64,000 nt of DNA from Herbaspirillum sp. 3R11 (GTDB taxonomy: Bacteria > Pseudomonadota > Gammaproteobacteria > Burkholderiales > Burkholderiaceae_D), in the NCBI RefSeq assembly GCF_004563925.1, contig NZ_SPNJ01000001.1:1302001-1366000 (forward strand), read 5' to 3'. Numbering within the stretch: position 1 is the stretch's first letter; every line of letters begins with the position of its first letter. The translations under genes and the position numbers were made by a program. Positions 1 through 64,000 of this stretch are shown here, piece by piece. The notes under the pieces are model-generated. The model saw only the letters and a program-made list of their open reading frames with translations. It searched no databases and was not told the DNA's origin.

Positions 1-437
1 ACGGACATACGGTTGATAAAAGGTCCTGAGATGAGGCCAGTGTACGCTTTCTCACGCTGAAAAAAGGTATTGGCTCGCGTTTACCTGTCCTGGATCAAAT
101 GATCGTCGATTGGGTCTGCATGTTGGCCGGAAGGCAGGACAAAATAAGAACTCGTGACAGTTCTCGCTTTGTTAAAGTCGATGGATATTCTGGTCGGACC
201 ACGACCGAATTATTGGGGTTACTCGCGCTTTAATGTGACCGAGGTGATGAAACAGGCGGCGAAAGAATGGATAGGGTGGCGAGAAGTGCAGCGGTTTTCG
301 CGATGACGTCAGTTCGTGCGGACGCGACATCATCTCGACTCTCGCCGGATCGACAGGCGACGCAATAAAAATACAAACAATATCGCTTCCTGGGGCATGA
401 TGGCGATTCCAAACAAATCTTGATGGATGGAATTCAC
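1..437. other. Leading stretch without a supported gene
   Basis: Frame 1 stays open from base 1 to a TGA at 58-60, so the last 19 codons of an upstream gene could lie here, but nothing in them is recognisable. Short ORFs on the minus strand have no ribosome binding site and look like random arginine/serine-rich translations. The stretch presumably carries the promoter of the EAL gene; I see no convincing -35/-10 pair. Confidence 0.4.
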
Positions 438-1232
438 ATGATCCCCATACGCCCGGACATCCCTGGCGACAGCGAGGGCCAAGCGCTCGAACGCGGTTGC
501 AGCGGCTGCCTCGACTCTGAAGAATTGGACATTCAGTTTGAATATGCCTACCAGCCGATCGTCGAATTCGCAACGAAATCGATTTATGCGTATGAAGCGC
601 TGGTGCGCGGTCCGCAAGGGGAGTCTGCCGCCAGCGTGTTGGCGCAAGTCAACGACAACAATCGCTACCGGTTTGACCAGGCATGTCGAGTGAAGGCGGT
701 GGAGGGGGCATCGATACTCGGGATGACCGAACTGTTATCGATCAACTTTCTTCCCAACGCGGTGTATCGCCCCGAAGTCTGTATCCGCAGCACGTTCGCG
801 GCGGCACGCAAACATAACTTCCCGATTGAAAACATCATCTTCGAAGTGACCGAAGGCGAGCGTGTCCAGGACCGGCCGCACCTGGTCAACATCTTCAAGG
901 AGTACCATCGCTTTGGATTCCAGACCGCCATCGATGACTTTGGCGCCGGCTATGCCGGGTTGAACTTGCTGGCGGAGTATCAGCCCGATCTCATCAAGAT
1001 CGACATGGACCTGGTGCGCGATGTGGACAGCAACAAGCCACGCCAGGCAATCGTGACCGGGATCGCCGCTATCTGCAAGAGTTTGAACATCCGCGTGCTT
1101 GCTGAGGGTGTCGAAACCCGTGCCGAGCGGGATTTTTTCCTGAGCATAGGCGTCACGCTCATGCAAGGGTATTGGTTCGCCAAACCTGGGTTCAAGGCGT
1201 TGAGCAGGATTCCTGAGTCGGCCTGGCTTTAG
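438..1232 (+). CDS. Stand-alone EAL-domain c-di-GMP phosphodiesterase
   Basis: Predicted cytosolic phosphodiesterase hydrolysing cyclic di-GMP to pGpG. Nearly the whole protein is an EAL domain, with the signature in YEALVRG, the metal-site asparagine in SINFLPNAVY, the glutamate in FEVTEGE, the acidic pair in AIDDFGAGY, the lysine in LIKIDMD and the glutamate in LAEGVET, so it looks catalytically complete. The FLPNAVY wording is typical of EAL domains attached to BLUF photosensors (YcgF/BlrP1 type), but only about 35 residues precede the domain here and no BLUF is present. The ATG at 438 has GGATGG about 8 nt upstream; ATG 423 and TTG 420 are in-frame alternatives. No membrane segment or partner domain is visible. 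Family assignment is firm; input signal unknown. Confidence 0.9.
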   Translation: MIPIRPDIPGDSEGQALERGCSGCLDSEELDIQFEYAYQPIVEFATKSIYAYEALVRGPQGESAASVLAQVNDNNRYRFDQACRVKAVEGASILGMTELLSINFLPNAVYRPEVCIRSTFAAARKHNFPIENIIFEVTEGERVQDRPHLVNIFKEYHRFGFQTAIDDFGAGYAGLNLLAEYQPDLIKIDMDLVRDVDSNKPRQAIVTGIAAICKSLNIRVLAEGVETRAERDFFLSIGVTLMQGYWFAKPGFKALSRIPESAWL

Positions 1233-1374
1233 GATTTTGCCGACTGCCGGTATTGAGGCATCAGACTGGCGCTCAACACCTCGCCTATACGGAAGTATGT
1301 ATCGATGCATCACGCTGCTCCGGTTATCATTTTTGTTTTAGTGATAAACAATCCGCAAGCGCGATGGAGAGAGA

Positions 1375-2823
1375 ATGAAAACGTATGCACCGGCAATTGA
1401 TCTGGCTCTGTGTGAATTGCTGGAATTGGGCGGCGTCGCTATCCCGCCGGGCGGTAACGTCCATATCACCGGCCGTGATCCGGTGTTTCCGACTCCCTTT
1501 TTGCTGGGGACTGCCGCGGCAACGGTGCTGGCGGCTCAAGGGGCCGCCATCTCTTCGATCTGGCACCAGCGCAGCGGCAGGGCGCAGACCGTCTCGGTCG
1601 ATATAGCGGATGCCGCCGTGTCGCTCAAGAGCGTTGTGCATTTGCGTCAACGCGGCTATCCGGTGCCCTATCCCGACGAGGCGTACCCGCTGACCAATTT
1701 CTACCGCTGCCGCGATGGCCGTCACATCTTTATGCATGCCGGCTACCCCCATTTGCGCGATGGTTTGCTGAAATTGCTGAACTGTCCCAACGAGGCAGCA
1801 TCCATCGCAAAAGCCGTGTCGACCTGGGATTCTGCAGCTCTGGAAGATGCCATCGCCAAAGCCCAATTGTGCGGCGGTATTGCGCGCAGCGAGGAAGAGT
1901 GGCTGAACACGCCGCAAGGTCGGCTGCTGGCCAGTCAGCCGGTCATCGAAATTGAACGCATTGGCGATAGCGCACCGGAAGCCATGGGTGCGGCAACACG
2001 CCCGCTGGAGGGAATTCGGGTGCTGGATCTCACCCATGTTCTGGCTGGCCCCATGTGCACCCGCACCCTGGCGGAACAGGGCGCGACGGTGCTGCGAGTG
2101 CGTCAGCCCTCCCATCCTGTGATTCCCTCATTCGTGATGGATACCGGCCACGGCAAACTCTCCACGCTGCTTGACCTGACCCAGACGCCCGATGCAGAGC
2201 GTCTGAACAGTCTGCTGAAAAGCGCTGACATTTTTGTGCAGAGCTATCGTCCCGGCAAGATGGCGGGACTGGGCTTTTCGGCTGAAGCCGCTGCCCGCCA
2301 GCGACCCGGCATTGTCTATGTGTCGCTCAGTTGCTACGGTGAGAGCGGGCCGTGGGGCGAGCGCGGCGGCTGGGAACAATTGGCCCAATCCGTCACCGGC
2401 ATGGCGGTTGCCCAGGGCGGGGCGGACAATCCCACGGTGAGTCCGGTCTATCCCAACGACTACATCACCGGTTATCTCGGCGCTTATGGCGCGCTGGCGG
2501 CACTGTTGCGGCGAGCCAAAGAGGGCGGCAGCTACCATGTGCGGGTTTCCTTGTGCCGTAGCGCCATGTGGACTCAGTCCTTTGGCCGTCTGCTGCCACA
2601 TGAATGGCAGCCAGTTCCGGGGCCGTCCGCAGAATTATCGGGGCGGCTGGAGACCACGCGAGAAACGCCTTACGGTATGCTGCGCTTCATGGGGCCAATT
2701 ACCTCGTATTCAGAAACAAAACCCTATTGGGAATTTCCCTCGGCGCCGATGGCGGCGAATTCACCAGTATGGCCGGAGAACTCCCCAATTATCTATAACC
2801 CGCCTGGTCCGATTCGACTTTGA
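1375..2823 (+). CDS. Family III (CaiB/BaiF-type) CoA-transferase
   Basis: 482-residue member of the formyl-CoA transferase/CaiB superfamily, which moves CoA between carboxylic acids. An N-terminal half-domain (residues 1-190) precedes the canonical start at about residue 207, PLEGIRVLDLTHVLAGP, followed by the Rossmann-like segment, YVSLSCYGESGPWG and the C-terminal YSETKPYWEFPSAP stretch that normally closes this subfamily. The last 15-20 residues after PVWPE look like an extension. At the position aligned by eye to the catalytic aspartate of formyl-CoA transferase (GYDALIQ) this protein has Glu334 (GWEQLAQ). GGAGAGAG lies just before the ATG. It stands alone upstream of the sensor kinase, so the substrate acid cannot be inferred. 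Confidence 0.85.
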   Translation: MKTYAPAIDLALCELLELGGVAIPPGGNVHITGRDPVFPTPFLLGTAAATVLAAQGAAISSIWHQRSGRAQTVSVDIADAAVSLKSVVHLRQRGYPVPYPDEAYPLTNFYRCRDGRHIFMHAGYPHLRDGLLKLLNCPNEAASIAKAVSTWDSAALEDAIAKAQLCGGIARSEEEWLNTPQGRLLASQPVIEIERIGDSAPEAMGAATRPLEGIRVLDLTHVLAGPMCTRTLAEQGATVLRVRQPSHPVIPSFVMDTGHGKLSTLLDLTQTPDAERLNSLLKSADIFVQSYRPGKMAGLGFSAEAAARQRPGIVYVSLSCYGESGPWGERGGWEQLAQSVTGMAVAQGGADNPTVSPVYPNDYITGYLGAYGALAALLRRAKEGGSYHVRVSLCRSAMWTQSFGRLLPHEWQPVPGPSAELSGRLETTRETPYGMLRFMGPITSYSETKPYWEFPSAPMAANSPVWPENSPIIYNPPGPIRL

Positions 2824-2877
2824 CAGGTTTGACCTTGACATCCAGCCTATGCCGCCGTTGCGAAGATCGCTAGCACC

Positions 2878-5133
2878 ATGGTTCCGACAAGATCGCTAAA
2901 TATCGGCGGCTTGAGAGCCAAGTTGCTGATCGTGGTTTTCATTGCCGTCTTGCCGGCCTTGGGCGTGATCTTGTACAACACGGCCTCATCCAGGCAGCTG
3001 GCAATCAGTGAAGCTGAAAAGTCGGCGCTGGAATGGGTGCATGTGATCAGCAACTACCAGCGCGATCTGGACCGTCAAACCAGAACCATGGTTGCCTTGC
3101 TGGCGCGCGACCCGATCGTGTCAGGCAAGGATCATGAAGCCTGTAACCGGCGCTTCGCCGATTTGCTGTTCAATGCCGTGAACCAGCCGGAAAATTTTTT
3201 CAATTTCGTCGCGATTGACTTGAATGGGGATATCTATTGCGCGGCACGCAAGGGCGAACCTGGCAACATGCATGTGCGCGACCGCGAATATTTCTGGCAA
3301 GTGCGGACCATGGAGAAGGCGGTTACCGGCGGCTACGTCTTCGGCAAAATCATCAAAGCGCCGATTGTGCCATTCGCCGGCCCGATTTTCGATGCTCGTC
3401 AGAAGTTGGCGGGGGTGATGCTGGTAACCGTCAATCTCTCCTGGCTTTCCCAAACCATTGCACCGCGGCTGCCGAAAGGCGCGATTCTGAGCTTGTACGA
3501 TAGCAATGGGACGATCCTGGTACACAGCCCCGACCAAAACGCCATGGTGGGAAAGAAAGACGCGCTGTTCTCCAAACTGTTGACCGGTAACGATGACGGC
3601 GTGTTTTCCAGCAGCGATGGTCCCGAACGCCTGAATGCCTTTGCGCGCATCCCCTACGGCGAACACAATTTCTACGTGGTGGTCAGCATTCCCAGAGGTG
3701 ATGCCTACGCCAGTGCCAATGCGACATTGAAGCGCGGCTTGCTGATCTTGTCAGCAGCCATCTGCGCCATTTTGCTGGCGGCATGGTGGATCGGCAATTC
3801 GCTGATCGTGGATTCGGTTGATCATTTGATGGCCGCCGTGCTGGATATGACGGCCGGCAAATTGTCGGCGCGGGTCAAGCTGCGCCGCCGCGATGAAATC
3901 GGTTTGCTGGGGCGCGCCTTCAACAATATGGCCGGCGTACTGGAAACCGCGGTGAGCGAGGCGGAGCGCCTGAAGAGCGAAGCCGAGGTGCGTTCCCACC
4001 AGCTGGAACTGGTGAATCAAGCCAAGTCGCGCTTTCTGGCCGCGGCCAGCCACGATCTGCGCCAGCCCATGCACGCACTGAACCTGTATCTGGGAGCATT
4101 GACCCTGCACCAATTGCCACCGTCGGCGCTGCCGGTGCTGGCGAACGTGCGCCTGTGCGCGGAAACCATGGATGAAATGTTCCGCGCCTTATTGGATATT
4201 TCGCAGCTGGATGCCAGCATCGTGCAGGCGGAAATCGGCGTTTTTCCGATCGAACAGCTACTTGAGCGGGTCAGAATGGAGTTTCTGCCGGCAGCGCAAG
4301 CCAAGGGCCTGGCGCTGCATGTCGCGCCGTGCTCGGCATTCGTGAAAAGCGATCCGGTCTTGTTGTCGCGCATTTTGAGCAATCTGATGGCCAATGCCGT
4401 GCGCTATACCGAGCACGGAAAAATTCTGGTGGGCTGCCGCCGAAAAGGCAATCAGCTGCAACTGGCGGTGTATGACACCGGCCCCGGGATCGCGCCAGAG
4501 CATCAGGCGGAGGTATTCGAAGAGTTTTACCAGGTCGGTAATCCCGAACGCGACAGAAGGCAAGGGCTGGGGCTGGGCCTAGCCATCGTGCAACGCCTGG
4601 CCGTGTTGCTGGATACACGTATGACTCTGATTTCCAGGCCAGGGCAGGGCTCCATGTTTGCACTCGATCTGCCGTTGGTGCATGCCGAAAACCTGCTGCT
4701 CGGTCGCGTCATGCCGGCGCGCGGCACTGAGGGCGAGTTGGCTGGGGCCCTGGTTGCCGTGGTAGATGATGAACCTGTGATTCTGGATGCCACCCGCACA
4801 CTGTTGGAGCAGTGGGGCTGTACGGTGATTGCCGCCACTTCGGGTAGCGCGGCGATTGAACAGCTCAGTCTCAGTTCGCACGTACCTGCTGCATTGCTAT
4901 GCGATTACCGCTTGCGCGGCAATGAAACCGGTATCGACGTGATCAATGCAATCCGGAGCGAGTACAACGAAAATATCCCGGCCTTGTTGATCAGCGGCGA
5001 TACCGGCCCGCAGCGGGTCCAGGAAATTCAGGCCAGCGGCCTGACGGTGTTGCACAAGCCGGTTCTGGATCACATACTGCACGCGGCGCTGGCCAAGCTG
5101 GTGAACGACAAACAGGAATTTCCCGACGCCTGA
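2878..5133 (+). CDS. Membrane hybrid sensor histidine kinase/response regulator
   Basis: 751-residue two-component sensor. A membrane segment at about residues 16-34 and a second at 286-310 flank a roughly 250-residue periplasmic region of dCache/PAS-like appearance, with features such as FFNFVAIDLNGDIYCAARKG. A HAMP linker follows (DMTAGKLSARVKLRRRDEIG), then HisKA with the phosphoacceptor in SHDLRQP (His392), a HATPase_c domain with N, G1 and G2 boxes (NLMANAVRYT, DTGPGIAPEH, GLGLGLAIV), and a C-terminal receiver domain with acidic pair DDEP and phosphoacceptor Asp676 in LLCDYRLRG. It converges with the LuxR-type regulator immediately downstream, the usual tail-to-tail pairing of this kinase class in Burkholderiales, so that regulator is the probable partner. 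The sensed ligand is unknown. No strong ribosome binding site precedes the ATG. Confidence 0.92.
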   Translation: MVPTRSLNIGGLRAKLLIVVFIAVLPALGVILYNTASSRQLAISEAEKSALEWVHVISNYQRDLDRQTRTMVALLARDPIVSGKDHEACNRRFADLLFNAVNQPENFFNFVAIDLNGDIYCAARKGEPGNMHVRDREYFWQVRTMEKAVTGGYVFGKIIKAPIVPFAGPIFDARQKLAGVMLVTVNLSWLSQTIAPRLPKGAILSLYDSNGTILVHSPDQNAMVGKKDALFSKLLTGNDDGVFSSSDGPERLNAFARIPYGEHNFYVVVSIPRGDAYASANATLKRGLLILSAAICAILLAAWWIGNSLIVDSVDHLMAAVLDMTAGKLSARVKLRRRDEIGLLGRAFNNMAGVLETAVSEAERLKSEAEVRSHQLELVNQAKSRFLAAASHDLRQPMHALNLYLGALTLHQLPPSALPVLANVRLCAETMDEMFRALLDISQLDASIVQAEIGVFPIEQLLERVRMEFLPAAQAKGLALHVAPCSAFVKSDPVLLSRILSNLMANAVRYTEHGKILVGCRRKGNQLQLAVYDTGPGIAPEHQAEVFEEFYQVGNPERDRRQGLGLGLAIVQRLAVLLDTRMTLISRPGQGSMFALDLPLVHAENLLLGRVMPARGTEGELAGALVAVVDDEPVILDATRTLLEQWGCTVIAATSGSAAIEQLSLSSHVPAALLCDYRLRGNETGIDVINAIRSEYNENIPALLISGDTGPQRVQEIQASGLTVLHKPVLDHILHAALAKLVNDKQEFPDA

Positions 5134-5174
5134 GCGAAACGGCGCGATATCGTCGCCACAGTCATGACGCCTTG

Positions 5175-5816
5175 CTATCCGACTTCGCTGATTTGATACA
5201 GACCCAGGCGCCGTGCAGCCGATACCGCCTGGGTCCGGTTCACCACCTTCAAGGTGCGAAACACCGCCGAGACATGCATCTTCACGGTGATTTCTGCCAG
5301 CCCGAGACGCAGACCAATTTCCTTGTTGGATTGTCCATACGAGAGCAGCACCAGGATTTCTTGCTGGCGGGGCGTCAATTTGACGGACGCTTCTTCATCA
5401 ATGGCAATCTTGCCATTGGCCGTAATCCACACCGGCTCGAGCAACTCATTGTTCAGCAAGCGCCGCATGATATCGGCCATCACCTCGGTTGACACGGCTT
5501 TTGACAGAACCACTTTGGCACCGGAACGGATCGCCGCCATGGTTTCGCGCCTATCCTCCGAGGCCGAGACGACCACAATCAACGCTGACGGGCACTTGTA
5601 TCTGAAAGATGCAATCGCATCCACCCCGCGTAATCCAGGCAGCCCCAGGTCAAGCATGATCACAGCCAGGTTCTCAGCCTGATCAACCATGCGGAGTCCT
5701 TCCTCGGCAGAAGAAGCCTCCAAGGTAATCGCCTCACTGAGCACGACATGCATCAGATGCACCAGTGCGCCACGGTAGAGCGGGTGATCTTCAACGATAA
5801 GAGTAGTCGTTGTCAT
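5175..5816 (-). CDS. LuxR/NarL-family response regulator
   Basis: 213-residue transcription factor with an N-terminal receiver (VEDHPLYRG acidic pocket, phosphoacceptor Asp56 in IMLDLGLPG) and a C-terminal LuxR-type helix-turn-helix (LTPRQQEILVLLSYGQSNKEI, then GLAEITVKMHVSAVFRTL). The start is the ATG giving MTTTTLIVEDHP; the reading frame stays open about 31 codons upstream without receiver homology. Likely phosphorylated by the adjacent convergent hybrid kinase; 41 bp separate the two stops. Target genes are not evident from the window. Confidence 0.9.
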   Translation of the reverse strand: MTTTTLIVEDHPLYRGALVHLMHVVLSEAITLEASSAEEGLRMVDQAENLAVIMLDLGLPGLRGVDAIASFRYKCPSALIVVVSASEDRRETMAAIRSGAKVVLSKAVSTEVMADIMRRLLNNELLEPVWITANGKIAIDEEASVKLTPRQQEILVLLSYGQSNKEIGLRLGLAEITVKMHVSAVFRTLKVVNRTQAVSAARRLGLYQISEVG

Positions 5817-6018
5817 AAGTTTGAGTCCGGCGCGCGAGGAAATAGCTGAAAAGTAGGAAAGATACACACAATTCTTTTGCGGCGATACATACCTCTGTAT
5901 AGATGGCAAAGCCGCCTCATGAAGCTATCGTTCTATCACAGTTGGCGCAGATCTTTCAGCTGCTTTGGGATTCCGCTGGTAACCATGTCGATCATCTAAA
6001 ACGCAAACATGCATTCCT

Positions 6019-6273
6019 ATGACCAGAATTGAGATACCAGCGAAACTGCGCAACAAACTGGGACCTGAAATGGGTGATGGCATTCATTGGATCGACGTCA
6101 AGCTCCATAGTGGCCGCACGCTGAAAAATCTGATGGTTCTGGACGGGAAAGAAATCGTTTTTGCCCCATTCAAATCAGGCCGCGACTGCGTATCGTCATT
6201 TTCGAGCCACGACATTTTTCTCATTCGGCGCCAGAGTATTTTTCCTTTTTGGTGGCAGCACTTATCCAAATAA
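6019..6273 (+). CDS. Hypothetical 84-residue protein
   Basis: I do not recognise this ORF. It encodes a basic protein starting MTRIEIPAKLRNKLGPEMGD with a short hydrophobic/aromatic C-terminus (SIFPFWWQHL). The ATG has no clear Shine-Dalgarno sequence. It sits at the edge of the AT-richer patch that carries the dif-like site, so it could be accessory DNA. Existence as a gene is uncertain. Confidence 0.4.
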   Translation: MTRIEIPAKLRNKLGPEMGDGIHWIDVKLHSGRTLKNLMVLDGKEIVFAPFKSGRDCVSSFSSHDIFLIRRQSIFPFWWQHLSK

Positions 6274-6535
6274 TTTTCTTGCGACCATGGCGCTGGCATC
6301 GTTTATTTCTATGGACAAGCATTGACCACACTGAACGGAATGTGAAGGCGAAACCTGGCTTGAATGGGACTGCCGGCTCAAGGCGGGCGACAGATTTATG
6401 AATTCCCAATAATTTTTTAACGCGATCCGGCCATGCAGTTTTCCCCCCTGGATATTGAATCGATTTCGGGAGATGCCATGAAGGTAAGCCAGGCGTATGA
6501 CCGGGTGCCCGTGAACTAAACAAACATTGGATATC

Positions 6536-6563
6536 ATTTTACATAATGTAAATTATACGAACT
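6536..6563 (-). other. dif: XerCD/dif-like recombination site
   Basis: Read on the minus strand the 28 bp are AGTTCGTATAA, TTTACA, TTATGTAAAAT, that is an 11-bp XerC-type arm, a 6-bp centre and an 11-bp XerD-type arm. By my alignment 22 of 28 positions match the Escherichia coli dif site, including ATAAT at the XerC-side core and TTATGT at the XerD-side core. It could be the chromosomal dimer-resolution site or the attachment site left by a filamentous phage that uses host XerCD. I found no second copy nearby by eye, which would be expected for an intact integrated element. Confidence 0.6.
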
Positions 6564-6602
6564 AATACACTACCAGCACCAAGCCACATACCTGCAAGGA
6601 CG

Positions 6603-6637
6603 GAGCCGCCTCACTACAATCTGGCGGCTCTTTCTTT
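6603..6637 (+). terminator. Rho-independent terminator-like hairpin
   Basis: Perfect 8-bp stem GAGCCGCC / GGCGGCTC with a 12-nt loop, followed by TTTCTTT. It lies between the dif-like site and the small HTH ORF. No obvious complete gene on the plus strand ends just before it, so it may terminate transcription of a lost gene. Confidence 0.6.
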
Positions 6638-6657
6638 ATAAAAAAACAACATCAATT

Positions 6658-6831
6658 ATGCGCTATCCAAATTTGCGGTATGGGAACCCGAACGAATTTG
6701 CGTACTCCGTTCAGGGGGTTCCGGTTAAGGACGTCGCACGACGCCTTCGCCGGTCAGAACGGTCTGTCAAGAACTGGCTCAATGGCTGGCGGTACGTTCC
6801 GCACGACCGGCTTCGGCGAATCTCAAAATGA
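6658..6831 (+). pseudogene. Truncated phage-type helix-turn-helix protein (57 codons)
   Basis: Short ORF starting MRYPNLRYGNPNEFAYSVQG, with a predicted helix-turn-helix in VKDVARRLRRSERSVKNWLNG. The pattern YGNP-EFA followed by LARRLRRSERSV-DWL is one I associate with small HTH proteins of betaproteobacterial filamentous phages and their integrated copies. After WLNGWRYVPHD the sequence runs into a basic tail and a TGA, earlier than I would expect, so it may be a 3'-truncated remnant. It follows the dif-like site by about 95 bp, which fits a relic of a XerCD-integrating phage. The assignment is from memory of the family and is tentative. Confidence 0.5.
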
Positions 6832-6847
6832 AGCCTAGGGCTCGGCA

Positions 6848-7054
6848 TTGAAAGTCGCCGCGTCGACGTGCAGCAAGTCCAGCAAGCGCCACGTTATCGC
6901 CACCGAGGAAACCAAATACAAGGGCATCGTCAGCGAGTCGACCAACCGCAACCTGAACAAGGTCGGCGAACTGGCATCAATGGCAGGCGCATGGATTCCA
7001 GGCCTTGGCAGCGACGACGATTACGAGGTCACGTTGACGTTTTCTTGCGAGTGA
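6848..7054 (+). CDS. Unrecognised short ORF, possibly a gene fragment
   Basis: Frame opening with TTG and encoding 68 residues, ending WIPGLGSDDDYEVTLTFSCE. The second half has balanced, protein-like composition, unlike the arginine-rich alternative frame over the same bases. An AGGG lies about 7 nt before the TTG. There is no ATG, so this may be the 3' part of a gene whose start was lost. I cannot assign a family. Confidence 0.35.
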   Translation: MKVAASTCSKSSKRHVIATEETKYKGIVSESTNRNLNKVGELASMAGAWIPGLGSDDDYEVTLTFSCE

Positions 7055-7056
7055 TG

Positions 7057-7434
7057 TTACTTGTAAGGATTATCGCTGCAAGGCCATGTCGGAATGATCG
7101 CAACTCGGATTAAGACTGCCGCAGGTAGATGTCGATTTTCGGGATGATTAGAAATATATTTTTTTGCTAAATCTGTGATTTGTTTAGCGACCACATTTTT
7201 CGGAGTGCAAAAATAATTTCTCGTCAGCTTATTATTTGTAATCTCTTTTTCACTGACATATGCGTTCGTTTCCGCATCTACCACCGCCATTGTGAATACC
7301 GTTGCATAGACACTCTTATTCGGGTCTGCTGTCCACTCGAAAAAATCGTTGCCGGTCGTAAAATATCCAGTTGGATCGGCGTGACTTCCGGTAGAAAAAA
7401 ATAGCAGCCCGAGCAAAAAAAAGATTTTTTTCAT
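7057..7434 (-). CDS. Exported Rap1a/Tai-family immunity-like protein
   Basis: 125-residue protein with a clear Sec signal peptide (MKKIFFLLGLLFFSTGSHA). The mature part carries the pattern of the Rap1a/Tai family: cysteine in NYFCTPKNV, then KQITDLAKKYISNHPENRH, a run of aliphatic residues and a closing TWPCSD cysteine. Known members are periplasmic immunity proteins that neutralise type VI secretion peptidoglycan-amidase effectors. No effector gene is visible next to it, so it would be an orphan immunity gene or have another role. The ATG is preceded by GAGGGGG at a good distance; upstream in-frame codons do not encode a signal peptide. A terminator hairpin lies only about 22 nt upstream of its start. 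Confidence 0.7.
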   Translation of the reverse strand: MKKIFFLLGLLFFSTGSHADPTGYFTTGNDFFEWTADPNKSVYATVFTMAVVDAETNAYVSEKEITNNKLTRNYFCTPKNVVAKQITDLAKKYISNHPENRHLPAAVLIRVAIIPTWPCSDNPYK

Positions 7435-7455
7435 ATCCCCCTCATTGGTCCCTGA

Positions 7456-7480
7456 CAAAAAGCCCGGTTTGAAACCGGGC
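7456..7480 (-). terminator. Terminator between two small accessory genes
   Basis: On the minus strand GCCCGG, TTTCAAA, CCGGGC is followed by TTTTTG, just after the stop of the small membrane protein gene and about 22 nt before the start of the Rap1a-like gene. Stem and U-run are both clear. The Rap1a-like gene must therefore use read-through or a very short promoter region. Confidence 0.75.
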
Positions 7481-7485
7481 GTTTT

Positions 7486-7758
7486 CTATTCGTCATCATC
7501 TGAATATTTTTCATCCATCAACTTATCGTACGCCGGTTCCATTTTATCTACGATCTTCTGCTCGGCGCGCCCTACCCAATATATCGTAAGCCCGAAAACT
7601 ATTATTGGATAGAACCAGTTATCCCATTTCAAATAGACTACCGCAGAAGCAAGAATTGCAATCAGGAATGAATACTCATTACTGCACATAGCTTTCGCCT
7701 CGGCCATCTTAAACCTCACAATCAGGTCTTTTTCTTCTTCCGTATACATCGTTTTCAT
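7486..7758 (-). CDS. Small membrane protein of unknown function
   Basis: 90 residues with two hydrophobic segments back to back (about residues 29-44 and 47-63, EYSFLIAILASAVVYL and WFYPIIVFGLTIYWVG), a charged N-terminus (EEEKDLIVRFKMAEAKAM) and a strongly acidic C-terminus (DEKYSDDDE). The ATG follows a GGGGGG run about 4 nt upstream. It is co-oriented with the Rap1a-like gene but separated from it by a terminator. I do not recognise the family; a role as membrane immunity partner is only a guess from context. Confidence 0.65.
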   Translation of the reverse strand: MKTMYTEEEKDLIVRFKMAEAKAMCSNEYSFLIAILASAVVYLKWDNWFYPIIVFGLTIYWVGRAEQKIVDKMEPAYDKLMDEKYSDDDE

Positions 7759-7808
7759 TGCGCCCCCCTGTTATGGCTTAGCATGTCCTAGAGCCTCCAA
7801 CCACGCAC

Positions 7809-8747
7809 TCACAAATGCGAAGCCCCATCCTTAAGCGCCAACAGCGAAAGCAACACATCATCCCGCTCCGACTGCACGGCCACGATATCGCGCTCGCCCA
7901 GTTCATCCTTGACTCCCTGAGATAAGCGTCCGATCAGGTCGGGATCAAGCGTGACGTCACCCAGGTCTTTCCACCAGGACTCGATCGGCGGCCCAAGATG
8001 CTCCAGCATGTGGCCGATCCCGCCGGCGCCGCCGGAGAGCTCCAGGTTCATGAACGGGCCAAGCAGCGCCCAGCGCAAGCCGGGGCCGTAGGCGATGGCG
8101 GTGTCAAGGTCGCTGACCGATACGACGCCCTCCTTCACCAGATGAAAAGCCTCACGCCATAGCGCCGCCTGAAGGCGGTTGGCGACGTGGCCTTTCACTT
8201 CTTTGCGGATGTGAATTGCTTTCTTCCCGACCGAATCATAAAACTCCATGGCGCGGGAAATGGCATCCTCGGAGGTGAGGCGTCCGCCGATCACTTCCAC
8301 CAGCGGGATCAGATGCGGCGGATTGAACGGATGACCCAGCAGAACGCGCTCCGGGTGCTTTGCGGCGTCCTGGATTTCACTGATGACGATACCTGATGAA
8401 CTGGTGGCGATCAGGGCGTCCGGCGGTGCAAAGGCGTCGATCTCGGCAATCAGCGCGCGCTTGATGTCGATGCGCTCAGGGCCGTTCTCCTGCACCAGAT
8501 AGGCGCCGGCGACGGCGTCCGCCAGCGACGTGTAAAAACTCAACCGGTCGCGCGAGGCGCCCTCCTTCAAACCGATGCGTTCCAGCGCCGGCCAGAACCG
8601 GTCGACCAGCATGCGCAACTGCTTTTCAGCGCCCTCGGCAGGATCCGTCGCCGCCACGTCGAAGCCCTGTGCCAGGAAATGCGCAGCCCAGCTCGCGCCG
8701 ATGACGCCGGTGCCCACCACCGCAATCTTTCTGTTTGTCTTCACCAT
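7809..8747 (-). CDS. 3-hydroxyacyl-CoA dehydrogenase family protein (carnitine dehydrogenase-like)
   Basis: About 312-residue NAD-dependent dehydrogenase. The N-terminal Rossmann motif is KIAVVGTGVIGASWA; QENGPERIDIKRALIAEID and LIATSSSGIVISEIQ follow, then GHPFNPPHLIPLVEVIGG with the family histidine, and the C-terminal helical domain with HVANRLQAALWREAFHLV and RWALLGPFMNLELSGGAGG. That last stretch is characteristic of the branch containing L-carnitine 3-dehydrogenase and related beta-hydroxyacid dehydrogenases, so the substrate may be a free hydroxy acid rather than a CoA ester. I took the ATG that gives MVKTNRKIAVVG; a TTG four codons upstream is possible. It is a single gene next to metA with no operon partner. 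Confidence 0.82.
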   Translation of the reverse strand: MVKTNRKIAVVGTGVIGASWAAHFLAQGFDVAATDPAEGAEKQLRMLVDRFWPALERIGLKEGASRDRLSFYTSLADAVAGAYLVQENGPERIDIKRALIAEIDAFAPPDALIATSSSGIVISEIQDAAKHPERVLLGHPFNPPHLIPLVEVIGGRLTSEDAISRAMEFYDSVGKKAIHIRKEVKGHVANRLQAALWREAFHLVKEGVVSVSDLDTAIAYGPGLRWALLGPFMNLELSGGAGGIGHMLEHLGPPIESWWKDLGDVTLDPDLIGRLSQGVKDELGERDIVAVQSERDDVLLSLLALKDGASHL

Positions 8748-8846
8748 AATCGCTTTCAATATCCCGTCTTGAGAATGTGCATTCGAATGTGCATCAGCCA
8801 GCCGGAATCATCCCAGTCTTTCGACGTTATCGCAAACGGATATGGT

Positions 8847-9767
8847 TTAGCCGCTGCCGATTCTGCCTGGATCGGCAGGCGTCGTCTCGGCAATCTGGCG
8901 TATCCAGTTCCCGAACAAGCGATGCGCGTGACTGCGCCACTGATTTTCCGGCGGCCGGGTGTCGCAGTCGCCGGGGAAATAGTTTCTCGGGAGGCCGATG
9001 CTTTTCCCCGCTTTCAGATCCCGGAAGTATTCGTCGGCCAGTGTCTGCGCGTCGTACTCGATGTGGTTGAAGAAATGCAGTGCGCGGCGGCGCGGATCGT
9101 TGAGCAGGCAGAGGCCTGTTTCCGGTGAATCCATCAGCACGGAAATGCCGCTGTCGGACGGAATATCGGTGTGCCGCATCTCCATCCAGCGCGACACGGG
9201 AATGACAAAATCGCCGTGGAAGCCGTCCAGGTACGGCGAGCCTGCATCCCGGCCTTGGTGACTGAACACACCGAACGCTTTCTCCTCCAGCAGGTATCTC
9301 GGCATGCCATGAAAATAATGCAATGCCGCCTGGGCCGCCCAGCAGATGTTGAAGCTGCTGTGAACGTTGGTTTGCGTCCAGCGGAAGATATCGGTGAGCT
9401 CGTCCCAGTAGCTGACGTTCTCATAGGGAATCGCTTCTATCGGCGCGCCGGTAATGACGAAGCCGTCGAATTTCTGCTCCCTGACGTCCTGCCAGCTGCG
9501 GTAGAACGACGCCATGTGTTCACCCGGCGTGTTCTTCGGCACGTGGTTCGATATCTTGACCAGCTTCAGCTCGACAAGAGAGGGCGTCGCGCCCAGCAGG
9601 CGGGCAATCTGGGTTTCGGTGTTGATCTTGTTGGGCATGAGATTCAGCAACCCGACCTGCAGCGGCCGGTGCTGCACGAATGCACTGCTCTCTTCGTCCA
9701 CTACTACGATACCCTCGGACTTGAGCGTGGATCGTGCGGGCAAACCTCTTGGGATTTTTATGGGCAT
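8847..9767 (-). CDS. metA: Homoserine O-acyltransferase MetA (probably acetyl-CoA-specific)
   Basis: 306-residue cytosolic enzyme acylating L-homoserine at the first committed step of methionine synthesis. It starts MPIKIPRGLPA and aligns without gaps to Escherichia coli MetA over the first 140 residues. The nucleophile is Cys142 in NICWAAQAALHY; the C-terminal histidine and glutamate lie in FNHIEYDAQTLADEYF, and the substrate region NYFPGDC is present. At position 111, where Escherichia coli has Gly in GAPLG, this protein has Glu in GAPIE. In characterised enzymes Glu111 gives acetyl-CoA and Gly111 gives succinyl-CoA specificity, so O-acetylhomoserine is the predicted product. An in-frame ATG nine codons upstream is less likely. 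I saw no riboswitch upstream. Confidence 0.92.
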   Translation of the reverse strand: MPIKIPRGLPARSTLKSEGIVVVDEESSAFVQHRPLQVGLLNLMPNKINTETQIARLLGATPSLVELKLVKISNHVPKNTPGEHMASFYRSWQDVREQKFDGFVITGAPIEAIPYENVSYWDELTDIFRWTQTNVHSSFNICWAAQAALHYFHGMPRYLLEEKAFGVFSHQGRDAGSPYLDGFHGDFVIPVSRWMEMRHTDIPSDSGISVLMDSPETGLCLLNDPRRRALHFFNHIEYDAQTLADEYFRDLKAGKSIGLPRNYFPGDCDTRPPENQWRSHAHRLFGNWIRQIAETTPADPGRIGSG

Positions 9768-9925
9768 AGGCTTCTGGTCTGCTTTATGGCCCATGGTAGC
9801 ATCCGCATTTTCGGCGACTATACCGTACGTCTCAAATTTCAAAAAAAGCATCACGGTAGTCGCTCAGCGCATAAACTACCGGCTACCTTCCCCGATGTCA
9901 TCACGCACGATCCGGACGATTCGCC

Positions 9926-10705
9926 ATGACAGTACCTGACCTGCTGACAATTCCCGCTGCCGCGCTTTCGGCTCATTCCGCGCTGGAGATTGCGTTCCCG
10001 GCGCTGCCGTCTCACAGTGTGCTTTGCATCGGCGTCACCCTTGCACCGGAGCTGCTTTCCGCCGTACAGGCTTGCTGCCACGCATACACGTCCGCTTCTG
10101 AACAGGAACGCGCCGCGCGGTTTTTACATGCAGCCGATGCGGTACGGCATTTGTATGGACGCGCGCTGCTGCGCCGCGCCGCGATCGCTTACGGTGTCAT
10201 GTCGGGAGTACAGGAATTCGACGTCAATCCTTGGGGAAAGCCGGTTCTGCCGGGCGTTGCATTACACGGACTACAGGGCAATGTCAGCCATTCAGGAGCG
10301 CAGATCTGGGTGGCGCTGGCTCGCGGATTCGACGTCGGGATCGACATCGAATCCGCCCAGGCGCCTGACGATTTCCTTGATATTGCCTCCGCATTCCATC
10401 CGCAAGAACAGCAATCGATACGGGAAGCGCAAGATGCACCGCAGGCTATGATGCGCTGCTGGAGTCGCAAGGAAGCGGTGGCAAAAGCAGTCGGGCTAGG
10501 CTTGTCGCTTCCGCTGGAGAGCTATGCAGTCGACAGCGGCGTCGCCACGACCGGTTGGCTCAGGCATGCGCCTGCCGGAACCAATATTGCCGACTGGCAT
10601 TGTGCCGATTTGCGGCAGATCGGGGATCATGTCGGCGCGGTTGCCGTTTATGGAAATTGCCGTAGGATATTGATCTGGCAATTGAACATCCAGGAGAAAA
10701 CATGA
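9926..10705 (+). CDS. Sfp-type 4'-phosphopantetheinyl transferase
   Basis: 259-residue enzyme that converts apo carrier proteins to holo form by attaching the CoA phosphopantetheine arm to the conserved serine. The family blocks are in order: GRALLRRAAIAYGV, NPWGKPVLP, GNVSHSGAQIWVAL, DVGIDIES with metal-binding acidic residues, and WSRKEAVAKAVGLGLSLPL. It faces the NRPS-PKS operon and is the obvious activator of its six carrier domains (one, three and two in the three synthases). The downstream DUF697 gene overlaps its stop by 4 nt (ATGA), so the two are co-translated. Confidence 0.93.
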   Translation: MTVPDLLTIPAAALSAHSALEIAFPALPSHSVLCIGVTLAPELLSAVQACCHAYTSASEQERAARFLHAADAVRHLYGRALLRRAAIAYGVMSGVQEFDVNPWGKPVLPGVALHGLQGNVSHSGAQIWVALARGFDVGIDIESAQAPDDFLDIASAFHPQEQQSIREAQDAPQAMMRCWSRKEAVAKAVGLGLSLPLESYAVDSGVATTGWLRHAPAGTNIADWHCADLRQIGDHVGAVAVYGNCRRILIWQLNIQEKT

Positions 10706-11163
10706 CTGCGCCCGCCCCGCTTACCCGCGCCGCGTTACGCCGTTTGCACGCCCAGGATGTGATCGTCCGCCACACGTCCCTGGCCGGCGCCAGCATGGCT
10801 ATTCCAGTGCCCCTGCTCGACATGGCTGCAGCGCTGGCTATCCAGGTCAGGATGGCGAAGAAATTATGCGCACTGTACGGCGCCGAGTTCAATCGCACAG
10901 CCGCCCGCGACATCATCACCGGCATCCTGGGCGGCTTGTCGCCGGGGAGCCTCAGCGCCACGGCGTTGCGCTACCTATCGTTCGCGAGTTATTTTGCCGG
11001 CACCCTGCCCTCGGCCGGCCTCAGTGCCGCCTATACCTACGTGCTCGGCGAACTGCTGCTGGGTCGACTGATTGCGAACGGGCGCATTGACCTGCCTTCG
11101 CCGGGCGAAATCGACGAACGCCAGTCGTCCACCTCGCCGGAATTGGCCGAAGCGCACGCCTGA
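10702..11163 (+). CDS. DUF697-like small membrane-associated protein (copy 1)
   Basis: 153-residue hydrophobic protein, start overlapping the PPTase stop. The stretch IVRHTSLAGASMAIPVPLLD, then QVRMAKKLCALYGAEF and DIITGILGGLSP aligns by eye with the protein encoded at 15723-16292 (shared H-x(n)-A, P-P--D, Q----K---LYG, then a Gly/Pro-rich hydrophobic segment), so the two look like paralogues. DUF697 domains occur in membrane proteins linked to GTPases, but no biochemical function is firmly known. A location inside the NRPS locus suggests a role in export, membrane organisation or self-protection; that is inference. It converges with the SPFH gene, 18 bp between stops. Confidence 0.7.
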   Translation: MTAPAPLTRAALRRLHAQDVIVRHTSLAGASMAIPVPLLDMAAALAIQVRMAKKLCALYGAEFNRTAARDIITGILGGLSPGSLSATALRYLSFASYFAGTLPSAGLSAAYTYVLGELLLGRLIANGRIDLPSPGEIDERQSSTSPELAEAHA

Positions 11164-11181
11164 TTCAAGCCCTCCGCCGAT

Positions 11182-12372
11182 CTAGCGCAAAGGCGGCGGC
11201 ATCGGCGGGTGGTCGCGCTGAGGCCGTTGTTCGCGATGTGCTTCACGTGCCTGGAGATCGCGAGCGGAATCCGCCGGCTTGATGGCAGCGGCAGCGGCGG
11301 CCGCTTTTGCCGTTGCACTCTTCTCGGAAGAAGCCGGATCGGCGCCCGCATTCTTGCTGTTGCGCGCACCCGATTTCAGCTCCTGCGTCGTGTCTCCCTT
11401 GCCGATATCTGCACGCGGAGCATTGGCTTTTTCCTTGGCGTCCTTTTTCTGCGGCACGCCGTCGCCGTTGATGGAAATCAGAGGCAGGCCGCCCGTCTTG
11501 TCGTTGCCGATCACCACCACCTTGGCGTTCTCGGAACGTGCCAGTTCCAGCGTCGCCTCGATGCCGCGCCAGCGCAGGTAGGCATCCGACATGCCGCCAC
11601 TGATGATTTCCTGGAAATTGCGGATGCCGAGCGCTTCCACACGCTTGCGTTCGCTCTCCTGCTGTTCTTTCTCGACGATCAGCGCGTATTGCTCGACTTC
11701 ATGGCGCGCCACGTTCTTGCGCACGATGGCGTCTTCCACGCCGTCCGGCAGCACGATGCGCTTGACCAGCACGTCTTCGATCAGGATCCAGTTCTGGCCG
11801 GAGCGCAGTTCGGTGTTGAAGCGGTTCTTGATGTCATAACGCACCGACTCGGAGATTTGGTTCTGGATTTCCAGTCGATGGGCGGTGTAGATGTCTTCCG
11901 GACGATAGATCGCAATCACGTCGCGTGCACGCGCACCGACCGATTGGCCGAGCAGCGTCTCGGCATACTCCGGACCGGCATATTTATGCAGCTCGCCGAG
12001 GTGCTCGGGAATAACACGGAAACGCCAGGCCAACGTCGCCATCAGCTTGAGGCCGTCCGAGGACAGCACTTCGAATTCGCGCTCCACGCTTTGCAGTCGC
12101 GCGTCGTAGACGTACATGACGTCCCACGGCATCATCAGATGCGTGCCTTCCGTCTCCACGTGATCGATCACCGTGCCGCCGCCAAAGCGCTTCCACAAGA
12201 CACCAAGGTGGCCGGCCGGAATCGTGACGATCATCGACGGCAGCAAGAACGCGATCATCACCACGAGGATGATCGCGACGATCATCAGGTCGTTGCTGAA
12301 AAACTGCAGTCGCCGACGCAATCGCTCCCAGACGGAGGCTGCGGGGGCGTGGAATGCTTCTGTGGTGCTCAT
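11182..12372 (-). CDS. SPFH/band 7 (prohibitin-like) membrane protein
   Basis: 396 residues with one N-terminal transmembrane helix (about residues 28-50, LMIVAIILVVMIAFLLPSMIV), then a band 7 domain (IPAGHLGVLWKRFGGG through about residue 215) and a coiled-coil-prone region (EVEQYALIVEKEQQESERKRVEALG). The last 90 residues are low complexity, rich in Lys, Ala, Asp and Pro. SPFH proteins oligomerise on membranes and organise microdomains or guard proteases. The start overlaps the stop of the cyclic-peptide exporter by 4 nt, so it is the last gene of the export operon. A role in scaffolding the exporter or protecting the membrane from the product is plausible but inferred. Confidence 0.88.
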   Translation of the reverse strand: MSTTEAFHAPAASVWERLRRRLQFFSNDLMIVAIILVVMIAFLLPSMIVTIPAGHLGVLWKRFGGGTVIDHVETEGTHLMMPWDVMYVYDARLQSVEREFEVLSSDGLKLMATLAWRFRVIPEHLGELHKYAGPEYAETLLGQSVGARARDVIAIYRPEDIYTAHRLEIQNQISESVRYDIKNRFNTELRSGQNWILIEDVLVKRIVLPDGVEDAIVRKNVARHEVEQYALIVEKEQQESERKRVEALGIRNFQEIISGGMSDAYLRWRGIEATLELARSENAKVVVIGNDKTGGLPLISINGDGVPQKKDAKEKANAPRADIGKGDTTQELKSGARNSKNAGADPASSEKSATAKAAAAAAAIKPADSARDLQAREAHREQRPQRDHPPMPPPLR

Positions 12373-14021
12373 GTTGCGGCTCCCTTGCTGGAGATACTGG
12401 TAACGCGGCCTTCCTCGAAATGGAGGCGGCGGTCTGCGTGGTGGAAATATTTATCGTCGTGGGTGATGGCGATGACGGTGATGCCGTCGGCGCGCAGACG
12501 CGGCAGGACAAGCTGGTAGAACTTGGCGCGGAAGTGCGGGTCCTGATCGGCGGCCCATTCGTCGAGCACCATGATCGGCGGGTTTTCCAACTGCGTCGCC
12601 ACCAGGGCCAGCCGCTTGCGCTGGCCGGTCGACAAGTCGACGGTGGAAAACCGGCGACCGTCGAGATGCGCCTTGTTCTCCACTTCCATCTCGTCGATCA
12701 GCGCAGCCGCACGTTCGCGGTCGATGCGCTCGACGCCGTACAGCGTGGGGAACAGGTGGAAATCGGAAAACACTGCGCCGAACATGTCGCGATAACGCTG
12801 CATGTCGGCCCTGCCCACCAGCCGGCCGTCGACCAGGATCTCGCCGGAGTCGGCCGGGTAAAGCCCGGTCAGCATCTTGATGAACGTCGTCTTGCCGGAA
12901 CCGTTGCCGCCCGTGATGAACAAGGTCTCGCCGCGCCGTATGCTCAGGTCGACCGGACCGACGGAGAAGCGCTCGCTGCCCTCGCCTCGCGCAAACGTCA
13001 AATGTCGCAAATCCAAGGTAGTGAAACCGGCGAAGGCAGCCGTCGGCGCTGCGGCTTCGCGCTGGTCGCCGGAAGGGATGCCTTGTTCCACGTTTTCATC
13101 GAACAGTTTTTCCAGCTTCAGCAGATTCTCGGCGGCGGCATTGGCCACGGTAATCTGCGGCGCTGCCGAAATCACGCCCGACACCGGGCCAACCAGGAAC
13201 AGCACGGCGGTCAGCACCTTCACCGTGCTGTCGGCGAAGGTGGTGCTGAGCGCCGGCAAGATGAAGACCAGTGTGCCCAGCAAGATGAAAATGGCGACTT
13301 GCGAAAAGACGAAATTGACGCCCAGCGCGCGCTGCGCCAATGAGCGAAAGAACGCCGTCCGCCCGGATACCATGACGGCGTCCTGCAATAGCTCTGCAGC
13401 ACGGCGGCTGGACAGCTTCACTTCCTTGAAGCCGGCCAGCAGCCCTTCGACCATTTCGTGCAGGGAGACCACTTCATCGTGTGCGCGCCGCAAGTCGATG
13501 CTGGCGCGCTCGCCGCGCTTGCGATACAGCCGCGCCGCCACCAGCAGGACCACGACCACCAGCGCCAGCGCCGGAATCGACAAGGTGGCGATGTAAATGG
13601 TGGTCCAGAAGATCATCATCACCGCCTGGACGCCGAGAATCAGGCTGCCGGCGGTCTGCGAAATGGTCTGCGTGTCGGTGTTGATGGCGGAAAAGATGGC
13701 GCCGTGGCCGATCTTTTCCACACCCAGCAACTCGCAATCGGCCAGCTTGCGGATCAGGCTGCGGCGACGCTCGTCGACAATCCGCTCGACCTCGTCGGTG
13801 GTGGTCTGCAAGACGTAGCGCTGGCTGAAAATGTACACCAGCAAGGCCAGGCCGTAGAGCAGGATGGGAATAAGTTGGCTGCCCCCGCTGGCCTGCGTGG
13901 TGGCGGCGGAATTGACCACCGCCAGGATGCCGGTGCTGGCGCCGCCGGCCAGGAGGGCCATCAGCCCCAGGCGTTGCAGCGACGTCTTTGAATCGCGGAT
14001 GAGAAGTTCGGTCAGACGCAT
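12369..14021 (-). CDS. Cyclic-peptide-type ABC exporter (fused permease-ATPase)
   Basis: 550-residue half-transporter of the SyrD/PvdE family. About six hydrophobic helices occupy residues 15-330 (for example LIPILLYGLALLVYIFSQR and AVMMIFWTTIYIATLSIPAL). The C-terminal ATPase has Walker A GGNGSGKTTF, an ABC signature LSTGQRKRLAL, Walker B IMVLDEWAADQDP and the switch histidine in IAITHDD. The DEWAADQDP wording is the hallmark of this exporter class, whose members move cyclic lipopeptides and pyoverdine precursors across the inner membrane. It lies downstream of the synthases, 4 nt after the small membrane protein gene and overlapping the SPFH gene, so it is the presumed exporter of the NRPS-PKS product. 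Confidence 0.93.
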   Translation of the reverse strand: MRLTELLIRDSKTSLQRLGLMALLAGGASTGILAVVNSAATTQASGGSQLIPILLYGLALLVYIFSQRYVLQTTTDEVERIVDERRRSLIRKLADCELLGVEKIGHGAIFSAINTDTQTISQTAGSLILGVQAVMMIFWTTIYIATLSIPALALVVVVLLVAARLYRKRGERASIDLRRAHDEVVSLHEMVEGLLAGFKEVKLSSRRAAELLQDAVMVSGRTAFFRSLAQRALGVNFVFSQVAIFILLGTLVFILPALSTTFADSTVKVLTAVLFLVGPVSGVISAAPQITVANAAAENLLKLEKLFDENVEQGIPSGDQREAAAPTAAFAGFTTLDLRHLTFARGEGSERFSVGPVDLSIRRGETLFITGGNGSGKTTFIKMLTGLYPADSGEILVDGRLVGRADMQRYRDMFGAVFSDFHLFPTLYGVERIDRERAAALIDEMEVENKAHLDGRRFSTVDLSTGQRKRLALVATQLENPPIMVLDEWAADQDPHFRAKFYQLVLPRLRADGITVIAITHDDKYFHHADRRLHFEEGRVTSISSKGAAT

Positions 14022-14025
14022 CAGA

Positions 14026-14223
14026 TCATCGCTCGGCCGGACCGTTGTAGAACACCTTGCTCTTGTCGTCGATGGCGGCGAACAGCAGCACGTAGATAAA
14101 CGCCACCAGCGGCGTCAGCAGGAACGCCAGCAACAGCGTGCGCAGGGATCCCAGCCTGCTCCTGCGCGCAACGAAGGCAACCAGAACGCACAGCACGAGA
14201 TAGATTAAGAATGCGATAGGCAT
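14026..14223 (-). CDS. Small two-helix membrane protein in the export operon
   Basis: 65 residues starting MPIAFLIYLVLCVLVAFVA, a loop RRSRLGSLR, then a second hydrophobic helix TLLLAFLLTPLVAFIYVLLFAAI and a short polar tail. It begins 15 nt after the stop of the exported protein gene and ends 4 nt before the exporter gene, so it is surely part of the operon. I do not recognise a family; it may be an accessory subunit of the ABC exporter or the SPFH assembly. Confidence 0.75.
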   Translation of the reverse strand: MPIAFLIYLVLCVLVAFVARRSRLGSLRTLLLAFLLTPLVAFIYVLLFAAIDDKSKVFYNGPAER

Positions 14224-14238
14224 GATGTCGACTCCTTG

Positions 14239-14805
14239 TTATTTCTTGTCTTGGATTTTCAATGGTACGGCGCCGTATTCCAACGCCCGCACGTCTTGTG
14301 CACAGCTCTCGCCGGTGTCGTACAGGCATTGGATGACTTCCGCTTCACCGGTGGTTTCTTCGCAGCTGGAGGTATCGAGCACGCTGGGGAAGAAATGCAT
14401 GTCCTGCTTGCCGGTCTTGATCAGGTAGAAGCGCGACAAGGTGCTGCCGATGGTCTTGCCGGCTTTCTTGTAGCGGATGCCGACAACCAGTTCTTCCAGC
14501 GTCTGGTTGGAAGAATTGGTCAACTGGATCTGCGGCGAGCAACTGGCCTTCTTCGTCCCGCCCTCGTTGGCGACCATGATCGCCTGCGGCACCGCAAGAT
14601 AGATCAGGCCTTTCGGACGACGCTTCTTGAGCAGCTCCTGCAGCGGCTGGTCGGAGACGAAGGCGCTTGCGCCCAGATGATGGCTGGTGTCCTGCGCATG
14701 GGCGCGAGCCGGCAGCATGCCGCTCAACGTCAGCAGCAGGACTGCGCAGCCTGTCCCTGTGAGTAAACGCGTGACGACCTGCGGCAATATTCTTTTGATG
14801 TTCAT
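14239..14805 (-). CDS. Exported protein of unknown function, export operon
   Basis: 188-residue protein with an N-terminal signal sequence (MNIKRILPQVVTRLL, hydrophobic core CAVLLLTLSGMLPA, cleavage near ARAHAQ). The mature part has four cysteines (ASCSP, SSCEE, IQCLY, ESCAQ), enough for two disulphides, and a beta-rich region around QIQLTNSSNQTLEELVVGIRYKK that resembles an immunoglobulin-like fold in composition. I do not recognise the family. The ATG has GGAG about 9 nt upstream, inside the end of the thioesterase gene, 13 nt between genes; the longer frame would read through the thioesterase stop. Periplasmic location beside a peptide exporter suggests maturation, trafficking or resistance. 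Confidence 0.78.
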   Translation of the reverse strand: MNIKRILPQVVTRLLTGTGCAVLLLTLSGMLPARAHAQDTSHHLGASAFVSDQPLQELLKKRRPKGLIYLAVPQAIMVANEGGTKKASCSPQIQLTNSSNQTLEELVVGIRYKKAGKTIGSTLSRFYLIKTGKQDMHFFPSVLDTSSCEETTGEAEVIQCLYDTGESCAQDVRALEYGAVPLKIQDKK

Positions 14806-14818
14806 GAGGCAGCTCCGC

Positions 14819-15619
14819 TCAGGCAGAGACAAGTGGGTGTAAATCGGCCGACCGCAAATGTGCAACACGTGCAACAGGTGCAAGGTCGGTGTTCAACGCC
14901 GCGCAGACATCCGCGCTGCGGAGGAAAAAATGATCGCCGGCAAATTCTTTCAGCACGAAATCTGCTGTGGTAAAACGCTGCCAGCCGGCCATGCTTTTTG
15001 CATCGGCATGCCTGTCGTCAGCACCGGCATACGCCGTGATCGGATACGCGGCAGGCACAGACACAGCAGCGAATGGCGCCGCGGCCAGCGCAAAGTCGGC
15101 CCGCATCACCGGCAGCACCATCTCCCAGAAGGCCGGTTCGTGCGACATCTCGGCAGGGATCCCACCGTACTGCGACAACAGCGCCTTGAATGCGTCGTCG
15201 TCCAGGCCGATCGCCTGTAATGCCGGCGACGGCATGTCCGGCGGCACATGCGCGGCGACGATCAGCTGCACCGGCGGCAAACCGGCGTTCGCCAGCCTGG
15301 CCGCCAACGCGGATGCCAGACGCGCGCCCATGCTGTAGCCGAACAAGACATACGGCCGATCCAGCTGAGGCATGATCGCTTCCTGCAAGGCCGCCAGCAT
15401 GTCATCCCACGCATGCAGCGGCGCTTCGCCCAGACGCGTCTCGTGCCCCGGATACTGGAGCGGCGCTACGGCTACCCCGGCATCCTCCAGACGCGTGCGC
15501 CAGGAAAGAAAATTGGACGCCCCACCGCCCGCAAACGGCAGGCAGAACAGGCGCGTATGCGCGTCTTCCCGGCCCAGGCCGAAAGGAAACCAGGCGCGTG
15601 ATTCTTGCAGCGGACTCAT
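14819..15619 (-). CDS. Type II (external) thioesterase of the NRPS-PKS locus
   Basis: 266-residue alpha/beta hydrolase of the GrsT/RifR family that clears misprimed or stalled acyl groups from carrier domains. Family start LFCLPFAGGGASNFLSW, nucleophile serine in FGYSMGARLASALA, the acidic residue in YAGADDRHADA and the catalytic histidine in FAGDHFFL are all present. It is the first gene after a terminator hairpin that ends about 40 nt upstream. The ATG has no good ribosome binding site on its own strand (the bases just upstream read as an anti-Shine-Dalgarno, TCCTCC), which is odd for a gene this close to a terminator. With no TE domain on the synthases, this is the only thioesterase in the cluster. 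Confidence 0.92.
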   Translation of the reverse strand: MSPLQESRAWFPFGLGREDAHTRLFCLPFAGGGASNFLSWRTRLEDAGVAVAPLQYPGHETRLGEAPLHAWDDMLAALQEAIMPQLDRPYVLFGYSMGARLASALAARLANAGLPPVQLIVAAHVPPDMPSPALQAIGLDDDAFKALLSQYGGIPAEMSHEPAFWEMVLPVMRADFALAAAPFAAVSVPAAYPITAYAGADDRHADAKSMAGWQRFTTADFVLKEFAGDHFFLRSADVCAALNTDLAPVARVAHLRSADLHPLVSA

Positions 15620-15658
15620 TGGAGGATATTCATGTCAGCAGTCACCGTCAGGACGCAT

Positions 15659-15692
15659 AAAAAAATACCGGAAGCGCATTCACTCCCGGTAT
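15659..15692 (-). terminator. Rho-independent terminator inside the biosynthetic locus
   Basis: Minus strand: ATACCGG, a 14-nt loop, CCGGTAT, then TTTTTT. Stem and U-run are textbook. It lies after the DUF697 gene (stop 15723) and before the thioesterase gene (start 15619), so it splits the synthase transcript from the export transcript or acts as an attenuator. Confidence 0.8.
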
Positions 15693-15722
15693 GCCGTTGC
15701 CCGCAGCTGATGCAGGCAAGGA

Positions 15723-16292
15723 TCAGACCGCGTCCTTCTTGCCGCCCGGAACGTGCTTCTTCAGGAAGTCTTTGCCTTCCTGAACCTGCTGCTTGAGCTT
15801 CTGCCCCATTTCCTTGGTCTTGACGTCGAGGAAGGTGCCGCCCGATTCAAAATGTTGCAGGAACAGCTTGCCGATTGCATAGGTGGTTGCGCCCGCCAGC
15901 GTCGATTGCGCCAGTACGCCTGCAGCGATGCCGACGCCCGGAATGAATTTCAGGATGCTGCCGACCGGACCGGCGATGAGCAACGGCAGATAGCCGCTGA
16001 GCACCGAGCCGAGCAGTTTCTTGCCGGTTTCATCGGACAGCGTGAAACCGTACAGGCCGCCGATCTTGCGCAGCAGGCTCAACTGCACGCCGGTCAAGGC
16101 AATCAGGTCGAGGCCCGGGATCGGCAGAATGCCGACGCCCATGGCGGTCATTGCATGGTTCTTGATGGAATGCAGTGCTTCGTTCTGACGCTCTTCCGAG
16201 GTCAGCTCGGCCGCCTGCTCTGTGACCGGTTCTTCTGCGGCGATGGTTTTTTCTGCTTGATCCGTGGTGCTCATGAAAATCTCCTTCATCAA
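15723..16292 (-). CDS. DUF697-like membrane-associated protein (copy 2)
   Basis: 189-residue protein. An acidic N-terminal segment (QAEKTIAAEEPVTEQAAELTSEE) precedes the core: IKNHAMTAMGVGILPIPGLD, QLSLLRKIGGLYG, KLLGSVLSGYLPLLIAGPVG, and a glycine-rich hydrophobic region FIPGVGIAAGVLAQSTLAGATTY. A basic, lysine-rich tail follows (KDFLKKHVPGGKKDA). It is paralogous to the DUF697-like protein encoded beside the PPTase. It is transcribed in the same direction as the synthases, 305 bp beyond their end, and just before a terminator. GGAG lies about 6 nt before the ATG. Function unknown; two copies bracketing an export cassette argue for a real link to the product. Confidence 0.8.
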   Translation of the reverse strand: MMKEIFMSTTDQAEKTIAAEEPVTEQAAELTSEERQNEALHSIKNHAMTAMGVGILPIPGLDLIALTGVQLSLLRKIGGLYGFTLSDETGKKLLGSVLSGYLPLLIAGPVGSILKFIPGVGIAAGVLAQSTLAGATTYAIGKLFLQHFESGGTFLDVKTKEMGQKLKQQVQEGKDFLKKHVPGGKKDAV

Positions 16293-16597
16293 TTAAACGC
16301 CCTGACGCACATGAGGCTTGCTGCATGACTCAAGGCGGGGGAAAAAGACTCTGCCGCGTTCGACAGAGCGTCACTATCGGGAAATCGTCGAATATGAGGC
16401 CAACGCGTCAACGCATCATTAACGCATCGTTAATATACGCAGACCGCAGAAATTATTGGGCATACAGCCAATATATTCAACAAATTCCCAACAAAAAACC
16501 TGATTACCTTCTTGATTCATCTCATATGCCGGCCCCTCCGTACTGACCGGTTGGAAAAATGCCCGGTTTAACGCCGGATCGCAGGTAATAAAGAGCT
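16293..16597. other. Gap between DUF697 gene and the last synthase gene
   Basis: 305 bp, partly A/T-rich around 16400-16500, with several GTTAAT/ATTAAC-like elements. A weak hairpin near the synthase end is listed separately. It probably holds the promoter of the DUF697 gene. No gene is supported here. Confidence 0.45.
16555..16582 (-). terminator. Weak terminator-like hairpin after the last synthase gene
   Basis: Minus strand: CCGG, 7 nt, CCGG followed by GCATTTTTCC, about 20 nt beyond the synthase stop. The stem is short, so termination would be partial at best. Confidence 0.4.
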
Positions 16598-19500
16598 TCA
16601 ACCATGCATGCCCTCCATCAGCGTTTCCAGCGTCGAGTCATCCGGCACACCGAGCACATCCAGCAGCGCCGCATAGGAGCGCAACATGGCTTCGGCTTTT
16701 ACTGCTGAAACCAGGCCGGCGTCGTACACCGCGATCAGGCTCAGCTGCTCGCCCGGCGTGACTTCCACGTTGAACGGGTAATGCCACTGGTCACGAATGG
16801 CAACATCGCTGACTTGCAGTGCGGCGTTGCCTTGCCCGACGTCGCCCAGCGGATAGTTCTGGATGCGCAGCGCGGTCCCAAACAAGGCGTCGCCGTCCGG
16901 CAGGCCGATGCATCCTGCAATGTCCGACAAGGCCAGCGCGGCGTGCGCAGTTGCAGCGACACGCCTGCGCTGGAGCTGCAGGCAGGCGTCAACGAAGCCG
17001 GCGGCCGGATCGATCTTGCAGCGCAATGGCGGCGTGTTGATCAGGTTGCCGACCATGGTTTCAATGCAGTCAACGTCGGCCGGACGCAATACCGTGGTGA
17101 CGCCGAAACACACCTCGTCCGCACTGCTGTGACGGGCCAGCACCAGCGCCCATGCCTGCATGAAAATACTGGGCGCCGACAAGCGGTGCTTGCGTGCAAA
17201 CGTACTCAGGCGCGCGCCGGTTCCCGCTTGCGGCTGCAAGCTGATTTCCGCAAAGTTGCCGCTGCAGGCAGCGCCCGGCCCGGCGGGCCAGCGCGACGGT
17301 TTCAGGTCGGCCAGTTCATCGCGCCAGAAGCTGCGTGCGGCCACCCCATCCTGGCGTTCCAGCCAGTCGAGGAAAACCCGGAAGTCCGGCGCCGGTGCTG
17401 TCGTCAGTTGCTTGCCGTAGGCAGCCATGACTTCGTTGAACAAGACCGGCATCGACCAGCCGTCGATCAGGATGTGATGATAGGTCCAGACGAAATGCCG
17501 GCCGGTCCTGGTCGTCAGCAGCGAGAAGCGCATCAGCGGCGGCTTTGCCAGGTCGAAGCCGCGTTGCCGGTCTTGCCTGCAATAGACGTCGAAAGCGGCG
17601 TCGGCCTCTGCTTCCGGCAAGTTGCCCCAGTCTTCGCGCTGCCAGACCAGTGTCGATGCTTCGCCGAAATATTGACCGGCCTTGCCGCTCTCCCCGATCA
17701 CAAAACCGGCACGCAATGACACATGCCTCGCCAGCACTGCCTGCCACGCAGCGACGAAATCGTCGACCGCCAGTTCCGCCGGCAGGCGCGCAGTGAATTG
17801 CACCACGTAAGCGGGAGACTCCGGATACGCAGTCGCGTGCTCCAGCATGGCGGCCTGCTGCGGCGCCAACGCGTACCGCGGCGCCGCCTCATTTTGCGTA
17901 CTCTGCGCTCCCTGCGTCAACGCCTGCAACCAGCCGCGCATCGCGCTGCTCAGCCTTTCGGCGAAGTCTTGCGGAAGCACGCGCGGATCGAAAGTCAGAT
18001 CCAGCTGCAAACGTCCACCGGCGATCATGGCGTTGACTTCCAGCACATAAGGACGCGGCGTCGATGGTGCAAAGCCGGCGCCGTCGGTTTCCGGCGCGGG
18101 CCGGACCGGCAGGCTGTCAGGCCATGCGGTATCCCATTGGCCCAGATAGTTGAAAGCGATCTCGGGAACCGGCAACGCCGCCAGCGCTTCCCGCACAGCG
18201 GCGTCAGGAGACAGGAAGCGCAGCACGCCGAAACTGAATCCGTGCCGCGGCATCGCCTTGAGTTTGTCGCGCACCTTGTCGATGCGCTGCTCGCCCAGCG
18301 GCATGGTCCACGGCGCCAGCACGGTGAACCAACCCGGCATGCCGCCGACGTCGACGCCTTCCAGCACGACGTCGCGACCGTGGGACTCGAGTGCAATGCC
18401 GATCTCGCTACCAATCACGTGCTGATCTGCGCTGCCGATCAGTTCGCCCAGCGCCACACTCAATGCGGTCAGCAGGATTTCCTGCACTTGCGCCCCATGG
18501 CTGCGCGGCAGCTCCCGCACCAGCATGCCGGTGGCGGTTTCATCCAATGTGAAACCCATCGTCTGCGCGGCGCCGGCGGTAGCTGCGATGTCGGTGCGCA
18601 GCAGCGGCAGGCGCGCTGAATTGCGCGGCTGCTCCAGCCAGTAGCCAAGTTCGTCGCGAGCTTGCGCGGACACTGCATGACGCTCCACCGCCGCAGCCCA
18701 TTGCGCGAAGGAAACGCGCGCCGGCGGCAAGCTGACGGCTGCAGATGTCAGCGCTTGCGCATAGGCGTCGAACAGGTCTTCCAACAGCGCGCGCCACGAC
18801 ACCCCATCGATGATCAGATGATGTGCAACGACATGCAGTCGCGCTGTCGCTGATTCTGTTGATGCTGCTGGCGGTGCGTACAGCACCAGCCGCAGCAAGG
18901 GACCCTGTTCGATGTCGAGGCGCGTCTGGTTGTGTGCTACGCCTTGTTCAAGCAAGGCGTGCCAGCCGGCCATGTCCACCGGCGGCGGTACGGTTTCCAA
19001 TAGCCCGGCGGCATGCTCGCTCAGATGCTGATGCCAGATGCCGTCGACTTGTTTGAACCGCAGCCGCAACGCATCATGGCGCGCGCAAACGGCGTCGAGC
19101 GCGCGTTGCAGCGCCTGCGCATCCAGTCCGGCCGGTACTTCCAGCAGGAAGCTCTGGTTGTAGTGATGCAGGTCCGGCGGATTCTGCTGCAGGAACCAAT
19201 GCTGTATCGGCGTCAGCGGCACGGGGCCGCTGGTCGGCATCGGCGTCGGCGCACGTTGCGCGCTCTGCCCGGCGCTGGCGTCAACCTGTGCCGCCAGCGC
19301 CGCCAACGTCGACGAATCCGGATCCATGATCTGATTCAGCGTCAGCGCAATGCCCTGGCGGTTGGCTTTGGACACCACCTGGATCGCCAGGATCGAGTCG
19401 CCGCCGAGTTCAAAGAAGTTGTGTGCCGGCTGCACCTGCGTCACATTGAGCACTTGCGCCCAGATGGCCGCCAGCTGGCGCTCGGTCTCGCCGGCATAGT

Positions 19501-22500
19501 CGATCACGATGACCGCCGGCGGCTGCTCCGGCATGGTCTCGAGCATCTCCAACGCCTTGCGGTCGATCTTGCCGCTGACGGTCAGTGGCATGGATTCCAA
19601 TGCGATGAAATACGCCGGCAGCATATGCGGCGGCAACTGCTCACCGAGGAAGGCCCTCAAGCTGTCATTCGCGATCGGAACGCGTGTCTCAAGATAGGCC
19701 GTCAGGCGGCGGTCGTCCGCGCCGTGGCTACGCACCAGCACGGCGGCATTACGCACGTCGGCATGCTGCATCAGCGCCGCCTCAATCTCACTGAGCTCGA
19801 TGCGGAACCCGCGCAGCTTGACCTGATGGTCATTGCGCCCGACGAACTGCACCCGGCCGTCCGCGAGGCGATAGCCACGGTCGCCGGTTTTATACAGGCG
19901 CGAGCCGGGCGCTCCGTAGGGATCCCGCAAGAAACTCGCCGCCGTCAGATCCGGACGATTCAGATAGCCGCGCGCCAGCCCCGCCCCGCCGATGTATAGC
20001 TCGCCGACCACGCCGGGCGGCAGCAGTTGCATATCGGCGTCCAGCACATGCAGCTGCATGTTCGGCAGCGGCCGGCCGAGCGATAGTTGCCCGGGGTTGC
20101 CGCTGCTTTCATTTACTGCGGACCAGGCTTCGACGCTCACAGCGACCGATGCTTCGGACGGGCCGTAACCGTTATAGAACTTGCGCCCCGGTCCCCAGCG
20201 CAGGACCAGTTCGGGCGCGCAGCTTTCACCCGCGACCACCAGCGTTTGCAAATCTGGCAGACGACCTTCATCCAGCGTCGCCAGTGCAGTCGGCGGCAAG
20301 GTTGCCGCACTGATGTGCCGGCGCTGCATGAACTGTTCCAGTCCTTCGCCGACGCGGGCGGTATCGGCGTCCGGCACGATCAGCGCCGCACCGGCGCCGA
20401 ACGCCATCGTCATTTCCCAGATCGAGGCATCGAATGACAGCGACGCGAACTGCAATACCCGCGCGTCCGGCGACAAGCCGAACGCGCTGCGCTGGGCATG
20501 CGCCAGCGAACGCAGGCCGGCGTGGGTATTGCCGACGCCCTTGGGGGTGCCGGTCGAACCGGAGGTGTAGATCACGTAAGCCAGCGACTGAGGATGTGGC
20601 TGCGGGAAGTCGACAGCGTCGGCTTCTTCAGCAGTCGAAGCAGCAAACAAGACATCCGGATCTTGCGTGATTGCCTGCGCCTGCAAGGCTTCGGCGCACA
20701 CGCGATCGGCAATCAGCAAGGACGCGCCGCTGTCTTCCAGCATGAAACGTCTGCGCGCGACCGGATAAGCAGGATCGAGCGGGACGAAGGCGCCGCCGCA
20801 GCGCAGGATGGCGATGACCGCGATCACATAGCGGGCGGAGCGCGGCAGACATAGCGCGACCTTGGTTTCGACGCCGACGCCGAGCGCCTGCAGGCGTCGC
20901 GCCAGCCGCACTGATTCGGCGCGCAAGGCCTCGTAACTCAGACTCAGTTCCTGATCGTTCAGGGCCAGCGCATCCGGTGAGTGCTTTGCCCAGGCGTCAA
21001 TCTGCTGGGGCAAGTACGCAGGCGCAATTGTCTCAACCGGACCACGCCCTGCCGCCAATGCCGCCTGCGCGTCGATATCGCCCAGCGCCAGCAGACGCGC
21101 CGCCGGCCAGTCCGGATGCGCAGCCATGCTGTCGAGCAGGCGTCCCAATTGCGCCAGCAGGCGCTCGGCGGCTGCGGCGGGAATGCTGCCGTCGCGGTGC
21201 AACGCCAGGCTCAGGGTCTCGCCGACGCTGCAGACCAGGGTCAGCGGATAGTTGGTGCGCTCTCTCACTTCCACGCCGGTCAGGCGCAGACCGCCGCCGG
21301 ACAGCGATTGCGCCTTCGGATAATTCTGCACCAGCAGCAAGGTCTGGAACAATTCCTGGTTGCCGGGCAAGGATGCAGCCTGGCGGATTTCGGTCAGCGA
21401 CGCACCCGCATGCAACTCGCGCTCCAGATGCTGCTCCTGCAATTGCGCCAGCCAATCCGACAACGGCGTCGCCGATGGAATCGTCACCCGCGCCGGCACC
21501 GTGGCGATGAGCATGCCGATCATTTCTTCGACGCCGTCAAGTTCTGCCGGCCGGCCGGAAACGGTCACGCCGAAGACCACGTCGCGGCCGGCGCTGCAGC
21601 GCGCCAGCAATAGCCCCCAGGCTGCCTGCAACACCGTACCGAACGTGGTGCGGGCGCGTTGCGCCAGTTTTTGCACTGCTTGCGTGCGCGCCGTTGACAA
21701 CTCCATCGCGTGCACCGCAGCGTCTCCCGAGACGGCATCGCCCGCCTGCGTGGCGAACGCCAACGAGGTCGGCTCTGTTATTCCTTGCAACGAACGCTGC
21801 CAGAAGGCGATGTCGTCCTTGCGTTCACGCCGCTCATGCCAGCGCACATAGTCGGAAAAACGCGGCGCGGTCTTGAGCCGCACCGAGGCGTCGCCCAGCG
21901 CCTGGCGATACAGCGCGAAGATGTCGGCCAGCAGCAGCGACACCGACCAGCCGTCCAGCAGCAAGTGATGTGAACTCCAGACCAGCTCATGGCGCTGCTC
22001 CGCGACGCGCACCAGTTGCAAGCGCTGCAGCGGCGCCTGCTCAAGTTCGAAGCCGCGCGCAACTTCGGCGCGCATCAACTGGTCCAGCGCCGCCACGCGG
22101 CCGGCTTCATCGAGGCCGCGCCAGTCGGCCACGCTCCACGACAATGCGACGTGAGCATGCACGCGCTGGCGCATCACAGGCATGTCGCGCCAGTGGAAAC
22201 TGGTGCGCAACATGCTGTGACGTTGCTGCGCCTGTTCCCACGCGCGCCGCAAGGCCTCGGCGTCAAGCACGCCGTCCAATGTCAGGCGCAACTGGTTGCA
22301 GTAAATATCCGGATCACGCAAGCTATGGAACACGATGCCTTGCTGCAAAGGCGTCAGCGGCAATTCTTCCTCAATGCTGTCCTGCGGTGAAGCAGCATGT
22401 CGCTGTGCTGCAGCGGCGATCTCGTGCAATGCGGCCGTTACTTCGCGCAGCCACGCGCCGACGCGTTCGCGTTGCGCCTCGCCCGCCGGGAAACTGATTG

Positions 22501-25500
22501 CGCCGCTGAGGCAGCCGGCACGGATGCCGGCGTTGATTTCGATGACGTGGCTGCGCGCAAATGCCGCGCTCTGCCCTTGCCCGCTGTCTTCGTCGACGGC
22601 GGCGAAACCCTCGCCGCCGGCAGCGCCGATATCGAGCCTGCCGAGGTAGTTCAGAAGAATCCCGGCGCCCGGTAAACCTTGCAACGCAGCGCGCTGTGCG
22701 GGGTCCGCCGACAGGTAGCGCATGACGCCCATCGCCAGTCCCTGACACGGCGATTCGCGCACCCGCTCGCAGACATTCGCCACGACTTCGGATGGATCAG
22801 GCTCTGCGTCCGGCCACAGCAACAGCACCGGTTGCACCGCCGTAAACCAGCCGACGGTCCCCGAGAGGTCGACGTCGTCGAACAGGTCGACGCGGCCATT
22901 ACGCTCCAGATCGATCTGCAATGCCCCCTTGAGTCCGATGCGGGCGGCTCCGATGAACAAGGCCGCCATGAGCAGTTCATCGACGCGGGCATGGAAAACA
23001 CCCGGCGCCACTTGCAACAGGACGGTCGTGGTGTCGCTGTCGAGTGACAGCGACATGGTCTCTGCAGCACCCGCGGCGCCGGCCGGCAAGTCCGCCGGCA
23101 ACACGGAAAGTCCCCGCTCGGCGAAGCGTTCGACAAAATAATCCACCGACGACTGCGCCGCCGGCGTGGCGGCCAGTTCGCGCAGCTTGTGCGACCAGGT
23201 GCGATACGAGGTGGTAGCCGCCGGCAACACAATCTCGCCGCGCAAGGCCTGGTCGTATGCAAGGCTCAGGTCATCCAGCAATACCGACCAGGAATACGCG
23301 TCAACGGCCAGGTGATGCACTACGATCATCAGGCGCGCGGCCGGTTGCGCCAGCACCGCCCGCATCACCCGGCCGCTACGCAAATCCATGCTGCGCTGCG
23401 CCTGCTCATAGGCGGCTGTACGCGCCGGCAATTCGGCTTCAATGCCGTCCAGCACGCGCAGGATCGTCCCGGGCGCAGCGACGGCAACCTGCAAATCCTC
23501 CCCCTCGACCTGCAGGCGCAACATCGGATGGCGCGCCGCCACCGCCTGCAGAGCACGTTCCAACGCAGCCGCATCGACCTGCGCCGGCGTCTGCAGCACG
23601 ACGGACTGGTTGTAGTGGGCGCGATGTTCCCCCGCCTGCTCGAAGAACCATGCCTGAATCGGCGTCGGCTGCAACTCGCCGTCATCGGCTTCCGGCGGTT
23701 TGTTGCCGGGCATGGCTTGGCCACGAGACTCCAGCGCGCGCATCAGATCGCGCACCGTCTGGAACCTGAAAATGTCACGCACCGTCAGGTTCAGTTGCAA
23801 CTGCCGCGCACGCGACACCACCTGCAGGCTGCGGATCGAATCGATGCCGAGCTCGAAGAAATTGTCGCAAGGTCCGACTGCAGGCCGGTCCAGCACCTCG
23901 GCAAACAACGCCGCGAGCGGCGCTTCGGCGGCCGTCGTGTCGATGAAGGCAAGATCATGCAAAGACGGAATATCGCGGGTGACATCCATTTCCAGCAAGG
24001 CGCGCCGGTCGGTCTTGCCCGATGCGGTGCGCGGCAATCGCGGCAGCGTGACGCACAGCGCGGGCACCATGTAAGCCGGCAGACGTTCACCCAGCCACAT
24101 CCGCAACGAACCCGACTCCAGTTCCGCATCGCAGCCTGCGGCGGCCAGCAACTGGCCCGATCCCGCGCTGTCCGAACGCATCAGCACGACCGCTTCGTGC
24201 ACCTGCGGGTGCGCCATCAGCGCCGCTTCGATCTCTGCCAGCTCGATCCGGTAGCCGCGCACTTTGGCCTGCTGATCCTTGCGGCCGATGAACTCCAGCG
24301 TGCCGTCGATGCGACGACGTCCCAGATCGCCGCTACGATAGCTTTGCAAAGCGGGCGCCAGCGGATGCGGCCGGAACACGGCGGCGGTCTGTTGAGGCTG
24401 GCCGACATAGCCTTGCGCCACGCCCGCGCCACTGATCAGAATTTCGCCGATGACGCCCGGCGGCACCGGCAGACCGCGACCATCCACGACTTCCAGCACG
24501 ACGCCGGCAATCGCCCGGCCGACCGGCAAGACGTCGGCGGCCGATGGCAGCGCCTGTTCGGCGGGATTGAAGAAGGAAGACGTAATAGTTGCTTCGGTCG
24601 GACCATAGCCGCTGCGGAAAGCGATCGGATGCGCACACAGGGCCTGCCACTCGCGCCAGCGACGGGCGAATACCCGGTCGCTGCCTGTCACGACCAGCCG
24701 CAGGCAAGCCGGCGGCGCACGACGTGCATGGCCAAGCGCACGCACCCATTCATGCCAGAACGCCGCAGGCAGATTCAGTACGCTCAGGGCTGCTTGCTCC
24801 ACGTGGTCCTGGAACGCATCGATGCTGTCGATGACGCCCTCGGCGCGGATCACCACGCAAGCGCCGGCCATCAACGCAGGGAAGATTTCCTCGGCGGCAA
24901 CGTCAAAATCTGCCGCGGCAAATTGCATCACCCGGTCGCTCTCGCTCAGCCCAAAATCCTGCGCCACTGCCCGCGCGTGATTGGCGAGATTGGCCTGCGT
25001 CACGGCGACGCCCTTGGGCGTACCCGACGAGCCGGAGGTAAAGCAGATGTAGGCCAATGCCGCAGCATGTTCCGCGACGGCAGGCAGCGCCGGCAACGAC
25101 GATGAGGTTTCGGGAGAATCCGACAACAAGACCGGCACCGGCCAGCCGTCCTGTTCCGAGGCGGTCGTGACCACCAGCGCAATACCTGCGGTGGCGATCA
25201 TCTGCGCGCGCCGCGCCGCCGGTTGCTGCGGACTCAGGACCGCGTAAGCCGCGCCGGCGCGCCAGGTCGCCAGCATTGCCACCACCAAGGCAGCAGAGGA
25301 AGAGAATCCGAGCCCGACTACTGCCCCGGACTGCACTCCGGCGGCGACAAGGCGTAGCGCCAGCAGATCGGCCTGAAGCATCAGCTCGCGATAGGAAAGG
25401 CTTGTGCCGCCCTCTTCCACGGCAATCCGGTCCGGATGACGCAGCGCGCCGGCGGCGATCATTTGCGGCAGCAACGGCGCAGGTTCGACGTCTGGCAGCG

Positions 25501-27061
25501 ACGCCGCGGAAGGCAGCGCCAGTTGCACACAAGACAACGGCGTCGACTCGTCGACGGTCGCGTGCTGCAGCACGTAGGCGAATTGCTCGCAGAATCCGGC
25601 GATGGTGTCCAGATCGAACAAGTCGGTGTCGTATTCCATCACGCAGCGATAGTCGTCGCCGTCGAGATGGACGAAAAAATTGAGATCCAGCTCCGGGGCG
25701 CCCGCTGTCGGCGGCACCGCTTCCACCTGCAGTCCGGCCAGCGTCAGCTCCGGGCTCGCGCCGCTTTGCTGTACGAACATGGTCTGGAACAGCGGCGCCT
25801 TGTTCAACGCACGCTCGGGACGTACTGACTGGACGATGCGTTCGAACGGCGCCTGCTGGTGTTCAAACGCTTCGAGACACGTGGTGCGGATGCGTCGGAT
25901 CAATTCGGCGAGATCCGGGTCGCCGTGCAAGCTGATCCGTAGCGGCATGGTGTCGACAAAGAAGCCAACCAGTCCATGCGTCTCGCTGCGGTCGCGATTG
26001 CCGACCGGGCAGCCGATCACCACTTCATCCTGTCCAGACCAGCGCGACAAGACTTGCGCGTAGACAGCCAGCAGCACCATGAACGGCGTCGCGCCGGTGC
26101 GCAAGCCGATGGCCTGTACCTTCGGCACCGTGCCTGGCGCCAGTCGCAACTCATGCATGGCGCCGGCGTTGCCGCGTTCCGCCGGACGCGGACGGTCCAG
26201 CGGCAAGGCCAGCTCGGTGACGACACCGTCCAGTTGTTCGCGCCAATAGCGCAGATGCGGCGCCAGTCGTTCCTCGCTGAACATGGCGCGTTGCCACACC
26301 GCATAGTCGGAATACTGGACCGCCAGCGTAGCCGGCCGCAGCGATGACGCGCCGGTTTCCAGCGCGTACAGCATTCCCAGCTCATTGATCATTACGCCCA
26401 TGGACCAGTGATCGGACACGATGTGGTGCATCGCCAGCGTCAGGACATGGTCGCGCGACGTCAGTTGCAACAGCTTCACGCGCAACGGCGGCGCGGCGGT
26501 CAGATCGAAAGGCAGCGCGGCTTCGCGTGCCAGCAGCACCTGTTCGGCCGAATCCGGAATGCTGCCGGTCGCGGGGAACTCGACATTCAGTGAGAACGGT
26601 ATGGCGGGGAGAATGTGCAGCTCGGGTTCGACACTGTCGTCCCGGATCACGCTGCGCAGCAGCTCATGACGCGCAGTCAGCGCGCCCAGTGCACGCTCCA
26701 GCGCCGGCAGGTCGAGCGCGCCCTGCAATCGCCATCCGGCCATGATGACAAAAGCGCTGCCGCCGCCTTCGAGCTGGTCGAGGAACCACAGGCGGCGCTG
26801 GTTGAACGACAGCGGCGCGGTCGTACGCTGCACCGTGCTGCGCGCCAGTTCCGGGAAAGACGACGCTGAAGATGACGTTGCCGGCGAGATCGGCGACGAC
26901 TGCAAATGCGCGACCAGCTCGGCCTTCCTCGCGCCGAGCTCGGCGCGCAGCGCAGGCGACAAGGCGCCTGCCGGGCCGCGCACGCGCAGGTCGTTGCCGG
27001 CGCATGTCAGCGACACGCCGAGCTCCGCCAACTGCGCGATCAACTGTTCAACCCGGTTCAA
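16598..27061 (-). CDS. NRPS with terminal condensation domain: dd-C-A-T-E-C-A-T-E-C
   Basis: About 3487 residues, last protein of the assembly line. Order with rough positions: TubC-type N-terminal docking domain (1-55, VEQLIAQLAELGVSLTCAG); C1 (80-510, HHIVSDHW); A1 (530-1010, FTSGSSGTPKG); T1 (Ser near 1072, FFELGIDSI); E1 (1125-1545, HHLAVDAYSW, NYLGRLD); C2 (1560-1990, HHLLLDGWS); A2 (2015-2510); T2 (GGDSI, near 2553); E2 (2605-3030, HHLIIDGVSW, FNYLGQWD); terminal C3 (3050-3487, HHILIDGWS). Both T domains have the DSI form used before epimerases. My reading of the ten-residue codes is DVENVTGITK for A1 (no match recalled; Glu239/Asn278 recall ornithine-type codes) and DAWTVAGVAK for A2 (close to phenylalanine codes). 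There is no TE or reductase; C3 presumably releases the chain. Start is TTG at 27061, GGAG upstream, overlapping the previous stop (TTGA). Confidence 0.95.
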   Translation of the reverse strand: MNRVEQLIAQLAELGVSLTCAGNDLRVRGPAGALSPALRAELGARKAELVAHLQSSPISPATSSSASSFPELARSTVQRTTAPLSFNQRRLWFLDQLEGGGSAFVIMAGWRLQGALDLPALERALGALTARHELLRSVIRDDSVEPELHILPAIPFSLNVEFPATGSIPDSAEQVLLAREAALPFDLTAAPPLRVKLLQLTSRDHVLTLAMHHIVSDHWSMGVMINELGMLYALETGASSLRPATLAVQYSDYAVWQRAMFSEERLAPHLRYWREQLDGVVTELALPLDRPRPAERGNAGAMHELRLAPGTVPKVQAIGLRTGATPFMVLLAVYAQVLSRWSGQDEVVIGCPVGNRDRSETHGLVGFFVDTMPLRISLHGDPDLAELIRRIRTTCLEAFEHQQAPFERIVQSVRPERALNKAPLFQTMFVQQSGASPELTLAGLQVEAVPPTAGAPELDLNFFVHLDGDDYRCVMEYDTDLFDLDTIAGFCEQFAYVLQHATVDESTPLSCVQLALPSAASLPDVEPAPLLPQMIAAGALRHPDRIAVEEGGTSLSYRELMLQADLLALRLVAAGVQSGAVVGLGFSSSAALVVAMLATWRAGAAYAVLSPQQPAARRAQMIATAGIALVVTTASEQDGWPVPVLLSDSPETSSSLPALPAVAEHAAALAYICFTSGSSGTPKGVAVTQANLANHARAVAQDFGLSESDRVMQFAAADFDVAAEEIFPALMAGACVVIRAEGVIDSIDAFQDHVEQAALSVLNLPAAFWHEWVRALGHARRAPPACLRLVVTGSDRVFARRWREWQALCAHPIAFRSGYGPTEATITSSFFNPAEQALPSAADVLPVGRAIAGVVLEVVDGRGLPVPPGVIGEILISGAGVAQGYVGQPQQTAAVFRPHPLAPALQSYRSGDLGRRRIDGTLEFIGRKDQQAKVRGYRIELAEIEAALMAHPQVHEAVVLMRSDSAGSGQLLAAAGCDAELESGSLRMWLGERLPAYMVPALCVTLPRLPRTASGKTDRRALLEMDVTRDIPSLHDLAFIDTTAAEAPLAALFAEVLDRPAVGPCDNFFELGIDSIRSLQVVSRARQLQLNLTVRDIFRFQTVRDLMRALESRGQAMPGNKPPEADDGELQPTPIQAWFFEQAGEHRAHYNQSVVLQTPAQVDAAALERALQAVAARHPMLRLQVEGEDLQVAVAAPGTILRVLDGIEAELPARTAAYEQAQRSMDLRSGRVMRAVLAQPAARLMIVVHHLAVDAYSWSVLLDDLSLAYDQALRGEIVLPAATTSYRTWSHKLRELAATPAAQSSVDYFVERFAERGLSVLPADLPAGAAGAAETMSLSLDSDTTTVLLQVAPGVFHARVDELLMAALFIGAARIGLKGALQIDLERNGRVDLFDDVDLSGTVGWFTAVQPVLLLWPDAEPDPSEVVANVCERVRESPCQGLAMGVMRYLSADPAQRAALQGLPGAGILLNYLGRLDIGAAGGEGFAAVDEDSGQGQSAAFARSHVIEINAGIRAGCLSGAISFPAGEAQRERVGAWLREVTAALHEIAAAAQRHAASPQDSIEEELPLTPLQQGIVFHSLRDPDIYCNQLRLTLDGVLDAEALRRAWEQAQQRHSMLRTSFHWRDMPVMRQRVHAHVALSWSVADWRGLDEAGRVAALDQLMRAEVARGFELEQAPLQRLQLVRVAEQRHELVWSSHHLLLDGWSVSLLLADIFALYRQALGDASVRLKTAPRFSDYVRWHERRERKDDIAFWQRSLQGITEPTSLAFATQAGDAVSGDAAVHAMELSTARTQAVQKLAQRARTTFGTVLQAAWGLLLARCSAGRDVVFGVTVSGRPAELDGVEEMIGMLIATVPARVTIPSATPLSDWLAQLQEQHLERELHAGASLTEIRQAASLPGNQELFQTLLLVQNYPKAQSLSGGGLRLTGVEVRERTNYPLTLVCSVGETLSLALHRDGSIPAAAAERLLAQLGRLLDSMAAHPDWPAARLLALGDIDAQAALAAGRGPVETIAPAYLPQQIDAWAKHSPDALALNDQELSLSYEALRAESVRLARRLQALGVGVETKVALCLPRSARYVIAVIAILRCGGAFVPLDPAYPVARRRFMLEDSGASLLIADRVCAEALQAQAITQDPDVLFAASTAEEADAVDFPQPHPQSLAYVIYTSGSTGTPKGVGNTHAGLRSLAHAQRSAFGLSPDARVLQFASLSFDASIWEMTMAFGAGAALIVPDADTARVGEGLEQFMQRRHISAATLPPTALATLDEGRLPDLQTLVVAGESCAPELVLRWGPGRKFYNGYGPSEASVAVSVEAWSAVNESSGNPGQLSLGRPLPNMQLHVLDADMQLLPPGVVGELYIGGAGLARGYLNRPDLTAASFLRDPYGAPGSRLYKTGDRGYRLADGRVQFVGRNDHQVKLRGFRIELSEIEAALMQHADVRNAAVLVRSHGADDRRLTAYLETRVPIANDSLRAFLGEQLPPHMLPAYFIALESMPLTVSGKIDRKALEMLETMPEQPPAVIVIDYAGETERQLAAIWAQVLNVTQVQPAHNFFELGGDSILAIQVVSKANRQGIALTLNQIMDPDSSTLAALAAQVDASAGQSAQRAPTPMPTSGPVPLTPIQHWFLQQNPPDLHHYNQSFLLEVPAGLDAQALQRALDAVCARHDALRLRFKQVDGIWHQHLSEHAAGLLETVPPPVDMAGWHALLEQGVAHNQTRLDIEQGPLLRLVLYAPPAASTESATARLHVVAHHLIIDGVSWRALLEDLFDAYAQALTSAAVSLPPARVSFAQWAAAVERHAVSAQARDELGYWLEQPRNSARLPLLRTDIAATAGAAQTMGFTLDETATGMLVRELPRSHGAQVQEILLTALSVALGELIGSADQHVIGSEIGIALESHGRDVVLEGVDVGGMPGWFTVLAPWTMPLGEQRIDKVRDKLKAMPRHGFSFGVLRFLSPDAAVREALAALPVPEIAFNYLGQWDTAWPDSLPVRPAPETDGAGFAPSTPRPYVLEVNAMIAGGRLQLDLTFDPRVLPQDFAERLSSAMRGWLQALTQGAQSTQNEAAPRYALAPQQAAMLEHATAYPESPAYVVQFTARLPAELAVDDFVAAWQAVLARHVSLRAGFVIGESGKAGQYFGEASTLVWQREDWGNLPEAEADAAFDVYCRQDRQRGFDLAKPPLMRFSLLTTRTGRHFVWTYHHILIDGWSMPVLFNEVMAAYGKQLTTAPAPDFRVFLDWLERQDGVAARSFWRDELADLKPSRWPAGPGAACSGNFAEISLQPQAGTGARLSTFARKHRLSAPSIFMQAWALVLARHSSADEVCFGVTTVLRPADVDCIETMVGNLINTPPLRCKIDPAAGFVDACLQLQRRRVAATAHAALALSDIAGCIGLPDGDALFGTALRIQNYPLGDVGQGNAALQVSDVAIRDQWHYPFNVEVTPGEQLSLIAVYDAGLVSAVKAEAMLRSYAALLDVLGVPDDSTLETLMEGMHG

Positions 27062-30000
27062 ATCGTAAACTCCTCTATGCCGTCGTCCGTGGCGCGACAT
27101 GCGTCAATATGGCCAGCCAGTGCGGCCAGCGTGGCGTACTCGAAAATCGCAGCGATGTTCAGATCAACGCCGAAGCTCTCCCGCACAAACGTCAGCAGGC
27201 GCATGCCGATCAGCGAATGCCCACCCAGTTCGAAGAAGTTTGCTTCGCGGGTGATGTCCGCGACACCCAGGATGCTGCGCCAGGTAGCGGCCAGTTTTGC
27301 TTCCGTGTCGGTCATGCCTGCAGCAGCCGATGACGGTAATGGCGATGTCCCGATACTCTCCGTCGGCATGGGCGTCGACAGCTTGTCCAGCAGCGTGTCT
27401 GCGCGTGCCATCAGTCCCGGCAGATCGCGTATGGATACGGCGACACGCGCATGCGGCGTCGACAAGACCCTGCGCAAGACCTCGACGCCCTCCTCCGAAC
27501 GCATCGCTTCGCTGCTGTCGGGAGCGCTCTGGCCGCGACGACGGTAAGCCTCAACGGTCATGCCGGCCTCGCTCCAGTCGTCCCAGTTGAGTGCGATGGT
27601 GAAGCCGCCGCGTGCATTACGCTCCTGCGCAAACAGATCGAGGAACTCGTTGGCGGCGGCATAGGCGGCTTGCCCGAATTTTGCCTGCGGCAGCAGGCTC
27701 CCCAGCGTCGAGAACAGCACCATGAAATCGAGTGCGTCGTCTTCCAGCAAGCGATCCAGCCACACCGTACCGTGTACTTTTGCCGCCATCACCTGATGCA
27801 TGGAGGCGACGCTGCGATTCTGGATGACGCCGCCGAGATCCGCCACGCCGGCGCAATGGAATGCGCCATGGATGACGCCGAAGCGCGCGTGCGCCGCCGC
27901 AATCACTTGCGTCAGCGCGACGGCATCGGCAACGTCGCAGGCGCTTGCCAGGACTTCCGCCCCGGCATGTTCGAGCTCGTCGACCAGACCCTGGTCGACA
28001 TGGCGTCCCAGCAGCACCAGTCGTGCACGGCAACGCGCAGCGAGATCGCGGGCAATGCTCGCGCCCATGCCGCCGAACGCGCCGGTGATCAGGTAGCAGC
28101 CTTGCGCGCGCAGGCGATCGCCGCCCGCCGCAGGTACGACAAGCCTGACCGGCTGTACTTGTGGAATCCAGCGATGGCGACGACGCAAGGCGACCTGGGC
28201 TTCGGCTTGTCCGTGCAGGAGTTCAGTCAGCAACATCGCGGCGGAGCCGCCTGCCTCGACATCGATGACACGGCAGGCCAGGCTGCGGTATTCCACGGGA
28301 ATGATCTTGGCGATGCCGAGCAGCGTGCCAAGCGCCGCCGTCAGCGGCTCGTCACCGGTGACGTCGGCAGCACCGCAGGTAACGATGTCGAGTTGCACGG
28401 GACGCGCCTGCATGCGTGCGCCGAAGGCCTGCGCCAACAGCATCACACTGGCAAAGCCGTAGTCGAGCGCCGGCGTGAATGTCTGCCTGACGCTGGTCCA
28501 GAGATGCACAACGTGCGTCGCTGAGACGCTGTCGAGCAAGCGGCGGTAGTCGTCCTCGCCGGTCGGGTCGATGGCGTAGTCCTGCGCCGAGAACATCTCG
28601 AACGCTACTCCGGCCCGGACCTCAACGACTTGCCGGCCCAGTGCGCGCAAGTTTGCGGCCAGTGCCCGGCCGGCATCGGTTTCAGCGCCCAGCAACAGCC
28701 AGACATCGGTCGATGCCGCAGGCTCGGAGACCGGCGGCAGTTGCGGTGCGCGCTGCCAGCCCGGCAAGTAGAACCAGTCGGCGATCTCTGCGCGCCTAGC
28801 CGGAGAATTCTCTTGCGGCGGCGAGGTCACCGGCGTCGCAGGCCAGTGACGCTTTCGTTCAAATACGTAACCGGGCAAGGCCACGCGCGACGGCGCAGGT
28901 GCCTCGGCATGCCCCGCACGGCTTGTCTTGCGCCAGTCGATCGCCGCACCACGCGTCCATAGCTGCGCCACCATGGCGGCCAGCGCCGGCGCCTGCTGCG
29001 GCGATTGCCGGTTCAATCCGAGTGAAATCAGTTGCGGCGCAGACCAGCCGCTGGTGCGCGCCAGCTTTTGCAGAGCGCTGCCGGGGCCGACTTCCAGTAA
29101 CAGATCGATACCTTCGCGCTGCAATGTGTCGAGGCCGTCGCCGAAACGCACGGCCTGGCGCAAATGGCGCGCCCAATAGGTGGGATCGACAGCATCGGCG
29201 TCGCTGATCCAGGCGCCCGTGACGTTGGAGATGAAGCGGCGTTGCGGCGGCTTCAGGGTAATCCGGTCGAACTCGGCGACGAAAGCCGGCAGCGCGGCAT
29301 CCATGGAGGACGAATGGAAAGCATGCGAAGTGTCGAGACGCACGGCCGCCACATTGATTTCTTTCAGATGCGTCTGCAGCGCGTCAATGACCTCAGTCGA
29401 ACCGGCCAGCACGCACTGGCCCGGCCCGTTGATCGCAGCCAGACTGATTGCCTCGCCGTTATTACGCAGCAGCTCGCGCACCTGCGTTTCATCCACCTGC
29501 ACCGCCAGCATCGCGCCGCCCGGCAAGGCCTGCATCAGGCGGCCTCGCGCCGCCACCAGCGCCAGCGCGTCATCCAGTTCGAACACGCCGGCCAGGCATG
29601 CCGCGACGTACTCGCCGAGGCTGTGTCCCAGCATGGCCGCGGCTTCGATGCCACGCGCTTCCAGGCTGCGTGCCAGAGAATACATCACGGCGAACAAGGC
29701 CGGCTGCGCCAGTGCGGTTTGCCTGAGTGCGGCGACGGCAGCAGGATCCTCGGCGGCGGCGCCATACAGCACCGTGCGCAGATCCTGCTGGATATGCGGC
29801 AACAGCGCGACGGCGCAACGATCGAACCAGAACCGATAGTCGGCGTCACCCTCATACAACGCCTGCGCCATGCGCGGATATTGACTGCCTTGTCCCGGGA
29901 ACAGGAAGGCGAGCTTGGCTGTTCCCGTGACTGCTGCCGGTTCCGCTGCCAGACGTAAACCCGCGACGGCCTCTGCAACCGTAGACGCCACGACGGCATG

Positions 30001-33000
30001 ACGGCAACCGAATGCGGCGCGTCCCTGTTGCAAGGTGAAAGCAACGTCGCGCAACGGCAATTGAGGCGTGCGTTCCAATGCGTCAGCCAGCGCCAGCATG
30101 CTGCCGTGCAGGCTGGCGGGAGTGCGCGCAGAAAGTGGCAAAATCTGCGGCAAGACCTGTGGCGATACCAACTCGGAGACCGGCTGAACACGGAGCGGAG
30201 CTTGTTCCAGCACCACGTGCACATTGGTGCCGCCGATGCCGAAGGCGCTGACGCCGGCGCGACGCGGGCGCCCATCCCCGTGATCGGGCCAGGCTTGCGC
30301 CGAACCGACAACGCTGATCGACGCCGTCGTGAAATCGACGTGAGGATTGGGTTCGGAAAAATGCAGGCTGGGCGGCAATACGCCGTGCTGCAACGCCAGG
30401 ATGGTCTTGATCAGGCCGGCCACGCCGGCGGCGGCGTCAGCATGGCCGATGTTGCTCTTGACCGAACCCAGCGCCAGCGGTCGTTGTCGTCCGCCGAAGA
30501 CACGCGTCAATGCCGCGACTTCCACCGGATCACCCAGCTCGGTGCCGGTACCATGCGCCTCGACATAATCGATATCGGCGGGTTCCAGCCCTGCCTGGCG
30601 CAATGCGGATACGATCACGTCGGCCTGGCCGTCGACGCCGGGAGCGGCGTAGCCGACCTTGCGCCCGCCGTCATTGTTGACGGCGCTGCCGCGGATCACC
30701 GCCAGCACGTTGTCGCCGTCGGCCTGTGCCTGCGCCAGCGGCTTGAGCAGCACCATGCCGACGCCGCCGCTGGGGACGGTGCCGCGCGCGTCGGCGGAGA
30801 ATGGTTTGCAATGTCCGTCCGGCGACAGGATCATGCCCGGCTCATGGAAATAACCGCTGCCCTGCGGGAAACGTATCGCCACGCCGCCCGCCAGCGCCAT
30901 GCCGGCGCCGCCGCTGCGCAACGAACGGCAGGCCATGTCGAGCGCCGTCAGGGACGACGAGCACGCGGTCTGCACGGCCAGCGCCGGTCCCTTGAGATCC
31001 AGGTGGTAAGCAATCCGCGTGGCGCCGAAATCCTTGTCGTTTCCCGACATCGCGTGATAGCTGTCGGCGCCTTCCGGCATCGGCCCGGCCGCAAACAGTT
31101 GCCCCTGCAAGTAGGTGTTGACGCCGACGCCGACGAATATGCCGACATCGCCGAGATTTTCGAGATTGCGACGCGATTCCACCGCCGCATAACCCGCATG
31201 CTCCAACGCATGCCACGCGCATTCCAGCGCGACCCGATGCTGGGGATCCAGCGTCACGGCATCGCGTGGACCGAGACCGAAAAATTCGGCGTCGAAGCAA
31301 TCGGCGTGATCGATCACGCCGCCGGCGGCGACGAAGTTGGCATGATCCAGCACGTTGCCGGCACGGCCTGCGGCTGCCAACGCCGCCGCATCGTGGCGGC
31401 TGATGCCTTCCCGGCCTTCGACCAGAAGCTGCCAGAACGCGTCGACATCCGGCGCACCCGGAAAACGGCACGCCATGCCGATGACGGCGATGTCCGACTG
31501 AACGGTTTGAGCAGGCGGAAGCGATTGTGCCGGCATGGGCTTGGCTGTCTCCCCACGACTGGACAAATGCGCAGCGAAACTGCGGATCGTGGGAAACCGG
31601 AACAGATCGCTGATCGACAGCACCGCGCCGAACTCGGCGACCGCCATGTCGTACAAGCGGACCAGCAGCAGCGAATGCCCGCCGACGTCGAAGAAGTTGG
31701 CATCCGGATCGACATCGCCGAGGTTCAGAACCTGAAGCCACAGGCGGGTAACGCGTGCAAGGCAATCGCTTGCATCGTGACCTGGGACAGCTGCGCCTCG
31801 CTCGCGTCCGAACACCGGCTGCGGCAAGGCGTTCAGGTCGATCTTGCCATTGCCGGTGAGCGGCATGCGGTCCAGGACGGAAATGAAATCAGGCACCATG
31901 AAGGATGGCAACGCCTGTCGCAATGCTGCGCGCAGCACCGCTGCATTCACATCCGTGCCGACCACATACGCCACCAGGCGGGTCTGTCCGGCGCCATCGG
32001 GACGCAGCATCGCCAGGGCCTGCGCCACGCCGGCCTGCTGCGACAAGGCGGCTTCGATTTCAGCCGGTGCGATACGGAAGCCGCGCAACTTGAACTCGCG
32101 GTCGCTGCGGCCGAGGAAATCCAGCGTCCCATCCTCGCGCCAGCGCGCCCGGTCGCCGCTGCGGTACATGCGGGCCCGAGGGTCATCGGAAAACGGATCA
32201 GGTACGAATCGCTCTTGCGTCAACACCGGATTGTTAAGGTAGCCGATGCTCACGCCGGATCCGCCGATGCACAATTCGCCAACGACGCCGACCGGCGCCG
32301 GTGCGCCCTGCTCGTCCAGAACGTAAATGCGGGCGTCGCCAATCGTACGGCCGATCTGCAAAGGAGCGTCAGCACCGAGGTAACGACCGGCGGTCACGGT
32401 GACCGTGGTTTCCGTCGGACCGTAGGCGATGAACAGATCACGGTCTTGACCCCACTGTGCCGCCACCGACGCCGGACACAATTCACCGCCGACGATCAGC
32501 GTGCGCAGCTGCGGCAGCGACGCAGCGGGCATCGCCGCCAGCAGCGACGCCGGAATCTGCAGATGGGTGACCTGCATGGCATCCAGCGTCTGCACCAGCG
32601 GCGACCCTGGCAACAGACGCTCGCGCGGCGCCAGGCAAAGGCAAGCGCCGGCGGCCAGCGCAAATACGATATCGGACACCGCGACGTCGAAACCGAATGC
32701 GGCCAGTTGCAGAATGCGGCTGTCCTGCGTCACCGAAAATTCATGCACGGCGCTCAGCGCCAGGCGGCACAGCGCATGATGCGCCAGCGCCACGCCTTTG
32801 GGACGGCCGGTGGAACCGGACGTGAAGATGATGCAAGCCGTTGCTGCGAAGTCGGTATCGGCATGCTCAGTCGCCCCCGGTTCCGGCGTCGACGGCAAAT
32901 CCTGCAACGTCGGCAAGCCCATCCACTGCGCTGCGCTCCATCCGGCAGGCTGATCACCGACCACCAGTGCAACTTCGGCATCCAGCAGCATCTGTTCGAT

Positions 33001-36000
33001 GCGCGCGGCCGGATAGGTCGGATCAATCGGTACGAAGATGCAGCCGGCTTTGGAAATGCCCAGCAACGCAGCGATCAGGCCGATGGAACGCTCGCCGATC
33101 AGCGCAATGCGCGCGCCAGGCGTCAGGCCTGCCGCACGCAGACTCTGCGCAAAGACGCCGGCGAGATCATCCAGCTGCCGGTAGCTGAGCGTGCCCTCGG
33201 GCGTCGCCAGCGCCGCTGCATCGCCGTTGCGCTGCGCACTGGCGCGCAACAGGTCGTGCAAGCGCAGGGGCCGGGTTGCCGGCGGCAAGACGCGGTGCGC
33301 GCGCCCGAACTGCAGCAGCAAAGTGCGCGCCTGTGCATCCAGCAGCGAGTGTGACAAAGGCGGTGCGTCGGGCTGCGCCAGCAAGGCGTCCAGCAGATGC
33401 ACGAAGCCCGCCGCAATACGTTCCGCCAGCGCCGGGGTGATGATGTCGGCGGCATATTCCAGCTCGCCGGCGATGCCTTGCGCGTCCTGCTGCAAGGCCA
33501 TGCTGAGATCGGTGCGCGCCAGCGGCGCCGAGACCGGCTGGGCCACAGCGTCGATATCGTCCAGCTGCAATTGCCACTGGCGCAGATCGGCCAGCACGAA
33601 CATTGCCTGCAGCAACGGCGGCCGCTGAGGCACGCGTTCCACACCGGCGGCTTCGACGATGCGGCTGAAAGAGATGTCCTGATGTTGCAGTCCTTCGGCG
33701 ACACGCTGCTGCACGCGCCGTCCGAATTCCGCCAGGTTGATGGCGTGGCAGTCCACGCGCATCGGCAAGGTATTGGCCAGAAAACCGACCACGCTGTCCA
33801 GCCCGGCACGGCTGCGCGCCGCCACCGGAATACCGACGACAACCTCGTTCTCGTCGCCGAAGCGCGCCAGCGTCAATCCCCATACGCCGAGCAACAGTGC
33901 GAAGGTGCTCACGCCGGCGTCGTTGGCCGCTTGCTGCAGACGTTGGCTGCGTTCCTGACCCAGCGCCAACGGCGCGCGTCCGAGGCGGAAGTCGCGTTGC
34001 TCCGGCATACGGCTCAGCGCCAGGCCGAGGACCGAAGACGCGCCGGCCAGCTGATCGCGCCAGTAATTTCCTTGCACCTCGAAAGCACCCTGTTCATCGC
34101 AGTCCCGCTGCCAGGTGGAGAAGTCGATTTGCTGGAGTGCTGCAGGCGTCGCATCCAGCACCTCGCGGTAAGCCTGTCCAAGCTCTTCGACAATCACGCG
34201 CCCGGAGCCGCCGTCGAAGGCCGTGTGATGGGCCACGATTGCCAACAAGTGATCGTCGTCTCCGAGTCGGATCAGTTGGGCACGCAGCGGCAGTTGATCC
34301 GCCAGCGAGAAAAAGCGTTCGCTGAATTCCTGCAGTTGCGGTTGGAGCGCGTCAATGTCGGCGTCAATTCTTTCGATCGTGAATGCGGGCAAGGCGTCAA
34401 CTTCCTGCCATAACTCGCCGTCGGCAAGGACAAGCCGCGTACGCAGCGCTTCATGACGTTGCATCACGCGCCGGAACGCCAGTTCCAGACGGGCGACATC
34501 GAGGCGGCCGCGCAGGCGGTAAGCCACCGCCTGATTGTAGGCGCCGCGCTGTTGCCCGGATTGTTCGATGAGCCAAAGCCGCTCCTGATTGAACGAGGCC
34601 CGCGCGCGCCGGTGTGGACCGCCGGCCAGAAGCGCCGGCATTTCGGCGCCGGGTTGCGCACGGCGCACTTCCAGCGCCATCGCATGCAAGGTCGGCGCGT
34701 CAAAGACAGCCGTCACCGGCAGGCGCACCCCGAGATTCTTTTCAATCGCCGAGACCAGGCGTACGGCGCTCAGAGAGTGGCCGCCAGACTGGAAGAAATT
34801 GGCGTCGGCTTGTTGCGGACGGTGACCGATAACCTGACTCCAGATATCGGCCAGCAGGCTTTCTTCCAGCGTCATCGCGCTCTCTTGCTGCTGTTCCTGC
34901 GCCGGCATCGGTGATTCTGCGCCGGGCGCGGGCAAGTTCAGGAAATCGATTTTTCCATTGCTGTTGAGCGGCAAGGCGGTCATGAACACGTAGCGCGAAG
35001 GCTGCAACGCAGTCGGCAAGATATCCAGGAGACGTCGCCGCATGCCCGGCTCCACGCTTTCCTTCGCCACGACATAGGCTATCAGAATCAGGTCGCCGCC
35101 GACTTCGCGCGCCATAACGACCGCGTCCGTCACGCCGGGGCATCGGCGCAATGCGGCCCTGACTTCTTCCGGATCGATGCGCACGCCGCGGATCTTCACC
35201 TGACGGTCGCGTCGCCCCAGGTAGTCGATGTTGCCGTCAGGACGCCAGCGTCCGAGGTCGCCTGAACGGAATGCCCGTCCGCCGGCGACGTCTGCCGGCA
35301 AGTTGACGAAGCGCGGCTCACCGTCGTTGTGATTGAGATAACCGCGCGCAAGGCCGATGCCGCCGATCACGATCTCGCCGGCGGCGCCCACGGGCAGCAC
35401 ATTGCCGGCCGGATCGAGAATCGCCAGCAGATTTCCCGGAATGGGCCGGCCTATGTGCACCTGCGCTCCGTCAGCGACGTCGACTTCATGACAAGTCGAA
35501 TCCGCCGATGCTTCGGACGATCCGTAGAGATTGAGCAGCCGGCAACCAGGCAGCAAACTCAGGAAACGGCGCGCCAGATCGCCGGGGAAAGCCTCGCTGC
35601 TGCAGATGCAATGGCGCAGTCCGCCTAGTACGTTGCCGACGTCGATGACATGATCAAGCAAGGATTTCAACAACGAAGGCACCAATGTCAGGCGTGTGAC
35701 CCGGTGACTTTGCAATGCCGCAGCCAACGCCCGCGGATCGCGCACCTGGGCCGGCGACAAGATAACGGACGGCACTCCGCCCAGCAACGGGCCGAACAAC
35801 TCCCAGACAAAGTCGACGAAAGTCGGCGCGGTCTTTTGACAGTAGCGGTCGGCAGGCTCGAACGGATAACGCTCCAGCATCCAGGCAATACGATTCACCG
35901 CACCTTGGTGCAAGCCCATCACGGCTTTGGGCCGCCCTGTCGATCCGGAGGTAAAAAGGATGTACAGCAGGCTGTTTGCGTGATTGCGGTCCTGTGGCGC

Positions 36001-37872
36001 AGGCGCTTGCGGCAATGCCTGCGCAGGATCGACCAGTCTGACGGCCGATTCTGCGGGAAGCCATCGCGCAGTGCCTGTCGTGATCAACACCGTTGCGCTG
36101 CTGGCGTCGAGCATGTAAAGCAAACGCTCGGTCGGGAAATCCGGATCCATCGGGACGAAGGCGCCGCCGGCGCGAATGGTCGCCAGGATGGCCACGGCCA
36201 GATCCACCGAACGCGGCAGGCAAATCGCGACCGGCGTTTCGGCGACAACGCCCAGTTGTGCCAGATGCGCGGCAAGCGCGGCGGAACGCAGGTCGAGTTC
36301 GGCGTAGGTGACTTGCCGGTCATTTTCGATCAGCGCCACGGCGTCCGGCGTCTGCGCCGCCTGCGCTACGAACCAGGCGCTCATTGTGCGCGGCGACGCC
36401 GCCGGCAGCGGCGGATTCAATTTCGCCAGCATCTCGCGCGCTTCGGCGTGACGTTGCAGCGGCAATTGCGACAACGACAACTGCGGATCGGCCAGCGCGG
36501 CTTCGAGCAAGACCTCCAGCGACGACGCCATCGCTGCGGCGAGCTGGGGATCGATGAAGTCGCAGCGATACTCCAGCCCGCCGGCGATGTGTTCTGCGCC
36601 GGCATCCAGCTCGAGGACAATGTCCGCACGCGCGGCAGGAAGCGGGACTGAAGTGGCTTGGGCGCGCACTGCACCGGCTTGCGCTGCCAGTGGCGGCATG
36701 GTCTGGAACACCAGCATGGCCTGGAACAATGGCGCAAGGCCTTTGCGTCGCTCCGGATTGACGATATTGACGACCTCGTCGAACGGCAATTCCTGATGGC
36801 GCATGTCTTCCAGCATATGGTCGCGCACCTGCACGGTCAGGGCCTGGAAGCTCTGACTGCCTTCGGAGACGTTGCGCGACACCATATTCTCCGCCAGGAA
36901 GCCGACGATCGCCTGCGTTTGCTGCTGTGCACGGTTGATCACCGGCACGCCGATGGCGATGTCATCCATGCCGGAATAGCGCGCCAGCAAGGCATGGAAC
37001 GCGCTCAGCACCACCACGAACGGCGTGGTGCCGGTGGCATCGGCAAAACGTCTGACGGCCGCCGTCAGTGAGGCCGGCAACGACACCGGAATGCGTTCGC
37101 ACAATGCCGAAGCGGCTTGCCCGCGCGGTCCCGAAAACGGCATCTCCAGCGCTACCGGCAGTTGCGCCAGGCGCTTCGCCCAATAGGCATGCAACTGCTC
37201 GCGCGCAGCGACCTGCTGCGGCTGGCGCAACCACATGGCATAGTCGCCGAACTGCACCGGTTCGGCTAGATCGACCGTTTCGCCGAGTTCACGCGCGTAC
37301 AAAGCGACCAGTTCTCGCAGCAATAGTTGTCCCGACCACAAGTCGATGATGTTGTGGTGGAAGGTCAGCAACAAGGCGCTCTCGCCTGACCTGTCGTCGT
37401 GCAGCACCTGCGCACGCAGCAGCAGGTCGGCAGTCAGGTCGAAAGGCTGTGCCACGGCATCGCGCAAATGCGATGGCCACAGCGCGACGGCGACGACATG
37501 CTGCGGCAAGGAAATGCTGTTGACCTGCGTGAAGTTCTGCTCGATGACGCCGTCGTCCTGATCAGAAAACCGGACGCGCAGACCTTCATGACGTTGCAGC
37601 AGCGCCAGCAAGGCGCGCTCCAGCGCGGCGACATCGAGCGGCGCATTGAAGCGGATGTCCATGCCGAGATTGAATTCGCCGGTGACGCCGTCGATCCGTT
37701 CCACCGTCCACAGCCGCTGCTGGGCAGGCGTGGCAAGCACGCGCGCAGCCACTGCACGACGCGGAATCGCAAGCGCTTCCGACGGCAGGTCGAAGCCGTC
37801 CTCGGCCAGCAATTCGGCCAGCAGCGCTGCATCCAGTTCATCGCCCATCGCCGGCATGTCGGGTGTCGTCAT
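27058..37872 (-). CDS. Hybrid NRPS-PKS: C-A-T-C-A-T-KS-AT-KR-T
   Basis: 3604 residues. Order with rough positions: C1 (45-480, HHNIIDLWS); A1 (490-1000, FTSGSTGRPKA); T1 (Ser near 1032, GGHSL); C2 (1085-1510, HHTAFDGGS); A2 (1530-2020); T2 (Ser near 2065); KS (2122-2560, active Cys near 2303 in TACSSSL, EAHGTGT, NIGHADAAAG); AT (2650-2970, GHSLGEY and HAFH, the malonyl-CoA pattern); KR (3080-3500, NADPH motif GAFGGMG, Ser/Tyr/Asn in FSTLGS and AAYAAANEF); T3 (Ser near 3552). The A1 code reads VDWTISLADK, one residue from VDWVISLADK that I recall as a beta-alanine code. The A2 code reads DVSQIGAVTK, unassigned. No DH, ER or MT, so the ketide keeps a beta-hydroxyl. The acidic C-terminus DDGIEEFTI is a candidate docking motif for the next protein. 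Its ATG overlaps the previous stop. Confidence 0.95.
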   Translation of the reverse strand: MTTPDMPAMGDELDAALLAELLAEDGFDLPSEALAIPRRAVAARVLATPAQQRLWTVERIDGVTGEFNLGMDIRFNAPLDVAALERALLALLQRHEGLRVRFSDQDDGVIEQNFTQVNSISLPQHVVAVALWPSHLRDAVAQPFDLTADLLLRAQVLHDDRSGESALLLTFHHNIIDLWSGQLLLRELVALYARELGETVDLAEPVQFGDYAMWLRQPQQVAAREQLHAYWAKRLAQLPVALEMPFSGPRGQAASALCERIPVSLPASLTAAVRRFADATGTTPFVVVLSAFHALLARYSGMDDIAIGVPVINRAQQQTQAIVGFLAENMVSRNVSEGSQSFQALTVQVRDHMLEDMRHQELPFDEVVNIVNPERRKGLAPLFQAMLVFQTMPPLAAQAGAVRAQATSVPLPAARADIVLELDAGAEHIAGGLEYRCDFIDPQLAAAMASSLEVLLEAALADPQLSLSQLPLQRHAEAREMLAKLNPPLPAASPRTMSAWFVAQAAQTPDAVALIENDRQVTYAELDLRSAALAAHLAQLGVVAETPVAICLPRSVDLAVAILATIRAGGAFVPMDPDFPTERLLYMLDASSATVLITTGTARWLPAESAVRLVDPAQALPQAPAPQDRNHANSLLYILFTSGSTGRPKAVMGLHQGAVNRIAWMLERYPFEPADRYCQKTAPTFVDFVWELFGPLLGGVPSVILSPAQVRDPRALAAALQSHRVTRLTLVPSLLKSLLDHVIDVGNVLGGLRHCICSSEAFPGDLARRFLSLLPGCRLLNLYGSSEASADSTCHEVDVADGAQVHIGRPIPGNLLAILDPAGNVLPVGAAGEIVIGGIGLARGYLNHNDGEPRFVNLPADVAGGRAFRSGDLGRWRPDGNIDYLGRRDRQVKIRGVRIDPEEVRAALRRCPGVTDAVVMAREVGGDLILIAYVVAKESVEPGMRRRLLDILPTALQPSRYVFMTALPLNSNGKIDFLNLPAPGAESPMPAQEQQQESAMTLEESLLADIWSQVIGHRPQQADANFFQSGGHSLSAVRLVSAIEKNLGVRLPVTAVFDAPTLHAMALEVRRAQPGAEMPALLAGGPHRRARASFNQERLWLIEQSGQQRGAYNQAVAYRLRGRLDVARLELAFRRVMQRHEALRTRLVLADGELWQEVDALPAFTIERIDADIDALQPQLQEFSERFFSLADQLPLRAQLIRLGDDDHLLAIVAHHTAFDGGSGRVIVEELGQAYREVLDATPAALQQIDFSTWQRDCDEQGAFEVQGNYWRDQLAGASSVLGLALSRMPEQRDFRLGRAPLALGQERSQRLQQAANDAGVSTFALLLGVWGLTLARFGDENEVVVGIPVAARSRAGLDSVVGFLANTLPMRVDCHAINLAEFGRRVQQRVAEGLQHQDISFSRIVEAAGVERVPQRPPLLQAMFVLADLRQWQLQLDDIDAVAQPVSAPLARTDLSMALQQDAQGIAGELEYAADIITPALAERIAAGFVHLLDALLAQPDAPPLSHSLLDAQARTLLLQFGRAHRVLPPATRPLRLHDLLRASAQRNGDAAALATPEGTLSYRQLDDLAGVFAQSLRAAGLTPGARIALIGERSIGLIAALLGISKAGCIFVPIDPTYPAARIEQMLLDAEVALVVGDQPAGWSAAQWMGLPTLQDLPSTPEPGATEHADTDFAATACIIFTSGSTGRPKGVALAHHALCRLALSAVHEFSVTQDSRILQLAAFGFDVAVSDIVFALAAGACLCLAPRERLLPGSPLVQTLDAMQVTHLQIPASLLAAMPAASLPQLRTLIVGGELCPASVAAQWGQDRDLFIAYGPTETTVTVTAGRYLGADAPLQIGRTIGDARIYVLDEQGAPAPVGVVGELCIGGSGVSIGYLNNPVLTQERFVPDPFSDDPRARMYRSGDRARWREDGTLDFLGRSDREFKLRGFRIAPAEIEAALSQQAGVAQALAMLRPDGAGQTRLVAYVVGTDVNAAVLRAALRQALPSFMVPDFISVLDRMPLTGNGKIDLNALPQPVFGRERGAAVPGHDASDCLARVTRLWLQVLNLGDVDPDANFFDVGGHSLLLVRLYDMAVAEFGAVLSISDLFRFPTIRSFAAHLSSRGETAKPMPAQSLPPAQTVQSDIAVIGMACRFPGAPDVDAFWQLLVEGREGISRHDAAALAAAGRAGNVLDHANFVAAGGVIDHADCFDAEFFGLGPRDAVTLDPQHRVALECAWHALEHAGYAAVESRRNLENLGDVGIFVGVGVNTYLQGQLFAAGPMPEGADSYHAMSGNDKDFGATRIAYHLDLKGPALAVQTACSSSLTALDMACRSLRSGGAGMALAGGVAIRFPQGSGYFHEPGMILSPDGHCKPFSADARGTVPSGGVGMVLLKPLAQAQADGDNVLAVIRGSAVNNDGGRKVGYAAPGVDGQADVIVSALRQAGLEPADIDYVEAHGTGTELGDPVEVAALTRVFGGRQRPLALGSVKSNIGHADAAAGVAGLIKTILALQHGVLPPSLHFSEPNPHVDFTTASISVVGSAQAWPDHGDGRPRRAGVSAFGIGGTNVHVVLEQAPLRVQPVSELVSPQVLPQILPLSARTPASLHGSMLALADALERTPQLPLRDVAFTLQQGRAAFGCRHAVVASTVAEAVAGLRLAAEPAAVTGTAKLAFLFPGQGSQYPRMAQALYEGDADYRFWFDRCAVALLPHIQQDLRTVLYGAAAEDPAAVAALRQTALAQPALFAVMYSLARSLEARGIEAAAMLGHSLGEYVAACLAGVFELDDALALVAARGRLMQALPGGAMLAVQVDETQVRELLRNNGEAISLAAINGPGQCVLAGSTEVIDALQTHLKEINVAAVRLDTSHAFHSSSMDAALPAFVAEFDRITLKPPQRRFISNVTGAWISDADAVDPTYWARHLRQAVRFGDGLDTLQREGIDLLLEVGPGSALQKLARTSGWSAPQLISLGLNRQSPQQAPALAAMVAQLWTRGAAIDWRKTSRAGHAEAPAPSRVALPGYVFERKRHWPATPVTSPPQENSPARRAEIADWFYLPGWQRAPQLPPVSEPAASTDVWLLLGAETDAGRALAANLRALGRQVVEVRAGVAFEMFSAQDYAIDPTGEDDYRRLLDSVSATHVVHLWTSVRQTFTPALDYGFASVMLLAQAFGARMQARPVQLDIVTCGAADVTGDEPLTAALGTLLGIAKIIPVEYRSLACRVIDVEAGGSAAMLLTELLHGQAEAQVALRRRHRWIPQVQPVRLVVPAAGGDRLRAQGCYLITGAFGGMGASIARDLAARCRARLVLLGRHVDQGLVDELEHAGAEVLASACDVADAVALTQVIAAAHARFGVIHGAFHCAGVADLGGVIQNRSVASMHQVMAAKVHGTVWLDRLLEDDALDFMVLFSTLGSLLPQAKFGQAAYAAANEFLDLFAQERNARGGFTIALNWDDWSEAGMTVEAYRRRGQSAPDSSEAMRSEEGVEVLRRVLSTPHARVAVSIRDLPGLMARADTLLDKLSTPMPTESIGTSPLPSSAAAGMTDTEAKLAATWRSILGVADITREANFFELGGHSLIGMRLLTFVRESFGVDLNIAAIFEYATLAALAGHIDACRATDDGIEEFTI

Positions 37873-40800
37873 ACAGTCCTCGCAGCAACGCGCGCCGCTT
37901 TTTGTTCGGGTGTCATTTGTTCGATTTCAAGCCAGCGGCGGGCGATGGCTTCCGTGATGCCGGGCTTGCTTTCGCCGCGCCGCACATGTGCGCAAAATCC
38001 CGCCACGGTGGGATGTTGCAGGAGATCAGGCATGGCCGCGTCAAGGCGGAAGCGCTCACGTGTGGCTGCCGCGATTTGCGCCGCACGCAGCGAATTGCCG
38101 CCCAGCGCAAAGAAATCGTCGTGCACGCCGCACACCGTGAGGTCGAGGATGCGCCGCCAGAGCTGCACCATGTAACGCTCGAATTCATTGTCCGGCCGCC
38201 CCGCCTGCAGGAACCCTCCGGCCAGCCGGGTCAGCTGATCACGGTCAATCGCGCCGGACGCATCGTGCGGTATCGCCGCCACCGTCATCACGGGAACCGG
38301 CACGCTACGGCCTGAGTGGTCGCGCAAGGCCAAGCAATTTTCGGATGCGGTGTCGGTTTGAACTATGACGGGTTCATCCACGGCAATGGCCGCGTCTTGC
38401 AGCGCGGCGTGACGCGCATGCTGCAGGTCGAGTCCGATCGCCAGCACCGGCCGGACGGCCGAGAGCGCAATATCGAAGCTGGCGACGGCGTTGTCCGGCT
38501 CCAGCGAAAAATAGCCTGCCGCTTCCATGGTCGACACCGCTGCGCCGTGCTTGCTGAGGCCGGTATCGCGCCAGGAGGAGAATCCCAGGTAACGGCAGCG
38601 CGTATTGCCGGCGGCCGTGAGTTGTTCGGCCAGCGCCGCCTGATAGGCATTGGCGGCGGCGTAGGCGGCGTCCTGCCGCCCCGCCACCATGCCGGCAACG
38701 GAGCCGACCAGCACGAACCATGCTTCGGGATGATCTTGCACCAGTGCATGCAAGGCGAGACTGCCGGCCACTTTGGCGCGCATCATCTGCGCCAGCGTTG
38801 CCGCAGTTTCGTGAACCAATTCAGTCTGCCGCCCCTCTCCCGCCAGATGCAGAATGCCATCCAGGCCGCATTGCCAACGGGCGTGCGCCTGTTCCACGGC
38901 AACCCGCAAGGCATGGCCATCGGTCACGTCGGCGCAGGCGTACAGCACGCGGTCGCTGCGCTCCAGTTCACGCAGCGCCTTGGCGCGCACGTCATCGAGT
39001 TGCGACGGCGCGGTGCGCCCGACAATCAGTAATCTGGCGTCGTGGCGATCAAGCAGATGGCGCGCCAGCAGGAGACCGACGCCGCCGAGTCCGCCGCTGA
39101 TCAGGTACAGGCCGCCGGAACGCAATGGAGAACGATCCGGTTTCGATATTGCGACGTTGCGCCAGCGGCGCACATGACGTCGGCCGTCGATGTACGCCAA
39201 TTCGGTTTCGTGCGGCAAACCAGCCAGATCACCGAGGATCATGCCGGCGTCGCTGCCAAGGTCTGTGCCGGAAAACTGGATATGCGTGCAATGCACGCCA
39301 TCGATTTCCGCCACCGAGGTGCGCAAGAAGGCTGCTGCGGCAGCGTGCCCGGCGACATCCCCGACAGCGCCGCACACGATCAGGCGCGCAGGACGGTTCG
39401 CGCGCGGGGTCGCCGCCAGTGATTGACACAGCAGCAACAGCCGCGGCAGACGAGCCCATCCGGGCAATACCAGCATCACGGCCGGCGACGGCTGCTGCGT
39501 CATCGCATGGAGGACGCTAGCCGGATTGTCTTCCTCCGGCACGAACTGTCGCCAGTCAATATCGACAGCGCCATCGGCAAGCGTCGTCCGGATCGCCGTG
39601 TCGCCGAGGGAGGCGTCTCCCAGGACCGCAACGCTCTGCCCTCGTACCGACACACTTGCCCCGATAGCGCAGGGTTTCCAGAACGGCTCGGCGAACCAGC
39701 GCGGTATGGTGCAGGCCGCCTCCAGGAGGCAGGCGGCTTGCTTGATCCCGGCGTCAAAGGCGCCGGCTTCCAGCAGGCGTCTGAGTTCCAGGCGCTGCAC
39801 CTTGCCGGAGTTGGTGCGCGGCAGACGATCGGCCGGCACATGGATGAAGTACGCCGGCATCAGCGACAACTGCTTGCCAAGGCGCATGCGCATGTCCTGC
39901 ATGACTCGCTTGAGCGCAGTGTCGCCGCGTGCTGTGGGAGCATCGAAGAACAAGGCCAGCTGATCAGTGCGCGCACCCGGCGCGCGCACGCCGATGGCGG
40001 CCACACTCAGGCGTTCGACGCCATCGGTCTGCGCCACGACTTCTTCAATTTCGCTACTGTAGAAATTGGCGCCGTTGACGATGATCATTTCCTTGATGCG
40101 GCCGACCACGAACAGCTCGCCATTGCGGATGATGCCCATGTCGCCGGTGCGGAACCACTCGTCGTGCATCACTTCGGCGGTCAGGTCGTCGCGGCCGAAA
40201 TAACCCATGAACAGGGATGCGCCGGATAACTCGACGGCGCCGATCACGCCTTCCGGCGCCACCGCGCCATGCTGGTCGACGATACGCTGCGCCGCGCCGC
40301 AAATCGGCGTCCCAAGAGAAACTACCTCGCCGTGGCCAGGAGCCCAAGGCGACATGGAAAATCCACTGACGGTTTCCGTCATGCCGAACGAAGGCCAGAT
40401 CGCGCCGGCGGGCAATTTGTTTTCTGCGAAACGCTTCGCAAAAGCGGTTAACACGCTGTCGGAAACCGCTTCGCCTCCATTGAAAATCATGCGCAGGTTC
40501 GACAAGTCCCAGTCGCGTGCAACGCCGGGCGCAGATGCCGCCTGCTGCAATACGTCGAATGCGAAATTGGGCGTCCAGACCATGCAGACCCGATGCCGGT
40601 GCGCCAGGTCGAGCCAGCGCACGGGAGCCGCCAGCACGGTCGCTGTGTCAACCTGGATCTGGTTCATGCCGAGCACCAGCGGCAGGATCGACAGGAAACC
40701 AAGGCCGCCGACGTGATCGAGCGGCATCCAGTTCATGCTGGTCGCGCCCGGCGTCAATGCCTCCCCGCGCTCGGCGGCGCCGCCGATCATCGCCAGTACA

Positions 40801-41837
40801 TTGGCCTGGCTCAGCATGACGCCTTTGGGAAGACCGGTGCTGCCCGAGGTCATGAACACCATCGCCAACGCCTGCAAGTCCGTGACCGGTGCAGGCGGTG
40901 CACTCGCGCCATCGGCCAGTGCTGCCGCATCCAGAAACGTCATTCCCTCCAGCGCCTCCGAGCCCAGCGGCGCCAGCGCCTGCAAACTCACCGGGTCGGC
41001 GGCAATCACCGGCCGTCCCAAGACTTCCCATGAGTCGCGCAGACGTTTCAGCGCCGCACCGCCGGTTGCCGCGGCAGCCACCTTGAATGGCGCCGGCACC
41101 ATGCCGCCGAGCAGGCAGGCCCAGAACAGCGGCAACAGGCTGCGGCTGTCGCCGGCGTCGACCACGACCAGATCGCCGTCACGCAGGCCTTGCGAGCGCA
41201 GACCGCCCAGCATCCGGCGCGCCTGATCGAACAGTTCTGCGTAGCTGACGCGGGTTTCGCTCATGTCGGCGGCGACATGGATGATGCCGAGTTCCGGCTG
41301 CTGCGCCGCACGTTCCAACGCTGCGGCCAGGTTGGCCGGCATCCAGGCTTGTGCAGGAAGCGGTTTGAGAACGGACACGGCCGGTGTACGTGCGGCGCCG
41401 TCCGTCGAAGTCCTGACGACCGCAAGCTCCTGCACCGTCGAAGTCAGCAATGGGTAATCCGGCAGGATATCGGCCAGATGGATACGCGGGCGCAATGGTG
41501 CGATCGGCCGGTAAACCGCCGTCGTCGGCAGTGATGCATCATCCCATGCCGGCAATGCGGCCAAGGCGTCTTCATCCACAGCGCCGTCTGATCGCAACGG
41601 CAAGGCATGCACGCGCACCAGTGCGATCCGGCCCGGATAGCCGGCCTCGGCAATGGCGGCCTCCAGCGCCTTGCGCTGGCCGCCGACTACATAGGCGGCA
41701 TAGGCGGCAGCATTGGCGCCGGCACCGGCCTGCGTCGCAGTTGCGACGAGGTGAACGGCCGTGACCGCAGGCACCGCCAGCAGCTGTGTCCTGAGTGTCG
41801 CAACGATCGTGTTTTCCGGCGTCGTACGTTCCAGCAT
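37869..41837 (-). CDS. Loading protein: acyl-ligase (AL) - ketoreductase - carrier
   Basis: 1322 residues from the ATG at 41837, which has AGGGGAG 5 nt upstream; an ATG at 41864 is in frame but poorly placed. Residues 1-105 look like a leftover adenylation C-terminal subdomain. The AL domain (156-690) has MTSGSTGLPKG at 329-339, NWMPLDHVGG, SFGMTET, and the catalytic lysine in NSGKVQR (Lys679). KR (906-1141) has SGGLGGVG and Lys1022, Ser1046, Tyr1059, Asn1063, so it looks active. Carrier Ser1249 is in GGNSL. A KR acting with no KS before it needs an alpha- or beta-keto acyl group; the same AL-KR-carrier order opens PksJ of the bacillaene system, which handles an alpha-keto acid. Predicted role: activate a keto acid, reduce it to a hydroxyacyl starter and hand it to the next protein. 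The C-terminus is a basic helix-like tail. Confidence 0.93.
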   Translation of the reverse strand: MLERTTPENTIVATLRTQLLAVPAVTAVHLVATATQAGAGANAAAYAAYVVGGQRKALEAAIAEAGYPGRIALVRVHALPLRSDGAVDEDALAALPAWDDASLPTTAVYRPIAPLRPRIHLADILPDYPLLTSTVQELAVVRTSTDGAARTPAVSVLKPLPAQAWMPANLAAALERAAQQPELGIIHVAADMSETRVSYAELFDQARRMLGGLRSQGLRDGDLVVVDAGDSRSLLPLFWACLLGGMVPAPFKVAAAATGGAALKRLRDSWEVLGRPVIAADPVSLQALAPLGSEALEGMTFLDAAALADGASAPPAPVTDLQALAMVFMTSGSTGLPKGVMLSQANVLAMIGGAAERGEALTPGATSMNWMPLDHVGGLGFLSILPLVLGMNQIQVDTATVLAAPVRWLDLAHRHRVCMVWTPNFAFDVLQQAASAPGVARDWDLSNLRMIFNGGEAVSDSVLTAFAKRFAENKLPAGAIWPSFGMTETVSGFSMSPWAPGHGEVVSLGTPICGAAQRIVDQHGAVAPEGVIGAVELSGASLFMGYFGRDDLTAEVMHDEWFRTGDMGIIRNGELFVVGRIKEMIIVNGANFYSSEIEEVVAQTDGVERLSVAAIGVRAPGARTDQLALFFDAPTARGDTALKRVMQDMRMRLGKQLSLMPAYFIHVPADRLPRTNSGKVQRLELRRLLEAGAFDAGIKQAACLLEAACTIPRWFAEPFWKPCAIGASVSVRGQSVAVLGDASLGDTAIRTTLADGAVDIDWRQFVPEEDNPASVLHAMTQQPSPAVMLVLPGWARLPRLLLLCQSLAATPRANRPARLIVCGAVGDVAGHAAAAAFLRTSVAEIDGVHCTHIQFSGTDLGSDAGMILGDLAGLPHETELAYIDGRRHVRRWRNVAISKPDRSPLRSGGLYLISGGLGGVGLLLARHLLDRHDARLLIVGRTAPSQLDDVRAKALRELERSDRVLYACADVTDGHALRVAVEQAHARWQCGLDGILHLAGEGRQTELVHETAATLAQMMRAKVAGSLALHALVQDHPEAWFVLVGSVAGMVAGRQDAAYAAANAYQAALAEQLTAAGNTRCRYLGFSSWRDTGLSKHGAAVSTMEAAGYFSLEPDNAVASFDIALSAVRPVLAIGLDLQHARHAALQDAAIAVDEPVIVQTDTASENCLALRDHSGRSVPVPVMTVAAIPHDASGAIDRDQLTRLAGGFLQAGRPDNEFERYMVQLWRRILDLTVCGVHDDFFALGGNSLRAAQIAAATRERFRLDAAMPDLLQHPTVAGFCAHVRRGESKPGITEAIARRWLEIEQMTPEQKAARVAARTV

Positions 41838-41931
41838 CCCACTCCCCTGAGCGCTACCGGTCATGCCGGCATTGCTGCGCTCTTCATCTTTGCCTTGTTA
41901 AAAAAACGAGGCGATTTTCTGCTTGCCATAG

Positions 41932-41946
41932 TGCCATTGAATGGCA
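41932..41946. promoter_or_regulatory. Perfect 15-bp palindrome upstream of the synthase operon
   Basis: TGCCATT G AATGGCA, two perfect 7-bp half-sites about one base apart, 95 bp before the first synthase start codon and 120 bp beyond the autotransporter stop. Position and symmetry suit a transcription-factor operator. No regulator gene lies in the cluster. A stem-loop in RNA is possible but the 1-nt centre makes it unlikely. Confidence 0.45.
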
Positions 41947-42065
41947 TCCGGAATTGGCTTCTTGTCTCACATTTTCAAAATAATCCTGCGAGATTGGCCG
42001 CGTCATGCAGCGTGGTCTGAAAAACAAGTATTTTCACAAGGCAACATCAACTGCGCCGCAGCGCG

Positions 42066-44252
42066 TCAATACTGCCAGCGCGCCTGCAGGCTGCCGGTCT
42101 GCGCCTTGTAGCCGCCGCCGGATTCCAGCGTGTACCGGGCGGTCAGATTCAACTGCTTTCCCTGCAGTAGCGTCACCCCGAGCGTGAGCACGCCGATATC
42201 GGCAACCGGCGCGGCGCCTTGCGTGACAAAAGCCGTTGAGCCGGTACTGTCGGCGGCAAAGCTGGCGCCGGCATGTGCCCGACCACCCCGGTACTCGTGC
42301 CGCCAGCCGAGTTGCAGCGACGGCACCAGTTTGCCGGACGAGGTCTCGAAACCGCGCTCCAGCTTGGCTCCCAGTTCGCTCTTGAGCGAATTGACCGACG
42401 ACGCGTCGACCTTCAACGCTGCGCCGTTGCCGCCGGTTTCGGTATAGCCATCCTGACGCAGCGTGCTGTAGCTCAAGCCGGCAATCGGCGTCAGCGTAGT
42501 ATCCGGCAGCCAGGCGTCCAAGGCGAGCGGATAGCCGGCCTGCACCGACGTCATGTATTGACGGCCATTGAAGCTGCCGTTGGCGACGCCGCTGAAGCCG
42601 GTGTAATCGATGACGCGCGTGGTGCTGTACTGCTGATGCGCAAAGCCGGCCTGCGCGTTGACGTACCACGGCGAGCCGCTGTAGCTGGCGTAGGCAGTCA
42701 CGCCGTAGTTGTTGATGTTGACCGAACTGCCGGTATTGTCGCCGTCGCTCGCCAGCGAGGTCTTTGCGGCATTGACCAGCGCACCGACACGCAGTGCATC
42801 GGTCACCAAGCTGTCGCCGCCGATCAGCAAGCCACGGTAATTGGCGTGATATCCCGAGATGTTGTCGCGCAGCCCCTGTGAAGCGCCGCCGCCGAACACT
42901 TGCCCCCACAGCGCGAAGTCGCGGACGGACTCGCCGGTGGCGACGCCGCTGCTGCCCTGGGCCACGCGCAGACCATCCATGTGATCATTCGCCACGTTGC
43001 CGATGACCTGGTTGAGCACGCCCTGCGCATCGTTCGCAGCGCCCTTGATCGATGCCGGACTCAACATTTCTCCCGCCTTGTTGGCCGCATCTGCCGTATC
43101 CAGCGCCGCCGCTGGATTGAACAAGGCCAGCAGGGACGAATTCGTCCCGCTGTAATTGAACAGTCCGTGCAATGAAGATGACGCGTCGTCGTTGGTGGCG
43201 CTGTTGACGGGGATGCTGGCGCCGCTGCCCAGGCCGAAGCGGCCCAGCGTCAGCACCAGCAAATTGTCCTGGACGGCGCCGCTGACGCTGAAGCCGGGAG
43301 CCGAATAATTGACGCCGCTTGCGGTCAGCGTGCCGCCCGAGTTAATGACGACATAGCGCTGGCCCTGGGCAAAATGGTAGCTGAGCGGTTTCAGACTGAT
43401 GGCGGAGCCGGCGGCGATGGTGGCATTGCCAAAGACCATCACCGTGCCGCCGCCGCCGAAAATCAGGGTCGCGCCCGCATTCTGGACAAAGTTACCGAAG
43501 ATGGCGATCGGATTGTTGATTTGCAGCGTGGCGGCGTTGGTGACGGTGCCCGAACCAACGCGGATCACGTCGTTGAGCAGATGATTGCCGCCGGCGAAAA
43601 TCACGCCCGCCGCACTGTCGATGGTGCCCGTGGTGGTGCCGTCGCGGGTGTTGCCCGTCAACGTGCCGAAACTGGCGCCGGCGCCGCCGATGATGGTGAG
43701 CGGCGCCGCCGAACTGTTGAGGATAGTGCCGAAAATCGTGCCGGAATTGGTGAACGAAGTCAGCGTGCTGCCCGGTGCGAGATAGAGCGCAGTGGTGCCC
43801 CGCAGTTCACCGCTGTTGTTCAGGTTGCCGATGGTTCCGTTGTTGGAGATGCCGGTGCTGCCGAAGCTGCCAAAGAGATAGTCGCCGCTGAGGCTGCCGC
43901 TGTTGGTGATGCTACCGATCGTCCCGGTATTGAGGATGGCGATGCCTTTCCCGTAGGTGGCCAAGGTGCCGTTGTTGTCCACGCTGCCGATCGTGCCGCC
44001 GTTAGCGATAGCGCCGCCGGCCGCGAGGATAGTGCCGCTATTGATCACGCTGGTGATGGCGCCGGCACTATTGTTGGTCCACACGGAACTGGTGTTGACG
44101 TAACCGGTGTTGTTCACGCTCTGCGCGTGTCCCTCGGTCATTGTCATTGTCGCCAGCGCACCGGACAAAGCCAGCGCCAGGAGTGTCAGCGGATTCGGCG
44201 GCGTCAGTCGCCCCCTGCGGATAGTTTTCTGCCGTTTTTCTTGTCTATTCAT
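42066..44252 (-). CDS. Autotransporter (type V secretion) with NSGTI-repeat passenger
   Basis: 728 residues. A long charged signal region with hydrophobic core (LTLLALALSGALATMTM, cleavage near GHAQS) leads into a passenger with repeated asparagine/glycine-rich turns such as SVINSGTI, ILNTGTIGSITNSGSL and NNGTIGNLNNSG, typical of a beta-helix. The C-terminal third (from about residue 450) is an autotransporter beta-barrel with alternating aromatic strands and the usual terminal aromatic, SLQARWQY. It should sit in the outer membrane with the passenger displayed or released; adhesion or biofilm is the common role, but no catalytic motif or RGD is seen. It is transcribed toward the synthase operon, whose start lies 229 bp downstream. 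Confidence 0.9.
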   Translation of the reverse strand: MNRQEKRQKTIRRGRLTPPNPLTLLALALSGALATMTMTEGHAQSVNNTGYVNTSSVWTNNSAGAITSVINSGTILAAGGAIANGGTIGSVDNNGTLATYGKGIAILNTGTIGSITNSGSLSGDYLFGSFGSTGISNNGTIGNLNNSGELRGTTALYLAPGSTLTSFTNSGTIFGTILNSSAAPLTIIGGAGASFGTLTGNTRDGTTTGTIDSAAGVIFAGGNHLLNDVIRVGSGTVTNAATLQINNPIAIFGNFVQNAGATLIFGGGGTVMVFGNATIAAGSAISLKPLSYHFAQGQRYVVINSGGTLTASGVNYSAPGFSVSGAVQDNLLVLTLGRFGLGSGASIPVNSATNDDASSSLHGLFNYSGTNSSLLALFNPAAALDTADAANKAGEMLSPASIKGAANDAQGVLNQVIGNVANDHMDGLRVAQGSSGVATGESVRDFALWGQVFGGGASQGLRDNISGYHANYRGLLIGGDSLVTDALRVGALVNAAKTSLASDGDNTGSSVNINNYGVTAYASYSGSPWYVNAQAGFAHQQYSTTRVIDYTGFSGVANGSFNGRQYMTSVQAGYPLALDAWLPDTTLTPIAGLSYSTLRQDGYTETGGNGAALKVDASSVNSLKSELGAKLERGFETSSGKLVPSLQLGWRHEYRGGRAHAGASFAADSTGSTAFVTQGAAPVADIGVLTLGVTLLQGKQLNLTARYTLESGGGYKAQTGSLQARWQY

Positions 44253-44445
44253 GCTGCCCGCTGGTTCCCTGTACGACGTGTCTGGTGATTTTTTGCCGTC
44301 AGGATAATTGATGTTTCTTCATGGGCTTGACCGCCTGTCTCACTTTCCGTTTATTTTTTAAAAGCCGGTAATTTGGACGGACTCCGCCGAAACCGATCAG
44401 TCTCCATCTCCGGTCCCGACAAGTCAATCCGCTGGCGACGCTGCG

Positions 44446-44467
44446 CTGTAGCACGTTTGCGCTACAG
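44446..44467. repeat. Inverted repeat CTGTAGC-N8-GCTACAG
   Basis: Perfect 7-bp arms in the gap between the ABM-domain protein gene and the autotransporter gene. On the minus strand no U-run follows, so it could be a weak terminator for the upstream operon or an operator for the autotransporter. The rest of the 44253-44503 gap shows no gene. Confidence 0.4.
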
Positions 44468-44503
44468 ACCAATCGGCATTTTTTGTGGTGTGACGGCGGC
44501 AGT

Positions 44504-45079
44504 TCAGCTATACAGCCACTTCTGCGCCAGTTTGGAATAGCGCGGCATGATCACGTAAGTCATCAGGCCGACGATGATTGCAGCGACGATCAGGCGGCTG
44601 ATCAGTTGATGATGCAGCACCGGCGCCGCATCGAACAGGGGCGTCAGGATCCATGGCAAAAGCAGCGTCAGCGGGTAGATGACGGAGAGCGTGAGCAGGA
44701 ATTGCTTGTACGGTTTGGCGCGCTTTTGCGGCTGACCGGGCGGCGTGAACCAGAATTCCATGCCGGTAAGGGTGTCGATTTTTTCATCCTGTTCCAGCAT
44801 CGGCAACACTTCGTCGATCAGCTCGCGCCGTTCGGCGGACCCCAGCCATTGCTCGGCGTATTCCAAGGTGTCGAATCGCAGCGTGATGGTATAGCGATTG
44901 CTACCGTCGGAAGGCCGGATCACGTTGACGCCGCGATGCCCCGGTGCGCATGCTCCGCGCGGCACGATGTGCTTGAGCCATTCTTCGTACCTGGGATGGG
45001 CGCCGGTGCGGATGTCGTGCTGGATCACGATGGTAACCATATCGGGTTGCGGCGTATCGCTCGTGTTGTGTGCTTTCAT
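44504..45079 (-). CDS. Antibiotic-biosynthesis-monooxygenase (ABM) domain membrane protein
   Basis: 191 residues. The N-terminal half is a dimeric alpha/beta-barrel (ABM-like) domain: VTIVIQHDIRTGAHPRYEEWLKHI, HRGVNVIRP, YTITLRFDTLEYAEQWL. Two membrane helices follow (about 125-148, FLLTLSVIYPLTLLLPWILTPL, and 160-180, ISRLIVAAIIVGLMTYVIM). This fused form is a widespread family without an assigned reaction; some soluble ABM proteins oxidise quinols or degrade haem, which does not carry over safely. Its ATG overlaps the stop of the EAL gene by 4 nt, so the two are translated together, which hints at a shared redox or membrane signal. Confidence 0.8.
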   Translation of the reverse strand: MKAHNTSDTPQPDMVTIVIQHDIRTGAHPRYEEWLKHIVPRGACAPGHRGVNVIRPSDGSNRYTITLRFDTLEYAEQWLGSAERRELIDEVLPMLEQDEKIDTLTGMEFWFTPPGQPQKRAKPYKQFLLTLSVIYPLTLLLPWILTPLFDAAPVLHHQLISRLIVAAIIVGLMTYVIMPRYSKLAQKWLYS

Positions 45080-46764
45080 CCTAAGTGGGGCTCCACGGCA
45101 GCGACGGCGCCACCATCCTTGTTCGCCGGCAACTTGCCTCTCTGACTATACGGATGAGGACCATTTTCCGTCAGGGAGTCGGAGAGCTTCTGCGCCAGTT
45201 CTGCAACCGGCATCGGCTTGGAATACAGCCAGCCCTGGGCGTACTTGACGCCCTGCCGGCGCAGGTAGTCGGCTTGTTCTTCCCGCTCGACGCCCTCTGC
45301 AATGACTTCCAGGCCCAGGGTCTTTGCCATTTGCACGATGTGCGGGACCACGCTGCGCGTGGCGGCATCGGTGCCGATCGTATTGACGAAGGATTTGTCG
45401 ATTTTCAGGAAGTCGAGATCGAGCGAGACCAGATAGGACAGGCCGCAATAGCCGGTGCCGAAATCGTCGATGGCGACACGCAGGCCGCCTTCGCGCATCA
45501 GCCGGATATTGTTTTTTGCGTAGTCGATTTTCAGCAGCGAGCCTTCGGTGACTTCCACCGTCACGCGATTCTGGTCGATGCCGAAGCTGGCCAACTGGCG
45601 GCGCAGCTGTTCCAGCGACGCGCCGGACTCCAGATCCGATGCCGCAAAATTGATGTTGATAGGAAAATCGGGATAGCGCCGCAGGAATTTGGCAAGATCT
45701 TTTACGACCATTTCGACCACCCGGGCGGTGAGCCGCGGCATCAGTCCGGTGATCTCGGCAATCGGGATGAATACATCCGGGGTAATGACGTGGTCGTTGC
45801 TTTGACGCCAGCGCACCAGCGATTCGGCGCCGACCCAGCGCCCGGATTCAAGTTCGACGATGGGCTGATAGAGCATGTAGAGCTGTGTTTCGCTGCGGAT
45901 GGCTTCCCGCAGTTGAGAACGCAGCCCCAGGTGCCGGCGGGCAAAAAGGATTGCCAAGCCTGTCAGACACAAGCCCGCCATGACTCCCAGAGGAACAAAG
46001 AAATAGGCATAGCCGCGCCATCCGGCATACAGCGTCGCGATCGGATATGCGGAATAGCTGACGAACAGGTAGCGCTCGGAGCGCTTCAGTGCGATCACGC
46101 TGGATGGGGTGACGAAGCGGCGGCTTTCTCCTGCCTTGAGGTCGGTGCGAAACCACGTGTCTTGCGCTGCGCCTCTGCTCAGAATCGGAATCCCGCTCGC
46201 TGTTCCATACGTGCCGAGCGCCAGATCCTGCTCCGACTTCGCAACGTCCAGAGCCAGATTGGGAAGCGCAAACACGGTGTATCCGGTAGACACGCGTGTG
46301 ACCCCGACATAGACGCCTTCTTCGTCCAGCGTCAGTTTTACCTTGTTGCGGACAGCATTGTTCTTGTCGGTGACAAATGTCGCCGGCCCCAGGTCGATAC
46401 CTTCGCCATGCGTGCCGTAAGAAGAGCACATCAGGCGATTCCCACGTGCGTAGCCGACCAGTTGCAGATAGCTTGAATTGATATTTGTACGCCGCATCAG
46501 ATCGATGTTGGCGGCGCTGCAGGGATTGGGATCCTTGCGCGCTTGCAGCTTGTCGATCGCGTGCTGCATCTGATCGGTCACCATCTCACTGCGTTGCAAC
46601 ACCTCACCCGCAATGAATGCGGTCTGGGCGAACAGATCGCGTTCAGCCTGGACATAGCTCAGGCGAACTGCTGCGGCCACGCAGGCCAGAATGATCAGGC
46701 CGGCCAATACATACGAGCCGATCCCCTCCGTGATGCGAGGAATAAATTTCCTTCTGCTATCCAT
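45076..46764 (-). CDS. CSS-motif EAL-domain membrane phosphodiesterase
   Basis: 562 residues. Membrane helix 1 at 17-33, periplasmic CSS-motif region with Cys82 (NPCSAANID) and Cys113 (LMCSSYGTHGEG), helix 2 at about 250-275, then an EAL domain (290-535). In enterobacterial homologues such as PdeC the two periplasmic cysteines form a disulphide that controls the phosphodiesterase by DsbA/DsbB-dependent redox state. EAL motifs: ESLVRWR, ININFAASDL, VTVEVTEGS, AIDDFGTGYCGLSYL, FLKIDKSFV, VIAEGVE, AQGWLYSKP, so activity is expected. GGGAAAATA precedes the ATG. Coupled to the ABM-domain gene. It would link periplasmic redox state to cyclic di-GMP, and so perhaps to the neighbouring autotransporter surface protein. 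Confidence 0.9.
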   Translation of the reverse strand: MDSRRKFIPRITEGIGSYVLAGLIILACVAAAVRLSYVQAERDLFAQTAFIAGEVLQRSEMVTDQMQHAIDKLQARKDPNPCSAANIDLMRRTNINSSYLQLVGYARGNRLMCSSYGTHGEGIDLGPATFVTDKNNAVRNKVKLTLDEEGVYVGVTRVSTGYTVFALPNLALDVAKSEQDLALGTYGTASGIPILSRGAAQDTWFRTDLKAGESRRFVTPSSVIALKRSERYLFVSYSAYPIATLYAGWRGYAYFFVPLGVMAGLCLTGLAILFARRHLGLRSQLREAIRSETQLYMLYQPIVELESGRWVGAESLVRWRQSNDHVITPDVFIPIAEITGLMPRLTARVVEMVVKDLAKFLRRYPDFPININFAASDLESGASLEQLRRQLASFGIDQNRVTVEVTEGSLLKIDYAKNNIRLMREGGLRVAIDDFGTGYCGLSYLVSLDLDFLKIDKSFVNTIGTDAATRSVVPHIVQMAKTLGLEVIAEGVEREEQADYLRRQGVKYAQGWLYSKPMPVAELAQKLSDSLTENGPHPYSQRGKLPANKDGGAVAAVEPHLG

Positions 46765-46974
46765 TATTTTCCCGCTTGTTCAAATTTCCTGCCCCGACAA
46801 CATGATATCAACCGGGCCGTTCAACTTGGATAAACCGAACCGATTTGTTGTTTTTATCTTGCTAAGTTGCCGCGCGTCGCTTGACAGTTTAGGCAGGCGG
46901 GAAGTATTCATGCGCGCGATATTTCCCGCAGGAATCATGACAAAAGACAATTTTTTTGATACGTCGGCACAATG

Positions 46975-47004
46975 CAAGAAGCCCGGCGCAAACCGGGCTT
47001 CTTG
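46975..47004 (-). terminator. Strong terminator hairpin after asdA
   Basis: Perfect 12-bp stem (CAAGAAGCCCGG / CCGGGCTTCTTG) with a CGCAAA loop, 27 bp beyond the asdA stop. No long U-run adjoins either end, but the stem is very stable and could act from both sides. Confidence 0.65.
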
Positions 47005-47030
47005 TACTCTCATCCAGTGCGGGATGCTTC

Positions 47031-48671
47031 TTACTTTTTGGCCTTGGCCGTCTTGGCGGTTTTCACCACTGCTTTACCCTTCCCGCCGCCCTTCTCTTTT
47101 TCAAACAATTCAAAATACTCCGACGCCATCTTCCTGATCGCGCGGCCGATGTTGGCGTAGTCGTACTCGTTGAGGTTGGCGAGCGAGACCCGGCCGGATG
47201 GATGTGCGGCGCCGAAACCTCTTCCCGGCAGCAGGATGACGCCGGTTTCCTCGGCCAGCCGGAACAGCGCCTCGTTGGGCTTCAGACGCTTCAGCAGCCA
47301 TTTTGAAAATTCGACGCCATGCATTTGCGCGGACAGCGATTCCATGTCCAGCAAATGGTAGTAGCGCACCGAGTTGGGATCGTGAGGCATGGGCAGGCCG
47401 AGCTCGCGATACAGCGCTTCCTTGCGGCGCAGGACGATGCGCTTCATGGAGGCCTTGTAGCTGCCCGCTTCGTCCATCAGCGAGAACAGCGAGAACAGGC
47501 TCATCTGCGCCTGGATCGGCGTCGACAGGCCGGCGGTATGGTTGAGCGCCACGGTGCGGCTGTCGGCCACCAGCCGGTCGATGAACTTGATCGTGCGTGG
47601 CGCGGTGGTGATGGAGCTGTAACGCTCGTCGAGCTGGCGGGCGGTCTTTTCCGGCAATTTGGAAATGATCTCGTCAATGACGTTGTGCTTGTGCGTGGCG
47701 ACCACGCCCATGCGCCAGCCGGTGGCGCCGAAGTACTTGGAGAACGAATACACCAGGATGGTGTTGTACGGACAGATCGCAAACAAGGACGTGAAGTTGT
47801 CGGCAAAGGTGGCGTAGACGTCGTCGGTAAGGATGATCAGGTCCGGCCGCTGCTTGACGATCTCGGCGATGTAGGCCAGCGTCTTGTCGTCGATCTTGAC
47901 CGAAGGCGGATTGCTCGGATTGACCAGGAAGAAGGCCTTGACCTTGGGGTCGAGCAGCTTGTCGAGTTCCTTTTTGGTGTACTGCCAGTCATTGGATTGC
48001 GGTGCGTCGATGACCAGCTCGACCAGGTTGAATTCGGCCAGATGCGGGATCTCGATATACGGAGTGAAGATCGGCATGCCCAGTGCGATGGTGTCGCCTT
48101 CCTTGATGACGTGGTTGGCCTTGAGGCTACCGAACAGATAGGTCATCGCGGCCGTACCGCCCTCCACTGCATACATGTCGAAATGGCCGACGAAGGGATG
48201 CGTGCCGATCATTTCCTTGTGCAGGTAGTTGCCGACGATGCGCTCGGTCATGCGCAGCATGCGGTCCGGCACCGGGTAATTGCAGCCGAGGATCGCTTCG
48301 CACATCTCATAGATGAAGTCGCCGGCCGACATGCCGAGCTGGTCACGCACATAGGAAACCGCCGCTTCGATGAAACGGATGCCTGGCACGCCGGCGTGGT
48401 TCTTGGCGAACAGCTCGAAGCGCGCCTCGATGCCGTCGCGTTTCGGAAAGCCGCCGACGCCGTCCATGTAGATATAGGAGCGCTCGGCCTCGCTCATGGC
48501 GAACAGTCCGAACTGGAAGAAGCCGTGGCGCGGCGTGGTGGCCAGGAAATTGGGATTGCCCCGGCCGGCGTTGAGCATGAGCTTGTTGTTCTTCAGTGCA
48601 CTCTGTATGAGGGCATCCTTGAGCTCGAAGGGGCTTAGCAGGGCGAGTTTTTCCGGGTCGCTGAAATCCAT
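47031..48671 (-). CDS. asdA: Aspartate 4-decarboxylase / aspartate aminotransferase
   Basis: 546-residue PLP enzyme converting L-aspartate to L-alanine and CO2, with side transaminase activity. The length and the N-terminal ELKDALIQSALKN and MLNAGRGNPNFLATTPRHGFF stretches are characteristic of this fold-type I subgroup, which is longer than ordinary aspartate aminotransferases. The PLP lysine is in VYSFSKYFGATGWRMG; the phosphate-site AMTYLFGS and the arginine in GRVSLAN are also seen. The C-terminus is a lysine/alanine tail. GGAG precedes the ATG. It follows aspT by 74 bp on the same strand. The pair is the known aspartate:alanine proton-motive cycle: aspartate in, decarboxylation consuming a proton, alanine out. 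Confidence 0.93.
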   Translation of the reverse strand: MDFSDPEKLALLSPFELKDALIQSALKNNKLMLNAGRGNPNFLATTPRHGFFQFGLFAMSEAERSYIYMDGVGGFPKRDGIEARFELFAKNHAGVPGIRFIEAAVSYVRDQLGMSAGDFIYEMCEAILGCNYPVPDRMLRMTERIVGNYLHKEMIGTHPFVGHFDMYAVEGGTAAMTYLFGSLKANHVIKEGDTIALGMPIFTPYIEIPHLAEFNLVELVIDAPQSNDWQYTKKELDKLLDPKVKAFFLVNPSNPPSVKIDDKTLAYIAEIVKQRPDLIILTDDVYATFADNFTSLFAICPYNTILVYSFSKYFGATGWRMGVVATHKHNVIDEIISKLPEKTARQLDERYSSITTAPRTIKFIDRLVADSRTVALNHTAGLSTPIQAQMSLFSLFSLMDEAGSYKASMKRIVLRRKEALYRELGLPMPHDPNSVRYYHLLDMESLSAQMHGVEFSKWLLKRLKPNEALFRLAEETGVILLPGRGFGAAHPSGRVSLANLNEYDYANIGRAIRKMASEYFELFEKEKGGGKGKAVVKTAKTAKAKK

Positions 48672-48745
48672 GGTGTTGCTCCTTTATTGATGAACATGCA
48701 AAGTAAAAATGAATCGTTCCGCTATTCAGCTATTCCGCTAGTCCG

Positions 48746-50434
48746 CTAAACCAGCGCCACGATCAGCGGCCCCAGCAAGGTCAGGAAGACGTTGGCCAGC
48801 GCATAGGTAATTGCGAAAGGAACCGTGGGAATGGCATTCTCGGCCTTGTCGAGCACTTCGCCGAAGGCCGGATTGGCGCTGCGGGAGCCGCTCAATGCGC
48901 CGGCGAACACTGCCGTGTTGTCATAGCGCAGAACGTAACGGCCGATCAGCATGGTCAGCACCAGCGGCAGGATCGTGACAACCACGCCGACGCCGAACAA
49001 GGTCAGCCCCTGCGCCTTGACCGTCTGCACCGCCTGCAAGCCTGACGACAGACCGACCACCACGACAAAGCCGGCCAGCCCGAGGTCTTTCAATATCTGC
49101 ACCGCGCCGCTCGGCATCGCGCCGAAAGTCTGGCGTTTGGCCCGCAACCAGCCAAACAGCAGGCCCGACAGCAGCGCCCCGCCACCGCTGCCCAGCGTCA
49201 ATGGGATCGAGCCGACGCGCGCGGTCAGCAGACCGACCAGCAAACCCACCACCAGGCCGGCGCCGAGATAGACGAAGTCGGTTTTGGCGCTCGGCACGAT
49301 GACGTAACCGATCAGCGAAGAAACGCGCTTGACGTCTTGCTCGGAACCGAACACCGAGACCACGTCGCCGATCTGGACCACGGTTTTTTCCTCCAACGGC
49401 AACACCTTGCCCATGCGCATGAGTTGCACGACGTAGATGCCATGCCGCACCTGCAGCGCGGTGTTGGTGCGGATGTCCCCGACGGTGCGGTTTTGATACT
49501 CCTTGTTGGAGAGCACGACGTCGCGGCGCTCCATGGTCAGCTCCATGCCTTCGACGCCGTACAGTTCCTTGCTGAAAATTGGCACCACGTTGATCATCGC
49601 CTGCCTGCGTCCGACCGCGAGCACGATGTCGCCGGCTTGCAGGTCCAGCTCCGGCGCGACTTCGATGATCTTGCCGTCGCGTTTGAGGCGTTCGATGGTG
49701 ATGCCGTAGGCAGTGTGTTCCTTTTCCAGTTGCCCGATGCTGAGGTTGGCATGGTCGCCGATCTGATAGATCCGCCCCACCAGGTCCGGTGCAGCGGCTT
49801 GCTGGCCGGGCGCCAGGACTTGCACGCCCTCTTGCATGGCGGCCTGGGCGCGCACGGCGTCTTCCTTGATGCTGCGCCCCATCAGCCTCGGCAACAGGTT
49901 GACGCACACCAGGATCGCGCCGAACGAACCGAACACATAAGTCACCGCATAACCGACGGCGACATTGCCCTGCAGGCGCTTGACTTCGTCCGCCGCCAGG
50001 CCCAGCTTGGTGATGGCGTCGCCGGCGGTGCCGATGATCGCCGACTGCGTCAGGCCGCCGGCGGCGACACCTGCGGCCAGTCCCTTGTCCAGTCCGAACA
50101 GTTTGGCCATGATGACCACGGTCGCGAGGCCAGTGATGGCCAGCACGGCGGCGAGGATGATTTCGCGTATCGATTGCCTGCCCAGAGAGTTGAAGAATTG
50201 CGGGCCGCTCTCATAGCCGACCGCATAGATGAAGAGCGCAAACAGCACCGACTTCACGCCCGGATCGACCGTCACGCCGACCTGGCTGACCAGTACCGCC
50301 ACCAGCAACGAACCGGCGACGCCGCCGAGCTGGAATTTGCCGAACTGGATTTTGCCGACGTAGTAGCCGACCGCCAGCGAAAGAAACAAGGCGATTTCGG
50401 GAGATCGGGCAAACAAGTGGTGCAGCCATTCCAT
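48746..50434 (-). CDS. aspT: Aspartate:alanine antiporter AspT
   Basis: 562-residue inner-membrane exchanger of the AAE family. Hydrophobic helices at the N-terminus (IALFLSLAVGYYVGKIQFGKFQLGG onward) and C-terminus flank a cytosolic pair of TrkA-C/RCK_C-like domains (about residues 205-375, AYGITIERLKRDGKIIEVAPELDLQAGDIVLAVG and the second copy ending GDVVSVFGSEQDVKRV). Conserved glycine-rich membrane motifs GGLTQSAIIGTAGDAI and FAGALSGSRSANPAF are present. The ATG at 50434 has AAAGGTG upstream; a GTG three codons earlier is an alternative. It exchanges external aspartate for internal alanine made by AsdA, which generates proton-motive force. Confidence 0.93.
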   Translation of the reverse strand: MEWLHHLFARSPEIALFLSLAVGYYVGKIQFGKFQLGGVAGSLLVAVLVSQVGVTVDPGVKSVLFALFIYAVGYESGPQFFNSLGRQSIREIILAAVLAITGLATVVIMAKLFGLDKGLAAGVAAGGLTQSAIIGTAGDAITKLGLAADEVKRLQGNVAVGYAVTYVFGSFGAILVCVNLLPRLMGRSIKEDAVRAQAAMQEGVQVLAPGQQAAAPDLVGRIYQIGDHANLSIGQLEKEHTAYGITIERLKRDGKIIEVAPELDLQAGDIVLAVGRRQAMINVVPIFSKELYGVEGMELTMERRDVVLSNKEYQNRTVGDIRTNTALQVRHGIYVVQLMRMGKVLPLEEKTVVQIGDVVSVFGSEQDVKRVSSLIGYVIVPSAKTDFVYLGAGLVVGLLVGLLTARVGSIPLTLGSGGGALLSGLLFGWLRAKRQTFGAMPSGAVQILKDLGLAGFVVVVGLSSGLQAVQTVKAQGLTLFGVGVVVTILPLVLTMLIGRYVLRYDNTAVFAGALSGSRSANPAFGEVLDKAENAIPTVPFAITYALANVFLTLLGPLIVALV

Positions 50435-50443
50435 GATTTTCAC

Positions 50444-50956
50444 CTTTCAGTGCGAAGAGCGTGTTAAACGAAGACAAATGCCGATACAGCACTGATGCAA
50501 GAGCGCATGGGCGCGACCAGCAACAACCTGCCGATGTGCCTGCAATGCCGGTGCAGGATGCCGTGTGATGGACCGGAGATTTTCCGGAGTCGACGACGAC
50601 ACCGGAGATGAAGATGAGTAGAGTGAAACGACAGAAACTGCATTCTGCATAAGCGCCCCATGACAAGATGTTGTTCACATCGGCGACCGTTGCCGGTCTC
50701 AATGCGTTGACTTGCAGTGATGGTGTCCGCGGTGTCCGCGTTTTCCGCGTTACTTGCTAGGGCAGGAAAATAGAAGGTACCGGATGAGATCCCTGACTCA
50801 CCCAAGAAAATATTGCCGCATGGCTATGTGGAGTCGCTAGGATGCGCGATAAAAAGATCGTCGTCAATGCGCTGGATCAATGTTCGATGCGTTATACCGA
50901 GCATCACGAAATTCGAGACTTAAACAATCAATTTACGAGATGCTTTATGAGACTCT
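50444..50956. other. Long intergenic region upstream of aspT with two short tandem repeat arrays
   Basis: 513 bp without a supported gene. It holds a 9-bp array at 50722-50748 and a 12-bp array at 50929-50964, listed separately, plus several A/T-rich patches. It must contain the aspT promoter and the end of the MocR-type gene. Short plus-strand ORFs here have no coding character. Confidence 0.5.
50722..50748. repeat. Three tandem 9-bp repeats, GGTGTCCGC type
   Basis: GGTGTCCGC, GGTGTCCGC, GTTTTCCGC in direct succession, about 290 bp upstream of the aspT start. The third copy matches 7 of 9. It could be a direct-repeat operator or a slippage product. Confidence 0.5.
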
Positions 50957-50964
50957 TTACGAGA
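50929..50964. repeat. Three tandem 12-bp repeats across the end of the MocR-type gene
   Basis: CAATTTACGAGA, TGCTTTATGAGA, CTCTTTACGAGA follow one another without gaps; the shared core is TTTA(C/T)GAGA. The last copy covers the final codons and stop of the MocR-type gene. The 12-bp period is just over one helical turn, as in direct-repeat operators, though it may have arisen by duplication of the gene end. Confidence 0.5.
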
Positions 50965-52465
50965 CGTGCTGGCGAATCACTTTTGCCAGCTTGTCGAAAG
51001 CCGGGCCGATCGCCTCGTCCGGGACGCTGGCGTATCCGAGCAAGAGCCCGCTGCGCGCGGTCTTGGGAGACATGTAATAGGTCGACAAAGGCCGCACGAT
51101 GATGCCTTCCTTGCGTGCGTCTTCGCAGACCAATTTGTCATTGCATTGGGGCGGCAGCGAGACAGTGAGATGCAGACCGGCTTCCCCGCCGGTGATGTTC
51201 ATCTCGTCGCCAAAGTTGCGATGGATCGCTTGCTGCAGCAGGCGCAGTCGTTCGGCGTACAGCACGCGCATCTTGCGGATGTGCGACGAGAAATGCCCTT
51301 CCGCCATGAAATCGGCCAGCGTCGCTTGCAGGAATACCTGGCCGGATCGGTAGAGTTCGGCCATGCCCGTGCCGAAAGCCGGCGCCAGCGCTTCCGGCAC
51401 CACCAGGAAGCCGATGCGCAATCCCGGAAACATGATCTTGCTGAAGGTGCCCATGTAGAGCACGCGGTTGTGCGTGTCCATGCCCTGCAACGACGCCAGC
51501 GGACGGCCGCCGTAGCGGAACTCGCTGTCGTAGTCGTCTTCGATGATCCACACCTTGTGGGCGGCGGCATACTCCAGCAGCATGCGGCGGCGCGACAGGC
51601 TCATGACCATGCCGAGCGGATATTGATGCGACGGCGTGGTGCAGATGAAGCGCGGCGGACGGCGCAGGTTGGCCAGCCGCATGCGCATACCCTCCTGATC
51701 GACCGGGATCGGCACGGATTCGATGCCGAGCGAGTTCAGGACGCTGCGCGTTCCCCAGTAGCACGGGTCTTCAATCCACGCGGCGTCGCCGTGTTCGCCG
51801 AGCAGTTTGACGACCGTGTCGAGCGATTGGTGGATGCCGGTGGTGATCAGGACCTGGCTGGCGTTGCAGTTGACCGAGCGCGAGATGCGCAGGTACTCGG
51901 CGATGGCTTCCCGCAGCGGCGCATAGCCGGCGCCCGGGCCGTAGGTCAGCATTTCTGCCTGCGAGCGGCGCCAGTGCTTGTTTTGCAGGCGGCTCCAGAC
52001 CTTGCTGGGAAATTCGGTGACGTCGGGAATACCCGGCATAAAAGCGCCCCACTGCTTGTCGCTGACGCCGGCCTGGCGTGTGAGCATGGCGCCGCGTGCG
52101 GACAGTTCGGACTTGCCGGAGGGATCGGTGAGCGGAACGTTGCGTTCGACCGTTTCCGGAATCTGGTCGGGCGCCGTGTCGGCGACGAAGGTGCCGGCGC
52201 CGGCGCGGCTTTCGAGATAGCCCTCGGCCAGCAATTGTTCGTAGGCGTAAGTGACCGTATTGCGCGACATGCCGAGTTCACCGGCGAGGTCGCGCGAGGA
52301 TGGCAACTGCAGGCCGACAGGCAAGGTCTGCGCAAGGATCGCTTCGCGGATCAGCTGATAAATCTGACGATTGATGGGCATGCGCGGGATGCGAGTGCTT
52401 CCCTGGCTTGAGGGAGCGCGGTTGACGCGGAGCAGCAAATAATCCGACAAGGAGGCGATGCGCAA
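50957..52465 (-). CDS. MocR/GabR-type regulator (GntR HTH fused to aminotransferase)
   Basis: 502 residues. The N-terminal winged helix of GntR type (INRQIYQLIREAILAQTLPVG, LPSSRDLAGELGMSRNTVTYAYEQL) is joined by a linker to a fold-type I aminotransferase-like domain. The PLP lysine is in MGTFSKIMFPGLRIG and the cofactor aspartate in WIIEDDYDSEF. Family members sense an amino compound through PLP and activate or repress a divergent gene. It is divergently transcribed from gabT with 104 bp between starts, the classical arrangement for self-repression and activation of GABA genes, though PdxR-like control of vitamin B6 is a possibility for the family. The start appears to be TTG at 52465, supported by GGAG 5 nt upstream; the next ATG would cut into the HTH leader. 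Confidence 0.9.
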   Translation of the reverse strand: MRIASLSDYLLLRVNRAPSSQGSTRIPRMPINRQIYQLIREAILAQTLPVGLQLPSSRDLAGELGMSRNTVTYAYEQLLAEGYLESRAGAGTFVADTAPDQIPETVERNVPLTDPSGKSELSARGAMLTRQAGVSDKQWGAFMPGIPDVTEFPSKVWSRLQNKHWRRSQAEMLTYGPGAGYAPLREAIAEYLRISRSVNCNASQVLITTGIHQSLDTVVKLLGEHGDAAWIEDPCYWGTRSVLNSLGIESVPIPVDQEGMRMRLANLRRPPRFICTTPSHQYPLGMVMSLSRRRMLLEYAAAHKVWIIEDDYDSEFRYGGRPLASLQGMDTHNRVLYMGTFSKIMFPGLRIGFLVVPEALAPAFGTGMAELYRSGQVFLQATLADFMAEGHFSSHIRKMRVLYAERLRLLQQAIHRNFGDEMNITGGEAGLHLTVSLPPQCNDKLVCEDARKEGIIVRPLSTYYMSPKTARSGLLLGYASVPDEAIGPAFDKLAKVIRQHVS

Positions 52466-52569
52466 AGTGGCTCCATCAAATATTCGTAATTGGCTCTATA
52501 TTACAGGTCCATTGCAGATTTAGTATTGCTTCAACTTAGATTTTTCCAAAGTGGATACCGGAGCAAGCA
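52466..52569. promoter_or_regulatory. Divergent promoter region between the MocR-type gene and gabT
   Basis: 104 bp, A/T-rich. It contains TTGGCTCTATATTACAGGT followed by CCA, an interrupted TGG/CCA symmetry of the sort that MocR regulators bind, and probable promoters in both directions. The exact operator cannot be fixed by eye. Confidence 0.45.
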
Positions 52570-53913
52570 ATGACATCCAATGCACTCAAGAGCGTCGTCC
52601 CCGTCACAACAATCACATCCGCCATCCCGGCCAACGTCCCCTCCAACGCACAACTGCAAGCCCGCAAGAACGCCGCCACCCCGCGCGGCGTCGGCGTGAT
52701 GTGCGACTTCTATGCCGACCGCGCCCTCAATGCGGAACTGTGGGATGTCGAAGGACGCCGTTATATCGACTTCGCCGCCGGCATCGCCGTGTTGAATACC
52801 GGCCATCGTCACCCCAAGCTGATGGAAGCCATTCGCGCCCAGATGGAGCGCTTCACCCATACCGCCTACCAGATCGTTCCCTATGCGAGCTATGTCGAGC
52901 TGGCCGAACGCATCAACGCCCTCACGCCGGGCGAGCACGCCAAGAAGACCGCGCTGTTCAGCACCGGCGCCGAGGCGGTGGAAAACGCCATCAAGATTGC
53001 CCGCGCCGCCACCGGCCGGGCTGCCGTCATCGCCTTCTCCGGTGGCTTCCACGGGCGCACGATGATGGGCATGGCCTTGACCGGCAAGGTGGCGCCGTAC
53101 AAGCTGGGCTTCGGTCCTTTCCCCGGCGAGGTGTATCACGCACCCTTCCCGACGGCGCTGCACGGTGTGAGCAGCGACGATGCATTGGCGGCCGTCAACG
53201 GCTTGTTCAAGAGCGATGTCGACCCTAAACGCGTGGCGGCCATCATCCTCGAACCCGTGCAAGGCGAAGGCGGCTTCTACGCTGCGCCGGCGGATTTCAT
53301 GCGCGGCCTGCGCAAAATCTGCGACGAGCACGGCATCCTGCTGATCGCCGATGAAGTGCAGACCGGCTTTGCCCGCACCGGTAAATTATTTGCCATGGAA
53401 CATTACGACGTCCTGCCCGACCTGATGACCATGGCCAAGAGCCTGGCCGGCGGCATGCCGCTGGCGGCAGTGTGTGGCCGCGCCGAGATCATGGATGCAC
53501 CGGCACCCGGCGGCCTCGGCGGCACCTATGCCGGCAATCCGCTGGCGGTTGCCTCGGCGCTGGCGGTGCTGGATGTGATCGCGGAAGAGAATCTTGTCGT
53601 GCGCGGTGCGCGCCTGGGTTCGGCGTTGAAGGATTTCCTGATCGGACTGGGCTCCGGTATCCCGGCCATCGGCGAAGTGCGCGGTCTCGGCGCGATGGTC
53701 GCAGTGGAATTCGTCCATCCCGGCACCGACAAACCGGATGCGGAGTTCGCCAAACGCGTGCAGGCCAATGCTCTGAAAAACGGTCTGCTGCTGCTGACCT
53801 GCGGCAGCTACGGCAACGTGATCCGCTTCTTGTTTCCGCTGACGATTCCGGATACCGTCATGGACGAAGCACTGGTCATCCTGGAGAAGGCGATCCTCGA
53901 CGCCACCACCTGA
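52570..53913 (+). CDS. gabT: 4-aminobutyrate (or 5-aminovalerate) aminotransferase
   Basis: 447-residue class III PLP aminotransferase that moves the omega-amino group of GABA to 2-oxoglutarate, giving succinate semialdehyde. Diagnostic stretches: FAAGIAVLNTGHRHPKL, FSTGAEAVENAIKIAR, FSGGFHGRTMMGMALTG, IILEPVQGEGG, LIADEVQTGFARTGK, and the PLP lysine in MAKSLAGGMPLAAV. GGAG lies about 7 nt before the ATG. It heads an operon with a four-gene ABC transporter and gabD, and the same enzymes (DavT) handle 5-aminovalerate from lysine. Likely controlled by the divergent MocR-type protein. Confidence 0.93.
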   Translation: MTSNALKSVVPVTTITSAIPANVPSNAQLQARKNAATPRGVGVMCDFYADRALNAELWDVEGRRYIDFAAGIAVLNTGHRHPKLMEAIRAQMERFTHTAYQIVPYASYVELAERINALTPGEHAKKTALFSTGAEAVENAIKIARAATGRAAVIAFSGGFHGRTMMGMALTGKVAPYKLGFGPFPGEVYHAPFPTALHGVSSDDALAAVNGLFKSDVDPKRVAAIILEPVQGEGGFYAAPADFMRGLRKICDEHGILLIADEVQTGFARTGKLFAMEHYDVLPDLMTMAKSLAGGMPLAAVCGRAEIMDAPAPGGLGGTYAGNPLAVASALAVLDVIAEENLVVRGARLGSALKDFLIGLGSGIPAIGEVRGLGAMVAVEFVHPGTDKPDAEFAKRVQANALKNGLLLLTCGSYGNVIRFLFPLTIPDTVMDEALVILEKAILDATT

Positions 53914-53961
53914 CCGGCATTCAGTTCAGCGTTCATTTCACGACATCCAGAAAGAGCAAGC

Positions 53962-55089
53962 ATGAGAACCAATGCGATGGAAACAACGCCGCAGCCAGTC
54001 ACACCGGCCGACACGCTGGTGCAGTTCTGCGGCGTCAAGAAAACCTACGACGGTGAAACCCTGATCGTCAAGAACCTCGACCTGGAGATTCGCCGCGGCG
54101 AGTTCCTGACCTTGCTTGGACCGTCCGGCTCGGGCAAGACTACCTGTCTGATGATGCTGGCCGGCTTCGAGTATCCGACCAGCGGCGAGATCCGCCTGGA
54201 CGGCCAACTGCTCAACCGCGTGCCGCCGCACAAGCGCAACATCGGCATGGTGTTCCAGAACTACGCGCTGTTCCCGCACATGACGATTGCCCAGAACGTC
54301 GCCTATCCGCTCTCGGTGCGCAAGATGGACAGCGTCACCCGCGCCGCCAAGGTCAAGCAGGCGCTGGAGATGGTGCAGATGGGCAAATTCGGCGATCGCT
54401 ATCCGACCCAGTTGTCGGGCGGCCAGCAACAGCGCGTCGCGCTGGCGCGCACGCTGGTGTTCGATCCGCAACTGGTGTTGATGGATGAGCCGCTGGGTGC
54501 GCTCGACAAGCAATTGCGCGAGCACATGCAGCTGGAGCTGAAAGCCTTGCACAAGCGCCTGGGCGTGACCTTCGTCTACGTGACCCACGACCAGAGCGAA
54601 GCGCTGACCATGTCGGACCGCGTCGCCGTGTTCGACCAGGGCGTGATCCAGCAACTGGCGCCGGTGGAAGACCTGTACGAATTTCCGGAAAACCTGTTTG
54701 TTGCCGGCTTCATCGGCGACAACAACCGTTTCAAGGCGACCATCGAAGCGGTCGACGGCGAGCGCTGCACGATCCGCCTGCCGGACGGCGCAACGCTCGC
54801 GGGGCTGAACGTGCATCGTGCGCAGGTCGGGCAAAACGTGGTCGCCTGCGTACGCCCGGAGCGTATTCGCTTGCAGCCGCTGTCTGCAACGGACAGCAGC
54901 AATCTCATCAAGGCCAGCGTCGCCGGCCTGATCTATTTCGGCGATCACGTGCGCGTGCGCTGCGTCGTCAGCGGCCAAGACGATTGCTTCGTCAAGCTGT
55001 CGTTGAGCGACCCTGCGCTGGCCGACCTCGCCGAAGGCAGCAAGGTCGGGCTGCTGATCGCGCCGGAACGCCTGCGCGTGTTTGCCTGA
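53962..55089 (+). CDS. ABC transporter ATPase, polyamine/GABA type
   Basis: 375-residue PotA-like nucleotide-binding subunit. Walker A is in LGPSGSGKTTCLMML, signature in LSGGQQQRVALARTL, Walker B in LVLMDEPLGALDKQLRE and the H-loop in YVTHDQSEAL. A TOBE-type C-terminal domain (about 285-370) follows. It energises uptake through the two permeases downstream. The gene set resembles the AgtABCD aminovalerate/GABA importer of Pseudomonas aeruginosa in order and in the unusually long first permease. Confidence 0.92.
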   Translation: MRTNAMETTPQPVTPADTLVQFCGVKKTYDGETLIVKNLDLEIRRGEFLTLLGPSGSGKTTCLMMLAGFEYPTSGEIRLDGQLLNRVPPHKRNIGMVFQNYALFPHMTIAQNVAYPLSVRKMDSVTRAAKVKQALEMVQMGKFGDRYPTQLSGGQQQRVALARTLVFDPQLVLMDEPLGALDKQLREHMQLELKALHKRLGVTFVYVTHDQSEALTMSDRVAVFDQGVIQQLAPVEDLYEFPENLFVAGFIGDNNRFKATIEAVDGERCTIRLPDGATLAGLNVHRAQVGQNVVACVRPERIRLQPLSATDSSNLIKASVAGLIYFGDHVRVRCVVSGQDDCFVKLSLSDPALADLAEGSKVGLLIAPERLRVFA

Positions 55090-55140
55090 TTTTTCTTCGT
55101 TTTCATTTCATCACCAAGAATCACAACCAAAGAGGAACAC

Positions 55141-56187
55141 ATGAAACGCCACACTCTCGCTCTGCTCTCCCCGCTCGCTTTAGGTTTGCTGTTCTCAGCC
55201 GGTATCAGCCAGGCAGCTGAACTGACCGTGGTCAATTTCGGCGGCGCCAACGCCAACGCGCAAAAGGTCGCCTACGTCGAACCGTTTCAGAAAAGCACCG
55301 GGACCAAGGTCGTCACCGCCGAATTCAACGGCGAACTGGCCAAGGTCAAGGCCATGGTCGAAGCCAAGAAGGTCACCTGGGACGTGGTGGAAATCGACGG
55401 CGGCGATCTGGCGCGCGCCTGTGAAGACGGCCTGATCGAAAAGCTCGATCTGCTCAAGACCATCAAGAAGGACGACTACATCCCCGAGTCGCTCAACAGC
55501 GAATGCGGCATGGGCGCCTTTGTCTGGTCGACCGTACTGGCTTACAACGGCGACAAGCTCAAGACTGCGCCGCAAGGCTGGGCGGACTTTTGGGACACCA
55601 AGAAATTCCCCGGCAAGCGCTCCATGAAGAAAGGCGCTCAGTACACGCTGGAGTTCGCGTTGATGGCCGACGGTGTACCGACCAAGGACGTCTACAAGGT
55701 GTTGGGTAGCAAGGGCGGTGTTGATCGCGCCTTCAAGAAGCTCGACCAGCTCAAGCCGAACATCCAGTGGTGGGAAGCAGGCGCGTTGCCGGCGCAGTTC
55801 CTGGTGTCCGGCGACGTCGTGATGTCGACCGCTTTCAACGGCCGCATCGATGCGGCACAGCGTGAAGGCAAGAACCTCAAGGTGGTCTGGGCCGGCAGCG
55901 TCTATACGCTGGATTACTGGGTGATTCCAAAGGGCGCGCCGAACAAGGCGCTGAGCGAAAAATTCATCACCTTTGCGACCACTGCCGAGAACCAGAAGGT
56001 CTATGCCAACAATATCGCTTACGGCCCGGTCAACAAGAACACGCTGAAACTGCTCGACGCGAAGACCTTGTCCAACCTGCCGACGTCCACGGCCAACGCC
56101 AAGGATGCGATCCAGCTGAGCCAGCAATTCTGGACCGACCATGGCGAAGAACTGGAACAACGCTTTGCCGCCTGGGTTGCCAAGTAA
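55141..56187 (+). CDS. Periplasmic substrate-binding protein, polyamine/GABA type
   Basis: 348 residues with a Sec signal peptide (MKRHTLALLSPLALGLLFSAGISQA, cleavage at AAE). The mature protein has the type II periplasmic-binding fold of the PotD/PotF family (ELTVVNFGGANANAQKVAYVEPF, WDVVEIDGGDLARACEDG, FWDTKKFPGKRSM, TLDYWVIPKGAPNK). AGAGGAA precedes the ATG. It delivers the substrate, probably GABA or 5-aminovalerate judging from the flanking gabT and gabD, to the two permeases. Polyamines cannot be excluded from sequence. Confidence 0.92.
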   Translation: MKRHTLALLSPLALGLLFSAGISQAAELTVVNFGGANANAQKVAYVEPFQKSTGTKVVTAEFNGELAKVKAMVEAKKVTWDVVEIDGGDLARACEDGLIEKLDLLKTIKKDDYIPESLNSECGMGAFVWSTVLAYNGDKLKTAPQGWADFWDTKKFPGKRSMKKGAQYTLEFALMADGVPTKDVYKVLGSKGGVDRAFKKLDQLKPNIQWWEAGALPAQFLVSGDVVMSTAFNGRIDAAQREGKNLKVVWAGSVYTLDYWVIPKGAPNKALSEKFITFATTAENQKVYANNIAYGPVNKNTLKLLDAKTLSNLPTSTANAKDAIQLSQQFWTDHGEELEQRFAAWVAK

Positions 56188-56298
56188 GGCCGGCATTCAC
56201 CGGCTAGTCACCCAGCAAGGATGCGCAGGCGGCAGTTTCCTGCGCATCCAAGTTTTCGATTTCTCATTGTCAGGCAGCATTCAGAATCAAGAGTCACG

Positions 56299-57633
56299 AT
56301 GAATACTCTCGCCACCAGTCCGAACGCAGCCATGTCCACCGCCGCAGATACTGAAGCCAGGACCGCCACGCTTGCCGATCCGGCGCCGCAACAGCTCAAG
56401 CGCGACCTGCGCAAGGCGGAAACGCGCAAACGTCTCGCCGCGCTTGGGCTGATTGCGCCGCTGGCCATCTTTTTGCTGATGACCTTCGTGGCGCCTATCG
56501 TGGTGTTGCTGGTGCGCGCGGTGGAAAACCCCGAAATCGCCTCGACCTTGCCGAACACCATCGCGGCGCTGACCAAGTGGGATCGCAAGAGCGCGCCGCC
56601 GGACCTGGCCTATGCAGCGATAGCGACCGACTTGCTGCAAGCGAAAAAAGACAGTACCGCCGGCCCGCTGGCCCGGCGCATCAACACCGAACTTTCCGGC
56701 GCGCGCTCGCTGATCATGGGCACCGCCCGCGCCTTGCCTTTGCACGATGCCGACGGCAAGGAACTGCTAGCGTCAGAGCCGTCGCAGGCGGCGCAGATCA
56801 AGGAAGCCATGATCGCGCTGAACCCGCAATGGGCCGAACTCGACAGTTGGCAGGTGATCGCCCGCAACGGCTCGATCTATTCTCCCTATTACCTGCTGGC
56901 GTCGCTGGATCTCAAGCAGAACGCCGTCGGCGACATCGTCCAGGTTGATCCGGACGCGTCCATCTACCGCGCCATCTTCGGCCGCACCTTGTGGATGAGT
57001 GCGGCCGTTACCTTGTTCACCCTGCTGCTGGCCTATCCACTGGCCTACTGGCTGTCGACCATGCCGGAGCGCCGCGCCAACCTGCTGATGATCCTCGTGC
57101 TGATCCCGTTCTGGACCTCGATCCTGGTGCGCGTGGCGGCGTGGATCGTACTGCTGCAATCCGAGGGGCTGGTCAACACCGCGTTGATGCTGAGCGGCAT
57201 GATCCATGCGCCGCTGGAACTCGTGTTCAATCGCGTAGGCGTGTACATCTCGATGACGCACATCCTGCTGCCGTTCATGATCCTGCCGCTCTACAGCGTC
57301 ATGAAATCGGTGCCGCCGACCTATCTCAAGGCAGCCATTTCGCTCGGCAGCCATCCGTTTGCGGCGTTCTGGCGCGTGTATGTGCCGCAGACCTATCCGG
57401 GCATCGGCGCCGGCGTACTGCTGGTGTTCATCATGGCGGGCGGCTACTACATCACACCGGCCTTGCTGGGCGGCCCGAATGAACAGATGGTGAGCTACTT
57501 CATCGCCTATTTCATCAATACCACCATCAACTGGGGCATGGCCTGTGCACTCGGCGGATTGCTGCTGACGGGAACGCTGATCCTGTATGGCGTCTACCGG
57601 CGCTTCGCCAGGATCGACACCGGCATTGCCTGA
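56299..57633 (+). CDS. ABC transporter permease 1 (PotB-like, long form)
   Basis: 444 residues. A polar N-terminal extension (1-60) leads to the first membrane helix (LGLIAPLAIFLLMTFVAPIVVLLV). An extracytoplasmic insert of about 150 residues then precedes the remaining helices, starting AAVTLFTLLLAYPLAYWL. The EAA loop that contacts the ATPase is in YLKAAISLGSHPFAAFWRVYVPQTYPG. The insert distinguishes it from ordinary PotB and matches the long permeases of aminovalerate/GABA-type importers. The ATG at 56299 is preferred over an upstream ATG at 56221 that encodes no plausible N-terminus. Confidence 0.9.
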   Translation: MNTLATSPNAAMSTAADTEARTATLADPAPQQLKRDLRKAETRKRLAALGLIAPLAIFLLMTFVAPIVVLLVRAVENPEIASTLPNTIAALTKWDRKSAPPDLAYAAIATDLLQAKKDSTAGPLARRINTELSGARSLIMGTARALPLHDADGKELLASEPSQAAQIKEAMIALNPQWAELDSWQVIARNGSIYSPYYLLASLDLKQNAVGDIVQVDPDASIYRAIFGRTLWMSAAVTLFTLLLAYPLAYWLSTMPERRANLLMILVLIPFWTSILVRVAAWIVLLQSEGLVNTALMLSGMIHAPLELVFNRVGVYISMTHILLPFMILPLYSVMKSVPPTYLKAAISLGSHPFAAFWRVYVPQTYPGIGAGVLLVFIMAGGYYITPALLGGPNEQMVSYFIAYFINTTINWGMACALGGLLLTGTLILYGVYRRFARIDTGIA

Positions 57634-57711
57634 ACAAGTGTCCTCGGTCTTGTCATATCGTCATGCAACTTAACGCGCACAACAACATCACACTGGTTAT
57701 CGGATAACGCC

Positions 57712-58584
57712 ATGATCAACATGTCATCACTGCGGGTCTCCTCACGGGTCTCTTCATTTTTGCCGGCCTTCCCACCTTACATGTCGCTGCCGGAGCGCGC
57801 GTGGTTCTTCGTCTCGCGCAGCCTGAATGGTTTGATCCTGGTATTCCTGATCCTGCCGATACTGGTGATGATCCCGCTGTCGTTCAGCGACAGCAGCTTC
57901 CTGATGTATCCGATCAAGGGCTTTTCGCTGCGCTGGTACCAGAACCTGTTCGCGTCCGACGACTGGATGCGCGCCGCCCGCAACAGCTTCATCGTCGCGC
58001 CCGCCGCCACCGTGATCGCCACCGTGCTGGGCACGCTGGCCGCAGTGGGCCTGAACAAGGCCGACTTCCGCGGCAAAGGCATCCTGATGGCGATCCTGAT
58101 TTCGCCGATGATCGTGCCGGTGGTGGTGGTCGGCGTCGGCGTGTATCTGTTCTTTGCCCAGATCGGCCTGTCGGACGGCTACACCGGGCTGATCCTGGCG
58201 CATGCGGCGCTGGGTGCGCCGTTTGTCGTCACGACCGTGCTGGCGACGCTGCAGGGTTTCAATCACAACCTGGTGCGGGCCAGCCTGAGCCTGGGCGCCA
58301 GTCCGTTGCGCACCTTTTTCCGCATTACCTTGCCGGTGATTGCGCCGGGCCTGATCTCGGGCGCGCTGTTCGCTTTCACCACCTCTTTCGACGAAGTCGT
58401 GCTGACGCTGTTCGTTGCCGGCCCCAATCAGGCCACCTTGCCGCGCCAGATGTTCGCCGGCATCAAGGACAACATCAGCCCCACCATCGCTGCGCTGGCG
58501 ACCATCCTGATCATTTTCTCCACCTGTCTGTTGCTGGTGCTGGAATGGCTGCGTGGCCGAAATAAAGCGGCGGCCAAATTTTAA
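57712..58584 (+). CDS. ABC transporter permease 2 (PotC-like)
   Basis: 290 residues with six predicted helices, starting LNGLILVFLILPILVMIPLSF and ending ALATILIIFSTCLLLVLEWL. The EAA loop is in VRASLSLGASPLRTFFRITLPVIAPG. It pairs with the first permease to form the channel. A second ATG lies three codons in. Only 11 bp separate it from gabD, so the operon is continuous. Confidence 0.91.
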   Translation: MINMSSLRVSSRVSSFLPAFPPYMSLPERAWFFVSRSLNGLILVFLILPILVMIPLSFSDSSFLMYPIKGFSLRWYQNLFASDDWMRAARNSFIVAPAATVIATVLGTLAAVGLNKADFRGKGILMAILISPMIVPVVVVGVGVYLFFAQIGLSDGYTGLILAHAALGAPFVVTTVLATLQGFNHNLVRASLSLGASPLRTFFRITLPVIAPGLISGALFAFTTSFDEVVLTLFVAGPNQATLPRQMFAGIKDNISPTIAALATILIIFSTCLLLVLEWLRGRNKAAAKF

Positions 58585-58595
58585 GGAAAAACTTC

Positions 58596-60059
58596 ATGCT
58601 GTTATCCGAACATCTCAAAGATCCGACCCTGTTGCGCCAGCAGGCCTTCATCAACGGCGCCTGGTGCAATGCCGACAACGGCGGCACCCATGATGTGCAC
58701 AATCCCGCTACCGGCGACAAGATCGGCACCATTCCCGACATGGGCGCCGCTGAAACGCGCCGCGCCATTGAGGCGGCACAGACAGCATGGGCCGGCTGGC
58801 GCAAGAAGACCGCCAAGGAACGCAGCGTCATCCTGCGCAAGTGGAACGATCTCATGCTGGCCAACGCCGACGACCTTGCATTGATCATGACCACCGAGCA
58901 AGGCAAGCCGCTGGCCGAATCCAAGGGCGAGATTGCCTATGCTGCCTCCTTCATCGAATGGTTCGGTGAAGAAGCCAAACGTACCTATGGCGACACCATT
59001 CCATCGCCGTCGCCGACCAGTCGTATCGTTGTCACCAAGGAGCCGATCGGCGTCTGTGCGGCGATCACGCCGTGGAATTTCCCGGCGGCGATGATCACGC
59101 GCAAAGCAGGTCCGGCGCTGGCTGCAGGCTGTCCGATGGTATTGAAACCGGCTGAAGCGACACCCTTCTCCGCGCTGGCGCTGGCGGTACTGGCCGAACG
59201 CGCAGGCGTGCCGGCCGGCGTATTCAGCGTGGTCACCGGTTCGGCCAAGCTGATCGGCGGCGAGATGACCAGCAATCCGATTGTGCGCAAGCTCAGCTTC
59301 ACCGGCTCCACCGCAATCGGCAAGCTGCTGATGGAACAATGCGCTTCCAGCGTCAAGAAACTGTCGCTGGAACTGGGCGGCAATGCGCCCTTCATCGTGT
59401 TTGACGACGCCGATCTCGATGCCGCAGTCGAAGGCGCGATCGCGTCCAAGTTCCGCAATGCCGGCCAGACCTGCGTCTGCGCCAACCGCATCTATGTGCA
59501 GGATGGCGTGTATGACGCCTTCGCCGAAAAACTGGTGGCGGCGGTCGGCAAGCTGAAGGTTGGCAACGGCGTCGAAAACGGCGTCACGCAAGGCCCGCTG
59601 ATCGACGACAAAGCCGTCAAAAAGGTGGAGCAGCACATCGCCGACGCCCGTGACAAAGGCGGCCGGGTACTCATCGGCGGCAAGCGTCACGCGCTCGGCC
59701 ACAGCTTTTTCGAGCCGACCGTGATTGCCGACGTGACCTCGCAGATGATTATCGCCAGGGAAGAAACCTTCGGCCCGATGGCGCCGCTGTTCCGTTTCAC
59801 CACCGATGAAGACGCCATTGCGATGGCCAACGACACCGAATTCGGACTGGCGGCCTACTTCTATTCGCGCGACATCGGCCGCATCTGGCGCGTCGCCGAA
59901 GGCCTGGAAAGCGGCATGGTCGGTATCAATACCGGCCTGATTTCCAATGAAGTCGCCCCGTTCGGCGGCGTCAAGCAATCCGGTCTGGGACGCGAAGGAT
60001 CGCACTACGGCATCGACGACTACCTGGTCATCAAGTATCTGTGCATGGGCGGGATCTGA
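58596..60059 (+). CDS. gabD: Succinate (or glutarate) semialdehyde dehydrogenase
   Basis: 487-residue NAD(P)-dependent aldehyde dehydrogenase oxidising succinate semialdehyde made by GabT to succinate. General base glutamate in LELGGNAPFIVFDDADLD, catalytic cysteine in NAGQTCVCANRIYVQ, cofactor loop FTGSTAIGKLL, and the substrate-pocket PWNFPAAMITRK all fit GabD. AAGGAA precedes the ATG. As the last operon gene it completes transport, transamination and oxidation to a TCA intermediate; in a lysine context the same enzyme (DavD) makes glutarate. Confidence 0.94.
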   Translation: MLLSEHLKDPTLLRQQAFINGAWCNADNGGTHDVHNPATGDKIGTIPDMGAAETRRAIEAAQTAWAGWRKKTAKERSVILRKWNDLMLANADDLALIMTTEQGKPLAESKGEIAYAASFIEWFGEEAKRTYGDTIPSPSPTSRIVVTKEPIGVCAAITPWNFPAAMITRKAGPALAAGCPMVLKPAEATPFSALALAVLAERAGVPAGVFSVVTGSAKLIGGEMTSNPIVRKLSFTGSTAIGKLLMEQCASSVKKLSLELGGNAPFIVFDDADLDAAVEGAIASKFRNAGQTCVCANRIYVQDGVYDAFAEKLVAAVGKLKVGNGVENGVTQGPLIDDKAVKKVEQHIADARDKGGRVLIGGKRHALGHSFFEPTVIADVTSQMIIAREETFGPMAPLFRFTTDEDAIAMANDTEFGLAAYFYSRDIGRIWRVAEGLESGMVGINTGLISNEVAPFGGVKQSGLGREGSHYGIDDYLVIKYLCMGGI

Positions 60060-60101
60060 TTGCCTGATTGCTGAAGCCGGCCGCCTGAACGCCTCACGCC
60101 G

Positions 60102-60128
60102 GGCTTCGGCGACCCGGCCGCCGAAGCC
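60102..60128 (+). terminator. Hairpin after gabD
   Basis: Perfect 10-bp stem GGCTTCGGCG / CGCCGAAGCC with a 7-nt loop, 43 bp beyond the gabD stop. It is followed only by TTGCC, so it may be a Rho-aided or RNA-stabilising 3' end rather than an intrinsic terminator. The remaining gap to 60306 holds no gene. Confidence 0.5.
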
Positions 60129-60306
60129 TTGCCCTGCCGCAGTATTTCCATGGAAAAAGTTTTCCCGATTGCTGCCGTTAACCCCTTATGCATCACGCCC
60201 TGCCGCTGCGAATTCAATGCAGCGGCTGATTTGCGATTAAAATTTCGGTATTCGACAACGACAGGCATGTCGATCCGACAACACGCCAGGGCTCCAGGGG
60301 AAACAC

Positions 60307-61032
60307 TTGAAAAAACTCAATCTCAATCTCAAAGACGAAGTTTACGATTCACTCGATCGCGACTACAAGCACTTCAACCGTCTTTCGCTGAAGTGCGATT
60401 CGGGATTCGTCTCGCCGAGCTTCGAAAGCTTCATGCTGGCGAAACTCTCGGACAACACCACCTTCCTGACCGAAGCGGCCGTGCAGCACCTGATGCTCTC
60501 CGGTCAATATGCATGGGCCAAGCGCGCACTCGACAAGGATTTCCCGGATGTCGTCGCGATCCTGATTTCGCAGGCTTCCAACTACGGCTTCCATATCGCC
60601 GTGCAACACGACTGGACCGTTGACGAACTGACTGCGGGGTCGAAGGCCTGGGCCACGTCCATCGTCAAGCAAGCCAAGGGCGATGAATCGCAGATCGACG
60701 TCCTCGCCGCGCAAATCAAGTCGGCGGCGATCAGCATCGCCAAGGCCGAAGAAGCGTTGAAGACGCCGGCATGGCGCCTGTCGCGTTCGTGGGCGCAGCA
60801 ACTGCACGACGCCAAGATCGCCGTCGAACATGCTCGCGGTTCAGTCGCCAAGGAAAAGCTGGGCTCGCTGCGTACGCTGCTGACGCTCGGCATCGCCTAC
60901 GGCACGGTCAAGGAAAAAGATGAGAAGGAAATCCTCGACCGCCTGCGCGCCAGGAAACCCTATCTGTTTGAAGAAGAAGCCGACGGCTTCCTCGGACGCG
61001 CCCTCGCCTGGTATCGCAGCGTGTTCGCCTGA
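60307..61032 (+). CDS. Conserved-looking hypothetical protein, TTG start
   Basis: 241-residue soluble protein that I do not recognise. It is helical and charged, beginning KKLNLNLKDEVYDSLDRDYKHFNRLSLK, with SFMLAKLSDNTTFLTEAAVQHLML in the middle and a Lys/Glu-rich coiled-coil-prone stretch (QIDVLAAQIKSAAISIAKAEEALK). The C-terminus is EEADGFLGRALAWYRSVFA. The start is TTG, supported by AGGGGA about 6 nt upstream and by the absence of any suitable ATG. A strong terminator closes it, so it is a single-gene unit. No motif gives a function. Confidence 0.8.
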   Translation: MKKLNLNLKDEVYDSLDRDYKHFNRLSLKCDSGFVSPSFESFMLAKLSDNTTFLTEAAVQHLMLSGQYAWAKRALDKDFPDVVAILISQASNYGFHIAVQHDWTVDELTAGSKAWATSIVKQAKGDESQIDVLAAQIKSAAISIAKAEEALKTPAWRLSRSWAQQLHDAKIAVEHARGSVAKEKLGSLRTLLTLGIAYGTVKEKDEKEILDRLRARKPYLFEEEADGFLGRALAWYRSVFA

Positions 61033-61053
61033 TCCTTCGGAAATATCGGTCTC

Positions 61054-61089
61054 AAGGCCCGTGGCGCTGCCTGCGCCACGGGCCTTTTT
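61054..61089 (+). terminator. Rho-independent terminator
   Basis: Perfect 14-bp stem AAGGCCCGTGGCGC / GCGCCACGGGCCTT with a TGCCT loop, followed by TTTCTTT. It ends the 241-residue protein gene and lies just beyond the stop of the convergent tag gene. Confidence 0.88.
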
Positions 61090-61097
61090 CTTTGTAT

Positions 61098-61745
61098 CTA
61101 CAGGGCTTTCGGCCGTTTGAACGCCTTGCGTTCCGCTTCGACGACGGAGCGGCAGGCACAGCCGGTCAGGTGATCGTTGACCAGACCCATCGCCTGCATG
61201 AAGGCGTAGATGGTGGTCGGCCCGACGAAGGTCCAGCCGCGTTTCTTGAGCGCCTTCGACAGTGCGACCGACGCTTCCGAGGTCGGATTGGCTTGCCAGT
61301 AATCGAGCGTCAGCACCTTGGGCCGGTCCTTGGCTGGCGGCTCGAATTGCCAGAACCAGGCGGCCAGCGAGCCGGCTTCGTCGATCAGTTCGATGGCGCG
61401 GCGGGCATTGTTGATGGCCGAGACGATCTTGGCGCGGTTGCGGATGATGCCGGCGTCGCCGAGCAGGCGTTCAATGTCTGCCTCGGTATAGCGCGCCACG
61501 CGATGGAAATCGAAACCGTCGAACGCCGCACGGAAATTCTCGCGTTTGCGCAGGATGGTGATCCACGCCAGGCCCGACTGGAATCCTTCCAGGCAAATCT
61601 TTTCAAACAGCCGCACGTCATCGGCTACCGGCTTGCCCCATTCGCCGCCGTGGTACTCAGGCATGGCCGCATGCCAGGCGCAATATGTTTTTCCGTCTTC
61701 CGCCGTGATCAGTCCGGGCACATCGCTGCTGGTCTTTGTTGTCAT
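61098..61745 (-). CDS. tag: DNA-3-methyladenine glycosylase I
   Basis: 215-residue base-excision repair enzyme removing 3-methyladenine from alkylated DNA. The zinc-site residues are in CAWHAAMPEYHGGEWGKP (Cys, His) and LVNDHLTGCACR (His, Cys). Family core LFEKICLEGFQSGLAWITILRKRENFRAAF and the helix-hairpin-helix-like IERLLGDAGIIRNRAKI are complete. It is monocistronic and converges on the hypothetical gene. Confidence 0.94.
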   Translation of the reverse strand: MTTKTSSDVPGLITAEDGKTYCAWHAAMPEYHGGEWGKPVADDVRLFEKICLEGFQSGLAWITILRKRENFRAAFDGFDFHRVARYTEADIERLLGDAGIIRNRAKIVSAINNARRAIELIDEAGSLAAWFWQFEPPAKDRPKVLTLDYWQANPTSEASVALSKALKKRGWTFVGPTTIYAFMQAMGLVNDHLTGCACRSVVEAERKAFKRPKAL

Positions 61746-61933
61746 GTCAATAATAGGAACGCCGCTGGCAAGCCGCTATGATGCGACAAAGCAAGCCGGC
61801 GCGCACGGCGCTTCTTGCTTATCTATTGCTATTCAAAAAATAATTGCACGGCGAGGGAATAAGCCCCGGGCCCGTTCGTCTTACTGGGCATGAACGATAT
61901 GACGCGGTTGACCGCCACTGACAACACTTGCAC

Positions 61934-62449
61934 ATGAGCACCGATTTCAACGACAACGACTTGCGCGAACTGCTGCCCCGGCTGCGGCGCTTTGCGCTGT
62001 CGCTGACGCGCCATGAAAACAGCGCCGACGACCTGGTGCAATCCTGTCTGGAACGCGCGCTCTCGCACAGCGACCGGCGTCGCGAAGACGGCGATTTGCG
62101 GGCGTGGCTGTTCCAGATCATGTACCGCCGCTTCCTCGACGGCCAGCGCCGCGCCAAACGCTATGCAGGCCTGCTGTCGCTGTTCGCCGGCCGGGAAGAA
62201 GAACTGGCGCCGTCGGCCGAAGACGTCGCCATGTCGCGCGCCGCGCTGCAGGACTTCGGCAAGCTGACGGCCGAGCAGCGCGCGCTGCTGTTGCTGGTAT
62301 CGGTCGAAGGACTCAGCTACCAGGAAGCCGCCGACGCCCTCGACATCCCGCTCGGCACCGTGATGTCGCGCCTGTCGCGCGCCCGCAAGGCGCTACGTGC
62401 ATTCAATGAAGGCCAGCCTGTCACTCCTCCACTACGGATTTTGAAATGA
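61934..62449 (+). CDS. ECF-type RNA polymerase sigma factor
   Basis: 171-residue sigma-70 family protein with only regions 2 and 4. Region 2: LPRLRRFALSLTRHENSADDLVQSCLERAL, with DLRAWLFQIMYRRFLDGQRR for -10 recognition. Region 4: LTAEQRALLLLVSVEGLSYQEAADALDIPLGTVMSRLSRARKAL, a helix-turn-helix for -35 contacts. I chose ATG 61934 over a TTG two codons upstream. The following membrane protein overlaps it by 4 nt and is the likely anti-sigma factor. Inducing signal unknown. Confidence 0.92.
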   Translation: MSTDFNDNDLRELLPRLRRFALSLTRHENSADDLVQSCLERALSHSDRRREDGDLRAWLFQIMYRRFLDGQRRAKRYAGLLSLFAGREEELAPSAEDVAMSRAALQDFGKLTAEQRALLLLVSVEGLSYQEAADALDIPLGTVMSRLSRARKALRAFNEGQPVTPPLRILK

Positions 62450-63213
62450 ACGCCTTCTCTCCTTCCGAATACGATCTGCAGGCCTATGCCGACGGTCAGG
62501 TCGACGAGACGCTGCGCCGCCAGATCGCGCTGTATCTGGAGTCCCATCCCGAAGCGGCGCGTGAAGTCGAACTGCTGCGCCAGGAAAGCCAGCGCCTGCG
62601 CGCTGCGCTCGACAACATCCCCGCCACGGAAACACCGGCCCGCCTCGATCCGTTTCGCATCCGCCGCGAGTTGCGTGCGCGCTCGCAGCGACGCATGGCA
62701 ATCGCCGCGTCGCTGGTGCTGACCTTGAGCCTGGGCACGCTGGGCGGCTGGCAGTTGCGCGACATGGCTATGCGCAAAACCTACTTACCGATGGCCGATG
62801 CCACCCAGGCTTATCGCCTGTTCGCCACCGGCGACATGGCGCAAAAGGTCGACATGAAGACTGACCAGCCGGCGCAGCTGCAATCCTGGCTCAACCATCA
62901 CTTCGTCCAGGCGGCGCCGATGCCGGACTTCAGCGCCTATGGTTTTCGTCCCGTGGGCGGACGCCTGATGGCCAGCGACAAGGGTGCCGCGGCGATGGTG
63001 ACGTACGTGAACGACCAGGGTCAGGCCATCGTGTATTACGTGCGCCCGCCCGGCGAACTGTTCAACTTCGGCGCCGGCAATCGCCAGGACGGCAACCTGC
63101 TGACGCAGTACTGGCGCCAGGGGCGTTATTTCTACGCGGTCGTCAGCCCGGCCGACTCGCCGTCGACGCTGCCGCTGCAGCGTGCGGTCGAACCGAACCG
63201 GCCGCAATCCTGA
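62446..63213 (+). CDS. Transmembrane anti-sigma factor
   Basis: 255 residues, start overlapping the sigma gene stop (ATGA). A cytosolic N-terminal domain of about 80 residues (YDLQAYADGQVDETLRRQIALYL, ESHPEAAREVELLRQES) resembles FecR/RsiW-type anti-sigma domains without the zinc HxxxCxxC motif. One membrane helix (about 86-104, MAIAASLVLTLSLGTLGGW) precedes a 150-residue periplasmic sensor domain with no recognised fold. Predicted to hold the ECF factor at the membrane until a signal releases it. Confidence 0.85.
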   Translation: MNAFSPSEYDLQAYADGQVDETLRRQIALYLESHPEAAREVELLRQESQRLRAALDNIPATETPARLDPFRIRRELRARSQRRMAIAASLVLTLSLGTLGGWQLRDMAMRKTYLPMADATQAYRLFATGDMAQKVDMKTDQPAQLQSWLNHHFVQAAPMPDFSAYGFRPVGGRLMASDKGAAAMVTYVNDQGQAIVYYVRPPGELFNFGAGNRQDGNLLTQYWRQGRYFYAVVSPADSPSTLPLQRAVEPNRPQS

Positions 63214-63351
63214 TTTCCCTGCTGTAAAAACAACCGCTGACCGGAGCGGATGGAGACGTGCGTCCTGCTTTTCGACAAGGCAGCGGCACGTCGCATGAAT
63301 TCGCCGCTCGCCTTTGCTCATTTACTTATTCACCCACCACTGAGGAACATC

Positions 63352-64000
63352 ATGATCAACAAACGCAACTTCATCCGCACCACCCTGGCCGGCGCTGCTT
63401 CGCTTGCCATGCTGCTTGCTCACGCCGCCAGCGCACAGGAAGTCATCAAACCTGTCGCCGCACCGGTGAAAAACGTCGTGCTGGTGCACGGCGCCTATGC
63501 CGACGGTTCGAGCTGGTCGGAAGTCATCCTGCGCCTGCAAAAGGCCGGCCTGCACGTCACCTCGGTACAGAACCCGCTGTCATCGCTGGCCGACGACGTC
63601 GACGCCACGCGCCGCATCCTGGCGCTGCAGGACGGCCCGACCATCCTGGTCGGCCATTCCTGGGCCGGCACGGTGATCAGTGAAGCCGGCGTCGATCCGA
63701 AGGTGGTCGGTCTGGTGTATGTGGCGGCGCGTGCGCCGGATGCGGGCGAAGATTACGCCGCATTGGCCGGCACCTTCCCGCCTGCACCGGCCGGCGCCGG
63801 GCTGGTCAAATCGGGCGGCTATGCCCAGTTGAACGAAGAAGCCTTCGTACGTGATTTCGCCGGCGACATCGATCCGGTCAAGGCCAAGGCGATGTATGCC
63901 GTGCAAGGCCGCATCTCGGAGACGCTGTTCGCCTCGCGCACCACGCAGGCGGCATGGCGCAGCAAGCCGACCTGGTACGCCGTGTCGACCAACGACCGCA
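63352..64000 (+). CDS. Exported alpha/beta hydrolase (3' end cut by the window)
   Basis: Partial, 216 codons in the window. The signal peptide (MINKRNFIRTTLAGAASLAMLLAHAASA) is followed by an alpha/beta hydrolase: oxyanion loop VLVHGAYADGSSW, nucleophile elbow VGHSWAGTVISEA, then VGLVYVAARAPDAGEDYAAL. The sequence type is that of small esterase-like proteins often annotated as signal-peptide alpha/beta hydrolases in Burkholderiales; the substrate is unknown. GAGGAA precedes the ATG. The acid and histidine of the triad would lie in the missing part or near the end. Confidence 0.88.
   Translation, partial: MINKRNFIRTTLAGAASLAMLLAHAASAQEVIKPVAAPVKNVVLVHGAYADGSSWSEVILRLQKAGLHVTSVQNPLSSLADDVDATRRILALQDGPTILVGHSWAGTVISEAGVDPKVVGLVYVAARAPDAGEDYAALAGTFPPAPAGAGLVKSGGYAQLNEEAFVRDFAGDIDPVKAKAMYAVQGRISETLFASRTTQAAWRSKPTWYAVSTNDR

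Follow-up and report, generated by a model that had tools for sequence, protein, structure and literature searches.

Gene clusters of the kasumigamide family were described in 2016 (PMC5061366): kas comes from Entotheonella, a sponge symbiont, makas from Microcystis aeruginosa NIES-87, dakas from Delftia acidovorans CCUG 274B, and hkas from Herbaspirillum sp. CF444. The kas, dakas and hkas lines have the domain order A-KR-T / C-A-T-C-A-T-KS-AT-KR-T / C-A-T-E-C-A-T-E-C (PMC5061366). Kasumigamide was isolated from the kas and makas systems, and its production is given as unconfirmed in Delftia and Herbaspirillum. In the available text of that paper, the authors state that a thioesterase (TE) domain is absent, regard termination by the condensation (C) domain as likely and expect this domain to do the work of a thioesterase; for makas, which has no terminal C domain, they call the release unclear. 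Both the family and the idea of a C domain acting as the releasing domain are already in print there. As far as the accessible parts of two further papers go, PMC12838216 lists kasumigamide as makasA-D, and PMC7551678 calls it a ribosomal cyanobactin, contradicting PMC5061366.

Here we report on the end of a synthetase line found in a stretch of 64,000 nucleotides from Herbaspirillum sp. 3R11, hereafter the window. A Pfam domain search revealed three consecutive megasynthases on one strand (Table 1), whose domain order is the one published for kas, dakas and hkas. Between NRPS3 and its orthologue in Herbaspirillum sp. CF444 (L047) the identity is 82%, and the two have common neighbours. On its domain order and neighbourhood, the window locus is a kasumigamide-type (hkas) PKS-NRPS.

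Table 1. Features of the hkas-like locus in the window (positions are those of the window).
Feature	Coordinates	Strand	Remarks
NRPS1	37869..41864	-	1331 aa, A-KR-T loader, HkasA-like
NRPS2	27058..37872	-	3604 aa, C-A-T-C-A-T-KS-AT-KR-T, HkasB-like
NRPS3	16598..27100	-	3500 aa, TubC_N docking-C-A-T-E-C-A-T-E-C, HkasC-like (Pfam)
C3, terminal condensation domain	16598..17878	-	residues ~3075-3500, HHILIDGWS intact, last domain
E2, epimerisation domain	17888..19225	-	HHLIIDGVSW and FNYLG, immediately precedes C3
T2, last carrier, donor for C3	19289..19477	-	Pfam residues 2542-2604
Stand-alone type II thioesterase	14819..15619	-	PF00975, E 8e-40, GYSMG
DUF697 protein	15723..16292	-	kept in Herbaspirillum and Delftia copies
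Small conserved protein	14239..14805	-	no Pfam match; hydrophobic stretch at the N-terminus, judged by eye; directly after the TE
Cyclic-peptide-type ABC exporter	12369..14021	-	TIGR01194 above cut-off
SPFH/Band 7 protein	11182..12372	-	conserved neighbour
4'-phosphopantetheinyl transferase	9926..10705	+	adjoins 4/5 Herbaspirillum/Delftia copies; outside the compared L047 stretch

The likeness to hkas of strain CF444 covers the three synthetases, their domain order, the C ending and the downstream neighbours; the difference lies in an mbtH-like gene over the NRPS3 stop of CF444. This gene overlaps the stop in two Herbaspirillum copies (L047, 11364; L049, 11343) and is absent at this spot from the window (16292-16598), and also from L048 and L056. 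With dakas of Delftia acidovorans the window shares architecture and downstream neighbours, the Delftia NRPS3 being 52% identical, whereas a CmlA-type hydroxylase gene (PF18456) overlaps the NRPS3 stop in the one Delftia genome searched and was found in none of the five cluster-bearing Herbaspirillum genomes. The Entotheonella kas line has the identical module order and also ends E-C, but no TE is listed among kasA-I, the cloned region, in the available text of PMC5061366. Microcystis makas differs by a moved PKS module and by the lack of the terminal C domain. For the loader of NRPS1, the NCBIfam matches are acyl-CoA and acyl-AMP ligases; a FAAL-type starter was considered and dropped, since the homologous kas loader is assigned to phenylpyruvate, reduced to phenyllactate (PMC5061366). 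In the first C domain of NRPS2 (36427-37740), which should condense the starter hydroxy acid with the first amino acid, HHNIIDLW replaces HHxxxDG, and the Delftia counterpart reads HHAIIDLW.

When genomes were scanned with C3 aligned to its Delftia counterpart, six loci were returned, three in Herbaspirillum, two in Delftia and one in Azospirillum. Each of the five Herbaspirillum and Delftia loci keeps the order NRPS3, DUF697, TE, small protein, exporter, Band 7, and a further copy (G415) has the identical neighbour order. Two DUF697-type proteins (10702-11163 and the one in Table 1) accompany the cluster in Herbaspirillum and Delftia, together with the Band 7 protein. Within the genus, an NRPS3 orthologue of at least 76% identity occurs in 5 of 34 genomes, that of the window included. 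Samples of the order (399 genomes) and the phylum (398 genomes) contained no carriers other than the genome of the window and one Delftia, with profile scores of 750-823 bits in the phylum sample against 281 bits for the next domain. The C3-type domain was found in 1 of 299 sampled genomes of the Delftia family, and in 1 of 41 genomes of the genus of G133. Among 72,556 plasmid records, 579 matched and none had an identity of 60% or more; the best 30 of the 579 reach at most 36.4%. The Azospirillum isscasi locus (L052, 1-3526) holds a terminal C domain of the same clade, whose stop overlaps the gene of an ABC exporter 37% identical to that of the window; the contig ends just upstream of this C domain.

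The sequence-only reading had described an E2-C3 ending with an intact HHILIDGWS motif and about 290 residues beyond it, and this description is borne out. The Pfam match of C3 spans 16658-17878 (model positions 4-431 of 456), the first His of the motif is residue 3209 and the protein ends 291 residues later, so that the stop falls roughly at the expected start of a C-A linker. Orthologues end at a common point in 5/5 carrier genomes among the 34 of the genus, the window's included, the four others having 284-285 residues after DGWSMP. C3 is also terminal in two Delftia species, the Azospirillum terminal C domain (46% identical to C3) likewise ends its protein, and C3 is the last domain in every copy whose end was read. 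This shared end point indicates that the ending is not a chance truncation. Moreover, C3 is clearly under purifying selection, a little looser than on the other C domains of NRPS3: for six pairs drawn from four Herbaspirillum copies, dN/dS (Nei-Gojobori) is 0.157-0.250 for C3, 0.122-0.221 for C1 and 0.123-0.174 for C2, and the C3 value is slightly above the two others in most pairs. The catalytic motif is kept in the 7/7 aligned terminal domains from three genera.

The earlier statement that no further carrier follows C3 held as well. In the genome assembly (10 contigs, 99.99% complete), all seven PF00668 matches lie within the locus; TIGR01733 gave 20 matches, of which the four above the curated cut-off are all in NRPS2 and NRPS3, while the sixteen below it comprise the NRPS1 loader and 15 elsewhere in the genome. 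As PF00668 and above-cut-off TIGR01733 matches are confined to the locus, these searches detected no further NRPS module that could act in trans in this assembly, and the idea of a later module in trans was rejected for it. Endings of related type were seen in other lines. In L037 (G151), E-C closes one protein and the next open frame begins with an A domain, likely a module split between C and A, which means that terminal C domains are not all releasing domains. Another Herbaspirillum NRPS (L080, G425) ends E-C-TE, with neither A nor T between C and the TE (GWSVGG), which makes for an unusual terminal module, and L081 probably has the same ending, judged by its length. An NRPS of L035 (G021) ends E-C-T-TE, its last module having no A domain.

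To relate C3 to other C domains, 90 of 143 domain rows (87 C, 3 E) were placed in a maximum-likelihood tree. Thirteen near-duplicate or redundant loci (L044, L051, L053-L055, L061, L065-L067, L069, L071, L074 and L081) were left out, and the C2 row of the window was lost by duplicate removal, its four orthologues and the Delftia C2 being retained. The rows come mostly from C3 matches, with after-epimerase domains over-represented, and include no rhabdopeptide, glidonin, IvoA or crocacin sequence. All eight terminal domains, which come from Herbaspirillum, Delftia and Azospirillum, group in a single long-stemmed clade (100/100), placed within a 52-row group (96/94) dominated by after-epimerase C domains. 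From this position C3 should take a D-configured donor, matching E2. Three terminal C-T domains, which we take to be ornibactin-like and, with general statements in PMC10587159, amine-accepting, fall outside the C3 clade; their group of 28 rows (100/94), in the other part of the tree, holds C domains mostly found behind a carrier or at an N-terminus. Phylogenetic placement, proposed with the sequence-only reading as a way to choose between releasing functions, thus gave C3 its own after-epimerase clade and no grouping with these three domains.

Within the after-epimerase group, we compared seven terminal rows with 35 others, leaving out the second Delftia terminal C domain and also L039-L041, three after-epimerase domains that lie outside the 52-row group. 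Residue 3088 is Ala (five) or Glu (two) in the terminal rows and Phe, Tyr or Leu in 34 of the 35 others, and it is Ser in the second Delftia species. Residue 3413 is Arg in 7/7 terminal rows and Val, Leu or Ile in all 35 others. In the FscG structure (PMC8097023, available text), W2579 and L2580, close to the gate R2577, are touched by the acceptor carrier, and the acceptor side-chain pocket may be lined by M2917, S2919 and Q2921, among other residues. Mapped by motif and not by superposition, these sites correspond to C3 3085-3088 and 3411-3415. At the acceptor-carrier contact a hydrophobic side chain would then have disappeared from C3, and the acceptor pocket would have acquired an Arg that does not vary among the terminal rows. 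In domain C13 of the glidonin synthetase, docked putrescine lies near Ser9963, Asp9965 and Glu9984 (PMC10587159, available text), and from residue spacing alone Ser9963 may match position 3413 of C3, where an Arg would be unfavourable to a cationic amine and might occupy the pocket. Conserved positions with a fixed departure number 17/89 in the C3 clade without the second Delftia domain and 12/94 in the ordinary C2 clade, with 0/88 and 2/83 in two other clades; the 9 to 23 counted for lone domains or a pair cannot be compared with these. Taken as proof of a new function, this count was set aside as weak, the C2 value being close to that of C3. The structure prediction of C3 is poor (mean pLDDT 66.7), and a fold search with this model returned the general C/E/X fold only (TM ~0.4); neither serves as evidence here.

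Kasumigamide, C40H50N8O9, comprises phenyllactate, beta-Ala, an indole unit, D-Arg and D-erythro-phenylserine (PMC5061366, available text), and from the module order we read the indole unit as a malonate-extended and then reduced Trp. Subtracting four waters from the sum of the five free units yields precisely C40H50N8O9, so that kasumigamide is by formula linear with a free C-terminal acid; an amide would add the atoms of the amine and a ring form, C40H48N8O8, would be one water lighter, and the formula therefore speaks against both. The sequence-only reading had named a free C-terminal acid as the outcome contrary to its proposals, and this is what the formula yields for the family product. 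The [M+Na]+ printed in PMC5061366 (809.3801) is about 26 ppm higher than the value that we compute (809.3593), and a trace at m/z 787.3-787.5 in the legend of its supplement fits the computed [M+H]+ of 787.377.

The hydroxylase of Delftia bears on the product expected from the window strain. The gene had been considered as a releasing hydrolase with a beta-lactamase-like fold, an idea dropped because its Pfam match is the CmlA hydroxylase. Used as a query, its product found 0/4 in Herbaspirillum, and one marginal match in G400 (73 residues, E 0.0076). Having no CmlA hydroxylase among its matches, the window strain is expected to make a deoxy form ending in D-Phe, with a predicted [M+H]+ of 771.382 (753.372 for its ring variant). 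Read against PheA, two A-domain codes presumably agree with the family assignments: that of the first A domain in NRPS2 is beta-Ala-like (..WTISLAD), and that of the last in NRPS3 is Phe-like (DAWTVAGVA). The name deoxykasumigamide was not met in the part of the kasumigamide literature searched.

On these grounds we propose the following sequence of events. The chain, which from the family would be phenyllactate, beta-Ala, malonate-extended reduced Trp, D-Arg and D-Phe, would be completed on T2, epimerised by E2 and passed as a D-configured thioester to C3. Having no downstream carrier, C3 would let water attack the thioester by means of HHxxxDG, yielding the linear acid, and the free type II TE would most likely clear mis-primed carriers. 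It is very probable that the terminal C domain takes part in release, and we consider it probable, with some reserve, that it does so by hydrolysis to a linear free acid; this hydrolase role, drawn from the formula of the family product, and the residue-level reasons for it are inferred. Hydrolysis is supported by that formula, the closeness of the CF444 orthologue, the shared domain order, the E-C ending of kas with no TE in its gene list, and the lack of a TE match near the Azospirillum terminal C domain (11.8 kb, nearly all downstream). The purifying selection on C3, its separate clade, residues 3088 and 3413, and the free-acid precedents given below point the same way. C3 also has the position of a hydrolytic terminal C domain, last on the line with neither a carrier nor a TE domain behind. 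On the other side stands the TE found beside all seven Herbaspirillum and Delftia copies examined, and makas yields kasumigamide without a terminal C domain, so that another release route exists. No enzyme assay of a kas-type terminal C domain was found in the kasumigamide literature searched. Chain release by the terminal C domain, as suggested earlier, is plausible and in print as an expectation for the closest relatives (PMC5061366, available text), while neither nucleophile proposed with it gained support.

Since makas releases its product without a terminal C domain, the main rival is release by the TE in trans, in which the free type II TE would hydrolyse the finished chain from T2 and C3 would act as a gate or scaffold for the D-peptidyl thioester. 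The claim that there is no TE anywhere on the line is true of the megasynthases but had overlooked this stand-alone PF00975 protein, encoded on the same strand about 1 kb past the synthetase stop with the DUF697 gene between. Its GxSxG motif is conserved in the 7/7 Herbaspirillum and Delftia copies beside which it is found, and the route would give the identical free acid. However, the protein is by its nearest relatives a stand-alone type II TE, with a likely task in editing: the closest solved structures are stand-alone TEs, RifR (E 1e-28) and surfactin TEII among them, and the best TE from inside a synthetase, a RifR fusion construct aside, scores far lower (E 1e-9). In its own genome, PF00975 has six matches, three above cut-off, the cluster TE reaching 138 bits and the next 34. 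Furthermore, no TE appears in the Entotheonella gene list as available, and none was matched near the Azospirillum domain. We regard TE release as unlikely, although ahead of every other alternative to hydrolysis by C3.

The two outcomes that the sequence-only reading had favoured fare less well. Transfer of the chain by C3 to a cellular amine, giving a C-terminal amide, has a precedent in the putrescine-adding terminal module shown in a Burkholderiales strain (PMC10587159, available text), and rhabdopeptides carry C-terminal amines and come from lines ending in a terminal C domain; yet the formula of the family product leaves no room for an extra amine, C3 does not group with the three C-T domains taken to be ornibactin-like, and Arg3413, probably at the putrescine-docking Ser of glidonin C13 by residue spacing only, would repel a cation. 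Amidation is thereby left unsupported, and we hold it to be quite improbable. Ring closure by C3, through attack of the starter or another chain hydroxyl on the thioester of the D-residue, seems still less probable: the KR of the loader should leave a hydroxyl, and fungal terminal C domains do cyclise (PMC11546977, available text), but kasumigamide is linear by formula, and a depsipeptide ring formed with the starter hydroxyl likewise finds no support there. The exporter had been taken to suit such a ring, and it does belong to the cyclic-peptide class (TIGR01194, 309.7 bits against a cut-off of 286.2); in the kas cluster, which makes a linear product, kasE has a match to a cyclic peptide transporter as well (PMC5061366, available text), and the exporter therefore does not argue for a ring. 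That C3 might be a functionless remnant of a lost C-A-T-TE module could be read from the NRPS3 stop at the C-A boundary, from the Microcystis line that is entirely devoid of this domain (available text) and from a dN/dS slightly above that of C1 and C2. The ratio is still just 0.16-0.25, the catalytic motif persists in all seven aligned domains of three genera, and the terminal domains form their own deep clade; with the low dN/dS and orthologues ending at one place, a truncated or decayed module was rejected, and a remnant is the least credible of these explanations, having only a very slight chance of being right. Hydrolysis by C3 remains our preferred reading.

Release of a free acid by a terminal C-type domain has been described elsewhere. 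In IvoA of Aspergillus nidulans, an E domain precedes the terminal C domain and a free acid is released; the available text of PMC11546977 names tyrosine and that of PMC12751119 tryptophan, the latter also mentioning free-acid release in 'a few bacterial NRPSs'. IvoA resembles the window line in having E followed by a terminal C-type domain and a free acid as product, but it is fungal and single-module. The terminal C-type domain of crocacin, likewise said to free an acid, is known to us by a title in the reference list of PMC12751119. In glidonin, ornibactin-like and rhabdopeptide lines, the C domain of the terminal module also replaces a TE, the difference being that an amine is added and not water. 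We tentatively suggest, as a possibility somewhat short of an even chance, that C3 and its Delftia and Azospirillum kin could be a separate bacterial lineage of water-accepting, D-specific domains, which would have arisen, separately from IvoA and crocacin, from ordinary after-epimerase C domains as the acceptor-carrier contact was lost (Phe to Ala, Glu or Ser at 3088) and the invariant Arg3413 came to plug the acceptor pocket.

Sequence hardly tells which of hydrolysis, amidation and cyclisation a terminal C domain performs. The kasumigamide family offers a test case in this respect, with a known product, a terminal C domain, a copy without it (makas) and isolate genomes in two genera. The gain of the present work is that the guess of an amide or lactone is corrected to a free acid with a predicted mass, the finding itself being already known. 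If the proposed lineage is true, Arg3413 would be a sequence mark separating free-acid release from amine or ring release.
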